Shown: positions 1-64,000 of the stretch, in pieces
Layout: every line of letters starts with the position of its first letter
How positions within the stretch are numbered: position 1 is the stretch's first letter
The notes under the pieces: model-generated
The model's input: the letters and a program-made list of their open reading frames with translations, nothing else
What the model was told of the DNA's origin: nothing
The model's database searches: none
Translations under genes and position numbers: made by a program
From: Anthostomella pinea
Taxonomy: Eukaryota; Ascomycota; Sordariomycetes; Xylariales; Xylariaceae
Direction: 5' to 3'
DNA length: 64,000 nucleotides
Assembly (NCBI GenBank): GCA_963556695.1
Contig: CAUWAG010000010.1
Location: forward strand, 186,001 to 250,000

Positions 1-1
1 C

Positions 2-1553
2 GAAATAGAGTTGCTATTGTCCATCAATGGCAATATGGAGAAATGGGAGGATCCATTTCGTTTGGTCCCAACATTCGACTCAGGTAGCCTGCCCTTAACA
101 GCGCAACCACCATCCTCGGCCCAAGAAGAGCGAGGACTACAATTTCCGCCTACCGCAGACTACCTAGCGGTCATGAGTCCCAAAGGTCCACCGAAAGAGG
201 ATCACCAGCATACCACAGCATATCCCCAGCAACAGAGTCGCACTACCAACAATTCCGCCAGTAGCAATCCAAACCCCACCCATTCATGGGAAACGCAGGT
301 GGGCACGGAAGAGGCTATTGAAGAGTAAGGAGCTGCATCTTCACCTGTTACTCTTGCCAGTTCTTCCGGATGCCCTCTAGTCGCCATACGAAGAACGCAC
401 AAAGACCCCTGACATGCGCAGCTACTGAGCAATTGACCGCCACTCCTCCCATTCTCAGTTTTGCCGAAATCACGTCCCAGGGTGAGTCACGCACCAACCG
501 TACAAACCGTGATTGAAGACTATTAACGCCGGCAGCAACCAGGTTGATCGAAAATGCCTCCATCACCAGTTCTGCCTTCCACGCCCCTCAAGGTGAGTTG
601 GACACAAACCTCTTCACGACGGCAGCGGCCGAGTTGATTGCAAATGACTCCATCGCCGGTCCTACCAGTCACGCCCCTCATGGTGAGTTGATGCTCCCAT
701 GGTGAGAAGAGTGCTCAACGGCTCCTAACACGTAGCATCGGCAGCAACTGGGGAACTGACCTCGAATGCGTTAAAACAACACATGGAAGGAATCCGTAAG
801 TGAATACAGAATGTTAGGAAGATTCGGGCCCTAACAACCTCGCACCTACATGTGAAACGGCAAATTCCTGTGTTCTCTCCTGTTAGTAATGGAAGCAACT
901 AACCATGTCAAGCAGAGTATGATGGGTCCCCAACTAAGCAGGGCAGTGACCAACACGAGCAAAACGAGCAGTACGAGCGCCACGACCCAAACGCGGGAGA
1001 CGACGAGGACGAGCAGGGCACAACACGACAGAAGGGATTATTTTATCCCCTTGGACATGGTAACAACCATACAGGTACCGATAACGGTAATGCTCGCACT
1101 GATCATGCTTGTATAGACGGCGAATTTGATGAGACAAAACCCTACGTCCGCGACGCCGACATAGACCGAAGCACCGCAAGCATGACTCTTTCTGATCGGA
1201 GGTCTGCCGAAAGCCGAGATCACAGAAACTATGAGCTGTATAATACTCCAGTCGCCGAAGTCGGCATACAGTTAGCGACCAGACCGGAACCTCACATGGA
1301 TCAGAACAGTTTCCCTATGTCCGCCTTGCCACTCGACAGAGGGGATCCCCGCGCTGCGGAATCCGATATGCCAGGTCGTCTGAAAAGAGAACGCCCTAGC
1401 ACTTTGGGCTTGGAGGAAGCAGAGGCAGGACCTTCCGGGCGGCGTAAACGTCCGAAGGCATATGCAAGGGCTTATGTAAAAAGAACTCACGCACCGCGAT
1501 CACCAATGCTTTCATATCACCTCCTGCCATGGACAGCCGCTAACCTGATGTAG
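2..1553 (+). CDS. 3' part of an unrecognised multi-exon gene with duplicated mini-exons (partial at left edge)
   Basis: I do not recognise the product. An open frame enters from the left edge (2-328, Pro/Ser/Gln-rich). Further on, exons can be read at 422-481, 536-592, 626-682, 745-795, 916-1074 and 1117-1553. All joins from 481/536 onward are phase 1 and give one open frame ending at TAG 1551-1553. The first four have lengths divisible by three (60, 57, 57, 51) and are diverged copies of one another, each preceded by a GCAG acceptor and followed by GTGAGT or GTAAGT. The final exons encode a hydrophilic, partly acidic protein with a basic patch (GRRKRPKAYARAYVKR), possibly nuclear. Weak points: the implied intron 593-625 is only 33 bp, and the join between the left-edge frame and the first mini-exon is unresolved (GTAAGG at 326 gives the wrong phase; other acceptors could rescue it). 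Confidence 0.4.
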
Positions 1554-2327
1554 GATGAGCATTTCAGAGGCTTCATAAGTAAAGACTTGGTCCTTGAGAA
1601 TGAATGGGCTCACGAGCCCATTGGCTCTGTTGTCAACAAGCCCATGTATTTCGTTTTGGGAGCAGCCCGGTACCCAAGTGGTGGAATGAGTGGGAGTCCA
1701 ACTCGAAGCCGCAATCGGGTTCATGGCCATCAGCGGTAATCCAGAAGGAGTTCAGCATTCTCGAGGAGGTTTCTGCCCAGGTAAGGGCAATAGCTCGCAG
1801 GTTTGCGATCGTCGGTAAGTGCATAGGTGGCCCTCTGCTTGTTGCCGCTTCTGCTTTGTGACCCTGACAGTAGCTGACAGTAGCTGACATGAAGGTTCTC
1901 CTCGTTATTATGGTCACCGGTGCTGACAATGCTTGGGCTCGTGAGCACAACATTGCAAGCTTAGAAGCACTCCAAACGAAAGACCCTCCCCGCGGGCTCC
2001 CTTGAAGCCGAGACATCTCGACCCGGTCAAGCCGTCATGGTCACATACCTCTGGCTAATACGCCGTGGTCAATTACGGATTCTGTTATGCGTTCTGGAGT
2101 CAGGTCTTATGGTGGACTACTACACTCATTCCACTGTGGCCGTATGGTGATGTCGCTATGGAGTCCCACGTATCTGTGTGGCTACGTAGTGCTCCTGCGG
2201 CGAACATCACTGTTCCAGGGTTGCTATTAGTTTTAGTCGTTCAGTGCCTTACTATCTGGTCATCCATAACATGATTATAATCTTGCGGCAAATATATGTT
2301 TTGGTTGTACAGCTGTGTCCGGAACCC

Positions 2328-2330
<3 letters not shown>
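1554..2330. other. Intergenic, no supported gene
   Basis: Only short overlapping frames on both strands, with no recognisable domain and no consistent splice pattern. A 16-bp sequence at its right end (2315-2330) is one copy of the target-site duplication of the LINE tail that follows. Confidence 0.5.
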
Positions 2331-2359
<29 letters not shown>

Positions 2360-2464
2360 GTATTTAACGTGGGGGATCGCTCCTCAGTAGTGCAAACCAC
2401 GCCTCCCAGAGCCTCTGCATCGCAGGGTTGTGGAGGTATCAAGATAATAAGTACAGTCAGTCCC
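2331..2464 (-). mobile_element. 5'-truncated LINE copy (3' tail only) with 16-bp target-site duplication
   Basis: This stretch consists of a (TGA/GAT)n tract at about 2331-2357 followed by roughly 105 bp that closely matches the 3' end of the LINE at 44.4 kb (44440-44552), including the shared words gtatttaacg, tagtgcaaaccacgcct and gataataagtacagtcagtc. It is flanked on both sides by GTGTCCGGAACCCTGA (2315-2330 and 2465-2480), a perfect 16-bp direct repeat, as expected for target-primed reverse transcription. The element's 3' end points left, so it lies on the minus strand. No coding sequence remains. Confidence 0.9.
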
Positions 2465-2713
2465 GTGTCCGGAACCCTGAAGTAGACTTGCTCCCCATTG
2501 GTACTAAATGATGACAGAGGCATAGGCAGTGATAAAGACACATTTATGAACAACTAGGGTTTTGAGTTCATGACATAATCAGAGTACAGTTTCAATTACG
2601 ATTACCTCTATCTTGATATCCAGGCTCGCGGCCAGTATGTCTAAACACTTCATTTCCATCGCTATGTGCCCAATCCATCATTATCATATCCCATTATACC
2701 TGTGCGACTCATC

Positions 2714-3345
2714 TCAAGCGACAGCTCTGATCTGGGAGGGCTTGAGAGGCACGGTTACCAGACCACATGTGACAGTCCGGCTTGAGTAGATTTGACCCAG
2801 CTGCCAGTCGGGATTCTGTTGGGTCACGTCTGTGCAATCCAGGGTCAAGTTGGCGCTTCCACTTGCAATAACGGTGATACTATAGAATTGTTAGTCACCT
2901 GGCGTCTGCAGGCCGGTCATCGCATCAGTACTCACGGGTATTTTGGGTCCTGGTCACTGCAGCTCCATGTCTGATTGACATCCAGATGTCCGCTGGGCCG
3001 GCTGAAGTCGAATGAGGTCTCGGTGGTCGAGCCGTCCGGTACTGTGCACTTGTAGGGGAAGTTGCCGTAGAAGAAATCGGAGAGCTGGTCGCTGCTGGCA
3101 CTGCATGACGCCTTGTACGTGAGAGCCGGGTTGGTCAGGTTGAAGCTGGCGTAGCCCCACGAGTTCTGGTGGGCGGGCGTGGTGAAGATGTAGGACGCGT
3201 GGTAGTCGAAGTCCTCGACGGTCCAGGTGAAGTTGCCGAACGACGCGGCCTGGCAGCCTGGGTTGCTGTCACGCATGCTCAGACCGTAGGGTGCTGCGGC
3301 TGCCAGAGGCAGGATGGTGGCGAGGGTTGAGATGAAGCTGTGCAT
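2714..3345 (-). CDS. Secreted AA1-like (Alt a 1-type) protein
   Basis: Two exons, 2936-3345 and 2714-2879, join over a 56-bp intron (2880-2935) with a GTGAGT donor, CTAAC branch and TATAG acceptor, giving 191 residues and a TGA stop. The ATG at 3345 is preferred over the longer upstream frame because it starts a clear signal peptide (MHSFISTLATILPLAAAAP). The mature part carries a W-T-V-E-D-F segment, N-glycosylation sequons (NFT, NLT, NQT) and several cysteines, including one near each end. The beta-rich layout and cysteine placing resemble fungal AA1-like/Alt a 1 proteins, secreted proteins often expressed on hosts and able to trigger plant defence; that family call is inference. A TATA-like TATATAAA lies about 165 bp upstream on the coding strand. 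Confidence 0.7.
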
Positions 3346-6300
3346 TGTGGCGGATAGGTTGTGAGGTTGGAACTCTGAGTAATCGTTTTGGTGGGGAAGG
3401 TCGGCGGTATAATAGTCGATTGTTTGTTCAGTGAGAATCCTGTAGGATGCGATAGTTTGATGAGCTTCCTGTTCTGATCCCACTGCATGGTAGTCGACGG
3501 ATGAGCTTTATATAGAGCCCAACCCCTGGCAGTCGGTGACCATGCTGCCATGTTCGACCGTCGGTCTCGTGTTCGGCTTTGCGGTGTTGCTGCCAGCAAG
3601 GCCCCGGAAGCGGGAAGGATGTGACGTCGAGGCGATCTTTTACCAGTTAACTGCGTTGGGCTGCCAAGATCTCGTATTCCCTAGGTTGCTGGGTTAGCCA
3701 GGGCTGCCAGACATGCCCAGGTTTGCCGGCGCCGCCGTGCTGGGCTGGAGAAGGCGAGGGAATGGCGAATAGCAGTGCAACGCAAGGTCCTAGCCCTTCA
3801 GCTCAGCCACAAAGAAGCTTGTCATTTGTTCGCTGGAAAACGGGCAAACGGGCTCACTGACCGAAGCAATTGGGTGATGGTCGTGTCCCCCACCAATCAT
3901 CGGCGATTTGGAGGTTACTAGTAGTGCCCATGCTGCCGTGGGCCCTGCTAACTGGTGAACCCCCTTGACCCCCTGACTGGTTGCATGATCGATCCAAGCC
4001 TAAGAATAGCCCGGCTGCCCTGCTAGAAGCTAGGTACGCAATGTAACGTACCGAGAGGGTGGATGAGCCACGCGCCGTTGAAACGGTCAAACCTTCTCTT
4101 AGGTGGTAACTTGTAAGTAAGATCGTGATGACTTGGCGAATAGAAGCAGCATTGTTCATTCCGCTGCAACCGTGCTGAATGATGCATAGGTGACACAGCA
4201 GCAGCATCGACATATAGCGGTGTGTAAGCCTACCTAGGTAAACGAAGCCTTTCGATTCGAGGGGTTTACGATGGCAGCCACAAAGTAGCTGGCATTCTAT
4301 CACTCTCCAAGACTTGCAATGACGTACTCTCATGATCTCTCTGATTAGACTATGAAATGGATATGTTATAACTGTAACTTCCTAGTAGAAAGGTTCCCAT
4401 TTTATTTCAGACTCAGATACAGCCCCACTGCCAATTGCCCACAAGACTATACACTAGCACCGATCGGCTTCAACCTTAAATCGAAGATCAATGGGGAGAT
4501 CTGGAGATCAATAGGATGACATCAGGCATGATGTCACGGTGTGGGTTGATTCACAGAGGTATTGTAAATGCAATACAGCCCCTTGTCTCAGGGAAACTAC
4601 ACCAACAACTGCGCCGACAACCTCGATCTAATGGCAAGCCGTGAGCTTGGTGATGCCCGCCTCCATGGGGGTGGAGACAAGGTGCAAATATGGGAAGCTC
4701 TTTTCTCACGATCCATGTCATGCCTGTCACTCCTTCGTGGACATATGCTATGGCTTTGTGGATATGACCTTTCTGTTCGATGTATATTATTGTTGCTTCT
4801 GATGTGTCATGATCAAGGCATCATATCATCATGGACGCGTGGTCTCCTAGAGTTGTGTGTTCATCCACACTGGCACGGAGTGACGAGGAGTCACCACCGT
4901 GAATAACAATCCCTACATAGAATGGGCCAATTTGTTAACTGTTAATGTCAAGGCCATACAACGCACCTATTCATATTAATGCATTGGGCTTACCCCTATC
5001 CTACCGAATTCGTCCTTCTTGCGTGAACCAAGACCAGCGAGTCAGCTCCCAGAGGCATCGACTGTCAGCAGACGGTACCTGTTAGGTGAGTCGTTTACTA
5101 TAGGGCATAGACGGTTCCAAACATGTTTACTTGATAAACATGACTGAGCCGGTGACTAAGTCATAGCCGGTAAAAACAACAAACATGTTCATCTCACCAT
5201 GTGTTAATGATCAAATCTCTACAGACACACCTTGTCCTAAGAACTGTGAGATTTCAAACCGTTCTGTATTGAAAGGAAAGAGAAGAAGATCTCTGGGGGA
5301 GAAGCCCCCATATGTACAGGTGTGCCATCAGGGTGACCAGATAATCATACGATAATGGCGCCAGGATCCTGGTGGCCTGAGGGTGGGCTGACTGCCCTGA
5401 GGCTAAACCCATTAGCGCATTCAGCCCCGAAAGCCTCAGCCTGGTATGATATCCAACAAGAACTGACACAGTCATGGTCGTTGAGTTTAGCGTGTGTTCT
5501 AGCAGCATCATACGCAATGGCCGCTGGTAGAGCTGCCTCCTAAGGAGAATCATTGCTCGCACGTTCGTTTCCACAAACGCCCACGTCACCTCCGTATGGA
5601 GGGTATAAAAACGTGTCCAAATATCTTTCTCTTCCGCTTGTCCATTTCCATGCGAAATCAAGGAGTTCGAGGTCCGTTGCGGCAGACTCGGCACCAGTGC
5701 ACGTTGCGAAGCCCACAGCTCATGGTAGAATCCAATTGCATCTTAGGGCAAAGCCCGATGCCACTATCAACAAGGTCACAATACTGCACTGCTCAGGTAT
5801 TGAATGCGCTCACAGGCCTGCACGTCAGCTGTATAATAGTTATGTAGATATTGCCTAGCGTGAAGAAGAGGCATGCAGTGCAATCAATTTTGGGGTACTG
5901 CCTTAGGAAGTAATGCATCAATTCTTCTACCAAAGCTTGGATTCTTTATCATGCAAATTTCTCCCTCCCTCTCATCCACTCCAACACCTATCCACCTCTG
6001 GCCTACTTCTTCCTGCCTCGAGCAAGCCAGACAAAGCTTCACTTCCTCTACCGAGTACCACGCGTCAGGCGATTCAGGTAATTGTTTCTAACTAGCCTTC
6101 CCACTCCCAATGCTTTCCCTTACACCTTGCCGATTCAATCTCCGGGCAACACAATTTTCACCCACCTTGCCGTTTCTGTCTCCGGGCAACGATTTTCCAC
6201 CCACCTTACCCGACCTTTTTGCTCTCACAAACCCTCATCACTGCTCCCGATACCTCCCACTCATGCACCCGTGCCTTTTTCGCTCTTATCTTCAACCTCT

Positions 6301-6441
6301 AGTCTCTACCACTTGTCTTCCTGCAGACCCATAATCCATTGCTGCGCACCACTACATTCAGCACCCACTGCGACCCCTCGCACTACCCTTCACTCACACA
6401 GAACTCAGACCGTCTTTGTCCAGATTGTTAGCGGCGCAACG
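3346..6441. other. Intergenic, no supported gene
   Basis: No frame here has a recognisable domain, signal peptide or convincing intron pattern. The longest frames (3854-4333 and 5254-5694, minus) have scattered composition. The last 400 bases (about 5950-6440) are strongly C/T-rich on the plus strand, which is typical of a fungal promoter and 5' leader, and lead into the next gene. Confidence 0.5.
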
Positions 6442-7497
6442 ATGGAAGCCGACCAGCCTGCCAACATGGAGGTCGATATGGATGTAAGCAGGTTTACTCG
6501 CACGCAAGTATGTGTCGACTAACAAGGGCTAGGACAAGAACAACCCCAATGACACGAAGGGTCCCATCATTCAGGGGTGCGAAGCCAGCAAGGCAATGCG
6601 GCAATCGTTCTCTGCCTTAAAAAAGGACATGGGCGGGCTTGAGACGACGTCCGAAAGGATCCGGAAATACGTTGATGCGCACCAGGTAACTGGAAGTGAG
6701 AACTACGCAAGGAAAACTCTCTGAATCAACAAGGTGTTCATGGAAGACATCAATTCGATGAACGAACGCATCGTTGAAACTCAGAAATTCTCCCTCGATA
6801 TCAACGAAAAATTGCGGGACGCCCTGGCAGAGAAAAGGGAGTCCTTAAAGGTTAAGACCCCACCAAGCATGTCGTTCCCAGCGAGGCCTTTCTTCGTGTG
6901 TCCAAAGTCGACAGGAAGCTAAAGTTCGATATGCTCCAGCACGGCAAGGACGGCGGCGCCGAATTTGCTCCTCCCCGAGTTCTACAGCATTAGGCATCGA
7001 GCGAGCAAAAACCGGTGGTCACCAAAAAGACTTTCATCCTCGAGGCTACGCCCCAAACCATCGGAATTGTAGGTGCTACGTATAACTACCTCGCCACTCA
7101 GAAATCAAAGCTTCGTCAGATATACTATGGCGCCCACCCTCACCGATCGCTTCGACACTATGCAACTCAGTGGCACGAGTACGAGAAAACCCAGGCATCC
7201 CTCCGTCAGGACAAACGTAAGGGCAAAGATCACAAGAAGATAGCGGTTGGCAACATCCTCGATGGTACGGTCGTCCACGTGGGCGTTTCAATCGGAGCCC
7301 GTCTGGACGGCATGCTCATCGTTACTTGCTATCTGCCGAACAATGAAGATACCATTGCGTATGTCGAGCCCGTCAGCAGAGTTGCCTACGAGCGCGGAAG
7401 CTTGTCCGAGAACGACATTGTCCTGTGGATGACAGAGGAGAACTACAAGCTCCTCTTCGAGCTCAACCTAGGTGATGCGGCAAGCAACACCCACTAG
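6442..7497 (+). CDS. Unrecognised multi-exon protein (possible frameshifted gene)
   Basis: I do not recognise the family. Exons 6442-6483, 6533-6685, 6734-6850 and 6994-7497 give a 271-residue frame. The first two introns (49 and 48 bp) are standard: GTAAGC...CTAACAAGGGCTAG and GTAACT...AACAAG. The start ATG follows a C/T-rich leader. The third intron (6851-6993) is doubtful: its donor GTTAAG is weak and the interval itself looks coding in the downstream frame, up to an in-frame TAG at 6991-6993 that continues directly into the last exon. The alternative is a gene broken by a one-base deletion near 6853 and a CAG-to-TAG nonsense change. The N-terminal half is charged and probably helical; the C-terminal half is mixed alpha/beta. 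No signal peptide or membrane segment is seen. Confidence 0.5.
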
Positions 7498-8286
7498 CAA
7501 TGAGTCTTCGGCATGCGTTGCTCGTGGCATGGGCGTCATCTCGGGTTGCATGGTGGCGGTGTCCTTTCGATACGCTGCCTCATGAATTTGTACTGTGCAT
7601 TCTCAAGTTCTTGACATCATGCGCTGAACCCTTTGCGCCCAGCTCTTTCACTAGTAATGGATGTCGTTGATTCAACTACCTGCCGTGACTTTGCTTACTT
7701 TCTGTCCGGGCGGCCATACGGAAGCCCTTAGCCGGAAAACCCCTTTGCTAGGAATTCGTTATGGCCGCAAATTGCCGCCAACCCGCCAAGGCAGATTGGC
7801 TTATTGCCAATGAGTTCCCCTTGGTCTGCACGGGAATACAGTCCGTGTCGATCTATGGCAGGTTGACAAGTGACAAGACCGAGACATGGAGCCTGCAGGT
7901 GGTCACTCACTACGTGTACCATGCTAGCGAACATGCCATGCATTCTAATGTTAGGCTATCGAACCGCAGTGGACAAGTCAAACGTAACAGCCTTGAGATA
8001 GAATGACACGCAGGGCTCCTTCCTAGATACGCAGCGTGATAGGAAGGAAGAAGCTACTGACTATCTCGAGGTATGACACACCCGGAGCATGCGTGCAAAG
8101 CTCTTGCCTTGAGTACCTACAGAGCCAGTACATGATACCTTTCGTTGTTGTCTACTTTGTCCTCCCCCAAACATCCCAGCTCCCAAAACATCACCACAAG
8201 CCCGCCCAATTGTTGTCTACAAACACATATACACAGTTGCCTCCATCATAACAATAACAGGTTGCCTTATCAACTCTTTAGCAATC
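7498..8286. other. Intergenic, no supported gene
   Basis: Only short overlapping frames without domain features. The 3' end of the upstream gene and the leader of the possible gene at 8287 would fall here. Confidence 0.5.
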
Positions 8287-8874
8287 ATGTCCGAGGCCCC
8301 TCGTTATCACATCCACAGCCGAAAGACAGAGACGAATCGATCGTGCTATTCAGGCATTCGAAAACAAGGAATTACCATCCCTAATATTGGCATGTCGAGC
8401 AAACAAGGTAGGAGGCAAGAAGGAGTACCACAGAGAGAAACGACGCCGTGAAATCGGTGACTGGCCCTTGCCGGCCAATTCTACGCGTATCTCTCTGAAG
8501 ATTCGGATGATGAAGAGGGTGATGGTGGCAACGCCACGCTTGCGCAAGGCAGCTCTGCGGAGGCACATACTCCCAGTGGTAAGCTACTTCTCTGCGAAAC
8601 AGGGCTATCATATCTTAACATGACGACATGACACGACCAACCATCTGCCAGTAAGCCTTCAGTGCAGGATGACAACCCATTACCTGTTTCCAAGGGTCAG
8701 TTATTGTCACAAACCCCCACAAGGCCCTCCTTGATGCTGACACTGACTCTGCGATTCAACAGACCGTGCCGACTCACCTACGAGCCCGAAGTCGACTGGG
8801 GACAATCTCTTGGATCCCGATCAGACTGAGGCTCTGATGCTCGAAACCGATCAGACTGAGGTACTGATGCGCTA
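8287..8874 (+). CDS. Possible small multi-exon acidic protein, model uncertain
   Basis: Weakly supported. An ATG at 8287 opens a frame to about 8407, where a GTAGGA donor occurs. An acidic Ser/Asp/Glu-rich stretch (DSDDEEGDGG) is open at about 8505-8580 and ends at a good GTAAGC donor. A last exon from about 8762, following GTCAGT...CTGAC...CAACAG, encodes a hydrophilic tail with two near-identical copies of D-Q-T-E-x-L-M and ends at TAA. Phases of the middle exon do not join cleanly, so either an exon is missed or the gene is broken. No known domain is visible. Cryptic sites in noncoding DNA are the alternative. Confidence 0.25.
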
Positions 8875-9416
8875 ACCTTTGCGCGCTTGGGTGGAAGACA
8901 ATCCTGCCACCGAACGAGACGCGTCGAACAAAAAGAAGCAGGAAGGTCGCAAGTGTCAGGTTAGCTCTGGATGGTTGCGTTGCTGTGGTGTTAAGAGTGG
9001 AGGGTGTAATAGGGGTTATTGTTTCTTTAGGTGACCACTGGGTTTGATGCTGCATGCTGCTACTGGCATAATCTCGTAATATGCAATTCTTTGATTCTGT
9101 TATGCGCTTGAAAGCCTTATTCAGTGTCTGTGAAGATGCCGCTAGCTCCCTGCTCCCTGCGCGCGTGCCACTGCCACGCCTCGGGCTCGACCCTGCTGCC
9201 AGCTGGACCCTGACAGCTGAACATGACCGCCTGGACTCTGGAGATCTGATCTCGTCAACCGACTGACGACAACAATAACAACAACAATCGCAACAACAGT
9301 GCATACCTTACGTACACTTGCATGATTCAGTACAGCAGCCTCAATCCGCAGACAACAAAAGCATCCAACAACAAGAGCCTCGTCTGGGGAGTTACTGCGC
9401 TCCTACTGGATAGACC
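8875..9416. other. Intergenic and leader of the Vam7 gene
   Basis: No supported frame. A run of CAACAA units lies at about 9265-9300, close upstream of the Vam7 start codon, in what is probably the promoter or 5' leader. Confidence 0.5.
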
Positions 9417-10511
9417 ATGGCGCCGCCCGCCGAGATTACCATTCCGACAACGTCCCTCCACACGCCCGCCGATAACTCGAAACCTTACACGCTCTACAAC
9501 ATCACACTGCGTCTGCCGCTGCGCACCTTCGTCACCCAGAAGCGCTACTCCGACTTTGCCACCCTTCACCAGACCATCACCGCCTCAGTCGGCGCTTCGC
9601 CGCCGGCCCTGTTGCCGGGCAAGTCGTGGTTCAAGTCGACTGTTTCGTCGCCTGAGCTGACAGAGGACCGTCGCCGCGGCCTCGAAGCCTACCTTCGCGC
9701 CGTAGCAGAGTCGCCCGACCGACGTTGGCGGGATACCCCCGCCTGGCGCACCTTCCTCAACCTGCCCAGTCCGAACAGCGCCGGTAACAGCGCCGCGAGC
9801 GTGAGGCGTGGCTATGGCATCCCAAACAAGGATGCTGCAAACGCGGCTGCGGCCCAGGATCCGGGCACATGGCTCGACCTGCACGGGGAGATGAAGAGAG
9901 ACTTCCAAGAGGCCCGGCGTTGTCTGGCAAGGAGGGATGGCGCAACCGATCACTCGGCGGGAATGGAAGCTGGCTCGTCCGCCAAAAAGGCCCTGATCAA
10001 GGCTGGCGGCTTGTTGACCTGTCTTCAACAAGGGTTGAAAGCAATGGAGGACGGAAAGAGGCTCGGCGAAGGCGAGATCAGACGACGTAAGGACTTACTT
10101 GCGTCGGCCCGGGTCGACAGGGAAGACTTGGACACGCTGGTCTCCACATTACCAGCTGTTTCAAAGGCGGTGCAGAAGGCCATGCCGTCGACCTCGGACA
10201 AAACTGCATTGCTAGGACACGCCCCTAGCAAAGCACGTGGGAGAGTGCTGGGCGCACCACTGCCCGAGACTGACCGAACCAGAGAGCTCGACAATCAGGG
10301 CGTGTTGCAGTTACAGCAGCAGACGTTCCAGGAGCAAGATGAGGATGTGACGGCCCTGGCTAAGATCATCAGGCGACAGCGCGAGATGGCCGAGGCGATT
10401 GACCGCGAAGTGAGGGAGCAGACGGAAATGCTGGACGAGGTCAATGCCCAGGCCGACGTCGTGGCAGGCAAGGTCAACGTGGCAAATTGGAGGACGAAGA
10501 AGATATCCTGA
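9417..10511 (+). CDS. VAM7: Vam7-like PX-domain Qc-SNARE of the vacuole
   Basis: Single-exon gene of 364 residues. Residues 1 to about 125 form a PX domain: the R-Y-S-D-F motif (R43, Y44), a proline-containing loop (PPALLPGK, 62-69) and the basic E-D-R-R-R helix (84-87) are the phosphatidylinositol-3-phosphate-binding elements of the family. Residues from about 299 to 360 form a heptad-repeat SNARE helix with the zero-layer glutamine at Q335 (E-Q-T-E-M-L). PX followed by a C-terminal Qc-SNARE without a membrane anchor is the fungal Vam7 layout, and the length fits. Known role of the family: homotypic vacuole fusion with Vam3, Vti1 and Nyv1 and the HOPS complex. The ATG has a good context (ACCATGGCG). 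The stop TGA at 10509-10511 is followed by CTC and an in-frame hydrophobic 47-codon extension (see findings). Confidence 0.92.
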   Translation: MAPPAEITIPTTSLHTPADNSKPYTLYNITLRLPLRTFVTQKRYSDFATLHQTITASVGASPPALLPGKSWFKSTVSSPELTEDRRRGLEAYLRAVAESPDRRWRDTPAWRTFLNLPSPNSAGNSAASVRRGYGIPNKDAANAAAAQDPGTWLDLHGEMKRDFQEARRCLARRDGATDHSAGMEAGSSAKKALIKAGGLLTCLQQGLKAMEDGKRLGEGEIRRRKDLLASARVDREDLDTLVSTLPAVSKAVQKAMPSTSDKTALLGHAPSKARGRVLGAPLPETDRTRELDNQGVLQLQQQTFQEQDEDVTALAKIIRRQREMAEAIDREVREQTEMLDEVNAQADVVAGKVNVANWRTKKIS

Positions 10512-13500
10512 CTCGAGACTGGGATCGGCCTGGCCGTGCGAGTGCTTCTACTTTTGGTCGAAGTCGCTGTTTTTATCATCTGGCTCGTCAAAGGGGCCTT
10601 TGAGTGGGCAGTGTGGTTCATTGAGGCCCTCCTGTTGCTACTGCAGATGGACTGAGACAGCTTCCACGACAGGCCTGGGGGCTTCCGTGGGGCTCGACCG
10701 GATGGTAGATTCGGGTTTTTAGGTTGGAACACATCGGCAATTCCGCTTAATGGGCGCGGCCACGTCGTCTAGGTACATGGGTAGGCTGTCGTGTTTTCAG
10801 GTTATCGTTGCGAGCATTATCATGATACCAATAGACTAGGATTTTATTTTCTCACGAAGCACCATGAGTTTGCTGCCTCCGTCTTTTGTGTCTGTTCGCA
10901 TCGGAGCGTCGATGACATGAGCCGGTTTATTCGGATATCACCTAATCATGTCTGGCGTAAGTGACCCCAGAGCGGCATGGTCTGATGGTCTGACCATAGC
11001 AGCGTGGCAACAGAGCCAGGGGGGAAGAATACTATGAAAAGAAATTTGAATATGCATAGGCATATCACTGCAGTTCGGGCCAGATACTTGAAAGCCGGCG
11101 CCGACAGCTTTCGCCTACTACCTAACCCAGCCCGCTTGTAATGCCCTTCGAACTTCGATGCTATGTCCTTCTGCCTCGACGCGAACCGCGGCATTGTGCT
11201 AGCCGGCCACGCATGAACGGATCTTGTTTTAACGCTACAGCCGAACACACCGAGCGTATCTTGAGTAGACTCGCAAAGGAGTCAGTGCAATCCACCATGG
11301 CGATTTGACTACACATCTCAGGGTGAGGTCACTCGTGTCCACCCCGGAGGGTCTCACAAGCACGTGGGAAGCGATTTCTCGGGCTCGGATGGTAACATGT
11401 TTCTCGAGTGATCCCACTACTCCCTTTTGTCGTGATGTGTATACCTGCTCATCAATGTCGCAGCTTTCGTGCTCTTCCTTTAAGAGCAAGAGCCCATCTC
11501 TACTTCGACATCCGTGTGTCAAGGGGTTCTTCGGCGCCAGGCGTCAGGCGTGCGCCATCAAGCATCCAAGAGCCGTACTTGGGGTACAGGAAAGATCCCA
11601 TGACTGCCTGAGCACCGACTGAAAAATATGCAAGGTGTGGAGTGAGCCCCTTCTCCCAGTCATAGTGAATTCGCATGGACATGTCGGATAAGTAGGAGCC
11701 AAGACTGCGTTGTTGTGGCGTATGAAGTGCAAGCTGCCATTATCAAGATGAGTCTTCAGGGCAACCCGTCGATCATCGTCGTGGGGGAGGCGCCTTCGGC
11801 ATCTCGGCACCTCGACCGCCTACAACTTGGTTTCTCGTAGCTACACGTCAGTGGCGGTTCTGGATCGGGTTGACGCGCTGTCCAAAGACTCAGCAGCGTG
11901 TGACCGGAACAAGGCCATCCAACCCGACTATGTCAGCCCATTGTACGTTCAGCTGGGAGAAGAGGCCATGAACAAATGGAAAAGCCCAAATTCCATGTTT
12001 GCAGTCCTCTACCGCTGATCCGGCTGGATCATGGCTGCTCACAACTTGACGCGCGGGAGGCTCGAGAGCGCTACGCAGTTGGCCGTCAAAACTTGGAGAA
12101 GAGCTTTCAATACTTGTCGGCGATGGAGGTCAAGAAGCAATTACCTGCTTTTACTGACCTGGCTTTTATGAAATAATTTGCGGATAGGGGTACAATAATA
12201 ATGGCTACACATTCTAACCCCGACACATTCAGACATTCTAGGAAATTTAGGGGTTTAGGATGTATTGAGTCGGGTATATCTGTGTCTCCCCAGTTAGCCG
12301 GACGGTAGCGAGGTTAGTATACACCGTCCTGAGCACGTAATCATTCGACGATTATCAACTTCTTTACTCATGTACAGTCTACTAGATGGGGCAGACCAAG
12401 AGATGGCCTTTGTTTCTCCGGTTCCAGTATTCGTTCTATCTTTTCCATACAGCACGGGAGCTTTTCTTCTTGTTTAATTCTTGTAAATCGGCATTTGGCT
12501 TCTCCCTTGCGGTCGAAACGTTTAAAATTAGGGGAACAAGCAATTCAGCCCTCCAATCCCTTGAATGCTGGCACCTTAAGACTAAGCCTCAGGAAATCGA
12601 TTTGTATTTCGACGACGAAGTTGCAGTTTAACAAAGGGAAAGAGTCTTTAATTGTTAACGAATTATACACTGTGTCAACCTGTATACAGTCTTAATGAGG
12701 CTATTAGGGGTCTAGTCTAGTCTATTACTCGGAAACAGATAACATAAGTCGTTCCAGTGATTTACCATATTACCCGTTTCAAGCCGCATTACAACACCTA
12801 TAAAATACTAAAAATTTCATTTTCAAATGACCCCTAGGTCTGTTGTGTTCCGTTTCCAACGAGCACGTGGCGGACTTCAACCTTCGTAACCTATATTGTC
12901 GAAGAATCTCCATCAGACCAAAATCATGTCACCGAAGCCTGTATGCGACGAGACTACCAGCAAGAACAACACCCGATGGTGATATGGCCCATCGTGGATG
13001 TATCACACGGGAACAGGTATCCCGCTCCGGGTCTAGTTCCATGGGATGTCGCATCGCGGGCTTCTTGTACGACTTCCCGTCCTGGCAATGTTGGTCGCCC
13101 AATGACAAGTCAAGCAAGACTCAAGTCCATCGCATAGCTACATTAAAGATCGGTTCTCGGATCGCGGGACGTTCAGATCATCGCATCTTTGATACTGGCT
13201 GATCAACGACAGTCACAAGCACTAAAATACTTCCATGCCAGGTTTAGAAGTTCTCGCAGAGTAGCAGTAAGGACAGAGCTACCCGTATGGCAAGTGGGCC
13301 ACAGTAGCCGAGATTCCGGCAACATGTATTTATAAGACCTAGTGAGAGCATCACGGAAAGCAGAGAAGTCCCATATACGTGATTTGGCGGTTGCCCACTT
13401 CAAGGCCATCTATGCATGCTATCGATTCGGCAACATGCGCGACGGAAGAGATGATGTGCTATAAAGTGACACAGGCAGCTCCGAGGCCTCGGTTTGACAG

Positions 13501-13747
13501 GCCGTCAGAGCGGGTTGTTTTCGGTAGCTTGCTTATGAGCAAACAACCCCAGACGATTCGAGATAGGCTCGTCTCCAAAGCCGTAGAATTGTGATATGGG
13601 TCAACTCACAGGAGGGGGACGACACCCCAAGATTCCTGAATCCTCGCAGCCCGGGGCCCCCAGATGAGCAAATGTTGTATGTCCTAGCTGCAAATCATGC
13701 AAAGACAGTAGTGCTTCGAATCAATACATGAAAGCCGCCCTCCAACT
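10512..13747. other. Intergenic; no supported gene beyond the Vam7 3' extension
   Basis: Apart from the in-frame hydrophobic extension of Vam7 (10512-10652), the stretch holds only short frames. Two at 11500-11682 (minus) and 11827-12018 (plus) have protein-like composition but no partner exons or domain could be found, so they are not called. From about 12180 to 12830 the sequence becomes AT-rich, with several termination and splice-like signals but no gene. Confidence 0.45.
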
Positions 13748-14203
13748 ATGCGCCATCTGGGCTCGCTCGTCTCAGTCTTCCTCCTCTTCTTCGGCACATC
13801 AGCAGGGGCCACCATACCGTCGAACAAGTCCTCAAACACCCGAGATCCACTCCTCGATCATAACGACTGCCAATTCTACGGATATATGGAGGGTGACAGC
13901 GAAATGTGGAATGTCTACGGAGTTGAAATCGCCGGATGGGGCAACAACGGCATCCCCGGCACCTGCGCTGCTGCCGTCCCGATAAACTTACAACAACAAT
14001 GTCTGACCGAAGTCTTCGACTGGGAATGTCATGACGTCCGCGAGAACCTGCACGACACGGCTTTCAGCTTCAGAATCTTGAAGTCCGCCCGATCTCAACC
14101 GGCTTGTGTCAACGAAGCCATTCGGCTGGCAAGTCAGACTGCTCTTCAGGAACAGATTGTTGACTGTTCTTGTCTGGCTGAGTGTTGGCCTTCGGAGATG
14201 TAA
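13748..14203 (+). CDS. Small secreted cysteine-rich protein (candidate effector)
   Basis: Unspliced frame of 151 residues. The ATG at 13748 is chosen over the one 20 bases upstream in another frame because it begins a clear signal peptide (MRHLGSLVSVFLLFFGTSAGA). The mature chain has eight cysteines spread over its length, including a C-x-C pair near the C-terminus (DCSC), compatible with four disulfides. No known domain is recognised. Size, secretion signal and even cysteine number are those of fungal effector candidates, which is inference. It stands alone, with more than 3 kb of gene-poor DNA upstream and more than 9 kb downstream. Confidence 0.65.
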   Translation: MRHLGSLVSVFLLFFGTSAGATIPSNKSSNTRDPLLDHNDCQFYGYMEGDSEMWNVYGVEIAGWGNNGIPGTCAAAVPINLQQQCLTEVFDWECHDVRENLHDTAFSFRILKSARSQPACVNEAIRLASQTALQEQIVDCSCLAECWPSEM

Positions 14204-14870
14204 TTAATTGGGGACCATGGGGACTAGGATCCCAGCGTTTACTAGAAACGTCTACGAGAGGAAGTGCCTTGATACTGCCATATGCGTCAAGGTGGCACTG
14301 TCTTTCATGTTGGAGTTCAAGCTTACGGTGATAAGGGGCAGGGCAAAAGTCAGGTCAGGGACGGCATGAACGTCAATTCCTGCCTTGTTGGCAATGGGAA
14401 AGATGCAGCGGTTATTATTGCGAGACAATAGGCTGATAGTTTTACGGGGATCTTCGCGTACACCAGCATTCGGGTTTGCATACACAGAGTCAGAGCGGTA
14501 TCAAGGGTAGGAGGAGATAACACTTCGAGGCGAGGATGAAGCTTGAGGGCCGGCAAACTGTTTCGAAAGCCATATGAAGAGGTCATCCAATGTTTAATAG
14601 TGATATAAGCAACGCTCTCTAGATAGGTTTACATCTGGTGAAGGATAATATTAGTCATAGGGTCAAGGCTATTAGGACTATAAAATGTATAAAGCAGCTT
14701 GCTACAACTCACTATGTTGGTAGGAAGGCGACTTTTGGACTGACACAAACCACTAAAATTGCATTAATACGGGGGCATTTAGAATATTACGCAGAACTTG
14801 AGTCTTGATGTAGAGCTCTGGCTTGGCAGGCAGTGTTTTTAAAACAGGCACAAACCTCTAACATTATATT

Positions 14871-15010
14871 GAAACCACTGCATTTGGATTTCGAACTTCA
14901 CACACGTCTAACTCTATTGAAACCACTGCATCTGAATATTTGACTTCACAACCTCCAACACTCTAGTGAAACCACTGCATCTGTACATTTTGAACTTCAG
15001 TTTTCATGTT
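14871..15010. repeat. Tandem repeat, about 48 bp, three copies
   Basis: The word GAAACCACTGCAT recurs at 14871, 14919 and 14968, each time followed 15-25 bases later by a GAACTTCA or GACTTCA word. Copies are diverged but clearly related. It lies in AT-rich noncoding DNA. Confidence 0.75.
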
Positions 15011-15334
15011 CTAGACTTGTTGCTCGAGAGGCGGCACCACCTCAACAGACACAAAACCCCATATGTGATTGCTAGTCTTTAATAGACCGTTCAAGAACTC
15101 CCACTACACCTGATGGTATGGAAGCTACTTTGTCTATCTAGTACAAGCCCATATTACGCTCTCCACTGTCCACAGATAAAGTTCAGGAAGGTTTTGACGG
15201 TGTGGAGGGCGCGCCAAGGGGAGCAAGGATAGCGTTGCGAAACGAGCGACGTCGAGTCATCAGCAGAGCCGCATGACCATATCGCTGACACGGCCCAGCA
15301 CGTTACTTATCGGCCAAAGGGTGGACGCAACGAA

Positions 15335-16210
15335 CTACTCGAGACCGGCGATCACGATAAAGAAATCACCGCTATGTGCACCCAATCGCAGCTTCCAGAA
15401 CCACAAGACATAGTGTCTTCGGCTAGCAAGCTTCCCCGGATCATCAATCAGATCAAGCTCCAAGCGCCATCCATCTCCGAGGTCTATGCCCAACCCCACT
15501 GCCAAACGATATCCCGAGAACTGCCGTTCCCCGTTCTCCAGGAATCCGACTTCAGCAGTCATACCGCGCTGATCTGGAAGATTTCTCAGCAAAGAGCAAG
15601 GAAAACAAGGGCCGATAGCAACGAAGCCTAAGGCGCATTGCAACCATTCGCCACTGCAACGTTGAAGTGAAGCGACGCCGTCATAGCTAGTATAGCTTAT
15701 ATGCGCGTGCGGCCTGCTCGCTGCAACAACCACCGAAGCGGGCGGGATCAGCTCTGCTAGGACTGTCAGACGAGCGCGAGCATCCGGTTCACCGGGTGGG
15801 ATCTGCAGCGGCGAAGTTGCGCCAGAAACTAGGCATGCAAGGAAATAGTTCACAGAATACGTCTTGTGGTATGCTGCAAGACGACCCCATGGAAGGTAAT
15901 CTAGTGAACCTGAGCAGCCGATGGGCGGATCTTCTCTCCCGAAACAGCTGCCTCGGGTGCCATTACGGAGATACCGTTCTTCGAGGTGCAGCAAGCAGCA
16001 GGACGGTTGAATTACCGGCTGCCGACCGAGCCGCTTGGCACATCGAGCGATGTTGTACTTTGACGGTTTACGTACACACTGCATACATCGCATGCGGGAG
16101 TCGCGACACGCATGTCCGGGTTTGGGAAACGTGACATGACGTGAACGTTGACCATAACTGCAGTCTGCATATAGTCGAACCAGCCGGGGAGCCAGCTCAC
16201 ATCCCACCAC
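15335..16210 (-). CDS. Long open frame of doubtful coding status
   Basis: A 291-codon frame with no domain, signal peptide or recognisable motif. The opposite strand is also open over part of it (15374-15631 and 15796-16134). Composition is rich in Cys, Arg and Gly in an irregular way, which is more typical of chance frames in GC-rich DNA than of a conserved protein. Listed only because of its length. Confidence 0.12.
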   Translation of the reverse strand: MVGCELAPRLVRLYADCSYGQRSRHVTFPKPGHACRDSRMRCMQCVRKPSKYNIARCAKRLGRQPVIQPSCCLLHLEERYLRNGTRGSCFGREDPPIGCSGSLDYLPWGRLAAYHKTYSVNYFLACLVSGATSPLQIPPGEPDARARLTVLAELIPPASVVVAASRPHAHISYTSYDGVASLQRCSGEWLQCALGFVAIGPCFPCSLLRNLPDQRGMTAEVGFLENGERQFSGYRLAVGLGIDLGDGWRLELDLIDDPGKLASRRHYVLWFWKLRLGAHSGDFFIVIAGLE

Positions 16211-19200
16211 ATAATCGTCGGGGTGGGGAGCAGTGTGGGTGGGGAGCTTCGAGATCCTGTCTGCAGGCAGCCGAAGATGGGAAGAGAGCGGCCGTCGCGA
16301 TGGATCTGGGTATGCCGATCGAGAAGCAGGGCTGGCAGGGTCTGTCGAACTACTGTAGTCTTTATGGAGATATCCTGCAGTGAAAACTTCTCAAAGAACC
16401 TATCACCGACGGGAATACCTTTGGCGAACGGCAAACGATTGCTCCCCCGACCAATGACGACGACCCTTGAAGCACCGGACTTGTCGCCGCCATGAACGGC
16501 GTTAGGCTGGGGGGTCAGGAGCACTTCGTACTCGTCCAGCTGACCTCGTGCCGCGCTGCTAATAACGTGTTCGGTGCAAGTCGTCATGTCGTGGACGCCC
16601 TATTGTGGAAGCGGAAGCAAGACATGGACAGCGACCTTCGAAACAAGTCTGGTGGTACCCGGCGACGACAAGGGACTATGTTCACAATGCTATTCAACTG
16701 GTTGGCGGGCCCTTGCTTTGGATGGTGTACGGATGCCACCTCGCCAGATGAGTTGACGATGCCCCAAACGTGGCGGATAGGTGGTGCGCAAAAGCAGGAC
16801 TACGACTGCGTAGCTAGTGCGATGGTTCTCGTGTAAATGAAGTGAAGCTCCCACTCGGTGAGCATGCAATCGAGCCAGTTGCGAAGGCGTAGGTACCGTA
16901 TTGAGGCACTCACCCGTTACCTAGTCAGTTGAGCATATACCCTTGCCCACAGTCCTGGTAGCCTGGATACCGGTAAGTGCTCAGCAATCGGCAGGTGCAG
17001 GATGACGAAGGAATGCTGAGCCCTATTACCGTATGCTTGCCACCATCGCCACATCTGCAGCTCTGGCTCCCGATGGACATTTATCGCCCGAACCAGCTAT
17101 GGTATCTTGCCCGAGTATACCACAAAGGGCAGGGATATTCACGATTGAGCTGCTCGAAGCTCACGATGACTCGCAGCGAATAGGCATGTGGGCGGCTCGG
17201 CTCATAGCGTAAAGCTATACTACGTAGCAGTATCCAGGTAAATATGCAGAGCGCCGATCAGATGTCTGGGCATGGCGCGAAGCGATATAATGATTCCGCA
17301 CAAGCGGTTCCACGACCTCTGGTCTTGTCAGTCTACAAGCCGTCGAACTTGCATATCGACTTGGGTCCAACGGCCGTCGCTTGTATGTCGACATCGTGTG
17401 GCATGGTCAACGTGAGCGACTGGATCAATGGCCCCAATTCCGAGCGTCTCAGCTCTCCCGACGTGCCGATAGTTCGAGATGTACGGTAACAGAAAGCTAA
17501 CAGCCGAAGACGCGGTGTATAGTTGTTCCAAGTCGTCACGAGAGACATTTAGTGGCACTGCCTATTGCTAAGCAACGACTGAGCCATCCCCTATGCATAG
17601 TCGAACGACGCCGCGATGTGAGTTGATGGTAGAAGACGACGGCGACGTCATTGCAAGGGGCAGACTCAATTGCATTCGTGGGATCGGGCAAGGTGAGGCA
17701 CCTACATAATACTCGTCTGCTTGTCTGGACTCTGGAGGGTGGTGTGGGTGTGGCTAGGCTGGCAAAGCCGGATGTATGTATGTATGTAGGCATGTATGCA
17801 TCCGTATGCAGGCCAAAGTGGTCGCTCTTCGTCAGCGCGGCATTCATTGGGCAATTCGACGGCTCTCATCTGAAGCTGTGATTAATGCCAATTGACCTTT
17901 TCCCCTTTCGGACCCAGCCCGAACAATGGCCTGGTCACAGAGCAGGCGAGAACTGGAAGCTGACGCCGTGATTGATCGGCATTCCTCGAAGTGGTATGCC
18001 TTGCTGCGACTTCGAGCGAGCTAGCCCGTTTCCAACGGTTAGGTCCGAGGGATGGTCTGGATGGTGTCCGTGAAACTCTGGGGAAGACAGGGGTATGCTC
18101 GTGATGTGGATGGGTGGGCAAGCGCCTCGCTGTCGACCACAGGGTGGTATGGCTCATGCGAGGGGTTGCATTGTGTATGTGTGTGTGTGTACACATCGAT
18201 GCTGGGACCGAGCTTGCAGAACCATCAGAGGGAGCAGACACCGTAGCGAGAGAGTGGACCACTGGGGGCCTTGCCTATGGTTATACTATCGCCAAGGAAA
18301 CCCAATGCTTCGGCAGATCATCGCCTGTCATTCGATCGGCAGAGTCCAGAATGCTCCAGTCTGGCACAGAGGATATCATCTGCAGGAACTTGTATAGGAT
18401 CACGGCAGGGAACGGGAATTGGGGAAGCAAGCAGGAGAACGTGGACGGAAAGCAACGTGCTCACCAAGCCTCGTACCCCTATACATGTAGCCGGGTCGCT
18501 CAAGGGAGGTCGATGAATATGATTGATTTGCCGTTTGCTTGGACTAGCCACGAGGAGAGGACAGCAGTAGTTACCAGTGGCAAACAGACTTGTGCCTCGT
18601 GCTTCGATATCTGGGACCTATCAAGCTTCGGATGCGGTTTCTTCCATATTGTATAAGAAGGTAACGCCAATTGCAAAAGCCGCGGACATGCAGGTACTTG
18701 CAGTATACCAACAGGCGGTTCGAGTCCTTTGGGTGCGTCGGAACGCTTGGAGCCTCGAGGCCAGCGAAGAGTTCGTTATATTCCGACTGCACATCACGGA
18801 GCGTTCCTGCCACATGCGCACTTTTCATGATGAGCTTTGCCATCTGGTGGCTAGAAAGCGTATCATATCTCATACGTAGCATGAGAAAGCATTGCCTCGC
18901 ATGTTCGCTCGCTCGCTTGTCAGTCCAGTTCGAGACGAACGAGTGTGACAGTGAATGAAAGCCATGGGTAATGCAATGGCTGCAGCGTGCTTCTTCACCC
19001 TTGAACTTGAGAGCAGATGACCTTTCGGGCTTTCCATCTCCATCACTGTAGGACGGGCGGAACGATGCCGAAGTCTACACAGCTCGCAGCAATGCAACTA
19101 ATGGGAAGTTGGTTGATAGAAACCTTGAACATGCGTGACAGGGTATGGGGTAAAGCCGCACGGTTGTAAGCGTTTGAATGATTGCCCGGCGCCAGGCACA

Positions 19201-22200
19201 GGGATAAAGGGAGAGGTCGTATCGAATGCTGATCTGACTAGAATAGGAGTCAATGGGCATTTGGAGAAGCTTGGGTCTTTTGGGGAACCTGTTATTGGGG
19301 TTCTTCCACACAGAGTACATGCTGGCCACACTTCTCGGCGGTCTCGGAGCTCTTGTACGCTTTGAGGGTAAACTGGTACGTGGACGACACAGTAGGCTGT
19401 ACCCATCGCAGGATGACACTCCCTATGATCAGTGGTGAGAGTGTGTCTAGCCGTATGACGCCCGCAGCTTCGACTTGCCTCGAGATCTAGTGGCAGCATT
19501 GAGATCTTGTGACCCGATCCGTTACCCGTAACGCGCTGGCCAGGCCAGTGCCGAGACCATGACTGGACGTCCAGAGAGCGCACCGTGCCACCGTGGGATT
19601 GATGCAGATGCGAAGAACAGGCATGGCACGGTCACTGATGCTGGCACAATACCGGGATCGAAGCTTTGGCAAATCAGACGGTACGCTCGGCACCTTTGGT
19701 TGACGCAATGGCTGCAGTAGCGTAGCATAGAATGGACATTGGAAAGCCCTTGGCCAAGGGCCCTTGTTACTCCCAGAGTTGATACTACCGCTGTAGTATT
19801 TTTGACTGACGATCCCTCATGATGGCAACTTGCAAGCGCTGAGAACTAGAGATTTGGGTTTACTCTCGTCGACTTGACGAGCTGAGAGGCGATGGTTTGG
19901 AGCGGGCGTCTGAGGTTGGTATCTGGCGGTGAGAAGAAAGGTCAGCCGCTACAGACCGCCAAGGTGAGACCGGCGTGAAGCAAGGTGAGAAGAAGCGTGA
20001 TCCGTTCTTTATCGTTGCAAGATGGCCTGGAGTGGCTTCGATAGCCCCTGCCGCCACCATGCTTCGCCGCAGACGGAGTGCACGGGAGCGGTTCTCGGTG
20101 AGCTTGATCTATCATCTGGCAGCAAATGGGTCTTTGTGACAAGTGTGAAACCTGTGACTCTTTGTTAGTCTCGCCGTTGGGCTATCTTTGGGTTAAAAAC
20201 AAGACCACCATTGACTGGGATGACCCCTTCGTGCTTCTTCCTTGCTGTCCATTTGCACTGAGGCTGAGAGCTGGAGTTCCGGAACGATGGATCATCTTTA
20301 GAAGCTGACCCCCAAATCCGGAGCAGCACAAGCACACGTGGACGCAAAATGATGATACAGTGTCCATCCTCACCTAGTATGAGTTTGCTCTACACTGTCG
20401 TACGCGCTGGTGTAGGTAGGTACTGTCGCCTGCTCATCGTCGACTCACTCTCTGACTGCAGGTTGGAAGGCCAGGACCGGATGGTTGGGTTACGCAGTGC
20501 GCCGAACACCTGACTGGCGAGGTGGATAGTGTCGCGCCACTGAACCCAGACAGCAGCAGGCATCCTTTCTGCCTCTGCCTGATCGATCCGCATGGCATGT
20601 GAGGGTCGCCTTTAAGCCGCTGATATCCCCGAACCTACCGAGCCTCCTGGTCGCTGCCCTAGCAGGTATACTGCCTAGGAGGTGGGTATGTAGCAAGGCT
20701 TTCGCTCGGACGACGGGATGGTGAGATTCCAAACTCACAGCAACAGTTCACCTGCCACATCTCGGGCTTCGTGGCACTGTCGGCGCCCTTGATGGTGTTG
20801 GAATAAGGCGGCCATGCCTTGGCAGGTAGTTAGCAACTCTGATAATCTGATTAGGTCCCGTGTTCTAGGCTATTCGTCGACGGTGGACACCAAGTGTGCA
20901 CAACCCACTAACGAACGACCTGGTGCTAGACCTGCAATGCAGCTGACGACGGTGCAACCATGGCCAGTATCGGGACATGGGATGACAACGTGGGACGCAA
21001 GGCACGGTGGCATGGCAGCCCGACTACTGTGGGTGGTCGAGCTTCGAAAGAACTGCATGTTAAAGTAATAACATGAAGCTGCCAGAGGATAATCACCTAC
21101 ATACTACTACCGTAGCAGAAGGCGATCCATCTATCCCGCCCCCAGTCGTGCCGCGGGACGAGATCTGGAGAGCCTAGGATGTCCATATCATATCAATGAG
21201 GGGCAATATAAATTTGAGGTTCTGAACCCAGGCTTCGAACAGGTGGGATGTATCCCTACCTACCTATAAGTACCTTACACTGGTGTCCCAAACAGTGAAG
21301 ACCCTCAACACCAGGCGAATCGTCCTGTCGTCCCATGGACCCATGCACGTTCGTCTCAGATGCATGGATGGCGATATTCAGGTACCATACTGTACGGCCC
21401 GTGAGACGAGGTCTTTTGCTCTCGCCCACGGTTCACGGTCCACGGAGGATTGCGAGCTGCGGTGTTCGGCCGCTCCCAGCATGAGCGACCCTGAGCGACC
21501 CTGAGCGACCCGCAGTTGCGTGGATGTCGAGTGAAGATAGTGTCTCACACAGCGGCACAGCCTGCAAGTTGTGCAGTAGTCGACGGATCCCGTACAACGG
21601 ATGACTCTTGTAGCCATGCCCTGCCCTTGGGGCGGTGCGGAAATAGAAACACGGCTACTAGTATGTACGGATACAACGGGTCGTTGTGTATCAGAATGTT
21701 CTCGATCCGTGACAGCCTCCGTGGCCGGCTGTTAGATGAACCATCTTGTATCACTAATTTCTATCAGCCTTGTGAATCTTACAATATGGACATGCCATAT
21801 GACCATCGGACGGGGTGTTTTGCAAGGGTTCTCTGCAGGTGCGGAATCAGAGGCGCAGAGGGTGAGATGTTCAAGCAACCAACAACTCCCGTCCCGACCA
21901 AGGGAGTCATACACAGTACAGTACTGACAGTACCACAGCACGGCACGTAATCGCAGCCATGCTGCCATGTAGGTACGTTTCAATGGTGATGCAAGTCGGT
22001 GGATATGCCGGGTTCGCTGGCTCGGTCAGAGCAACTCGGGTTGGCTTGGTGGTAGTCAAGGCGGGACATACGCAGTACTATAAGTACATACCATCTCTGT
22101 GAGTCTGTCGGCTGCATTCCATTGTGAGAGACTGAGTGAGAGTGTCACCCCGCCACATTTGCCCCTCCAAGGGTCCCTCCTTCGGTTGGAGCTAGAAGTG

Positions 22201-23909
22201 GGTCATTGGTCGGGACCCAGGAAGCTCGGTTCCAAGTATACGAAATCGCCGAGTTCGCCCCGGAAGCGTTGGATACGGGAATAGAACACTGTACATACTG
22301 ACAGACTGGTCGATTGACAAGCAGGAAGGCAATGCGTATAATAATAAGGTAATGAGAGAAACGATATGGATACGACTGGCTGGCTGACCAAGGTTCCGAT
22401 ATCTGGAACGGCACAGATACCAGGACCGTGATGTGATAGCAGGGGGACACAATAGCACCGAAGGACAATATCCGAGACAGACATTCGACGCGACTCTTGA
22501 CTTCGAAGCGAACACGAACATGGCACGTCAAGGAGGACCGGCAGATATATAATGGAGAGGCCCATACCCAAGCGATATTATCACAGCTTGTGATAAGTTG
22601 TTACTCGATGGAATTAATAAAGAGGGACAGGACTGGCATGAGGGCCAACTTGAACTTCACGTTATGAAGTTGTGAAGATGCAACCCCCTGGCAGGGTATA
22701 GATACTCGCATCTCAAGTACTGTGTACTCCGATGGCTCTCGTCCTGTGACCAGAAATTGTGGGTATGCCCCTGGTCACTTTGGCTGACCGACCACTAGAA
22801 TGTCCTAGTCGTCGTCCACCCTGCCGGTGAGGCACCTTGTCGCTGGGGATTGGCGGCTGCAGTCCCCCCCAGCTTGAACCCTAACCGCGCCCAACAACAG
22901 CCCACTTCGATTGGTGCAGCCAGGTAGATGCTACCTCGAACGCTCGTCCTTCGTCCCAGACGGACGCCTCTTGGTTGCATCGGATCACCTCAAGCTGCAT
23001 ACCTTACGCCCGTGCATGCATCCGTTATTCTTATAGCCAGTGAGCTTGGAGAGAGAGCCTCACGGTTGACGGTCACACTGTGTCTAGGGCTGCTAGGCAC
23101 CTCTTCCAGTTGTGCCACTGCCTGCTGCGGACCTACAGGCTACAGCGCCCTACACGAGCAAGCTCTCCCTTTGCCGCCGGGCAACATTGAACATTGAACA
23201 TTGAACCTCCAGCTCTGACAAGAAATCGGGTTGAAACTCTGAACCACAGTGACTGATGACTACTGTATTGAGTCAACCTGCTGTGTTTTCTTATGGCAGT
23301 TTCCAACTCCCACGTGAGACCGCAATTGCCAATTGCGTCGGCATCAGGAGTAGGTAGCACAGGTGAAGGTGAAGGTGAAGGGAACAGTCACCCAACTCTT
23401 CGAATTATACACCAAACCACCACAAACAAGCCTTCTTGTGATCACCACCAACACCACCAACACCACCACTACCACCACTACCACAGAGCTGCTTCCAGTT
23501 ATTACATCAGGCCGTGTTATGCAATGTACGTGCGCCATTGACACGACCCTTGGTCAGAACCAATGGGTGACCGGTAGCCGGCCTGGGCCTGCGACGAGTC
23601 GACGACTGATTTCAGGTTCCTCCCAATCTCCCCTGCCTGTGCCTACTACCCTGCTCCCATACATCCTCCCCACCACACCTTTTCGCTCGCCCTAACTCTC
23701 CTCCCACTTACCCAAGTGCCCAGCCCTCCATTATCCAGTCTGCCAGCGTCGACCTCGGGATTGCTCCTGTTCTTGCTTCCTCTGCCACGGATTGTTGATC
23801 GCTGAAACCAATTGTCTCGATTTCTTTTGCTTCGTCAGTCCTCGAGCGTCCACGGTTGTCGGCCGTTGGAAATCCATCCTCTTCTTCCCTCTCCTCCAAC
23901 GCAATCGTC

Positions 23910-26900
23910 ATGTCCAACCCGTCGCCGCCCGCCACAGCTCCCGGAAACACTGCTGGCAATGATGACTCTGGTACGCCCGAGCCCGCTGACCTATGCCCCT
24001 CCATCCCACCATCCATCCCCTCCAGTTCGGCCACCCACCGACGGCCACGATCAACAACACCAAGTTCAACTACGCGCACCCGTACTGACTACAATCCTCT
24101 CGTGTGAAGCTTCCTCGATCACCGTGAACACTGCCAAAGCTCCCGCCCCCTTCCCGCCGCCCAAGACCGACAAGCCTCGTCCCCATGTGTGTGCTACTTG
24201 CCAACGGTCCTTTGCCCGACTGGAACACCTGAAACGTCACGAGCGGTCTCACACCAAGGAGAAGCCCTTCGAGTGTCCCGAATGCACGAGATGCTTTGCG
24301 AGAAGGGACCTGCTGCTTCGCCACCAGCAGAAGCTTCACCAGACCACCACGCCCGCGTCGCGTCCGAGGAACCGCCGGGAGAGCACCAGTAGTACCGTAA
24401 CCGCCCAGAGCCGAGCCCGGAAGAACAGCGTTGCAAGTGCAAATGCCAATGCCAACGCCAATGCCGCCGGCAATGCCGCGTCCATGAGGCCGAGGGCAAA
24501 CACCATCAGCCATGTCGACGGCAACCACATGCAGATGCTTGCCGCTGCCAATGCCTCCGTCGCCAGGAGCCAGCACATGCCGCCAGCCCACAGCCGTCAC
24601 CAGAGCCTCGTCGGGTTGCCCATGCACAACCACAACATGGACCATGGCTTTGCCGGCATGTCCTCGGTCATGGGCCAACGCGGCATGCACCATGGCTTGC
24701 CCAAGCTCGAGACCCACGGCATCAGCAATATGGGCTTCAACGCCGGTCTTCGCACCGCTCCTCCGCTGGCCTACAACCCGGAGTATGACTTTGAAGCGCT
24801 CCTGTATGGCGGCCAGTCGACGATAAATCCCAATGCCCTCCACTACACCGAGTCTCCTCACTCCATGTCCATTGATCCAATCTCCCCTTTTGGCAATGCC
24901 ATGACTGATATACCTAGTCAGCACATGGAAGACAACTACGACTGGCTTACCGGCTTTGATCACCAAATGTCGTTCAATAACCCCAATGAGAATGCCGTGG
25001 ACGGTTCGTCTCCATCCGCCATGAGCACTACCAGCCAAAGCGGCATCAGTGATGTGATGCTGGACGGGTCCAACAACACCGCCATGACAACCGGGTCCAG
25101 CTCCATCTGGCAGTCTGCTCTCATGGGACCTCCGCAGATGGCCAATCCCTTCTCCATGGACATGAACGGCAATGTTTTCCCTGACCTCTTGAACGGCGCC
25201 CCCCTCTCGCCCCAGCCGCACTCGCAAAAGACCATGAATGACGTGTATTTTTCAACGCCGCCGCCGTCCATGAGCTCTCTGAGCCCCTCTATCATGCCGG
25301 GATTGACCACCCAAAACTTGAATCAGGCAATGAACTTTGGCCCTGGCCCGGAGACGCCCACTTCGATATCAGGTGGACATCAGACACATTCTCCAGTGTC
25401 CACCATCACTGACACCACTAGGAGCGCGATAATCAGTGCCTTGTCCCATTGCGCGTCCTTTGGTGGCCGCAAGTACTCCTTTACCTCGCCAAACTCCCCA
25501 GTGTCTCCGCAATACCAGAACAACTCCGATGCTGTGCCGGAAAACGTGAAGAACCTGCCAAGCACACTGGACCTGCAACGATACGTTGGAAGCTACCTGC
25601 GCTACTGTCACCCCCACCTGCCGTTTCTACATTTACCCACGTTGTCCTTTGATGTGCCGTCAGGGCCTAGCCATGGGCGGAACAGCACAGTAGGCGGCAG
25701 TGGCTGCCTCATTCTCTCCATGGCTGCTATTGGTGCCCTCTATGAGATGGATCGCACGCAATCGAGAGAGTTGTTTGAGATGGCCAAGAGGATGATCCAA
25801 CTGTACCTGGAGGAGCGCAGAAAGGTCGACATGCGCAAGGCGGATTTCCGGCGGACCCCATCGTCTGACCATGGATCCCAAGGATCGGAATCGTTCATCC
25901 ATACGCCGCTGTGGTTGGTACAGGCAATGCTTCTCAATGTTGTGTACGGCCACAACTGTGGTGAGAAGACTGCCAATGACATTGCGTCCACCCACTCCGC
26001 AGCTTTGGTGAGCCTTGCCCGAGCTGCTGGACTGTTTGAACCGATGAAGATCGACTCGGCCGATGCGCAGGAGATTCAGCTGAATGATGCTGAAGGCAAC
26101 TGGAACGGTGGCATCAAACCCGAATCCGAGGAGCAGGCCGAGTGGTTGCGGTGGAAGACCATGGAGGAGCGAAAACGCACTGTCTACGTCATCTTCATTC
26201 TTTCGAGCCTCTTGGTGGCAGCCTATAACCATGTGCCAGCGCTGACGAATTCCGAGATCCTGTTGGACCTTCCTTGTGACGAGGAGTTCTTCGCGGCCGA
26301 AAGCGCCGCGTCGTTCCAGTTGAAGGGTGGCGTGCGGGTTGCCGGCCACAACCTAATGACATTTCACGAGGCTCTGGGTGAGCTTTTGCGCACGAATGAA
26401 AAACAGCAGAAGCTGGCGTTCAACAACGGGTACCAACCATTCGGATCCGCGCCCAATGCGGTTGATATTCCGAAGAGTGAGCTGAAACCAAGCACTCTCG
26501 GCTGTCTGGTTCTGATCAATGCGCTGCACAATTATATATGGGAGACACGCCAACGTCACCACAACACGGTATGGACCAACGAGGAAACCGAGAAAATGCA
26601 TCGTCACATTGAGCCGGCCCTGAAGGCATGGCAGACGGCATGGGCCAGTAACCCGCATCACAGCCTGGAAAGGCCAAACCCCTTTGGCATGGGGCCCCTA
26701 TCGGCTGATGCGATTCCCCTGCTGGATCTGGCTTATGTCCGCCTCTTTGTCAATATGTCGCGCACCAAGGAGAAGTTCTGGAACCGAGACTGGGATGGAC
26801 TGGCAGAGGAGCTTTCGCGCGGCAGCGAAATAATTCAACATGCCGAGCACTCCCCCTCGTCCAATGCCGAATCCTCAGATCCGTCGGATGCTTCCGCCAC

Positions 26901-27619
26901 GAGCTCAGTCTTCGTCGACTCGCCTCCCACACAATCATCTTCGCCTGAGTCCTCTGCCGTTAAATTCCCTCCCGCTATGTCCTCCCGCCCTCCAAGTTCG
27001 TCGCAAGTATCCAGTCGAATGACCTCGCGCCGGGAGAAACATCTTCGCAAGGCAGCCTTCTATGCTGCGGACTCGCTTTCCATGTCCGACAAGCTGGGTG
27101 TGACGTTTGCCGAGTTCACCAGCCGGGAACTCCCCGTACAATCCGCCATGTGCTCTTTCGATTGCGCACAGGTGCTCGCCGAATGGATTGCCACTCTCCA
27201 GGATCGGGTTGGGAGATACCTGGGTGTGCTCGGAAAAGATGAGGTGGATCTGACCGGGGTGCCTGCGATCATGCTTCTGGAGGACGAGGACTTGAAACTC
27301 ATTAGCAAAGTCCAGGAGCTTCTGGCCAGTGCTGAGATCAAGATGAGTATGGATTTCGTCAACGGCAACGCCAATGGGAGCATCGACTCACGCATGCAAA
27401 TCGACCAATCGGGCGGATATGCGACCAAGATACTGCGGGTTACAGCATACATGCTGGATAAATCCGCCGTGTGGCCAGGTAAGTTGTCCATTCTGATTCG
27501 CGCTCAATCAAGATGATCTGACTCGGGAAACAGTCCTCCACCTGATGGCGCAATGTCTCGAAACTCATGCGAACTTTATGCGATCCCGTGCCGACAAATC
27601 TGTTGTGGCTAGTGAGTAG
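23910..27619 (+). CDS. C2H2 zinc-finger transcription factor with fungal-specific regulatory domain
   Basis: Exons 23910-23970, 24110-27478 and 27534-27619 encode 1171 residues. Intron 1 (139 bp) runs GTACGC...CTGAC...GTGAAG, intron 2 (55 bp) GTAAGT...ATCTGAC...AACAG, and both joins keep frame. A longer upstream frame lacks an ATG, so 23910 is the start. Two adjacent C2H2 fingers lie at residues 48-68 (C48, C51, H64, H68) and 76-97 (C76, C79, H92, H97), with A-R-L-E-H-L-K-R-H and A-R-R-D-L-L-L-R-H recognition helices as in ADR1/AmdX-type factors. An Asn/Ala run and a long Met/Asn/Ser-rich low-complexity part follow, then a fungal-trans-like region (around residues 510-1100, including Y-L-R-Y-C-H-P-H-L-P-F-L-H). 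It probably acts in the nucleus as a regulator; its targets cannot be read from the sequence. The AmdX-like label is by finger similarity only. Confidence 0.9.
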
Positions 27620-29079
27620 GAATGTCGAACATCCACGAAGCCAATGTTCAAACCTATGTACTTATACGCATCGCCTATCTCCGTCGACCTCGCGGCACGA
27701 TGGAGAGCCAGCCCTCCGCCCACTGCCACTCGGATAGGTCGCAGCCGATGTGGTATGCTGTTGCTATCAAGCGACTGGGAACCCACGTCTCGGACTGCAT
27801 TCCACTATCCTGTTTCAGCATTTGGCCAATTGCCGCACATCTGCGTATCGCCGCAGTGGTCAACGCGCCTGCATCCTGAGGTCGGTTGGCAATGGGATTG
27901 TGGACAGGAGTGACTATCAGTCGACTTTTACGCGCCATATATGAACAGCTGCCTTGGCTGTTGATACCACGAATGGCGAATCTGTCCATATGAGCTTCAT
28001 TTCGTCAAAAAATAACTTACACCTAGGCGCACCGGGGCTGGACGATTCTACTTTTTGCATCTATACAATCCATCTGGCTATTTGGCTTCTACGAGTCGTC
28101 CTGTTGCGCAAGCAAGTTCGGAAAGCCAGCATGATATGAAAGATTTGCCAACGATTTACGTTGAGATGATGAAGAGATGACGCATTATGTTTTGAGATGC
28201 TCCTTGTGGAGACTGCACGAGTTTTGGATTGGTCCGAGGTGGCGCGGAAGGGTCGAGAGCACGTTGCTAGACCCCTTGAAGATGAGGGACTAGGAAGTCG
28301 AGTCAGGCCTTCCGCGTATTTGTCGAAAGCAAATGCGAGCATACAAGACAACGTCGAAGCAAGCCTGTGGATGCGGGGACGATGTTGGGGGACGTGATTA
28401 GGCAATTGATGCGAACCCACACAGGCTTCTGGAAGCCGGAGATATTCGAGGTTCAGTGGATGAAACACCCCAAGGGCTGGTCGAGCCATGGCGGAGTTAC
28501 AGGCGTTATCGGCAATCATGGTTCGGACGCCTATCTCACAACTTCGGGCTTCAAAATCGCAGACATGATCTGTATTGCCGAGGTCTGGTGTTATGGGGAG
28601 TAAGGCGGGAGAGGAAACAGAACGATGCCTGGTTTGCGATGGATCTCTGTGTAGTTTGTTTGCGCGGATGGCTTCGGATGCACACGCACCCAGGCATGAT
28701 GTAAATCCCGGTCAATAAGTAGGAGAAACATATTTAAACGTCATAACAACAAAAGTCCGGTATGCGATGTGTATTTGTGAGATGCTTGAGGCAGTGATTA
28801 ATTTTATATTACTAGCATGGTTTGTTCTTGCTTATTTCCGTTGCGTGACTGATTACAGATGAACTCTTCGGCATCCTCTGGTATGCGATTTATGTATCTG
28901 AGATTCTCGAGTCTGCGATGAATTTTGCGTTTCTAGCGTCATCTAGCGCTGCTCAAAATGCAGTTCGTGACTGATTGCAGATCAACTCTTCGGCATCTCT
29001 GCCCCAGAGACATCGTCACATGAAAGCCGTTGAAGAGACACCTCTATATTCAATTAAACAACACTAGCTAGGTATCTAT
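27620..29079. other. Intergenic between convergent genes
   Basis: No supported gene. It carries the 3' ends of the transcription factor (plus) and of the transporter (minus). Two similar 40-50 bp stretches containing GTGACTGATTACAGAT(G/C)AACTCTTCGGCATC occur at about 28842-28875 and 28968-29000, a local direct duplication about 125 bp apart. Confidence 0.5.
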
Positions 29080-32000
29080 TTAGTCAGCCTTGCCCTTCCC
29101 CTTCCCACCACCATCGCTTTCCGTCCCCGAGTCGCTCTGACTTGCGTCGCCGCCCCGCTGTACGCGGTAGCTGAAATCCACCACGCCGACGAGCTGGCTC
29201 ACGTTCTCGACCAGGCCCTCGAGGTCGTCGCACACGAGCGTGCTGCACACCTGCAGCACGGCGAACTCGGCGTAGCCCGCCTGCGTCATGTTGCGCGCGT
29301 CCAGGAGCACCACCCCGCGGCGGCGGGTTTTGGTGGTCCCGTCGCTGTCGCCGTCGCTGTCGGTGCCCGCGGAGCCGAAGCGGGAGTCGTCCCGGGCGGC
29401 TGCTGCCTCGATCGACTCGAGCTGGCGGGTGAGCTCGTAGGGGCGGGGCAGGGACAGGTGCGGCGGGAGGGAGTGGCCCGACTGCAGGGCGTTGGAGAGG
29501 AGGGTCAGCGTGCTGATGATGGTGTGCTGCGTGGGCGAGATGTCGGTGAGCAGCTCGGCGAGGGCGTCAATCCAGGCGCGGCTGTTCTTCTTGTTGGTGA
29601 AGACGCTGTGGTCCTCGCCCGTCAGCGTCATCGACGGCCCACCGCTGCCGCCGACCGTGTAGGCGAGGAGGGTGAGGTACGAGTTGATGCGCGTGGCGCG
29701 CCGGATGATGTCCTGGTAGGTCTGCCGCGGGAAGGCGCCGCCGATGGTGGGCTCCCAGCGCTGGAAGTCGGCGTGCTGCTTCAGCGCGGGCAGCAGCAGC
29801 ATCAGCTTGCCGAAGAGCTGGCGGCGGTGCTTCGCAAGGCGGTGCGCGGGCGTGCCCTTGACGTCGGGGTTGCCGCCCGTGGCCTCCAGTTTGGACCGCA
29901 GCGTCTCGTTGATCACGCTGAAGTAGGTCGCCAGGAGGTACAGCGTCGCGGAGAGGTCGCGGCGGAGCCATGTGCGCTCTGTCACAGGCCAGGGGAATAT
30001 GGTCCAGATGAAGGCGACAAGACAGCCGCCTGCTACGCAGGCAAGTCGATAGGGTGCTAATTCATAGATACTGTGGTCTGGTCAGCTCGGTTGTTCTGAT
30101 TGTCGGATGCAATATTGCTTACGGATAGACCGGCTGGCCCGTTGACTCAGCCGCCGCTTCACCGATCTCAAGGACTTGCAGCTCGTAGCCAATGATCATC
30201 ACTTGAGTGACCATGCATATCATGACCGCGGGGATGAATTGGGGGTATTTGAAGAGGAAGTAGTGGTCAAAGACCAAGAAGAGATACAGGAAGATGAATA
30301 TCCCTGGCGTCTTCTCGTCCACGATGTACCACGTGATTAGTGAGAACACCATCGCCAAAAGGGTTCCAATAGTTCGACAGAGGAAACCAAATATGGACTG
30401 CCCAGATGCTAGAGCGGCTATTGTTAGCATGGCCGCGGTTGGGTGGCTTGGGGTAGTCACGCACTCTGAGTCATCCCGATGGCTATAATGATCATGGCCC
30501 AAACGAGCCTTTGCTGTGTGAAGAAGGTGTGTGTGTTTTCAAGAAAAGCCACGATACCAATAGTAAGCGTGGCACAGGCAACACGAAACCCGAAAGAAGA
30601 CTCCTCTGACGAGAGAAAGCCCGAGATGCCACGGAGGCTATTGCCAATGCGCTGCCAGGTATTGGTTGGGTGTAGGTGTTCGGGGTCCTTCTTCTTTGCG
30701 AAGCCATCACCCATAGACACGATGGTCATACCCGTGTCAAAGAGATCGGCAGACTGCTCTTGCGACCTGTCCTCCTCGCTGAATATGCTCGAAATCCATT
30801 TCTTAATGAGTTTCGATTTGGGCACCATCAGACGATTTTTTCTCATGGTCCCATCCTCAACTTTGCTATCTGCATACAGCACGAATTGAATGACCGCCTG
30901 GCCGGCTGCTTGCATCTTGTAATTTGGTCAGTGGGGCCGGGTGAAAATGGCGAAAATGGCGCGAGTGTGTAGACTCACGAGTGTCTCGATGTAGAGGAGG
31001 ACATAAAGCTGTGACTGATCATGTCTATGCTTTTCGTCCTTTTGCGTCAAGGGGATGGAGTCGACCTTTTCAAGGGGCGTTCCCTCTGTCGCCAGACCCT
31101 TTTCCCAAGCCCATGTGTAAAGGATCTCGGACCGGACATCGCGAAAGCATTTCACTCTCGATTTGAGTGAATCCGCGAACCCGGGATCCCCAGGTAGAAC
31201 GAGGCTACCCTTCGACTCTACATCGGCATCCGTCGAGGACGAACTACTCTGGCCGTTCCTCTTCTTCTGTGCCTTTGGTCTTGGAAGAATCTCCAACATC
31301 ATTGCAGCATGTTGCAGTCCTTCGTCTATGGCCCCTGAGAGCTGTTCGAAGGGCTCGTGAAGGCGTTTCATCACTTCATTCCAGACTCGTTTCTGTTCAT
31401 TCTTCTCGGCTATCAGTGAAGGGGGCGTGTCGGCTGTGGTAACCCACCCACGCTTTTCGGCAACCCTTTGGAAAATATCGATGACGGTACTCATCCCGAC
31501 AACGGGGATCACAATGGCGCGAAGGTAGTTCAAAATAGCTGACAAATCCCGACCTTCCAATTTGCCCCAAGCTATCTCTCTCTTCGCAAATGGCAGGTCG
31601 GCGTATATCTTCCCCACGACTTGACGCAGCTTGAACACGGTCTCCTTGATCGCGTCGGCCTCGGCTGTAGAGTTTGGTCGGGCCGAGTCTTTCTCTTTTT
31701 TGTTCGCCCTTTCTGCAGACTCCCCGTCAGTCCCAGTGCCGCAACTGATATCGCCAGGCACAGCAAACATATCCTCCCGTTCCAAGCTTTGCAGGTATTT
31801 TTTCTCTTGCTTGACCGCGCCCCGGAGCAGCATGATGGCCCCTTTCATCTGTCCTTGAGTGACGACCCGGCTCGAGATGGGAAGAATGAACAGAGAACAG
31901 ATGGTGGCGATGGCAAAGCCCGTCAACATGGCGGTGAACAGCCTCTTGACGAGACTTTCGAAGGACGCGGTGGACGTCATTATCGGGCTGTAAGTGCATG

Positions 32001-32700
32001 TGATGTTCGTCATGATGGAGTAGACGATGCTCGGGAGATTCACGCTCGGGTACTTGGCTCGCAACGTGTTGACGAACCAAATATTCGCGAAGAGCCATAT
32101 AGCTGACACGGCGGCCTGACTCGAGTTGTACGGCGGGGACAAAGAGCCGGGAACGGCCGGCGAGGACTGGGTATGAAGGCGAGCTTGCAAGGAGGACCAG
32201 AGCATCAACAGAGCGACAGCAGCGCCGACGCTGGCAAACAGCACATTAAGCACCATTGTCTGGATGAACTTCCCCCGGGGCATTATCGACATGGACAGGA
32301 CGCTGATGATGCCAACCAGGTATCCGAGGGTGGTGAACTGTTCGGCGACGGCGTGGGATTGGCAGATGGCCAGGGCTACGACTGGGGGGATGGCGCCTCT
32401 GCGACGGCGTTGTTAGACAGGCTTGGGCTTGCAAAGGCGCATTGGGGTCGCTCACTTGAACATCAGACTCAGGGTCGGCACGTCGAGTCCCAGCTTGGCC
32501 ATGATGCCCGGCTTGGACGGCGCTGCCGGCTTCGAAGGGGGGTCCGCCTCGCGCGTGCCCTCGCCCTCGGCTTTGATATTCCCGTTGCCATTGCGGGCGC
32601 GACTCTCGCTGCTATCGCTGTTCGACTCGTTGGACAGCTCCGGTGACTGCATCGGGTCGTTCGCGGTGCTCTCCGGGCGGTCAGAGTCCCTGTCGGCCAT
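29080..32700 (-). CDS. BRE4/FUSC-like multispanning membrane transporter
   Basis: Five exons (32456-32700, 30979-32398, 30465-30915, 30123-30408, 29080-30070) join in frame to 1130 residues ending at TAA. The introns are 52-63 bp with donors GTGAGC, GTGAGT, GTGCGT and GTAAGC and CTAAC or CTGAC branch sites. The N-terminal ~80 residues are charged and disordered. A first bundle of hydrophobic segments follows (exon 2), then a long cytosolic part, then a second bundle spanning exons 3-5 containing T-S-G-Q-S-I-F-G-F, and a hydrophilic C-terminus. Two six-TM halves of this kind are typical of the fungal ER/plasma-membrane transporter family with an N-terminal 6TM domain, DUF2421 and FUSC-like repeats (related to yeast BRE4 and aromatic-acid exporters). 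The substrate is unknown. The GTGCGT donor was chosen because it alone restores the conserved T-S-G-Q-S join. Confidence 0.88.
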
Positions 32701-34876
32701 GGTAGACCATTAGCTCCCTTTGCCCTTCCGCGAGGCGATCGTCGGACTGGACCACAGACGGGGTGGAATGCGGAGTGGAGGGTCGAATTGGAGCGCACCG
32801 TCACTACACGTCATCGGCTCTCAGGTAGGCAGAATGCAGTGAAGAAAAAAAAAGGGCACGTCTGATAGCCCTCTGTCTGTCCGTATGCCAGAAGATGCTC
32901 GATGCTCGACATGCTGATCCACAGACAACAACAGAGTCTGCATCAATGCCTTATGCATGTTTGCGATTGTCGTGACTAAGGGTAGCGCCATTGACTCGTA
33001 AAGATTTGCCCCGCCCGCGTTGGTGACGACAAGGATGAGCCTTCAATGTTCTTGGCTGGTAGATGCGGGGACAATCTGGCCCCATCCCGTTGCACCCCCT
33101 CGTGCCCCTCCCCCGCTGCCACTCCTCTGGGATTCACAATCACGTTACCTTCCACGCGCGCCCCTATCGCCAAAGGCAGTGCAACGCCTCAAGTTATACT
33201 TTTCTAATACCAATCCGAGGGAAATGGGTTAGGATATACGATACATGTAGTCATTCACATTTGACGAATCACTATATTATGGCTAGAGCCAGCGTCAGCA
33301 ACCTACCAATAGTATCTTTAGAGTCTTGACGACCGTGCTCATCGGCGTCTCGTTTCTGATGTTAAGTTCCCTCTTGTATACTTTGCTACATGCGCGGAAA
33401 GGGGGTCTGCACATTAATGGTCAACCTTATTAATGGCTCTTTTATAGGAGTTCGGGAGTTTTCAACCTGCTAGTCCCCTTCTTTTCAACGACGATTCTTG
33501 AAGGCTTGAGTAAAAGTTCCAGCTAGATTTCAATAATGAAAGCTGGGATTTCAATAAGACTTCTGACAGTGTTCATAATTACCTGTTCATATGACTTAGA
33601 GCCTCTAACTACTTGAGAGACGGCGTCTATCGAACGGGACAACCCTACCGCTACCGATAGTGTTACCAGCAGAAGCACCGACGGGAAATCGTCGTCAGAT
33701 GCAGAAATGGATAGAATGGCGGCTGAATCAATGAGGGTAATTGATGGGGGTTCCTGGTTAGGGAATTGACCATGAATATAGGAGTAGAGGACTTGGAGGT
33801 GGCTTTAGGTGTGTCCACATTGTTTGCGTTTGATTGGGATACCATCTGGCAAGAGGAAACCCAACTCGAAACCAAAGACTCAAAGTTGAATAGTTGAAAT
33901 GTTACTGAAAGAGCAAAGCCACCTAAGACCATCCATCAAGATCCGCATGCTGAAACTCAGAGGCAGCCGCAGTTTGATCACACCAGCCCTGCCTCGTATC
34001 TATCGTCCTACCATCTATTCGCCTATAGACAAACTCGGAACTTGAAAGCCAGGTAATCACTGATGATCGCAGGGATACCGTAGGATTCGGTAACCTCCCC
34101 TGCCAAGTTCATAAGACTGCCTACCCCAGCTAATGAATGCGTCAGTCGTGCACGGGCATACCACGGGAAAGTCTGACGAAGACGGTGCATCGGTTCCCGT
34201 CCAATAGCGCAACAGAAATCATGCAATGTCCTTTATTGTAGGTGTCCAAGATGTTAATGGCTAGCGGTTCCACGGGTATCTGCAATGGTAATAGGTAGAA
34301 CTTTACGCGACGGGAACTTTCTCATATGTAAGAACGTTCTCGTTAGGAGGCAGTCATGCACTATTAACATGGCAGTTACCGGCGTCATATAGGATAATAC
34401 AGATCTACACCCCCAACATGTAGAGCCGCTAACTATTACTATCCTTGCTACCTATAGATCAGCATGATCATTGATCGTCAGGCCTCTTGATCCTTTCGTG
34501 AGGTGACTGAGCTCCAAGCGAGACCGAAATCGATGTCAGCATTGGAACCCCTAAATCAGACCCAAGTAGACGGTGGAACTTCTGGGAACTTCTTCGCTGT
34601 CAGGATCTCAGCCTCACACTGACAACCTGGTAAAGTGGTTCTTATGTGGAGCGTTTGCAATGCTGTCGCCTTGGTAGAAGGATGACAGGAACACATGACG
34701 ACTGTGTGTGACGTCGAGGCGGTCTGGACACTTCCGATCCATGGAATACAAATAGGCTGCCTTCGTTGCCTTTCTGAATCCTGAATTCGTATCGTCTGCC
34801 CTACACTATCTCCCGTCAAGACGAACAGCACCACCTTGCCATCAGACCCTCAGATCGCCTCCCATATTCAGTCAAC
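32701..34876. other. Intergenic, no supported gene
   Basis: It holds the promoter of the minus-strand transporter (C/T- and A-rich tracts near 32840-32860) and about 1.5 kb of AT-rich sequence without domains or splice patterns. The last 100 bases before 34877 form a C-rich leader of the small secreted protein. Confidence 0.5.
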
Positions 34877-35074
34877 ATGCAGTTCTTCCAGACCATCCTC
34901 CTCCTCGGCGCCGCCGCCCTGGCCATCGCCGCACCGGCCACCACGAACGACAACACTCTCGTCGAGAAGCGCTGCATCGCCGACGGCGCCAGCTGCACCA
35001 ACGACTACACTGGCTGCTGTAGCTCCCTGTGCGACATCGCCCACGACGAAACCGCCACCTGCCTTTCTGCCTAG
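34877..35074 (+). CDS. Small secreted knottin-pattern peptide with Kex2 site
   Basis: Unspliced 65-residue precursor. Residues 1-19 are a signal peptide (MQFFQTILLLGAAALAIAA), and 20-32 a short pro-region ending in Lys31-Arg32, a Kex2-type site placed exactly before the first cysteine. The predicted mature peptide (33-65) has six cysteines at 33, 40, 47, 48, 52 and 62, spaced C-x6-C-x6-C-C-x3-C-x9-C. That is the inhibitor-cystine-knot (knottin) arrangement. Its biological role cannot be told from sequence; knottins include protease inhibitors, antimicrobial peptides and secreted effectors. No neighbouring gene suggests a pathway. Confidence 0.75.
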   Translation: MQFFQTILLLGAAALAIAAPATTNDNTLVEKRCIADGASCTNDYTGCCSSLCDIAHDETATCLSA

Positions 35075-38000
35075 GGGGGCTAGAGGTGAGAAGCATCATG
35101 TCGAGCACTCTACTTTCTAGAAACTAATCATGGCAGATTCGCGTCAGATGTGGTCCCCAAAGCTAGCCAGGTCAGGGGCATGGAGTCCGATGTTAGACTT
35201 CGGGTGCCTCCTACGTGGTATGACGGAATGAGGGCGTCTCATGTGCTGTGAGCCTCTTGGCTTGGAGGACAGGACGTGGGAATGAGTTTTCTTCTGATCG
35301 GTCGTTTGTTCCGGCGAGTTGTCGGGTTCATATAAACCTGGGGCCGATGCGCCGGCTATCAATTTATACATTGGTGCACCAGTAAGATTTCGAGGCCTTG
35401 ATATCCGCAATGAGAGTGTTGCTGTGGTACTGGTAATTCATGTGACATTGACGGAGATCTATCAGATCCGCAGCTGCGGTCGGCTGTAGGTCCCATAACA
35501 TAGGATCAAGAAGTTGGGTCCAGTCACAGGCTCTGGTTTTTTTTCTTCGCATCCCCAAGAACTTGGAGAATGCAATGAAAAAATAGAGTGGGTTGAAAAA
35601 AAGTTGTAAGCGTTCGCATCAGAGATACTAGGCCGCAAGACATGCCTTTTGGTAAACAAAACATTGAGTAAAAACTCCGGTCATTCACTCCCAGCACCAA
35701 GGCGATAGAGAACGATACGGGTGCCCAATGCCACGGACTCTACTGCGCACCCTTCCTAGGCGTTTCCCTAATTGTCAGTGGTCAGTCGTGGGAGGGGATA
35801 TCCTCCCAGGTATTAGGTTATTGCGCTCTTCCTCAGAGAGGGGCTGGTAAAGGAGGGTGCACCTATGCCACACCACTCCACCCGCGTCCAACCAAGGGCT
35901 TGCGCCGCGCTCGGTCTTCATCCACGGTCGAGCCTGGCCACAAAGGGTGGCAAGCCACTGCAAACCGTGAGTGCTCCTGGACGTGCCTAGGTCGGGACTA
36001 GACTACGCCAAACTCGGGTTTTCGAGGGGAGGTCTCGAACAACCACTCTCATTGCAGTCCAGCCCCGAGGACGAGAAAAAAAAACACTCCCGAAGGAGGG
36101 AAATTGCTCCGCTCGGATGAAGGGAATACCTGGTCGGTCCCAGCAGGTACCGTTGGGTATGCTCCCGCTTTGAATTCCAGCCGACTGGGAAAGGCACACA
36201 AGGCAGGAAGGGATCTCACCGAGCTTAAGTACCCTCTGGCCGCACCACCGATGAGGCGGGGGTCGGTGGGCTGCCGTCGATGAGGTCCAGGGACGCGGCG
36301 GTCTCGAAAAAAGAACGACCACCGAACAAGCGTTTGAGTGGGCTCTCGTGGTGTGCATGCAAGTGAATGACCAAAAGGGTGTGACTACACGCGCTTTTTG
36401 CGGACTGGCCCCCTCTCGGCAGTTACGCCCAACGTCGGGCTCTCTTCACCTCGGTTCTGCGATGACGCCGACTCCGAGGTGTTGTCCAGGGACCCCTTGG
36501 AGGAAAACGAGCCTATGAATAAGTCAATAAAACCAAAGGTGGGTGAGCTCTGCTCATGAGAGCCTGCTGAAGGGTGGTCGGTGATAGCTCTAGACGGGTT
36601 AGCAGACGGCTTGGGCAGGGCTGATCTGAATCATATTCGGCTGATTGGCACATTGGTTTGATGATATCTTCTTCATCTTTTTCGGAATGGCGTCTGGGTG
36701 TCGGACCTGCTGTCGCTTGTTGGTGTGCCGAGGTTCTTGGTGTGCAGGGTTTCTCGGGTTCTTGAGGTTCTTGAGGTTCTTGATGGTTTTGATGGTAGGC
36801 TGAGAATGATTCTATTGATGTTCGGAGGTCCTGGCTGCGATTGCGTAATTGAGGAATGCCGAGACCTCGATATGGCGAGAGGGAGTGCTAGAGGTGGCGC
36901 CTCTTCGTGCTTGTGAACTTCGATGCCATGATGTGTGACTGCATCTAGAGTGTTGCTGGGCGAGCGGGGACTTGATTATTTGAGGTGGTGATGCCTTGGG
37001 GGCGCCTCAGGTGTGGTTCGAGTGAATTATCGACAGTGACTTGTTCAAGCAGGCGGCAGAACTCGAATCTGAGTCGGATCAGCTACTGCAACTTATGCTT
37101 CTGTGTGCAGACACTTAATGAGAGTGCGTTGGAGAGCACTTGGGGTGCAGAAAGGACTTGCAGCGACCCGCGATGGTAGAGACGCGCGAATGGGTACATG
37201 TGGTGGGAGGTGGCGATCGAGCAGGGAACGGCGATTGTGGAAGCGAGGATACCAGTGCCTGAGAGAACTTGTAAAAAAGAAAAGGGCCATTGGACTTACC
37301 CCGAACGTCCAGATGAGTGCGTGTGAAGACTGAATGACTCTCATTGGAACTGGTGGGTGTCAAGATAAGAGCGACTTGCGGTGTGTTGGAGAGAAGACTG
37401 ATGGGAGAAGATTGGCGGGAGAGCAGTGATGAGAGAGGACCGATGGGAGGAGTGCATGGAAGAGTCGTGATGGGAGAGGTGACAGCAAAGAAGTGGTGGG
37501 AGAATCGATGGGAGAATCGATGGTAGAGAAGTGGTGCTGAAAGGATAGTGAGGTCAGCGGGGAGTGGTAGAAGAAGTGAAGGCGGGATGTTATAATGGAG
37601 GACGCGTGAAAAGGTTGTGCCTTGCAGTGTCGACGCGGGTCGCGAAAATGGAAGAGAGGACCACAATGAAATGAACAGACCAAGATGACTTACCAGAGCT
37701 TTTGTGGCGATAGAAGTCGAATGGCATGTAAAAGTGCGGAGGATGAGAATGCATGCTGATGTTGTTTCGTGCATGGAAAAGGTACTTGGGGGGGGGGAGT
37801 GGGTCAAGGAGCAGTTTGTTGCCCAGCTGATTTTAAAGACGAGGGTACTGGGCGCCGAGAAAACCAGGTGCATCGAATGAGGGGCAGGCACACAAGTAGA
37901 TAAGTTTGGGAGTTGGTGCCTGAGGGATATGGTTGTTGTCAGAGAGAGTTAGGCACTGGGTACTGGGTGGGCAGTGGTGGAAGATGGGGAATTTTGAAGA

Positions 38001-38660
38001 TGAACCAGGACGATGTGATCACGTACCGGAAGGCCGCAAAGCACCAGAGCCCATCAGCTGCCCACCTTCTTCGAGTGTGCGCAAATATCTGGCTGCCTGC
38101 TGCGATGGCGTCGAGGTTGTCGATAGATACAGGTCTCGATAAGCTGAGCACGTGATATGTTGATTGAATACCCATAGCAAGGGAATATGATTTGAAGGAC
38201 TAGCTTAGGCGCACGAGATATATCTGGCTGATAAGGACTTCAAGGCTGAACGTCTTCATGCGGATTACTGTCGTGTTCGATTGTACTCTTCATTCTTTGA
38301 GGCCATCTATCGATGCTGCCTCAGGGCCATCTGTCGATGTTTCGTTGCCCCACCACAAGGATGAAAAGGGGCCCGCCCTGTTCCAGCATATTTAAACCGT
38401 TGGGTGCCTTTTATCGTAGTCGCGTCCATTGTTTATTAAGGTTCAATTTCCATGGTTACTTACTGATGAATGGCTAGTATGCACAAGCAGCAAGAGGCTG
38501 GGATTTCATGTTTGGTCTTCACCAGATCCCGTGTTCCCCTTTCAGTCCGTAAAAGATGCTATATTTCAATTTTAAAACCTGTGCTTCAGCACCTTGATGA
38601 AAGAAGAGGACTAGTAGGTCAAGGGACCCCAGATATAGCCGGCGCAACTTTCGGACCAAA
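35075..38660. other. Intergenic, no firm gene
   Basis: About 3.6 kb without a supported gene. From 37100 to 37900 the plus strand is strongly G/A-rich with an imperfect GATGGGAGA repeat (37390-37530), and the minus strand consequently shows a 258-codon frame (37115-37891) of low complexity. Good splice donors occur on the minus strand at 38028 (GTACGT), 37695 and 37298 (both GTAAGT), so a spliced transcript is possible, but no convincing protein could be assembled. Confidence 0.4.
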
Positions 38661-39888
38661 TTATTTGCTTGTGTCGACCACATATCTCCCAGCGATCTTG
38701 CCTTCCTCCATCAAGTGGAACACGTCTTGAAGCTTGCTGAGACCAATCACCTTGTACGGCGCCTTGATCAGGCCCCTCCTGAAGAAGTCGATAGCTTCGG
38801 CGGTGTCCTGGCGGTTGCCGACGTAGCTGCCCTTGATGTTGATCATGCTGTGATGCATCAGCTTCTGCTCCTAAAAACCGACCTGAAGAAAATTATTGAC
38901 TCACCGAGTCACAGTATCAAATACCGGCGCCTTCAAAAACGCGTTGGCAGGCAGACCGACGCACACAATAGTGCCGCGACTCCGGACATAATGACTCGCC
39001 TGCTGGAACGGCCCCTCGCTCACAGCGAGCAGCAGCACGGCCTGCGGGCCCAGGCCGTCAAACGACGCCTTCTTCACGTCCTCGACGACGTTTTTGGACG
39101 ACTTGAAGTCGACGTACGCGGCCGCGCCCAGCTCCTTGCACATCTGCTCCTTCTCGGCGCCGCCGTCGATGGCGATGGTGTGAAAGCCCATGGCCTTAGC
39201 GTACTGTATGGCCATGCTTCCGAGGCCGCCGCCAGCGCCCACGATGGCGACTTCCTGTCCGGCGCGCGCCCCGGACTCTTTCAGTCCCTTGTAGACCGTC
39301 AGTCCGGCGCAGAGGATGGGCGCGATGGACTCAAGGCTGCATTCCTTGGGTATGCGCGCCACATGCGCGGCTTTGCCGATGGCGTATTGCTGGAAGCTGC
39401 CGTCGACTGTGTAGCCCGAGAGTTGTGCTTCGGGGCATAGGGGCTGTGTTGCGTGTCAATACTAGTCTCAATATTAGCTGGTCTGGGGGTGAGAGCTCAC
39501 CTCGTCTGCAGTGCGGCAGAAGCTGCAGTTCATACACGACCCGTGCAGCCACTTGATGCCGACCTGCTCGCCAAGCTCGATGTCCTTGACGAGCTCGCCG
39601 CGGGCGACGACGATGCCGGCGCCTTCGTGGCCGCCGACCAGGGGCATCTTGATCGGGATTGGCCAGTCGCCCTTCATGGCGTGCAGGTCCGTGTGGCAGA
39701 CGCCGGAGTACTTAACGTTGATGAGGACCTCATCTGGCCCGGGCTGTGGTACGGGGATCTGCTTGTAGCTGACGGCTGCGAGACTCGTTAGTCGGGAGTC
39801 TGAGAGATGGGTAGGGTCGGAACGTACGGCCGCCGGTCTTCTCCACCACCTGCGCCCACTGTTCCTTGGGGATGTCGGTTCCGCTCAT
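38661..39888 (-). CDS. Zinc-dependent alcohol dehydrogenase (ADH1 class)
   Basis: Four exons (39828-39888, 39501-39775, 38905-39443, 38661-38847) give 353 residues, the usual length for fungal tetrameric ADH. Introns of 52-57 bp use GTACGT, GTGAGC and GTGAGT donors. Catalytic zinc ligands are visible: C47-H48 (G-V-C-H-T-D) and H70-E71 (G-G-H-E-G-A-G), with the conserved cysteine of I-L-C-A-G-L-T as the third ligand. The structural zinc lobe is C101-x2-C104-x2-C107-x7-C115. The Rossmann motif G-A-G-G-G-L-G-S binds NAD(H). The enzyme interconverts acetaldehyde/ethanol and similar primary alcohols in the cytosol. The last acceptor (CACAG before ATGATC) restores [12 protein letters not shown]. 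Isoform (fermentative or alcohol-utilising) cannot be decided. Confidence 0.94.
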
Positions 39889-40437
39889 CTTGAATGTCCT
39901 AATGAGGCGTGTGGTATGTTGTGTGCTGGATGTTGTGTTGCTTCTGGTTGACAAGTCAAAACAATGCGAGCCCAGTCAAGACCTGTAGTTTTATATAACG
40001 TCTTCAGGATCTTTCGCTCACAAGTATCTTGATGATGAATGCACGTTATAGCGAAAGCATGCTACCCCTCGTGATGAGCATCCCACAGCTGTGGATCCGG
40101 GAGCGGCAGACCAATAGGGCCTCCAGTGACACGCACTTATGCACGTTGGATCGGCCGGGGACGGGTCTTGGTGGTCCCACTGTGGCTCCTCAACCCATTT
40201 TCCAGCCACAATGACGGATGGGTCACGGACCAGGATACAAGGTACCTTGGAGCCCAACCGGTACCCGTTTGTACCTGACTTGTACCCAACTGGGATGATA
40301 GCTACTTCTGGGGTGGGGACACCATCCATCCCTTCTTTCAATCAGGCAACTTCCAGAATACAGACCAATAGCCACCATTCGTGACCCTGGTCCTTATTCT
40401 GGATACCGCTACCACAAGGCACACCACTGCATACTGT
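39889..40437. other. Intergenic upstream of the ADH gene
   Basis: Promoter side of the minus-strand ADH gene. No supported gene. This is the start of the repeat-rich half of the window. Confidence 0.5.
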
Positions 40438-40600
40438 TGAATGGGAGCCGGAGATAGACACCGGAAGATCTCCAGTGTGGCAGAGACGCACAGGGCATCT
40501 GACCCACCAAGAAGACAGATGATCAATCTCTGCACGCAGACGAAGAACACAATCAACAGAATCAATCAACATCCGTGTATTCAACACATACCTTACAAGC
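40438..40600 (-). repeat. LTR-like dispersed fragment shared with the gypsy remnant
   Basis: About 90 bp (40440-40535) match, in inverted orientation, sequence just 3' of the gypsy chromodomain region (62262-62352). Read on the minus strand both contain CCCTGTGCGTCTCTGCC, ACTGGAGATCTTCCGG and TTCCGGCTCCCAT-like words, with mostly transition differences. The position downstream of the integrase/chromodomain in the second copy suggests an LTR or 3' non-coding segment; here it stands alone, like a solo LTR fragment. Ends and target-site duplication could not be defined. Confidence 0.55.
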
Positions 40601-41265
40601 TTATACCTTCTATATAAGAAAGGTGTGTATTAGGTCTAGGTGCCTTCCGTATAAGAAAGGTGTTTATTAGGTCTAGGTTTTAGTTTTACATGAAGTTTTT
40701 CCCCCTCAATAGGCTTAATTTTACACTTTAAATATAACAGTTACAAGCCTAGTTCGTTAAGCTATTATAGCTTGAAAATATAACTAGGTTATATTAAGTT
40801 AATAAAGTCGGTAAAGCGTGTAGGCAACGGGCGGTACGCCCGACGCAAGCAAGCCGCAGCCGACCTTATGAGCTTTAAACACCTGCTATTAGCTAATATT
40901 ACTCACCGCTAATAAGTCTATATAAAAGGCTATTAGTATAAGCTTTAATAAAGCTTTTAAATACTTTTTATATAAAAAGATTATTTATTAGGTCTAGGTT
41001 TTAATTTTACTCGAAATTCTATTCTTAAATAAGCTTAACTTTATACTTTAAAAATTAAGCCACTATAGCTTAAAGCTAGGCCATATTAGACCGATAAGGT
41101 TAGTAAAGCGCGCAAGCGGCAGGCGGTACGCCTGACGCGAGCAAGCCGCAGCGACCTTATCGGCCCTAAGCACCTGCTACCAGCTGCAGCTGATAGGTCT
41201 ATACAGAAGGCTATTATTACGAGCTTTAATAAAGCCTCTGAGTATGCCTGCGTTGGCTGGACCTC
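40600..41265. repeat. AT-rich degenerate tandem repeat with GC-rich cores
   Basis: Two diverged units of roughly 290-320 bp. Each has the word ATTAGGTCTAGGTTTTA (40666 and 40987), AT-rich spacer, then a GC-rich core with GGCGGTACGCC or a near copy (about 40830 and 41122), an AGCAAGCCGCAG word and CACCTGCTA. Differences between the units are largely C/T and G/A. No coding potential. It probably derives from an old, RIP-mutated element. Confidence 0.65.
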
Positions 41266-42390
41266 TAAATGCTGGATGCGGTATAGTGTTAACGTCTCTC
41301 TGATGCAGATATGTAGTCCATATCAGACTTCAGTGGCCTACCAGGGTCTCATGCGGACGGGGAAGCGAGGCGGCGTGTGACATGTGGATTCCAGCGGTCT
41401 GGAGAAGTCGAACGGTGTCGCCGTTGCGTTCTCGTGGTTTGGCTGGCTGATGCAAAGTTGATCACGGTTGAGTCGTACGATTCCTGTGGCGTCAGCCTCA
41501 CCGGCACGACCGGGTGAGGCGCCGTTGCAGTGGTAGTGGACCCATTATTCGATCAGCACAGCGAAACACGGAAAGTTGCACTCTCGGTGGAATGGAAACG
41601 CGAGAGATCACTTGACTGTTCTCTGGAGACAGGTCAGGAGCCATGTAAGAAACCAGGTTACTTTCTGGTTCTTGCAGCATCGGCTAGGCACCCCTCACCG
41701 TGATCGTACGACGTCTCGGGGAAGTGCGATCATCGTCGTCTTTCATTGGCTGGTGTGAGAGTCTGCATAAAGGATACTAGGAGAGCGGAAAATCCTCGTA
41801 TTCTGAAGCTTCGGCTTCTTCACGATCCACGGCCACTATGCACAATACGCCATTGGCGACGGGAAACTGATCACCATAGAGTCAGTCCTCTCGAAGAACA
41901 ACCCTTTTCAAGATAACATTAGGGCAGGCAGAGGTAAGCCGACGAAGCACCCGATCCATAATGCTCATCATAAGACTCTCACTGCCTTCATCACGTAGTC
42001 CACTAGGTTACCGCCTACTTTTGGATATTCAACAGTCTTGGTGACCCGGTATTCTTGCTCTTGTTCACAGTTTCCCCAGGTTGATCACCGGTAGATCGTT
42101 GCCGGAATTCTATCACACTTAGCAGCCGCAAAGGAAATCGGGTCGCCTACGTTAGTCTACTTACTTGGGTAGCTAGGTGGCCATCTAAGGTTTGATGCAG
42201 CCCCTCAAGCGACGCCTTGTCCACACCGTCCGACTCTAATCATGAAGACGACGTCTGCCCGACGACCAATCAAGACCACCCTGACTCGTCGAGCAGCAAG
42301 ATTCGTGCTTTTCGCACCAGTGCTGTCGCAACGGACAGTCGCTGGATGATGGACGACATACCAACGCTACTGGGTTTGACGAGCGCGCCG
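41266..42390. other. Intergenic, no supported gene
   Basis: Short frames only and no recognisable domain; the region ends at the TA where the pogo element is inserted. Confidence 0.5.
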
Positions 42391-42392
42391 TA

Positions 42393-44298
42393 ACATCTCA
42401 CCCCCCCCTGCGGACCACCCCCCCACGGACCACTCCACACCACACCACTCTCATTCAGATGAAGCCATCTACAACCACCACAGTTGCTAAATACACTAAG
42501 GTCGTGGTGTTCTAACCATAATACAGCTCCCAGAATCCGATTCCGACCCTAAATCTTCACCAGGGACCTCTTGTGTGACCTCTTCGCCTGCAACGGAGTC
42601 CCTATAGACCCTCCTGTTCCTTAGCTCCATTTTGGCCTCCTTTATGGTAGCCATTGTGACGAATCGTTCCCTTGGTGTTGGTTTGACTGCTTTTCGAGTA
42701 GTATTAGCCTTTTTAGTCACTTGAGCCTCAAGCAGCTCATATTTGGCCCGTAGATTTGCAATGGTAGCAGCCTGAATATCCATGGCCTTGCCAGCCTTCC
42801 GCACCAACAAGCGCTCAGAGGGCCCCCCAAAAGAAGGGTCCTTTCTTTCGAGCTTTCGAGCACTCTCCCGCAAAGCCCGGCTTCCAGAGGGTGTTGTAAT
42901 AATGGTTTTAGCTACCATCTCGAGAAAATCTGGTATTGTGGCTCGCTCGGAAGCCTTAGGGTCCCTCTGGCGTACCCTGGCCACCCCCTTGTCCTCCAGA
43001 ATCACATATTTCGACTTCAACGCCTCCGTTCGGTTGCAAGGAACAATCCCAGTCTTTTTCCAGGCAATTCTGATGTTGAGGAGCGTCATTGTGTCCTTCC
43101 GGGCCTGCTCGTAGCACTCCAAAACCTCCTCCTTAGATGGCCTGAGTCCCAGACGGCCGCTGGGCGTCTCCTGGAGTAAGGTCTTCAACCTCTTCTTTAC
43201 CAAATTGAAGACTCTCATATCTAACACCTGGACTACATGGGAACAGTGAGGTTCATAAAAGATCAACCATACTTTGTTTCTCAAGCAGGTGGCTAGGAAC
43301 TCGTTATTTGTGTGGGAGTCGTGGCCATCACACACCAAAACCACCCATGTGTTGCCGTGGACCTCCCAAATGTGAGGAATAAAGATACATTGAAGCCATT
43401 CTAACGCAATAGGATTCGAGGTCCATCCATTGTGCAACGTAATAAACCTCCAGTCAGTGAATTTGTCCTCGTTTTGGTTGCTAAATCACTGGGCTTGTAC
43501 GTTAACCCCCTTGAGAATCACCAGCGGCGGCAAGGTCTCACCAGATCCGCTCACACACTCTAGGGCAGTTATCTATTCACCCTTCTCGACCCCTTTCTTC
43601 ATAGCCACGTTGCCAGAGGCCTCGGAGACGATTCCCATTTCGTCGACGTTGTACCAGCGTGCTGGCATGAGGTTAACCACGTCAGGGGCGTTACACCGAT
43701 AAAAAAAAATGTTGATATTTGCCGCTGTAGCACCATTCACTCGGTTGTAGTCGATAATACGAGACTTTATTATCTTGACTTCCGGGTTTCGAGACAGGAA
43801 CTTGGATGCCCAATTTTTCCCTAATTCTCGAGCATCCCTGGTGGCATGGAGCATCCGCTGGGCCATGAGACGGAACTTAGAGACCGCCGGAGAATACCCT
43901 AGCAGTGCTTGCCCCAGGGCCCAGCTTGCCAGCTTATGTTCGAGATACGGTGAGAGAGCCTATTGGAGAACGCTGGTCTCATTCCGCGTTGGGGTGCCAG
44001 AGATTCGTCGGTTGACGTACGAACGACTGATTTGCCATTCGAGGGCTGACGAGCAGACTGGAGCTCCGCGTTGGATGGCCAAAATGGCGGCTTCAGCTTT
44101 TATTTGACGGTCGTAAAATGACATCATGAGATTCAGTAGTGGATAAGGATTCAAATAGTGTGCTTTGTGAAAAAAAAGATGCAAAAGTGATGGTGTAGAT
44201 GGTGGATCACCATAATCCTGGTGGTTGGTGAATTACGCGTTTGTGGGTCAGAACGCGCTGGTCTGCGGGGGGGTGGTCCGCAGGGGGGTGGGAGATGT
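42393..44298 (-). mobile_element. pogo/Fot1-type DNA transposon, complete ends, 1906 bp
   Basis: The element is bounded by about 41-bp inverted terminal repeats. The left end begins ACATCTCACCCC, the right end read inward ACATCTCCCACC, and both continue with CTGCGGACCACCCCCCC and a short third block. Each end is directly flanked by TA (42391-42392 and 44299-44300), the target duplication of Tc1/mariner-pogo elements. Length, TIR size and one internal transposase frame fit the Fot1/Pot2 group. The transposase frame is interrupted by three stop codons, so this copy is non-autonomous, although its ends look intact and could in principle be moved by a source of transposase elsewhere. Confidence 0.92.
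42496..44127 (-). pseudogene. pogo-type DDE transposase with three in-frame stops
   Basis: A single minus-strand frame runs from ATG 44127 to the stop at 42496 (543 codons) without frameshift, but with TAG at 43962-43960, TAG at 43575-43573 and TGA at 43488-43486. The N-terminal part (to about 43870) looks like the Psq/CENP-B-type helix-turn-helix region. The catalytic core shows the three acidic positions: D in N-V-D-E-M-G, D in V-C-D-G-H-D and D in V-Q-V-L-D-M. The C-terminal ~150 residues are charged. Two stops fall where the family normally has Trp (G-E-stop-I-T-A and A-Q-stop-F-S-N), consistent with TGG-to-TAG/TGA transitions; the first fits CAG-to-TAG. This is the RIP-type spectrum. Confidence 0.88.
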
Positions 44299-44989
44299 TA
44301 CAGTATAGGCACCGTGATGCTTCGATGCCCACACCATTCAAAATTAGGTATGTAACATGTATCGCCTATTCCAATATCATGATGAGACTTTGCCCCAGGG
44401 TTGGCTTGATCGATATTCGATTGATTGATTGATTGATTGATTGTATTTAACGTGGGGGGTAGCTCCTCAGTAGTGCAAACCACGCCTCTCAGAGCATCTG
44501 TATCGCAGGGTTGTGGAGGTCTCAAGATAATAAGTACAGTCAGTCCCGCTCACGGGCCCATCCTCGTTGTTGCGGCGGTATGACCTTGGGGTCATCCATC
44601 TGGTCCTTCAAGAAAAGCTATCTATTGGGGGCAGATTGTTGAAAAGAATTTGCTCTTCTCTACGAATTATGCCCATTTTGTGCTCCTCTCCTCTAAGTAT
44701 TGTAAACAAACTGTCTTAGGCGAGTACCTAGGCAGCAGCCAGTTTTTCCCCAGCCTCTTACAAAAGAAAATATGTTGTGGTGTTTTCTTTTCACCATAGC
44801 TGCAGTGATCATTCGAGTCTGTATGCCCAAAGCGTTCATGGTATCTGGCAAAGTCGCCATGTCCAGATCTGGCCACTAGAAGTCTGTGTAAAGTACTGCT
44901 CTTAAAAGATATAAGGTCTCTTTTAGTTACTGTATATGAGTATACTTCTTGATACCTAGGTTCTGATTAGTCTTTTTACTATTGGTTGA

Positions 44990-47900
44990 ACCCTTTCTTG
45001 CCCTTTTTCTTGAGATCTCTCTTGACCCAAGAGATTATAGGAAGGTTTGTTATATCTGTTTCTAGCATGGCATTCTCTTTTGTTAGTGTGTTGGCAGCTT
45101 TGTTGCCATCAATATCTCTGTGTCCAGGAATCTACTTGACCGTCACTCCAGGAGTGTGTGCTGTGGCGAGTTCTTGGAATCGCAGAAAAATTTTCTGTGA
45201 TGTCTCGGGTGGAGTCCTATTGAGCCCATCCACCACTGATGTGTTGTCCAGGCAGACATATAGCTGTTTTCCGTGTCCAATTGCCCTGGCTGCTGCAAGA
45301 CCTTGGAGAGCACCATGGACTTCAGCATCCACTACTTCTGCTTGTAGAAGTCTGCCCCTTCCCCGGTATACTTCTTGTGTAGTGCCGCCTTTCCTGATGG
45401 TATAGCCCCATCCAGTGCGGGTTGTGCCTTGGTCGTCCAATTGTGATCTATCTGAATAGATAACAAGGTCAGTATTCGCATTTCTTTCCTGTAGCCATTG
45501 CTTAAAGAGCTCTGTTTCTTTGTCTTTGTCTTTACGGACTGGGGGCTTCTTTCATAATGGCTTGGTGAGTATTGGTCTCTGGAAGTCAGGGACTAGTTGG
45601 AAGCTCCTTTGTAGCCTTGTTGGTTCTTTGCGAGCTTGTATTTGGAGCCTGCCAACAAGAGGGTGTCTCTGATCTATTCGTCTTAGTCAGAGACCGTGAC
45701 GTCTTCTTATTGACTCTGCAAGAATTCCTGCTGGAGGAATCTGTGATTCAAAGTGTAGGATATGTCCAGGGTGTGTTTTCCAGACTGGCAAGATAGCTCT
45801 GATTGCCGTTCGTAGTACAGCATCTATCGTTCTAAGAAGCCCTTTAATGCGACATGCTAATGTCCCACCTAAGCTCCTAATTTTTTCCATTCCTGGGTAC
45901 CAGGCCTCCAGGCCATGTGTAAGAATAGGAATAACACAAGTTTTCACAGCCTTCTTGGTTAACTTTACTGGAAGTCCTTTGACTGTGTTGCATAGTCCTC
46001 AAAGGTGGTTTGCTACCCTACTAGCTTTCTTGGCCCAGTAGGAAACGTGATCTTTGAAGTTTAGTTTTCTATCCAGGAAGACACCCAGCCATCGCATGGA
46101 GTTTTTTGCTGTTCTGTTTATTGTCCTGTGGCGGACCGGAGGATTGTCTGAGTTCTTTTTCCGTGAGAAGTGCATGATCTCGGTTTTGTCGGGGTCAAAC
46201 TCAATAGCATTATTGTGTCCCTATTGGTTGAGTAAATGAAGGTTTTCAGAAGCCTCTGTAGCTGTTTCCTTAAGGTTCTTTCCAATATAGAGAGTCGCTA
46301 GGTCGTCTGCATATCCAAAGCGTCTCCTTTTCATACCAAGTCGGGCACAGATTGGCTCTGTATACAGCATATAAAGGATTGGAGAAGCTGGTGAGCCTTG
46401 TGGTAGCCCACAAGTGAGAGCTTTTATGTCGGTCACAATACCTTCAAACCGAACTCTTGCGGACCGTTCAGACATGAATGACTGGACCCATCTTATGAGA
46501 AAGTCTGGCCAGCCCTGTTCTCTCATGCGAACCACCAGCCGTCCCATTATGGCAGCGTCGAAGGCCCCTGTCACATCTGCTGTGACTACCGTTGCAACAA
46601 GGCCTTGGTCAAGGGCCTGCTCAATATCGTGTATGAGTGCAGCTACCAAGTCGGCGGCAGAGCGCTTTGGCAGAGCTCCAAAATGTTGTGGAGCTAGAAT
46701 TCCGAGTTTGATGACAAACCAGGCAATTCTTTTTGTAATGAGTCGTTCTAGGCCTTTGCCAAGACATGATAATAGCGATATTGGTCTGTAGGCCCTGGGG
46801 TTAGAGTAGTCTTTCTTGCCTGGCTTTGGGATCATCACCACCTCAGCTACTTTGAATGGTTTAGGGTGGTGTCCAATCTGTAGACAGGTCTGGAAAAGGG
46901 CTCTGATATGCTCCCCAATGACTGGCCAGCAAGCTTTCAGAATCCGTACTGTGAGGGTGTCTACTCCTGAGGAGTTGCTCTTGGTCCTTATAGTGCACCC
47001 TTCAGCCTCTTCTAGTCCGACATGGTATTCAAGGGGGATGTGTGGCTTGGCTTGTGTGATCTGAGCAGACCAGGGGTCGATGATATCGTTGTCTGGGGTA
47101 CTTCGTTCAAGCGTGGCTAAGCGTAGTGCATTTGCCTTGCTCTCTTGTGACTCAAAGATTTGGTCCCCTATGATGATTGGGGGGGAACGCAATCCTGCTG
47201 ACAGCTTGTGCCAGGAAACAATTCTGTACAGGTCTTTTGGTTCAGTCGCTGAATCAATTAGAGTCTGCCAGTACTCTCTCTTAGCTTTTTGGACCACACA
47301 GCGAAATTCCTGTCGGGCTGAATTTCGCCCTTCTTGGCTTGTGGTTTGTTTAGAAAGGGCCCTGTATGTCTGAACAGCTGCTTTGCAGTCATCATTCCAC
47401 CAAGCAGTGGGCCTAGATTGACGGGGCTTCTTGCCCACTGTCCTGATACAGCCTTAAATCATATTGATCAAGCTTTGTGTAAAGGTATCCACCTGGCCAG
47501 GGGATACACCCAGCCAGGGGAGTTCATGAATCCTGGTTTGGACATTGTCTGCCAGCTCTTGTAGTTTATCGTCCGGTACTATCCAATGATTGGTCTTAGG
47601 AACTCGGTCCCGATCTCCCTGAATTAGAATGACTATTCGTAATATCTCATGATCTGAGGTGCACTGAAGTGCATCATTGACTGAGGCTTCAGCCATGGGG
47701 ACATCTAAGAACACCAGATCCAGTACATTTCTATCGTCATGTGTTGGGACATCTGGTTCAGAAATCAGATCCAGTCCGTGGTCTGCCATAGTCTGTGCCA
47801 GTATGACGCCACCGTGATATCCTGGATTGCTCGAGTCCTAGGATATGTCGCCAGCATTAAAATCTCCAGCTATAACACAGCCAAAAGGTGGAGTCCATAC

Positions 47901-48230
47901 TTCCAGAAAATCATCCACCTCCTGTGGGTTGTCACATGGCCGGTAGACACTGACAAATGTGATGCCATGTACCTTGACCCAGGTGATGTCTCGTGTAGCA
48001 TAGGGCCGAAGTTGATCCGCTTAAAGGTGTTTTCTCACATAGATGAGAGATCTGGGCCGTGTACTGTCGCTGTCCCAGGAATCCACTGGGGAGTATATAT
48101 TGTAATTGGGGTGTGTCTTTACTCCCATTCTCCTGCCTGGTGGTATGCCAACCTAGGGCTCTTGCATCAGAATAATGTCTGCTTGTTCTCCTTTGTAGTC
48201 AGCCAGGTTGATGGCTAACTCTGTAGGGCC
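44990..48230 (-). pseudogene. LINE ORF2: endonuclease, reverse transcriptase, RNase H, with nonsense codons
   Basis: An exonuclease/endonuclease/phosphatase-type domain is readable at about 48215-47460 (I-A-G-D-F-N-A-G-D and S-D-H-E), with in-frame stops. The reverse transcriptase (47438-46221) is open and shows P-K-P-G-K-K-D, Y-R-P-I-S-L-L, D-V-T-G-A-F-D, G-L-P-Q-G-S-P-A-S and the active site F-G-Y-A-D-D. RNase H (45440-45132) has conserved acidic residues (V-D-A-E-V-H, L-D-N-T) and continues after a stop with I-P-G-H. Stops at 46223-46221 (after L-L-N-Q) and 45134-45132 (after V-T-V-K) replace probable tryptophans, and one near 46000 replaces a probable CGA arginine, a RIP-like pattern. No functional ORF2 product is expected. 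Confidence 0.87.
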
Positions 48231-48490
48231 TGCACTCTTTTGTCCTCCTGCTGTATTCATAGAATGGATGACTAGATGCCTGTGTCGATGTGTTTCGTTT
48301 GATGTACCTAACATTGACTGACAACAATGGTATCGGCATCTCTGGGATGAGTTGTATCTGTTGTGTTGATTTGCATTGTGGTGTCTTTGTTATTGTTGCT
48401 GGGTGTTGACCCAGCTTGGTTTCTGCCTGTTTCATTAAAGGCCTTGGATCTGGCTCCTTCTCCCGCCAGCCTTATTTCCTGGATTTGCTC

Positions 48491-49885
48491 CTATGTGTGC
48501 TTGTGGATAATGCCTTTCACAACCTTGGGGCGTGCAGGGCATTTGTCGAAGTTGGCAGCATGAGGTCCTTTGCAGTTGACACACTTTGAGATTGGTTTTT
48601 CACACTCCCTCTGGTGTACTGTGTTGGCGCAGTGTGCACATACTTGCTTTTCGCATCGGTAATTCCTACCATGGTATCTGAAGCAGCTTGCACACTGGTG
48701 AACCTTGGGGGAGTATTGAATATGCCTTGAGGTCATTGAGTGGGCAAAAAGCGTGAATGGTTTCCTTGCTGCACTGGGCAGAGAGATTATCCACGTGGTT
48801 TCTGGATCAGAATCAGTCGTGTTCTTTGAGAGTATGCACCTCAGAGGTCTGTCGCCTGTTTGGGCTTCAATTTCATCAGTAATAATAGTGTCGGTAATAT
48901 CGATTGTGAACCCTTCTGCACTGATGACCTTTCTTGGGCATCCATCGACCTTGTAATGATGCCAGACTGTGTGGGTCTCAATCTTTTGTGCCTTGAGAAT
49001 GTCGGCAATTTTTTCTTGGAAAGCCAGAAGCTTAGCCTGAGTTGGCTTGTCCCTTGGGTATAAGGTAAATCCGGAGGGGCACCGGGTCACTTCTCTAAGC
49101 TCTTGAGGGTAGAGCTTAAGTCTTTTGTTCAGTATAGACTTTATTCCGTAAGGCTCTAGGTGGCTATTATCTATGCAGACAAAGACCCGGAGATCATTCT
49201 GTTTCTTCTTTAATTGGTTAGTAGTGATGCGGGCGCCAGGCTGTATTTTCTTTGTGGTAATGTTGACTGTCTGTGGATGCTGTCGTTGGCTAGAGGAGAC
49301 AGCTTGGGCAAAGGTCATGGTGGGCTTTACCATCCCTATCCCCCCAGGGATGGTCTTTCTTTTGGACAGATCTCGGGTTTCCAGCCACTCGCTCAGACAT
49401 TTAGAGAAGAAAGCGCTGAACTCCTTGGCATAAGAGTATAGTTCAGTTCCAGCTTTCTTAAGTGTCTTATCAACCGCTGCAGCATACTCTCGAAACATTG
49501 TCATCCTGGCTTCATAGAGATGCTTGTCTTTAGCCAGTATTTTGGCAACTTGGTCCTGGCACTCTGAAGAGGAGACTTTGTTCCCTGTATCACCTCTAAT
49601 GGCTTGGTCTGTAGGGATTTTGCTTGACTGAGGTAATTCCATATCAATGGTGCTGCTATTAATGATATTTCGGGATTTTCCTTTCAGAGGGGAAACAGTG
49701 GTGAAGTCAGCCTCAGAGACTTGTGACGGGCTGCTGTTGATGTCGTCGAGCAGTGCCTGGCGGAGCCTGCTTGGGGTTGCCGGGTCATGTGTTCTTTTAG
49801 GGACTGGGGATTTGAACACGCCGCCAGTAGTCGTCTTTGGGACGGCCACTGGCGTGTTTGGGGGCCTGTCGTGAAAGGGTGCCAT
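48491..49885 (-). CDS. LINE ORF1, gag-like zinc-knuckle protein
   Basis: 464 codons without interruption; the longer upstream frame begins with TTG, so ATG 49885 (M-A-P-F-H-D) is taken as start. The N-terminal third is Pro/Ser/Thr-rich, a helical middle part follows, then a central basic domain, and the C-terminus carries three zinc-knuckle-like clusters (CASCFRYHGRNYRC, CAHCANTVHQREC, CVNCKGPHAANFDKC), the nucleic-acid-binding signature of LINE ORF1 proteins. It would coat element RNA. The second LINE at the right edge carries the same protein start, M-A-P-F-H-D. That this frame is fully open while ORF2 is broken suggests an insertion that is not ancient, or light mutation. Confidence 0.88.
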   Translation of the reverse strand: MAPFHDRPPNTPVAVPKTTTGGVFKSPVPKRTHDPATPSRLRQALLDDINSSPSQVSEADFTTVSPLKGKSRNIINSSTIDMELPQSSKIPTDQAIRGDTGNKVSSSECQDQVAKILAKDKHLYEARMTMFREYAAAVDKTLKKAGTELYSYAKEFSAFFSKCLSEWLETRDLSKRKTIPGGIGMVKPTMTFAQAVSSSQRQHPQTVNITTKKIQPGARITTNQLKKKQNDLRVFVCIDNSHLEPYGIKSILNKRLKLYPQELREVTRCPSGFTLYPRDKPTQAKLLAFQEKIADILKAQKIETHTVWHHYKVDGCPRKVISAEGFTIDITDTIITDEIEAQTGDRPLRCILSKNTTDSDPETTWIISLPSAARKPFTLFAHSMTSRHIQYSPKVHQCASCFRYHGRNYRCEKQVCAHCANTVHQRECEKPISKCVNCKGPHAANFDKCPARPKVVKGIIHKHT

Positions 49886-50029
49886 CCAGCTTGTGAGAAA
49901 AATTTTCTGCGCCTTGGCAAGGATAGTCAGGTACTGAGACAAATGCCTGCTTTAGTGCAGATATAGAGGTTACGCCCTAACAGCGGGGCGCCAAGAAAAA
50001 TAGTTGTTTTTGGCAAGAGTGTGTATGAC

Positions 50030-50850
50030 AGCTGTATGGATGACCACGTCGGCTAACCACGCCAGTGGAAGACGTTTACCCTGGAATACGTATGAGTCAT
50101 CCCGAAGGCGCCCTTGCAGGCAGCTCCTCATGGAGACATATCCGCCTACGCGAATCTTCATGCATGATGACGCATGCATATGTGAGGGATGAGAGCCGGT
50201 TGGCTACGATGGTCCGACAACACATGGCATACGAAATGGCGTTGAAGTCGGTTGAGTCAAGTGATTCAGCTGGTTTTCAGTAGCTGCTGTCGCCATATTC
50301 TCCAGTGCCTAGTGTCGGGCCTCAAGTTCATCCAGTCCCAATATCAGTATGCAGAATCCTGGCTTCCGTTCTTCCTAGTTCTTGCAAGCAAAGGCAACAT
50401 GTTTGCAGATGCTTACCTTTATACCTGACCATGATCATTGTATGTAAAGTACTTACGTTGGTAGAAAAGTGGCAGTCCAATATTGAATCTGTTTTTGAGG
50501 TGACATAGGTGGGTACTGGATAAAATCAGCGCTTCCGACCTTAAACTGCCATCTTCTGTCTGCATTCTCGATACATGCGACGACGACCATGTCGACTGCA
50601 ATTCCTGGGCATTCCTCCCGACAACACCTCCGTGGTACTCAACGGCTGGCCCACGCTACCTGCCTACACTGCTCTTTCGAGCGACTTGTTTCACTTTAAT
50701 CCTGATGGGCGCTTTTGGGCGAATTTATTCTAGACATCCGATGAGACTGCCGTCCCACCAGATGGGAGTATCGTCAGTAATGGGCGACTGGAAGACAAGC
50801 TTCAAAATGGGGCACAAGAAGTAAATTGACGCCGGCTCTACCAGCTACAT
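50030..50850. other. Short inter-element stretch, no supported gene
   Basis: No frame of note. It lies between the LINE 5' end and the copia remnant. Confidence 0.45.
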
Positions 50851-50854
50851 AGAG

Positions 50855-51170
50855 ATGGCAGGGCTTCTGCGAAAATATGCCAAAGACCATCACAAGCCTC
50901 GTGTGTATCAGTTTCTCACCATGACCAAGAAGATGAAGGTGGAACCCTCAGCGCCTAACACACAGGACCAGAATGGAGGCGCCGAGCGCTCGGGGGGTGT
51001 GATTAAGGACAAGGCCCGTTCGATGCGAAATGGGAGGCGATTACTGTGCTGTGAGGATCTCACCATCCCGTGTTGGCGAATTTGGGTCTCTCCAACACCG
51101 AAGCCATGGAGGTGTGAGGCGTATACAAGAAGCTGATCTCACGCCCGCTCTCGGGGTGGATGAGCGGCGG
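50855..51170 (+). pseudogene. Ty1/copia integrase remnant
   Basis: An open stretch contains E-P-S-A-P-N-T-Q-D-Q-N-G-G-A-E-R-S-G-G-V, a very characteristic segment of fungal copia-type integrase cores (the region of the catalytic glutamate), followed by I-K-D-K-A-R-S-M-R. Upstream and downstream parts of pol are missing or unreadable and the frame closes with stops after about 51130. No LTRs were found. It is a small relic. Confidence 0.75.
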
Positions 51171-51239
51171 TAAGAATGTGGCATCTGTGTGCGGGAAGGT
51201 GCTAGCAAGGCCATGTATCTATCTGCAGTTGAGATGTAC

Positions 51240-52263
51240 TCACTGCGCCTCCGTTTTTCCGCGATATTTGCAGCGACCAATGGCCACCAGTAGTCGTCGT
51301 CATCGGCCAGGCTTTGAGCGGTAGCCCGGGATCAGATCCTCATCTCCATGCCATCTTGCCTGTTTCTGCTGGTCGATGGGGCACTCGAAGTCGCCGAGGT
51401 GATCATATGGCATCACTGGCCTTCAGAGGATGCCATTGTCAGCTTGCTCTCATGCATCCTGGTTTTCGGCATGGAGCTTGATGTCCTCACAGGCGCTTCC
51501 AATGTCATATGGTATCGATTTTACGGCTCATGGGTGATTGCTCTTCTTTGCGATCTTGCAAACATCGTACTGCTACTCGCTCGGATCCAAAACCCCTCCC
51601 CAAATTACGACAGGTGTCTGGGTTGGATGAATGCCCCAAATAGGGCTAGGATTCGAACAAACGATGTCCGGCGGAGTTAGGACATCCATAAATAGGAGAT
51701 GTTTAAGATCATATCGTGATAATCCAGGGTTCTCTTCCGGGGCTTGCTTATGTTGTTTCTTGAAAGAATCGTGCGCCCTGAAGATATCTTTGCGGTTGGC
51801 GGCTACCATTCCAGCGGTTAAGGATCTTGTATATAAGAAGGGCAGTACAAGCAGGGTCTCAATGACGATAATTAGTCGTCCATTTGTACCGGCAACAGGG
51901 ATAGTTAGAGCCTTACTAACCTACACATAGTTCTTTTAAATAAAGTCGCCCAGCCTTCCTTTAGCATAATGGCCCAATGCTATGAGACAGCCCGCTTGCT
52001 TCGGCTCAACCTGTGCGCAATCCATGGCCATCCCTTCTCTGCTGTTATCCAGCCCCGTATTTGGCGTTCTTCAAGTTCTGTCCACCGACTTTGTTTAACC
52101 ATTGTGTTGTCCTCTTTTACCGGACCTCAGCATCTTAAACGATAAGTTGAGACATGTTGTCACCTCAGAACTCGAATAATCAAGTAGATTAATGAGAAAG
52201 CCAATTACTAGATGGCTAAGTCCTTTGCAAATATCCTGTAATTTAAACACACTTATCTAGCTA
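51240..52263. other. Intergenic downstream of the NLR gene
   Basis: Short overlapping frames on both strands (51348-51680 plus, 51573-51809 minus) without recognisable features. An AT-rich stretch at 52130-52260 is the probable 3' end region of the NLR transcript. Confidence 0.45.
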
Positions 52264-55200
52264 TTAACTGGCACTGACGCCAGTATGCGCTAGCTCCCAA
52301 GTATGCAAGGTTTCTAAGAGAGCTAGATAATATGGATGTTGAGCGCCCAAGACAGTTCGCCCAACCCGTACACATTCCCGTATCAAACCGAGAGCTTCTG
52401 GTAGTCGGCCTTGATTCCTGTACGTCGACGCCAGGTTGCTCATGCTGGTCAGCATGTCTGGATGATCCGGCCCGAGTTTCTGCTTACGAGTCTCCATCAC
52501 TTCTACCTCCAGTTTCTCTGCCTCCTCCCATCGGCCTTGATTCCAGTACGTCGACGCCAGGTTGCCCATGCTGGTCAGCGTGGAAGGATGATCCGGCCCG
52601 AGTTTCTGCTTGCTCATCTCCATCGTTTCCACCTCCAGCTTCTCCGCCTCCTCCCATCGGCCTTGATTCCAGTACGTCGACGCCAGGTTGGCCATGCTGG
52701 TCAGCGTGGAAGGATGATCCGGCCCGAGTTTTTGCTTGCGAGTCTCCATCACTTCCACGTCTAGCTTCTCCGCCTCCTCCCATCGACCTTGATTCCTGTA
52801 CGTCGATGCCAGGTTGCTCATGCTGGTCAGCATGTCTGGATGATCCGGCCCGAGTTTCTGCTTACGAGTCTCCATCACTTCTACCTCCAGCTTCTCCGCC
52901 TCCTCCCATCGGCCTTGATTCCTGTACGTCGACGCCAGGTTGCCCATGCTGGTCAGCGTGGAAAGATGATCCGGCCCGAGTTTCTGCTTACGAGTCTCCA
53001 TCACTTCTACCTCCAGCTTCTCTGCCTCCTCCCATCGGCCTTGATTCCAGTACGTCGACGCCAGGTTGGCCATGCTGGTCAGCGTGGAAGGATGATCCGG
53101 CCCGAGTTTCTGCTTGCGAGTCTCCATCACTTCTACCTCCAGCTTCTCCGCCTCCTCCCATCGGCCTTGATTCCAGTACGTCGACGCCAGGTTGCCCATG
53201 CTGGTCAGCGTGGAAGGATGATCCGGCCCGAGTTTCTGCTTGCGAGTCTCCATCACTTCCACCTCCAGCTTCTCCGCCTCCTCCCATCGGCCTTGATTCC
53301 TGTACGTCGACGCCAGGTTGCCCATACTGGTCAGCGTGGAAGGATGATCCGGCCCGAGTTTCTGCTTGCTCATCTCCATCACTTCCACCTCCAGCTTCTC
53401 CGCCTCCTCCCATCGGCCTTGATTCCTGTACGTCGACGCCAGGTTGGCCATGCTGGTCAGCATGGAAGGATGATCCGGCCCGAGTTTCTGCTTGCGAGTC
53501 TCCATCACTTCCACGTCCAGCTTCTCCGCCTCCTCCCATCGGCCTTGATTCCTGTACGTCGACGCCAGGTTGGCCATGCCGGTCAGCGTGGAAGGATGAT
53601 CCGGCCCGAGTTTCTGCTTGCGAGTCTCCATCATTTTCACGTCTAGCTTCTCCGCCTCTTCCCATCGGCCTTGATTCCTGTACGTCGACGCCAGGTTGCT
53701 CATGCTGGTTAGCGTGTCTGGATGATCCGGCCCGAGTTTCTGCTTGCGAGTCTCCATCACTTCTACGTCCAGCTTCTCCGCCTCCTCCCATCGGCCTTGA
53801 TTCCTGTACGTCGACGCCAGGTTGGCCATGCTGGTCAGCGTGTCTGGATGATCCGGCCCGAGTTTCTGTTTGCTCGTCTCCATCACTTCCATAAACAGCT
53901 TCTCCGCCTCCTCCCATCGGCCTTGATTCCAGTACGTCAACGCCAGGTTGGCCATGCTGGTCAGCGTGTCTGGATGATCCGGCCCGAGTTTCTGCTTGCG
54001 AGTCTCCATCACTTCCACAAACAGCTTCTCCGCTGGGCTCCATTGACCTCTTAGGTTACACACTTGGCCAACCATCTCGATGGCAGCAAGACTTTCCTCG
54101 TGCGTCCTCCCAAGTATCTTTGTTCTGTACTTCATCGCATCCTCCGCCATGCTTTGCGCCTCAGGCCCCTGGCCCATTTGCTGAAAATACCACGAAGCTT
54201 TATAAAGGATCGAAGTCCATGCCTCCAATGAGACTCTGTCTTTCGGCCGCTGCGCTCCCGCCGATACGGCGTGCGGCAGAAGCGCCCGGCATATTGCCCA
54301 GTTCTCATATGCTCCGGTCGGGAGCTGGGCGTCGAGGCGACGGATAAACTGAGACTTCCACTGCTCCTGCCGTCCCGCGGCTTCAAGCCATTGTCTCGTA
54401 GCCAGCTGGACCAAGCTGTGCATTTCAAATGTCCTTCCGTCCTCAACTGTAGAGATGAACGAGTAGTCGCGCAATGTCGAGACATCCATTTCGAACTGAT
54501 TATCCATGCTAGAATCCGATTCGACGTCTTCTTCGCTTGATTCTTGGTCGCTGGCCGAACCGTGCAAAGCAGGGCTCCGTTGGTATCGGTTTGGTGTACT
54601 CATGGGGCGTTCCTTCTCGTCCGGACTCTGTAGGAGGCTCTCAGGAATACCTTGGCGATCATAAAAGCTCATGAGCGAAAGCAGGTCGGCTGCAGATGGT
54701 CTGGTTCGACGGATGTGGTCGAATGAGATTTGCCACGTGATGATGATCGAGTTTCTGGCCTCTCTATCTCGCCGTAACTTACCGGCGTCATAATCGAGGA
54801 GATTCGCTTTTTTCCGATCACTCTGCTCAAACTTTTCGAGGTATTGTCGCACAGAGTAACGAGGAGCTTTCTTGGAGATGTAGGCTGTCGCTTGGACAAT
54901 AGCTAGCGGCATACGTTCGAGTGCGGCGGCGAGCGCCGTGGTGTTCTTGCTGTCCTGCTCCGGTCTGAGCTTTTTCTCGACAAGTGCTATCGCTTCGGCC
55001 TCGCTCATAGGTTCGACCTGAATGATACTATATGGCTCCACAAGATCTTCGGCCGCGCTCATGCTTCGGCTCGTGACCAGTACGGATCCGTTCTCGCAAT
55101 TCGGGAGATAATCGACAAGCCGTCCATCCGCATGTCCAGTTTGGCCATCCTCGTTACGGCTTGGAGGCTCGAGAAGGAAGCCGGCATCATCGACATTATC

Positions 55201-55860
55201 GAGAATGAGTCTCCACCTTCTGTCCCTCCCACCACGTAGCCAGCCGCACACAAGCTGGAAGATATTGCTCTGCGGTTCGTCTCGCCCGGGTATCTTGACA
55301 TGATCGGCGATCTCCCGGAAACTTTGTTTGTATCGCGTTGCGTTACTTGCGTGGACCCAGAAAACCCAGGTATCCGGTGATCGCTGTCGGACTTGGTACG
55401 CGTATTCGATGGCTAGCTGCGATTTTCTTCCACGAGTTAGCTTCTCGCCCTATGCCTATGCTAGTTATGCCTATGGCTTGTGTAGGTGTAGGTCGCGCAT
55501 ACCCAACGCCGCCCAGGCCTACGAGCGCGATACGTGTACCGGGGGTGGCAGATGCTTGGTGGATACGATCGAGTGTGTTGCCTCGCTGGATGAAGTCGTT
55601 GTCCTGGCCAAAGGGAATGATGGACGATGGATTTGGTGGAGTTTCTGGCCGTTCTGAGTCGGGGCCTCGTTAGCGCGTTGACGGTCGGCGTGGATCCAAG
55701 TGAACTGATCCAATGGAACTGATCCAAGGGAACTGATCCTAGTAGTATTATCCTACTTACCTGGCGGGACATGGTGATGAAATTCGGTATTGGCCGAACC
55801 GTTGATTACTCCGGCCTGAAAGCCAGAGTTGCCTGGCCCGAAATGTACCGCGGAAGCCAT
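52264..55860 (-). CDS. NLR: amyloid-type N-terminal motif, NB-ARC ATPase, 13 TPRs
   Basis: Three exons (55761-55860, 55503-55653, 52264-55426) encode 1137 residues. Introns of 107 bp (GTAAGT...GACTCAG) and 76 bp (GTATGC...GTGGAAG) keep frame; the second lies inside the P-loop codons, and splicing restores G-L-G-G-V-G-K-S-Q (about residues 79-87). Residues 6-26 hold a short Gly/Asn motif (H-F-G-P-G-N-S-G-F-Q-A-G-V-I-N-G-S), followed by the P-P-E-R-P-E-T-P-P linker seen in fungal STAND proteins. Walker B is L-I-L-D-N-V-D-D (~157-164); V-L-V-T-S-R is a sensor motif; a winged-helix part with M-H-S-L-V-Q-L-A-T-R follows. From about residue 550 there are 13 near-identical 42-residue kinesin-light-chain-type TPRs. 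It is a cytosolic receptor by family analogy; repeats would recognise ligand and the ATPase oligomerise. It diverges from the HeLo-like gene that carries the same motif. Confidence 0.93.
52390..54030 (-). repeat. Thirteen-copy 126-bp TPR-coding tandem repeat
   Basis: Thirteen successive 126-bp units (42 codons) inside exon 3 of the NLR, nearly identical in DNA. The consensus includes K-Q-K-L-G-P-D-H-P and N-Q-G-R-W-E-E-A-E-K-L. Variation is concentrated at few codons: Arg/Ser/Met near M-E-T-R-K, Asp/Ser and Thr/Met after D-H-P, Ala/Ser/Gly before N-L, Arg/Trp after T-Y, and Asp/Glu/Phe at the repeat end. The homogeneity creates long open frames on the opposite strand (52332-53894), which are shadows. 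Confidence 0.95.
55693..55741. repeat. 14-bp tandem repeat in NLR intron 1
   Basis: The word GATCCAA followed by GGAACT-like sequence recurs at 55693, 55707, 55721 and, partially, 55735, all within the first intron of the NLR gene. Small, noncoding, possibly polymorphic. Confidence 0.85.
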
Positions 55861-56140
55861 GGCATGATAGGATTCAGTTGCAACAATTGAGGTTGACTAT
55901 TGACGGGTGATTACAGGGCCATCTATGATCTAGGGAAGAGCAGGCTATTTGGTGGGAGGTGGGACATAGGAGTCGAGATAGGACTCGAGCACCATACGAC
56001 CCACCGGCATCGTTACCATACGATACGACCCCCGTCAGCTCGGCGGCTAAAACCCCGCACATCGTCGGCCGGGCTTCCCCGCACATCGTCGGCCGGGGCT
56101 TCGTTGCCTTAGATGTCCTTCTCTACGACACGAGAACACC
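55861..56140. promoter_or_regulatory. Shared divergent promoter of the NLR and HeLo-like genes
   Basis: Only 280 bp separate the two start codons (55860 minus, 56141 plus), so both promoters must lie here and the genes are probably co-regulated. A 24-bp direct duplication (containing GCACATCGTCGGCCGGG at 56057 and again at 56081) sits about 40-85 bp before the plus-strand ATG. No clear TATA box was found. Confidence 0.6.
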
Positions 56141-57001
56141 ATGGCAGACCCGCTTAGTGTCGCGGCCAGCGTGGTTGGCATTACGGTTCCAGCCCTGCAC
56201 GCTACGAGACTCCTTCTTACTGATTTGCAAGAGCTCAAGGATGCTCCTAGTACCGTGCGGCATTTGCAGGAAGACCTGCGTGCTCTCGACGCCGCCATCA
56301 AATCCCTTCAAGAAATCGACGACACGAAATGGGCAGTTTTAGGCCAAGACGTGGCTGAAAACACCAAGACGACGGTTGGCACATGCCAGACGGCATGTAC
56401 ATTCTTCCGAGCCGACATCCAGCATTGGACTCGAAATTCTACCGCGGGAAAGCTGAGCTTGCGGGACCGAGCGAGTGTAGGCTTTTTCAAGCGAGACCGG
56501 ATCAAGTCATTGACAGAGCAGCTTCAAAGCTGTAAATTGTCCATTGCCTCTGTTGTAAATGTGGCCGTCTTGTAAGCTGTTTGTCTCACGAAGACACAAG
56601 TACAAACACGGCTGACTGTAGTTTACAGGTACGCCTCTCTTCGAAACGGCCACGTTGCTGAAGAGATCAGGACTGTGGTATCTTCGCGACAGACAGAAAT
56701 CACAGACGCCATTAGGACGACAAAGGATCGTCTTCAAGCTGTCGAAGACAGCATAACAACGCTGGACCTTGGTTCCCGCGAGCGAGATCAGCAAACGCTG
56801 GGACAAGAACATGAAACCTTTGCCGCTTCGCTCGAACTGTTGCAGGAACTGCTGGCCAAGTTACAGGCAGAGACGGTGGCGAAGGCTACTGCACAAAGCC
56901 AGGGTTCTGTTGGTACAGTCACGTTTGGCAGTCAAAACTCGGGCTTCCAAGCTGGACAGATCTATGGTGGGGTGACCGGGATCAGCTTTGGTAATAAGTA
57001 A
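56141..57001 (+). CDS. HeLo-like (sesA-type) effector with C-terminal amyloid-type motif
   Basis: Exons 56141-56571 and 56629-57001, with a 57-bp intron (GTAAGC...GCTGAC...TTACAG), give 267 residues ending at TAA. The start M-A-D-P-L-S-V-A-A-S-V-V-G-I and the following helical ~200 residues match the fungal HeLo-like N-terminal domain, a helical bundle that in HET-S and related proteins attacks membranes. Residues about 237-267 form a glycine-rich tail (V-T-F-G-S-Q-N-S-G-F-Q-A-G-Q-I-Y-G-G) that aligns with the N-terminus of the divergent NLR. By analogy with HET-S/NWD2 and sesA/STAND pairs, this tail would be templated by the activated NLR and release the membrane-active domain (inference). 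No stop or frameshift is present. Confidence 0.88.
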
Positions 57002-57223
57002 AGCCAGCAGGTTGGAAGAGAGGCAAGAGAGCTGAGGGACAACGAGTATGAGAATCGCGTGGACCCCGAACCATAGCATTTGTTCAAGGGGCAAATGTGC
57101 AGCGTCAGCAGCAAGCAAACGGAAGTTGACTGCTCGCTTTATAGATTTTGGTGTATCTAGGGACGCGTCAGCTTTGGATCTTTCATGTCCATGCGTGGGT
57201 GTTCAACGTGAAGCCCGCAACTC

Positions 57224-57855
57224 TTACTTCATGTCTGTATTTGACGGATGGCCCTCGTCGAGCTTGGTGTTTTTGATCTGGACTATCTTCTCTTGTAACC
57301 GCGCTGCATCTTTTGTCATCCCAAGATTATATTGGTTTGCGGACCACATATCGTAAAGAAATGCAAGGCTCTCTGTTGGTTCGTCTGAGTCGTTCTGTAT
57401 CTGGTTAAAGATATACCGGAGATGCTCTCCAAGTGCTTGACCCTCTCTGATATGATGCAAAAGCCATCCAATCTGAACTTGCACCTGCAGTAGATGATGC
57501 GGTATCACCTCTGTGGCTGATCTCGTGCTAGCTTCCAGTAACGCTCTGGTGTGACGAACCAGACGATCGCGATATGAGCGCCACTCATGCTGACGGTATA
57601 TAGAGAACGCTATAACGCATTGACTCATTTGTAATGAGTGATCTCTTTGGTCCTATCCTGACGGAGATTCATCCAGCTGTGGGTAAGCGAGTGCATGGCC
57701 GTTGCGTGATACCCATTGATACTACTCCTTTCAATCAGAGCGTATGATTCTAGTTGCTTCAAAGCTTTAGACATGCGAAACGGATCCCAGGAGTGGTTGT
57801 CGGATTGGATGAACGGTGGAAGTTTAGAGATGTACATATGCCTCGTCGGATGGCG
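57224..57855 (-). pseudogene. Second NLR fragment (winged-helix/TPR start), frameshifted
   Basis: Read on the minus strand, about 57855-57625 encodes an STAND winged-helix end (A-L-K-Q-L-E-S-Y-A-L-I-E-R and M-H-S-L-T-H-S-W-M-N-L-R-Q-D). After a frame change near 57625 the next frame (57628-57224) continues with H-E-W-R-S-Y-R-D-R-L-V-R-H and a first TPR-like part ending in L-D-E-G-H-P-S. The ATPase half and most repeats are missing. It is paralogous to, but clearly different from, the intact NLR next door, so it is a relic of another receptor rather than a duplicate of this one. On its 5' side it abuts a LINE RNase H fragment. Confidence 0.72.
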
Positions 57856-57859
57856 CGTG

Positions 57860-58320
57860 TTCGATGCCGTCGAGCAACTATGAAACATTGGGCGTGCCCG
57901 GGGCACTGCGCCTTTGAGGGCAATGAACTGGGAGAGAAGCTGGCTAAGGCCGGCTCTAAGCTCTCCAACGTCGACTCCGACTGCACGCCGACGGCGTACG
58001 GCATCAAAGCAGAGGCGGGACTCAAGCTCAAAGTCTCGCGCGACATGTGGTAGACCAAGGCCCAGACCAAGCTGTCGGCCCGCTACAAGTACTGGGACCT
58101 GAAGTACAAACTGCGCTGTCACGAAGTGCTGCAGGTACTTAAAAGGCCTTCACTACACCGCTTCCTCGCTGTCCGCTCAGGGCACGGCGACTTCTCTTGG
58201 TATCATGTCAAGTTCAAACATCAGGACGCCGTCCTCAACTGCTCGTGCGGCCGGAGCAAGACTCCGACGCACTTCATCCACCGCCGGAAGACTCTGGCAC
58301 GGTAGACTGATCCGGGGCGC
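57860..58320 (+). mobile_element. LINE RNase H/C-terminal fragment of a different family
   Basis: Plus-strand coding similarity to the end of fungal LINE ORF2 proteins: an RNase H end (H-W-A-C-P-G-H-C-A-F-E-G-N-E-L) then, after an in-frame TAG at about 58051, K-L-S-A-R-Y-K-Y-W-D-L-K-Y, L-H-R-F-L-A-V-R-S-G-H-G-D-F and a cysteine cluster with C-S-C-G-R-S-K-T-P-T-H. The rest of the element is absent. The sequence differs from the LINE at 44-50 kb, so at least two LINE families are present. Confidence 0.75.
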
Positions 58321-58410
58321 GGCCGGCTGACGCCCTGTAATTATTTAAACCCCCCGCTCGCCTCCTGTCCACCTATTCCTCAGATTCAAGTTGGTCTTGG
58401 TCACGCCACT

Positions 58411-60105
58411 ATGTCTAAAACTGCGATACTCTGGAGACTCTACAAGGATCAAGAGAATAAGGCTTTCCAGACCCTCCATCCAAATCATGATTGTCGACGT
58501 TGGTCATTAAGGATCTTCCAGGAGAGATCCCTGGCGGCCGCGAGCGCCCTCAGGAACGAACAAAGATCCGACATACTAAAGCACCTTAGTTCTGCTGTCG
58601 ACTATCGAAACCAGATTGCAGCGTATTATGAGCCCGACAGCTCACTTGGACATGCTCACTTTATATCGACTCTTACGACAGTCATTAATAAACTCCAATC
58701 CATGCAAACCACCAACAAACCCCCAGTTCCGGACTCGGTATCCCAATCTGATTCTAATAATCGCTACAGCGCTCTCGTCGTTCACGACACTCTGTCACCT
58801 GGCGATGACATTCGACATACAAGAGCTGCTCAAAAGGCGGAGCTTGATGAACCGAGTCTTGACGACGAAGATTACTCGTTCTTCATCTAACACATCGAGG
58901 CTGCAATTGGGGGGATAGTAAGCACCTGGCAAGACTACACAGAGGGCAGCCTCTCTATGACTGGTGCATTTCTAGGCTAGTTCCATCTTGGCAGTAAACC
59001 TTCTCGGATTACTAACCGCTTGGTAGTGTCTAGCATCATGTGTCGAGAACTCTCTGCAAGCATACATGCTGCCAAGCTCTGCTTCGAGAATTGGTTCGCA
59101 GACAAGGGGTATTCTGACCGCTTCAGTGCTCTGCATCGTGTGAGCGTTGAAGATATGGAGTATATCAAAAGGTCAGTGTCTGTCTATAATCGTTCATGAA
59201 GTGTACTGTTGACAGTTTGGAAGTCTATTCAAGCCGGGTTCATTTCCGGTTCCGTACCCGTTGAGCCGATTGCAAGAAGAAAAGCCAGACCCTCACGAAT
59301 GCGAAGTGATGGTTGGCGTCCTTCTACGTTTAAGGCAGTATCAGGCCGAACAAGGACACGCCATCGGCACAATTGAACGTCTGGAGCATGATTTGTTTTT
59401 ACCCCAATATAAATGCCTTTTCCCTCCAGGACAACTCGACGCTATGAAGCCGGTACTACGCGCTGCCAAAGCAGCTGCCAAGACCCATGTCGATATTTGG
59501 TCTATCGCATCAATCCAGGCTTGGGCTATGGATAACACACAATAGAGCTCAATAGGCACGTTCTAGACCTACCTTTGGTTCCAATGTTTGCCCATCGCTA
59601 CGACCGTTATATCCTTGGCTTGGAAGTCAGCCAGCGTTCTGAGAAGTTGGAGGAGTTCTGTAACAGCCATCAGACACGCCTCTACTGGGGTGGGAAACGC
59701 CCACGCAATAAATCGGCCATCGACGAGTCTGTTGAGAAATGGATTCTTATTACAGACCAAGGAAGCATAAGCCTTGCAAAACAGATTGGTCAAAACAGGC
59801 ATCAACAGGAATCGATAATACGGCTGTTGATAGACGACAAGTTCAGCTACAGGGAGTTGACTAAACAGATCAAAGAAGCGAAGAAGCCCGTCGACTGGGG
59901 AAACCTGCGACGATTTATCGAGCACAGTTTGAAAACGACAGACATATGTGCCATTCGAGCAGCACTTTGCGATAGCTTGGATGTTTCTATTCGCGATAAG
60001 TACACGGAAACTCGAGCAGCGTTATCTCTCGCACAAAAAGACGACACTGAATTTCCCAAGCTCCTCGAGCTTGTACAGGGTAAAATCCCAGACATTTGCT
60101 CGTAA
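58411..60105 (+). pseudogene. Unrecognised gene, broken by stops and a frameshift
   Basis: I do not recognise the family. Coding-like segments follow one another: 58411-58887 (159 codons from ATG), then the same frame after TAA at 58888-58890 and TAG at about 58978, then 59217-59547, then 59545-60105. The two stops could each be a former glutamine codon (CAA, CAG). Between the last two segments the frame is lost at AACACACAATAG; removing one CA unit would restore it, which suggests dinucleotide slippage. A GTCAGT...TTGACAG interval at about 59172-59216 may be an intron but does not join in phase. The predicted protein is hydrophilic and helical, without signal peptide or membrane segment. Adjacent transposon fragments suggest an accessory gene. 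Confidence 0.45.
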
Positions 60106-60279
60106 AAGGGGAAGTAGGAGCACTCGATATTTGAGTCTTGAGGGGCTATTTCGTTATCATGTGTAGTAATATTGCTGCTTTCCTTCTCTTGTTTGGCTAG
60201 GATAACATCCACGATTCTCCAGATGTTCGTGTGTGGAAATGCCGATTTTGCCGTGACGAAGGAACGTTTATCCCACATT

Positions 60280-62400
60280 GGGAGGTCTTCAGCGGTGGTC
60301 AGACGGGCTAGATGGAGGACGGCACTACTTGGAAGACCGCATCATCAACCGGACTATCTACACCGCTCCGGAGAGGCTTAAGCCTCCGTACCGTTACACC
60401 CACCCGGCTCCCGCCTATGGCCTTGGCACAATAGCCCTGCGGGTGCTGACCCCGTATGACTCGATGATGGAGAACTACGAAGAAGGACCTCCGATCGATG
60501 CCAGAAGCTACGGTCAATGGATCGCACGGCGTTGGTACAACCACCCGGACGACACGTTTTCACTAGCCCTGAGCTCCAACATCTTTGGAACAAGGCTATC
60601 AGCGCTGACAAGACGTATTGCAATATCTATGCTAGTGTTGGAAAAGGAGACAGAGCCTTACCTCCTAGCCTAGGGATTGACGTACAGGCTATCGACTACG
60701 AAATTGAAGGCAGAGGAGTCCTCTTGTATAGAGGATCAATCTGGGTGCCTGACTACGAGCCCCTTAGGACGGCATTGGTACAACAGACGCACGACTCCCA
60801 CATCACAGGACACCCGGGAAGGAATATCACAGGATGGATCTTACAACAAAACTACTTCTGGCCCTAGCAATACAAGACAGTACACCGCTTCTGTAGAAAT
60901 TGCAGTATTTGTGGCAGGTCCAAGGTCTGGTGTCAAGCAAAGCAGGGACTTTTACGCCCGCTGCCTATACCAGACCGTTTTTTTAGCGAGCTTTCTATTG
61001 ACTTTATGACCGAGCTTCCCGGAGACGGGGACGCCCCACGAAACATGATGGTTACGGTTGCCAGAGTGTTGGGAACATTTACGCTCGAGCCACAAGATTC
61101 TATGGAAGCTGAAGCCTGTACCGAAAAGTTTGTTTGGAGCCACTTTCGCTTTCATGGCTTCCAAACTTCATCACGTCTGACCGAGGGAACAACTGGGTGG
61201 GGAAGTTCTGGACTAGATTATGCCAGCTAGTTCGAGTCAAGCAGCGCCTATCGACAGCCTATCACCCTCAGACAGACGGCCAAACAGAACGCATGAATCA
61301 GGAAGTCATTGCCTACTTACGCGCTTTTGTGGCCTATGCACAGGATGACTGGGCCAAACTCTTACCCACAGCCCAGCTAGCCATCAACAACAGACCGAAT
61401 TCGAAGACAGGCCTCAGCCCCTTTTTTGTGCTGTATGGTTACCACGCCGACCCCATCCAACAACGACCTTCGCGCCGCCCCAACACATCAAAAGACCCCA
61501 AAGCAAGGACAGAGGAGTTCGTCACGCGCCTCCACGAAGCCCAGGAGATAGCTCAGGCCGCCATGGCCACAGCACAGCAGATAATGGAGCACCAGGCGAA
61601 TCGAAGCCGCCGCCCAGCAGAGAGATTCCAGACTGGCGACAAGGTGTGGCTCAACCTCAAAAATGTCTCGACTCCACAGTTGAAGAAGAAACTTGCTTGG
61701 ACACACGCCAAATACGAGATTACCAAGATGATTTCCCCTGATGTGTACGAGCTGAACGTCCCAAGCAATATTAGGAAACGCTTTTTTGTGGACCTATTAC
61801 GACGTGCTACAGAGGATCCCTTCCCATCTCAAAAGGTCGATGACACACAACCACCACCACTTCTCGACGCCCAGACCCCTTATGGTCAGTTGAGAGGATT
61901 CTTAAGGCTGATAAATTTGGGAACAAATGAAAGGTCTTGGTAAAGTGGACAGAATATGTCGAACCAACTTGGGAACCGGGAAACAGTCTGTTTGAGATAA
62001 CGCTTCTTCAGACTTCGCCAGGAACCTCGCGTTCTGCACCATATCATCAGCAGTTATTCTCTGCAACCTCCACGTACGTGCCCGCCAATACTTCCTGCGA
62101 TGGTACCTGTAGTCTGACTCACATGAGAAAATGGATCGGTCCAAGCTTCTTCACATCACGCGTCAACCATGTAGCTCCCCAAGAATGGATCAGCTCGGAC
62201 CTGTCCGTACCTACCCATCACGACAGTCAGGGTGCTGTGACAACCACAGCAGCGAGATGGTCTGTCTTCTGGGTGGGTTTATGCCCTGTGCGTCTCTGCC
62301 CCACTGGAGATCTTCCGGTATCTATTTCCGGCTCCCATCAAACAAGTATCAGCAACGTTTCTCCGCCAGTGTAGGCCGCGTCACAGGGGTCCGCCGCTAT
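60280..62400 (+). mobile_element. Ty3/gypsy chromovirus remnant (integrase and chromodomain)
   Basis: Integrase pieces are readable in order: the zinc-binding H-H-C-C domain (H-D-S-H-I-T-G-H-P-G, C-R-N-C-S-I-C, about 60785-60925) with a stop between its halves, a core start (D-F-M-T-E-L-P, about 60995), then after a frame change I-T-S-D-R-G-N-N-W, A-Y-H-P-Q-T-D-G-Q-T-E-R (61134-61943), a G-D-K-V-W-L-N-L C-terminal fold, and a chromodomain (V-K-W-T-E-Y-V-E-P-T-W-E-P-G-N) containing a TGA at about 61928. That order is diagnostic of chromoviruses. Gag, protease and reverse transcriptase were not found, so the copy is 5'-truncated. Sequence after the chromodomain (62262-62352) matches the LTR-like fragment at 40.4 kb. 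Confidence 0.87.
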
Positions 62401-62419
62401 ATATCACTAAAGTAGCTAT

Positions 62420-62880
62420 TAAGCGAGGCTTAGTGGCGGCTTGGCATCTACCCCGCTACTCTGCACTTTTCCGTATGTGGAAATGGATCAATAATGAAGA
62501 CCCCAGGCGGCTATGAAAGTAAACAACGATAATATCCGACCTTTCGTCCTTATCAATCCCTTTGTCCCTTCTTACTGTGGATTGTCGTCATGTCAGCAAC
62601 GTTGAGCACGAACGTCGTCAGTACCAGGTCTACATCATTGCCACTCCGTCTTTACCGCCAGGGCAGAAGGAAGATGACCCGAAGCTGCGTCATACTCGAC
62701 GGGATATACACACGTCATTGAGACTCACTCAGTACATAAAATTGATTTAAACGCCATTTTTAAAATCTTCTTTTATGATAGAAACGACCTGAGTGTACCC
62801 TGTCTGGTCCAAGTGTTGGCTCAAACGAAGACAAGTCGTGTGTCTCGCAGCATATGGTATTGAAGGGGCATAGATTACGC
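62420..62880. other. Short inter-element stretch, no supported gene
   Basis: No frame with recognisable features. It probably includes the 3' flank of the truncated membrane-protein gene that follows. Confidence 0.45.
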
Positions 62881-63269
62881 TTATAGCGCGGCTACGACTA
62901 TTAAGCACAAGATAGTCGTAATAATGGCAAAACATAGGCTGCCAATCAAATACCCCACGCTTTCACCCTGGACGGAGTGAATCCAGTTTGCAACGTCTCC
63001 GGCGCTCGACACAAACTTCCGGACAACTATGACGGGAATTGCGTAAAGAACACATGAAGCCAACCCCAGTAGGATGGGTATGGTGAATCTTAACCAGATG
63101 GAATCCATGAACAGATCTCCAAGAGCTGTGATAATCGCAAGCCCTGTTAGGCATGTGAGGAGAAGACTGCCCACAATCCACGGGTCGCGGATGGGGTCAG
63201 CCTTGAACCCTCTAAGGGTTTTCTTCAACGCATTAAGCTGGCTGATATCAATACCCAGGTTGTTCTGAA
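62881..63269 (-). pseudogene. Membrane protein gene truncated by LINE insertion
   Basis: A minus-strand frame is open from the LINE junction (about 63269) to a stop at 62881. It encodes a hydrophilic start (N-N-L-G-I-D-I-S-Q-L-N-A-L-K-K) followed by about four hydrophobic segments (G-S-L-L-L-T-C-L-T-G-L-A-I, F-T-I-P-I-L-L-G-L-A-S, a short one, and A-I-I-T-T-I-L-C-L-I-V-V-A-A-L at the C-terminus). The frame continues right up to the element end without an ATG near it, so the upstream part of the gene was separated by the insertion. No family is recognised. Confidence 0.55.
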
Positions 63270-64000
63270 CACACTCTTGCCAAAAACAACTATTTTTCTT
63301 GGCGCTCCGCTGTTAGGGCGCAACCTTGATATTTGCACTAAAACAGGCACTTCTCTCAGTAATTGACTATCTCTGTCAAGGCACAAGAGAATTTTTTTCA
63401 CAAGCCGGATGGCACCCTTTCACGACGGGCCCCCAAACACGCCCGTGGCCGTCCCAAAGACGACCACCGGCGGCATGCTCAAATCCCCGGCCCCTAGAAA
63501 GACATACAGCCCGGCAACTCCGAGCAGGCTCCGCCAGGCGCTGCTTGATGACATCAGCAGCAGCCCGTCACAGGTCTCTGAGGCTGACTTTACCGTTATT
63601 TCCCCTCTGAAAGGAAAATCCCGAAATATCAATGATAACAGCACCACTGGAATAAAACGACCTTAATTAAACGAAATCTCAACAGACCAAGCCATTACAC
63701 GCGATATAAGGAATAAAACCTCCTCCTCAGAGTACCAAGACCAAGTTGCCAGAATACTGGCTAAAGACAAGCACCTTTATGAAGCCAGGATGACAATGTT
63801 TCGAGAGTATGCTGCAGTGGTTGATAAGACACTTAAGAAAGCTGGAACTGAACTATACTCTTATGCCAAGGAGTTCAGCGCTTTCTTCTCTAAATGTCTA
63901 AACGAGTGGCTGGAAACCCGAGATCTGCCCAAAAGAAAGACCATCCCTGGGGGGATAGGGATGGTAAAGCCCACCATGACCTTTGCCCAAGCTGTCTCCT
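63270..64000 (+). mobile_element. Second Tad1-like LINE, 5' end, runs off the window
   Basis: From ACACACTCTTGCC at about 63269 the sequence is colinear with the 5' end of the minus-strand LINE (50026 downward), including the leader and ORF1. The two copies are in opposite orientations and face away from each other, about 13 kb apart, with the NLR/HeLo locus between them. Differences are dominated by C/T and G/A changes plus a few indels in the leader. Confidence 0.9.
63409..64000 (+). pseudogene. LINE ORF1 of the second copy, nonsense codon, partial
   Basis: It starts at ATG 63409 (M-A-P-F-H-D), the same start as in the other copy, and follows its protein closely to the window edge. A TAA at 63664-63666 interrupts the frame where the other copy has CCT-CAG-TCA; here the codons read CCT-TAA-TTA, all explained by C-to-T or G-to-A changes. 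After the stop the same frame continues (T-S-S-S-E-Y-Q-D-Q-V-A-R-I-L-A-K-D-K) to the end of the window. Confidence 0.85.

Follow-up and report, generated by a model that had tools for sequence, protein, structure and literature searches.

A divergent NLR/HeLo-like gene pair of Anthostomella pinea with matched PP-like terminal motifs and a putative exchangeable output cassette

When a receptor begins and its divergently transcribed neighbour ends with nearly the same short glycine-rich segment, is that segment a signalling link between the two proteins, to which family of such links does it belong, and what has kept the pair together? These questions are raised by positions 52264-57001 of a 64,000-nucleotide stretch (hereafter the window) of the Anthostomella pinea genome.

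The gene pair and its parts

The locus is an intact head-to-head pair formed by an NB-ARC-TPR receptor (NLR) of 1137 aa and a 267-aa protein of the HeLo-like family PF17111, and both reading frames are open. A previous reading of the letters alone (the sequence-only reading) had proposed an intact divergent NLR/HeLo-like pair, and Pfam confirms it, with NB-ARC (32.8 bits, cut-off 23.5) and 15 TPR_10 stretches in the receptor and PF17111 (83.5 bits, cut-off 27.2), a family named HeLo-like in the relevant part of PMC9815663, in the effector. The parts of the two genes are as follows.

55761..55860, minus strand: NLR exon 1 (residues 1-33), which carries the amyloid-type motif and is followed by a phase-1 intron
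55503..55653, minus strand: NLR exon 2, whose end falls within the P-loop (GLGGVG)
52264..55426, minus strand: NLR exon 3, with the remaining NB-ARC, DUF7779, the TPR array and the stop
54382..54708, minus strand: DUF7779 (residues 324-432; 32.5 bits, cut-off 27), which opens the sensor half
52459..53970, minus strand: TPR array (residues 570-1073), 12 core units of 42 aa, nearly alike
55861..56140, no strand: region separating both start codons, 280 bp, with 38-39% identity to relatives on contig C5 in a forced alignment
56141..56571, plus strand: effector exon 1, with the bulk of the HeLo-like domain (PF17111, residues 2-201), a helical bundle in the predicted model
56572..56628, plus strand: predicted effector intron (GTAAGC...ACAG, 57 bp)
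56629..57001, plus strand: effector exon 2, with the domain end, a helical stretch, the C-terminal motif and the stop

All introns of both genes are predictions from sequence; the acceptor of NLR intron 1 may alternatively lie 9 bases further in, and the C5 relatives show a matching effector intron where the sequences align (junction placed by hand). The receptor has its P-loop at residue 79 and, among the Pfam matches listed (25 of 31 families), no N-terminal effector domain; the short N-terminal motif stands where such a domain would be. When the model of effector exon 1 (pLDDT 77, single sequence) was compared with the PDB, generic helical bundles were retrieved and HeLo/MLKL was absent among the best 50 matches of two comparisons, a result that speaks neither for nor against HeLo, and the two matches from a PDB sequence search, both to apolipophorin, were weak (E 0.034 and 0.049).

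Adjacent genes with a motif at the N-terminus of the NLR and another at the C-terminus of a HeLo-like effector constitute the layout described for amyloid signalling (PMC5485727, PMC7885112), and here the two genes diverge with 280 bp between them. By analogy with that layout, the earlier proposal of a module of the amyloid-signalling type gains support.

The shared motif and its family

The segments in question, scored with the Pfam model PF17046 (Ses_B, cut-off 23.2), which is the PP motif under a wrong name according to the pertinent section of PMC12261475, are these.

55795..55848, minus strand: residues 5-22 of the receptor, its PP-like motif; the full-length protein scores 13.0 bits with Ses_B, N-terminal pieces of it 17.8 and 19.9
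56918..56971, plus strand: residues 241-258 (of 267) of the effector, its PP-like motif; Ses_B gives 20.0 bits for the full-length protein and 20.5 and 23.3 for pieces of it

The two segments are identical at 12 of 18 residues, and since the codons differ at seven of these 12, the match does not come from recent DNA copying. The first 34 residues of the receptor reach a local score of 54 against the effector, a value attained by none of 2000 shuffles of that N-terminal piece (maximum 38) nor by any of 2000 shuffled effectors (maximum 40), and a repeat of the test on the effector tail gave the same outcome (maximum 45, 0/2000 at the observed score). It could still be argued that two glycine-rich ends resemble each other by chance or composition, given that 500 shuffles of the whole 1137-aa NLR averaged 41 and rose to 75, above the observed score, so that the full-length comparison is not significant by itself. 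The end-restricted shuffles stand against this explanation, as do a genome-wide scan with the PP model that places exactly the motif sites of the window and of a second copy on contig C9 at the top, and a second type of pair in the genome with its own matched tag; chance likeness is thus extremely improbable. The statement that the motif pair lies far beyond chance holds for the two ends, and the match draws its strength from them together with the family profile.

That scan, run in six frames over the 53.7-Mb genome, returned five matches at E <= 10, the first four being the window motifs and their C9 duplicates (21.0 and 18.0 bits); none of the five passed the cut-off, and the scan missed a motif relic known at C9:529 kb, which marks its sensitivity as limited. 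A degenerate DNA pattern for the motif core likewise matched five times in the genome, at the four motif sites of both copies and at a site on C15, where a stop interrupts the motif in the reading frame and which was taken as chance. A literature text search for the letters of the core returned 7 papers, with no title among them concerning fungal NLRs.

Among signalling-motif models, Ses_B alone matches both ends (for the NLR, among the 25 of 31 families listed). The GFQAG core of receptor and effector fits G-x-Q-x-G centred on Q, the composition features G, N, Q and F with few charges, and the receptor motif starts at residue 5, within the positions 5-9 at which most PP motifs of NLRs are said to begin in the corresponding part of PMC9815663. 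The palindrome NxGxQxGxN is incomplete, with four of its five fixed positions kept and the last N replaced by I on both sides, and the motif is therefore called PP-like and is not filed as a strict PP member. The sequence-only reading had been reminded of both sigma and PP motifs and had proposed a comparison with sigma, PP and HET-s profiles; this comparison gave PP matches borderline to the cut-off and none to the sigma or HET-S models. The NACHT_sigma model found nothing genome-wide at E <= 10, the sigma model PF17106 did not match the motif pieces, and the sigma repeats GxGxQFNxx / GGTQNINT (consensus as given in PMC3321046) are absent by eye. A HET-s or HRAM assignment was also rejected: the effector has one copy and not two 21-aa copies, and the motif pieces lack a HET-s-type Pfam match at E <= 10. 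One HET-S match elsewhere (C5:2763888, 27.7 bits, above its cut-off) lies in a 4.2-kb stretch without an NLR-like frame by eye and is probably chance. PUASM, which combines a PNP_UDP effector with FxGxGxQxxGxGxF (pattern from PMC9815663), does not apply to a PF17111 effector in which that pattern is absent by eye. Judged on sequence, the family of the motif narrows to PP-like (RHIM-like).

Proposed mechanism and known counterparts

What the computation shows is the gene pair with its domains and matched motifs, the specificity of the tags at sequence level, and the duplication and mosaic structure. The locus is very probably a module for regulated cell death that consists of two genes and is of the same type as PNT1/HELLP. 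Its TPR array would sense a ligand, as inferred from the family, after which the NB-ARC would oligomerise, as is general for the family, and bring the receptors' PP-like N-terminal motifs together; the gathered motifs would nucleate a cross-beta template, this template would convert the corresponding motif at the C-terminus of the HeLo-like protein, and the converted protein would attack the membrane and kill the cell. The specificity of the wiring would come from the matched motif, given that the second pair type in the genome carries another tag, which matches its own partner only.

The layout equals that of PNT1/HELLP in Podospora, of which the pair is a further case; what is new lies in its surroundings, the duplicates and the mosaic. 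The systems of Podospora anserina and Chaetomium globosum (PMC7885112, PMC5485727) likewise have, as far as these accounts describe them, an NB-ARC-TPR receptor that opens with the motif, a HeLo-like effector that closes with it, adjacent genes and a GxQxG core; the window motifs differ in having I as the last N of the palindrome and F and A as core hydrophobics. The motif in receptor residues 5-22, within a 33-residue first exon, and in effector residues 241-258 is placed like the published prion-forming regions PNT1(1-31) and HELLP(214-271) (PMC7885112), which is counted in favour. C. globosum has a third gene, a lipase with the motif, whereas here the PP scan, with its limited sensitivity, found none. 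NWD2/HET-S and the HRAM families are alike in layout and inferred logic, with two motif copies against one in the window effector, and the sigma motif of het-eN, sesA and sesB is also a G/N/Q-rich motif common to receptor and effector ends but with repeats of its own. The RHIM of mammalian RIP1/RIP3 shares a G-phi-Q-phi-G core, in the form G-(I,V)-Q-(I,V)-G (PMC7885112), where the window motifs have F and A, and the window pair is without a kinase; PP and RHIM prions are reported to cross-seed in part (PMC7885112).

The shared segment could instead be another kind of interaction motif, such as an ordinary beta-strand or short linear motif that pairs both proteins without acting as an amyloid template, and the borderline whole-protein scores with the PP model (20.0 and 13.0 against 23.2) are in keeping with this. 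The composition, the GxQxG core, the terminal placement and the gene layout nevertheless agree with the PP systems for which PMC7885112 describes demonstrated prion formation, and this alternative is considered quite improbable.

Duplicates, relatives and a mosaic locus

Contig C9 carries a second, almost identical pair that is also intact. Its effector differs from that of the window copy (C7) at 1 of 267 residues, and outside the TPR block the two copies differ by 0-1.4%. Small counts give a dN/dS of 0.26 upstream of the TPRs of the NLR (8 silent and 7 replacement changes) and of 0.16 in the effector (2 silent, 1 replacement). The C9 TPR array has 13 units, arranged differently from the 12 of the window. 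Over the TPR block and 3' end the two copies differ at 106 of 1770 sites, compared with 15 of 1827 in the rest of the NLR including introns, as expected for reshuffled recognition repeats (a process described in PMC4986451). Positive selection on the TPR units was considered and is not demonstrated (overall pN/pS 0.49), though several positions vary by replacements alone. Relics occur on other contigs.

Three further divergent NLR/PF17111 pairs lie on C5, and the receptors of all three carry premature stops. The earlier view that intactness suggests selection finds some support in the contrast between these relatives and the intact second copy. It could also be that the pair is intact through recency only, as a young segmental duplicate that has fallen out of use and is not yet inactivated, which would be compatible with the cell-death mechanism. 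The small difference between C7 and C9, the stops on C5 and the relics fit such a history, but between C7 and C9 replacement changes are fewer per site than silent ones (on the small counts above), and the right flank, which contains pieces of transposons, has diverged further than the genes (92/6379 against 18/2688, P 0.0016); recency as the sole cause is rather unlikely.

The C5 pairs share the sensor half with the window (89-93% DNA identity; dS 0.11-0.17 in the two of three copies measured), whereas their NB-ARC has diverged (dS 1.8, same two copies) and their effectors retain just 25-27% protein identity to that of the window. Their SRxFQGxI-like tag agrees with that of the adjacent gene but not with that of the window pair: own pairs score 54 and 52, and cross-pair comparisons stay at null level (18 and 28). 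A double repeat in the C5 effector tail was discarded, the remainder being at null level once the best match was masked (679/2000 shuffles reach it). The edges of the block are the following.

54750..54770, no strand: inferred recombination breakpoint (about residue 306), where DNA identity falls from 93% to 67-68% for C5 copies A and B and from 89% to 66% for C
57004..57130, plus strand: 3' flank of the effector, with 76-82% identity to those of the three effectors on C5, the second edge of the exchanged block

The breakpoint falls between NB-ARC and DUF7779. Stronger constraint behind the identity step is rejected, since silent divergence, in the two C5 copies measured, steps as well. With a shared sensor joined to a diverged NB-ARC and effector and to another tag in C5, matched tag plus effector seem, from these alignments, to move as one output cassette that can be exchanged on the shared sensor. 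Domain reassortment and coupled motif evolution are already known; an earlier report of an exchanged tag-plus-effector cassette was not found among the open-licence papers listed. Tentatively, and with somewhat less than even confidence, the genome may contain two or more interchangeable output cassettes, this locus among them. Each would be a contiguous block with the effector gene, the promoter common to both genes, the motif exon and the NB-ARC front, in which head-to-head order would let one exchange replace both halves of the tag pair while the sensor (DUF7779 + TPR) is kept; the motifs would then be non-crossing wires linking the same sensor to different killers, and the C5 tag an undescribed amyloid signalling motif.

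Daskalov and colleagues described a receptor-effector linkage that is kept despite variable orientation and, in the part of their account concerned, suggested that both genes are passed on together as a functional unit (PMC3321046). The presence of two different matched tag-plus-effector blocks on one sensor half indicates such a functional unit being exchanged, and the orthogonality of amyloid tags becomes testable inside one genome.

The gene pair and its shared motif

The window is C7:186001–250000; spliceosome-type introns, the PF17111 effector and the NB-ARC–TPR layout of the receptor point to a filamentous fungus. The window pair is made up of two divergent genes (52264–57001), an NLR that would act as the receptor and a HeLo-like effector; the genes and their surroundings are as follows.

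55860–55761, 55653–55503 and 55426–52264, minus strand: NLR exons (1137 aa; introns predicted)
56141–56571 and 56629–57001, plus strand: effector exons (267 aa; intron predicted)
46224–47453, 42499–43485 and 61113–61940: transposon fragments in the neighbourhood, among them reverse transcriptase and DDE transposase sequence and a weak Tf2-1-like SH3 match
23806–27513: uninterrupted reading frame (1236 aa) encoding C2H2 zinc fingers and a Fungal_trans domain

Among the best 25 of 31 Pfam families, the NLR matches NB-ARC (best stretch up to residue 290), DUF7779 (from residue 324) and 15 TPR_10 stretches; its exon 1 encodes MASAVHFGPGNSGFQAGVINGSANTEFHHHVPP, and its exon 2 ends inside the P-loop, between GLGGVG and KS. 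The effector carries PF17111, and its exon 1 is modelled as helical (mean pLDDT 77), a model that does not discriminate among helical bundles when compared with known folds. Shortly upstream of the effector start, two direct repeats CCCGCACATCGTCGGCCGG are visible by eye (56053–56097).

The sequence-only reading had proposed that a short amyloid-type motif is common to the two protein ends, and this is borne out: NLR residues 5–22 and effector residues 241–258 are identical at 12 of 18 positions, seven of the 12 being encoded by different codons. The own-pair local score is 54, and shuffling either the first 34 residues of the NLR or the effector (2000 times each) never reaches it; since a null from 500 whole-NLR shuffles climbs to 75, the test has force only if it is restricted to the NLR end.

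That reading left the motif family between sigma and PP, and the model searches point to the second. The Pfam model Ses_B is found at both motifs in the whole proteins (NLR 13.0 bits, effector 20.0 bits; cut-off 23.2) and in protein pieces (NLR 17.8 and 19.9 bits, effector 20.5 and 23.3 bits), and no other signalling-motif model of Pfam matches the motif pieces. In a six-frame scan of the genome (53.7 Mb, 16 contigs) Ses_B gives five matches at E ≤ 10, none above the cut-off, and the four best fall on the motif pair of the window and on its duplicate on contig C9; the sigma model gives zero matches. According to a passage of PMC12261475, the Ses_B model is the PP motif, wrongly named, and part of PMC8086366 employs it as PP. 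Excerpts of other papers define PP as NxGxQxGxN (PMC9815663), G-phi-Q-phi-G (PMC7885112) or FxGx(x)NxGLQLxGxNxGxL (PMC3321046). Set against the first of these, the window motifs retain N, G, Q and G at the same spacing, with I for the last N, and on this sequence likeness are termed PP-like.

Related pairs and relics in the genome

Window 50022–64000, up to its last base, is duplicated at C9:700846–714776, without 57448–57621. The C9 NLR is an open frame of 1179 aa with one extra 42-aa TPR unit. A single residue of 267 separates the two effectors. The two copies differ at 15 of 1827 sites in NLR 54034–55860, introns included, and at 106 of 1770 in the TPR array and 3' end (52264–54033; best alignment, one gap), an odds ratio of 7.7 for divergence. 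Together the two copies have 25 core TPR units, which represent 23 different protein sequences. In the right flank (57622–64000), 92 of 6379 sites differ, 89 by transitions.

Contig C5 holds three further divergent NLR/PF17111 pairs (A, B and C, near 3.57, 3.70 and 3.90 Mb), which are copies of each other and therefore count as one independent case. With the gene model applied here, premature stops interrupt each of the three NLRs; the effector frame is open in A and B, the intron aside, and is not open in C. NLR exon 1 includes SDGSR[VI]FQGNIQGD[F], the effector ends lie near NNSRGFQGQIDAASF, and no Pfam motif model matches these tag ends. Own-pair tag scores, which cover A and B, are 52 for B (reached by 0 of 2000 shuffles against the effector tail and by 1 of 2000 with the full-length effector) and 42 for A (7 of 2000). 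Cross-pair scores between window and C5 are 18 (reached by 1159 of 2000 shuffles) and 28 (333 of 2000).

Shortened versions of the C5-type effector, covering its residues 1–98 at 93–94%, lie at C7:256416–256709, on the window's contig, and at C9:692416–692709, about 10–13 kb from each intact pair. At C9:529434–529947, remnants of effector exon 2 and the adjoining 3' flank retain the motif variant NTGFQRGVVYGG; exon 1 is not seen in the 700 bp upstream. The effector 3' flank occurs seven times in the genome, in six cases directly behind an effector or effector relic. A 94% copy of part of it lies at C10:921964–922062, and effector searches of the genome showed none on C10. At C3:1827528–1828844 there is an NLR open frame of 819 aa, 42% identical to the window NLR over residues 33–351, with a SesA-type domain (46.3 bits) upstream in another frame; introns perhaps join the two, in which case the locus would correspond to the split pair with its effector in cis.

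The probable breakpoint within the receptor gene

Window NLR 54034–54760 shows 93.3% DNA identity to A and B, equal to that between A and B, and 89.0% to C; in 54761–55426 identity falls to 67–68% with A and B and 66% with C, and in exon 2 to 61–63% with A and B. Across the effector, NLR exon 1 and the stretch between the two genes, identity is 36–45%, about the forced-alignment level of dissimilar DNA (44%, 57131–57447), and the effector 3' flank (57002–57130) rises to 77–78% before identity drops again. A and B are 93–97% identical throughout all compared parts. Silent divergence of the window from A and B is 0.11–0.17 in the sensor half (DUF7779 and TPR) and 1.8 in the NB-ARC half, while that between A and B is 0.16 and 0.12. 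Fisher tests of the identity step, with the boundary picked from the same data, give 1e-36 for A, 4e-35 for B and 3e-25 for C, and the A–B control gives P = 0.44. The breakpoint falls near residue 306, between the NB-ARC and DUF7779 Pfam stretches. We conclude from these comparisons that recombination appears to have joined two old lineages of output block (effector, tag exon and NB-ARC front) to one sensor half.

Judged by identity, NLR relics exist with either type of NB-ARC end: the one at C2:4189737 is closer there to the window (93.7%) than to C5 (86.8%), and that at C9:597478 to C5 (89.4%) than to the window (84.4%). A third, at C9:1226802, begins at the breakpoint itself.

Proposed mechanism and what is new

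By analogy with PNT1/HELLP, a known NLR/effector pair of Podospora with a PP motif, ligand binding by the TPR array would lead to oligomerisation of NB-ARC; the clustered N-terminal motifs could then adopt an amyloid fold, which would be templated onto the tail of the effector, so that its HeLo-like domain is freed and may damage membranes. The window pair belongs to an already known kind of NLR/effector pair. Passages of earlier work describe coupled evolution of the motifs within one cluster (PMC3321046, PMC4518210), as well as NLR domain reassortment and repeat reshuffling (PMC4986451, PMC10197012, PMC12258605). Among the open-licence papers listed, we found no prior case in which one sensor half is common to two blocks of matched tag and effector and the breakpoint has been placed. 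Comparison of the tags predicts that there would be no cross-talk between the two types of pair.
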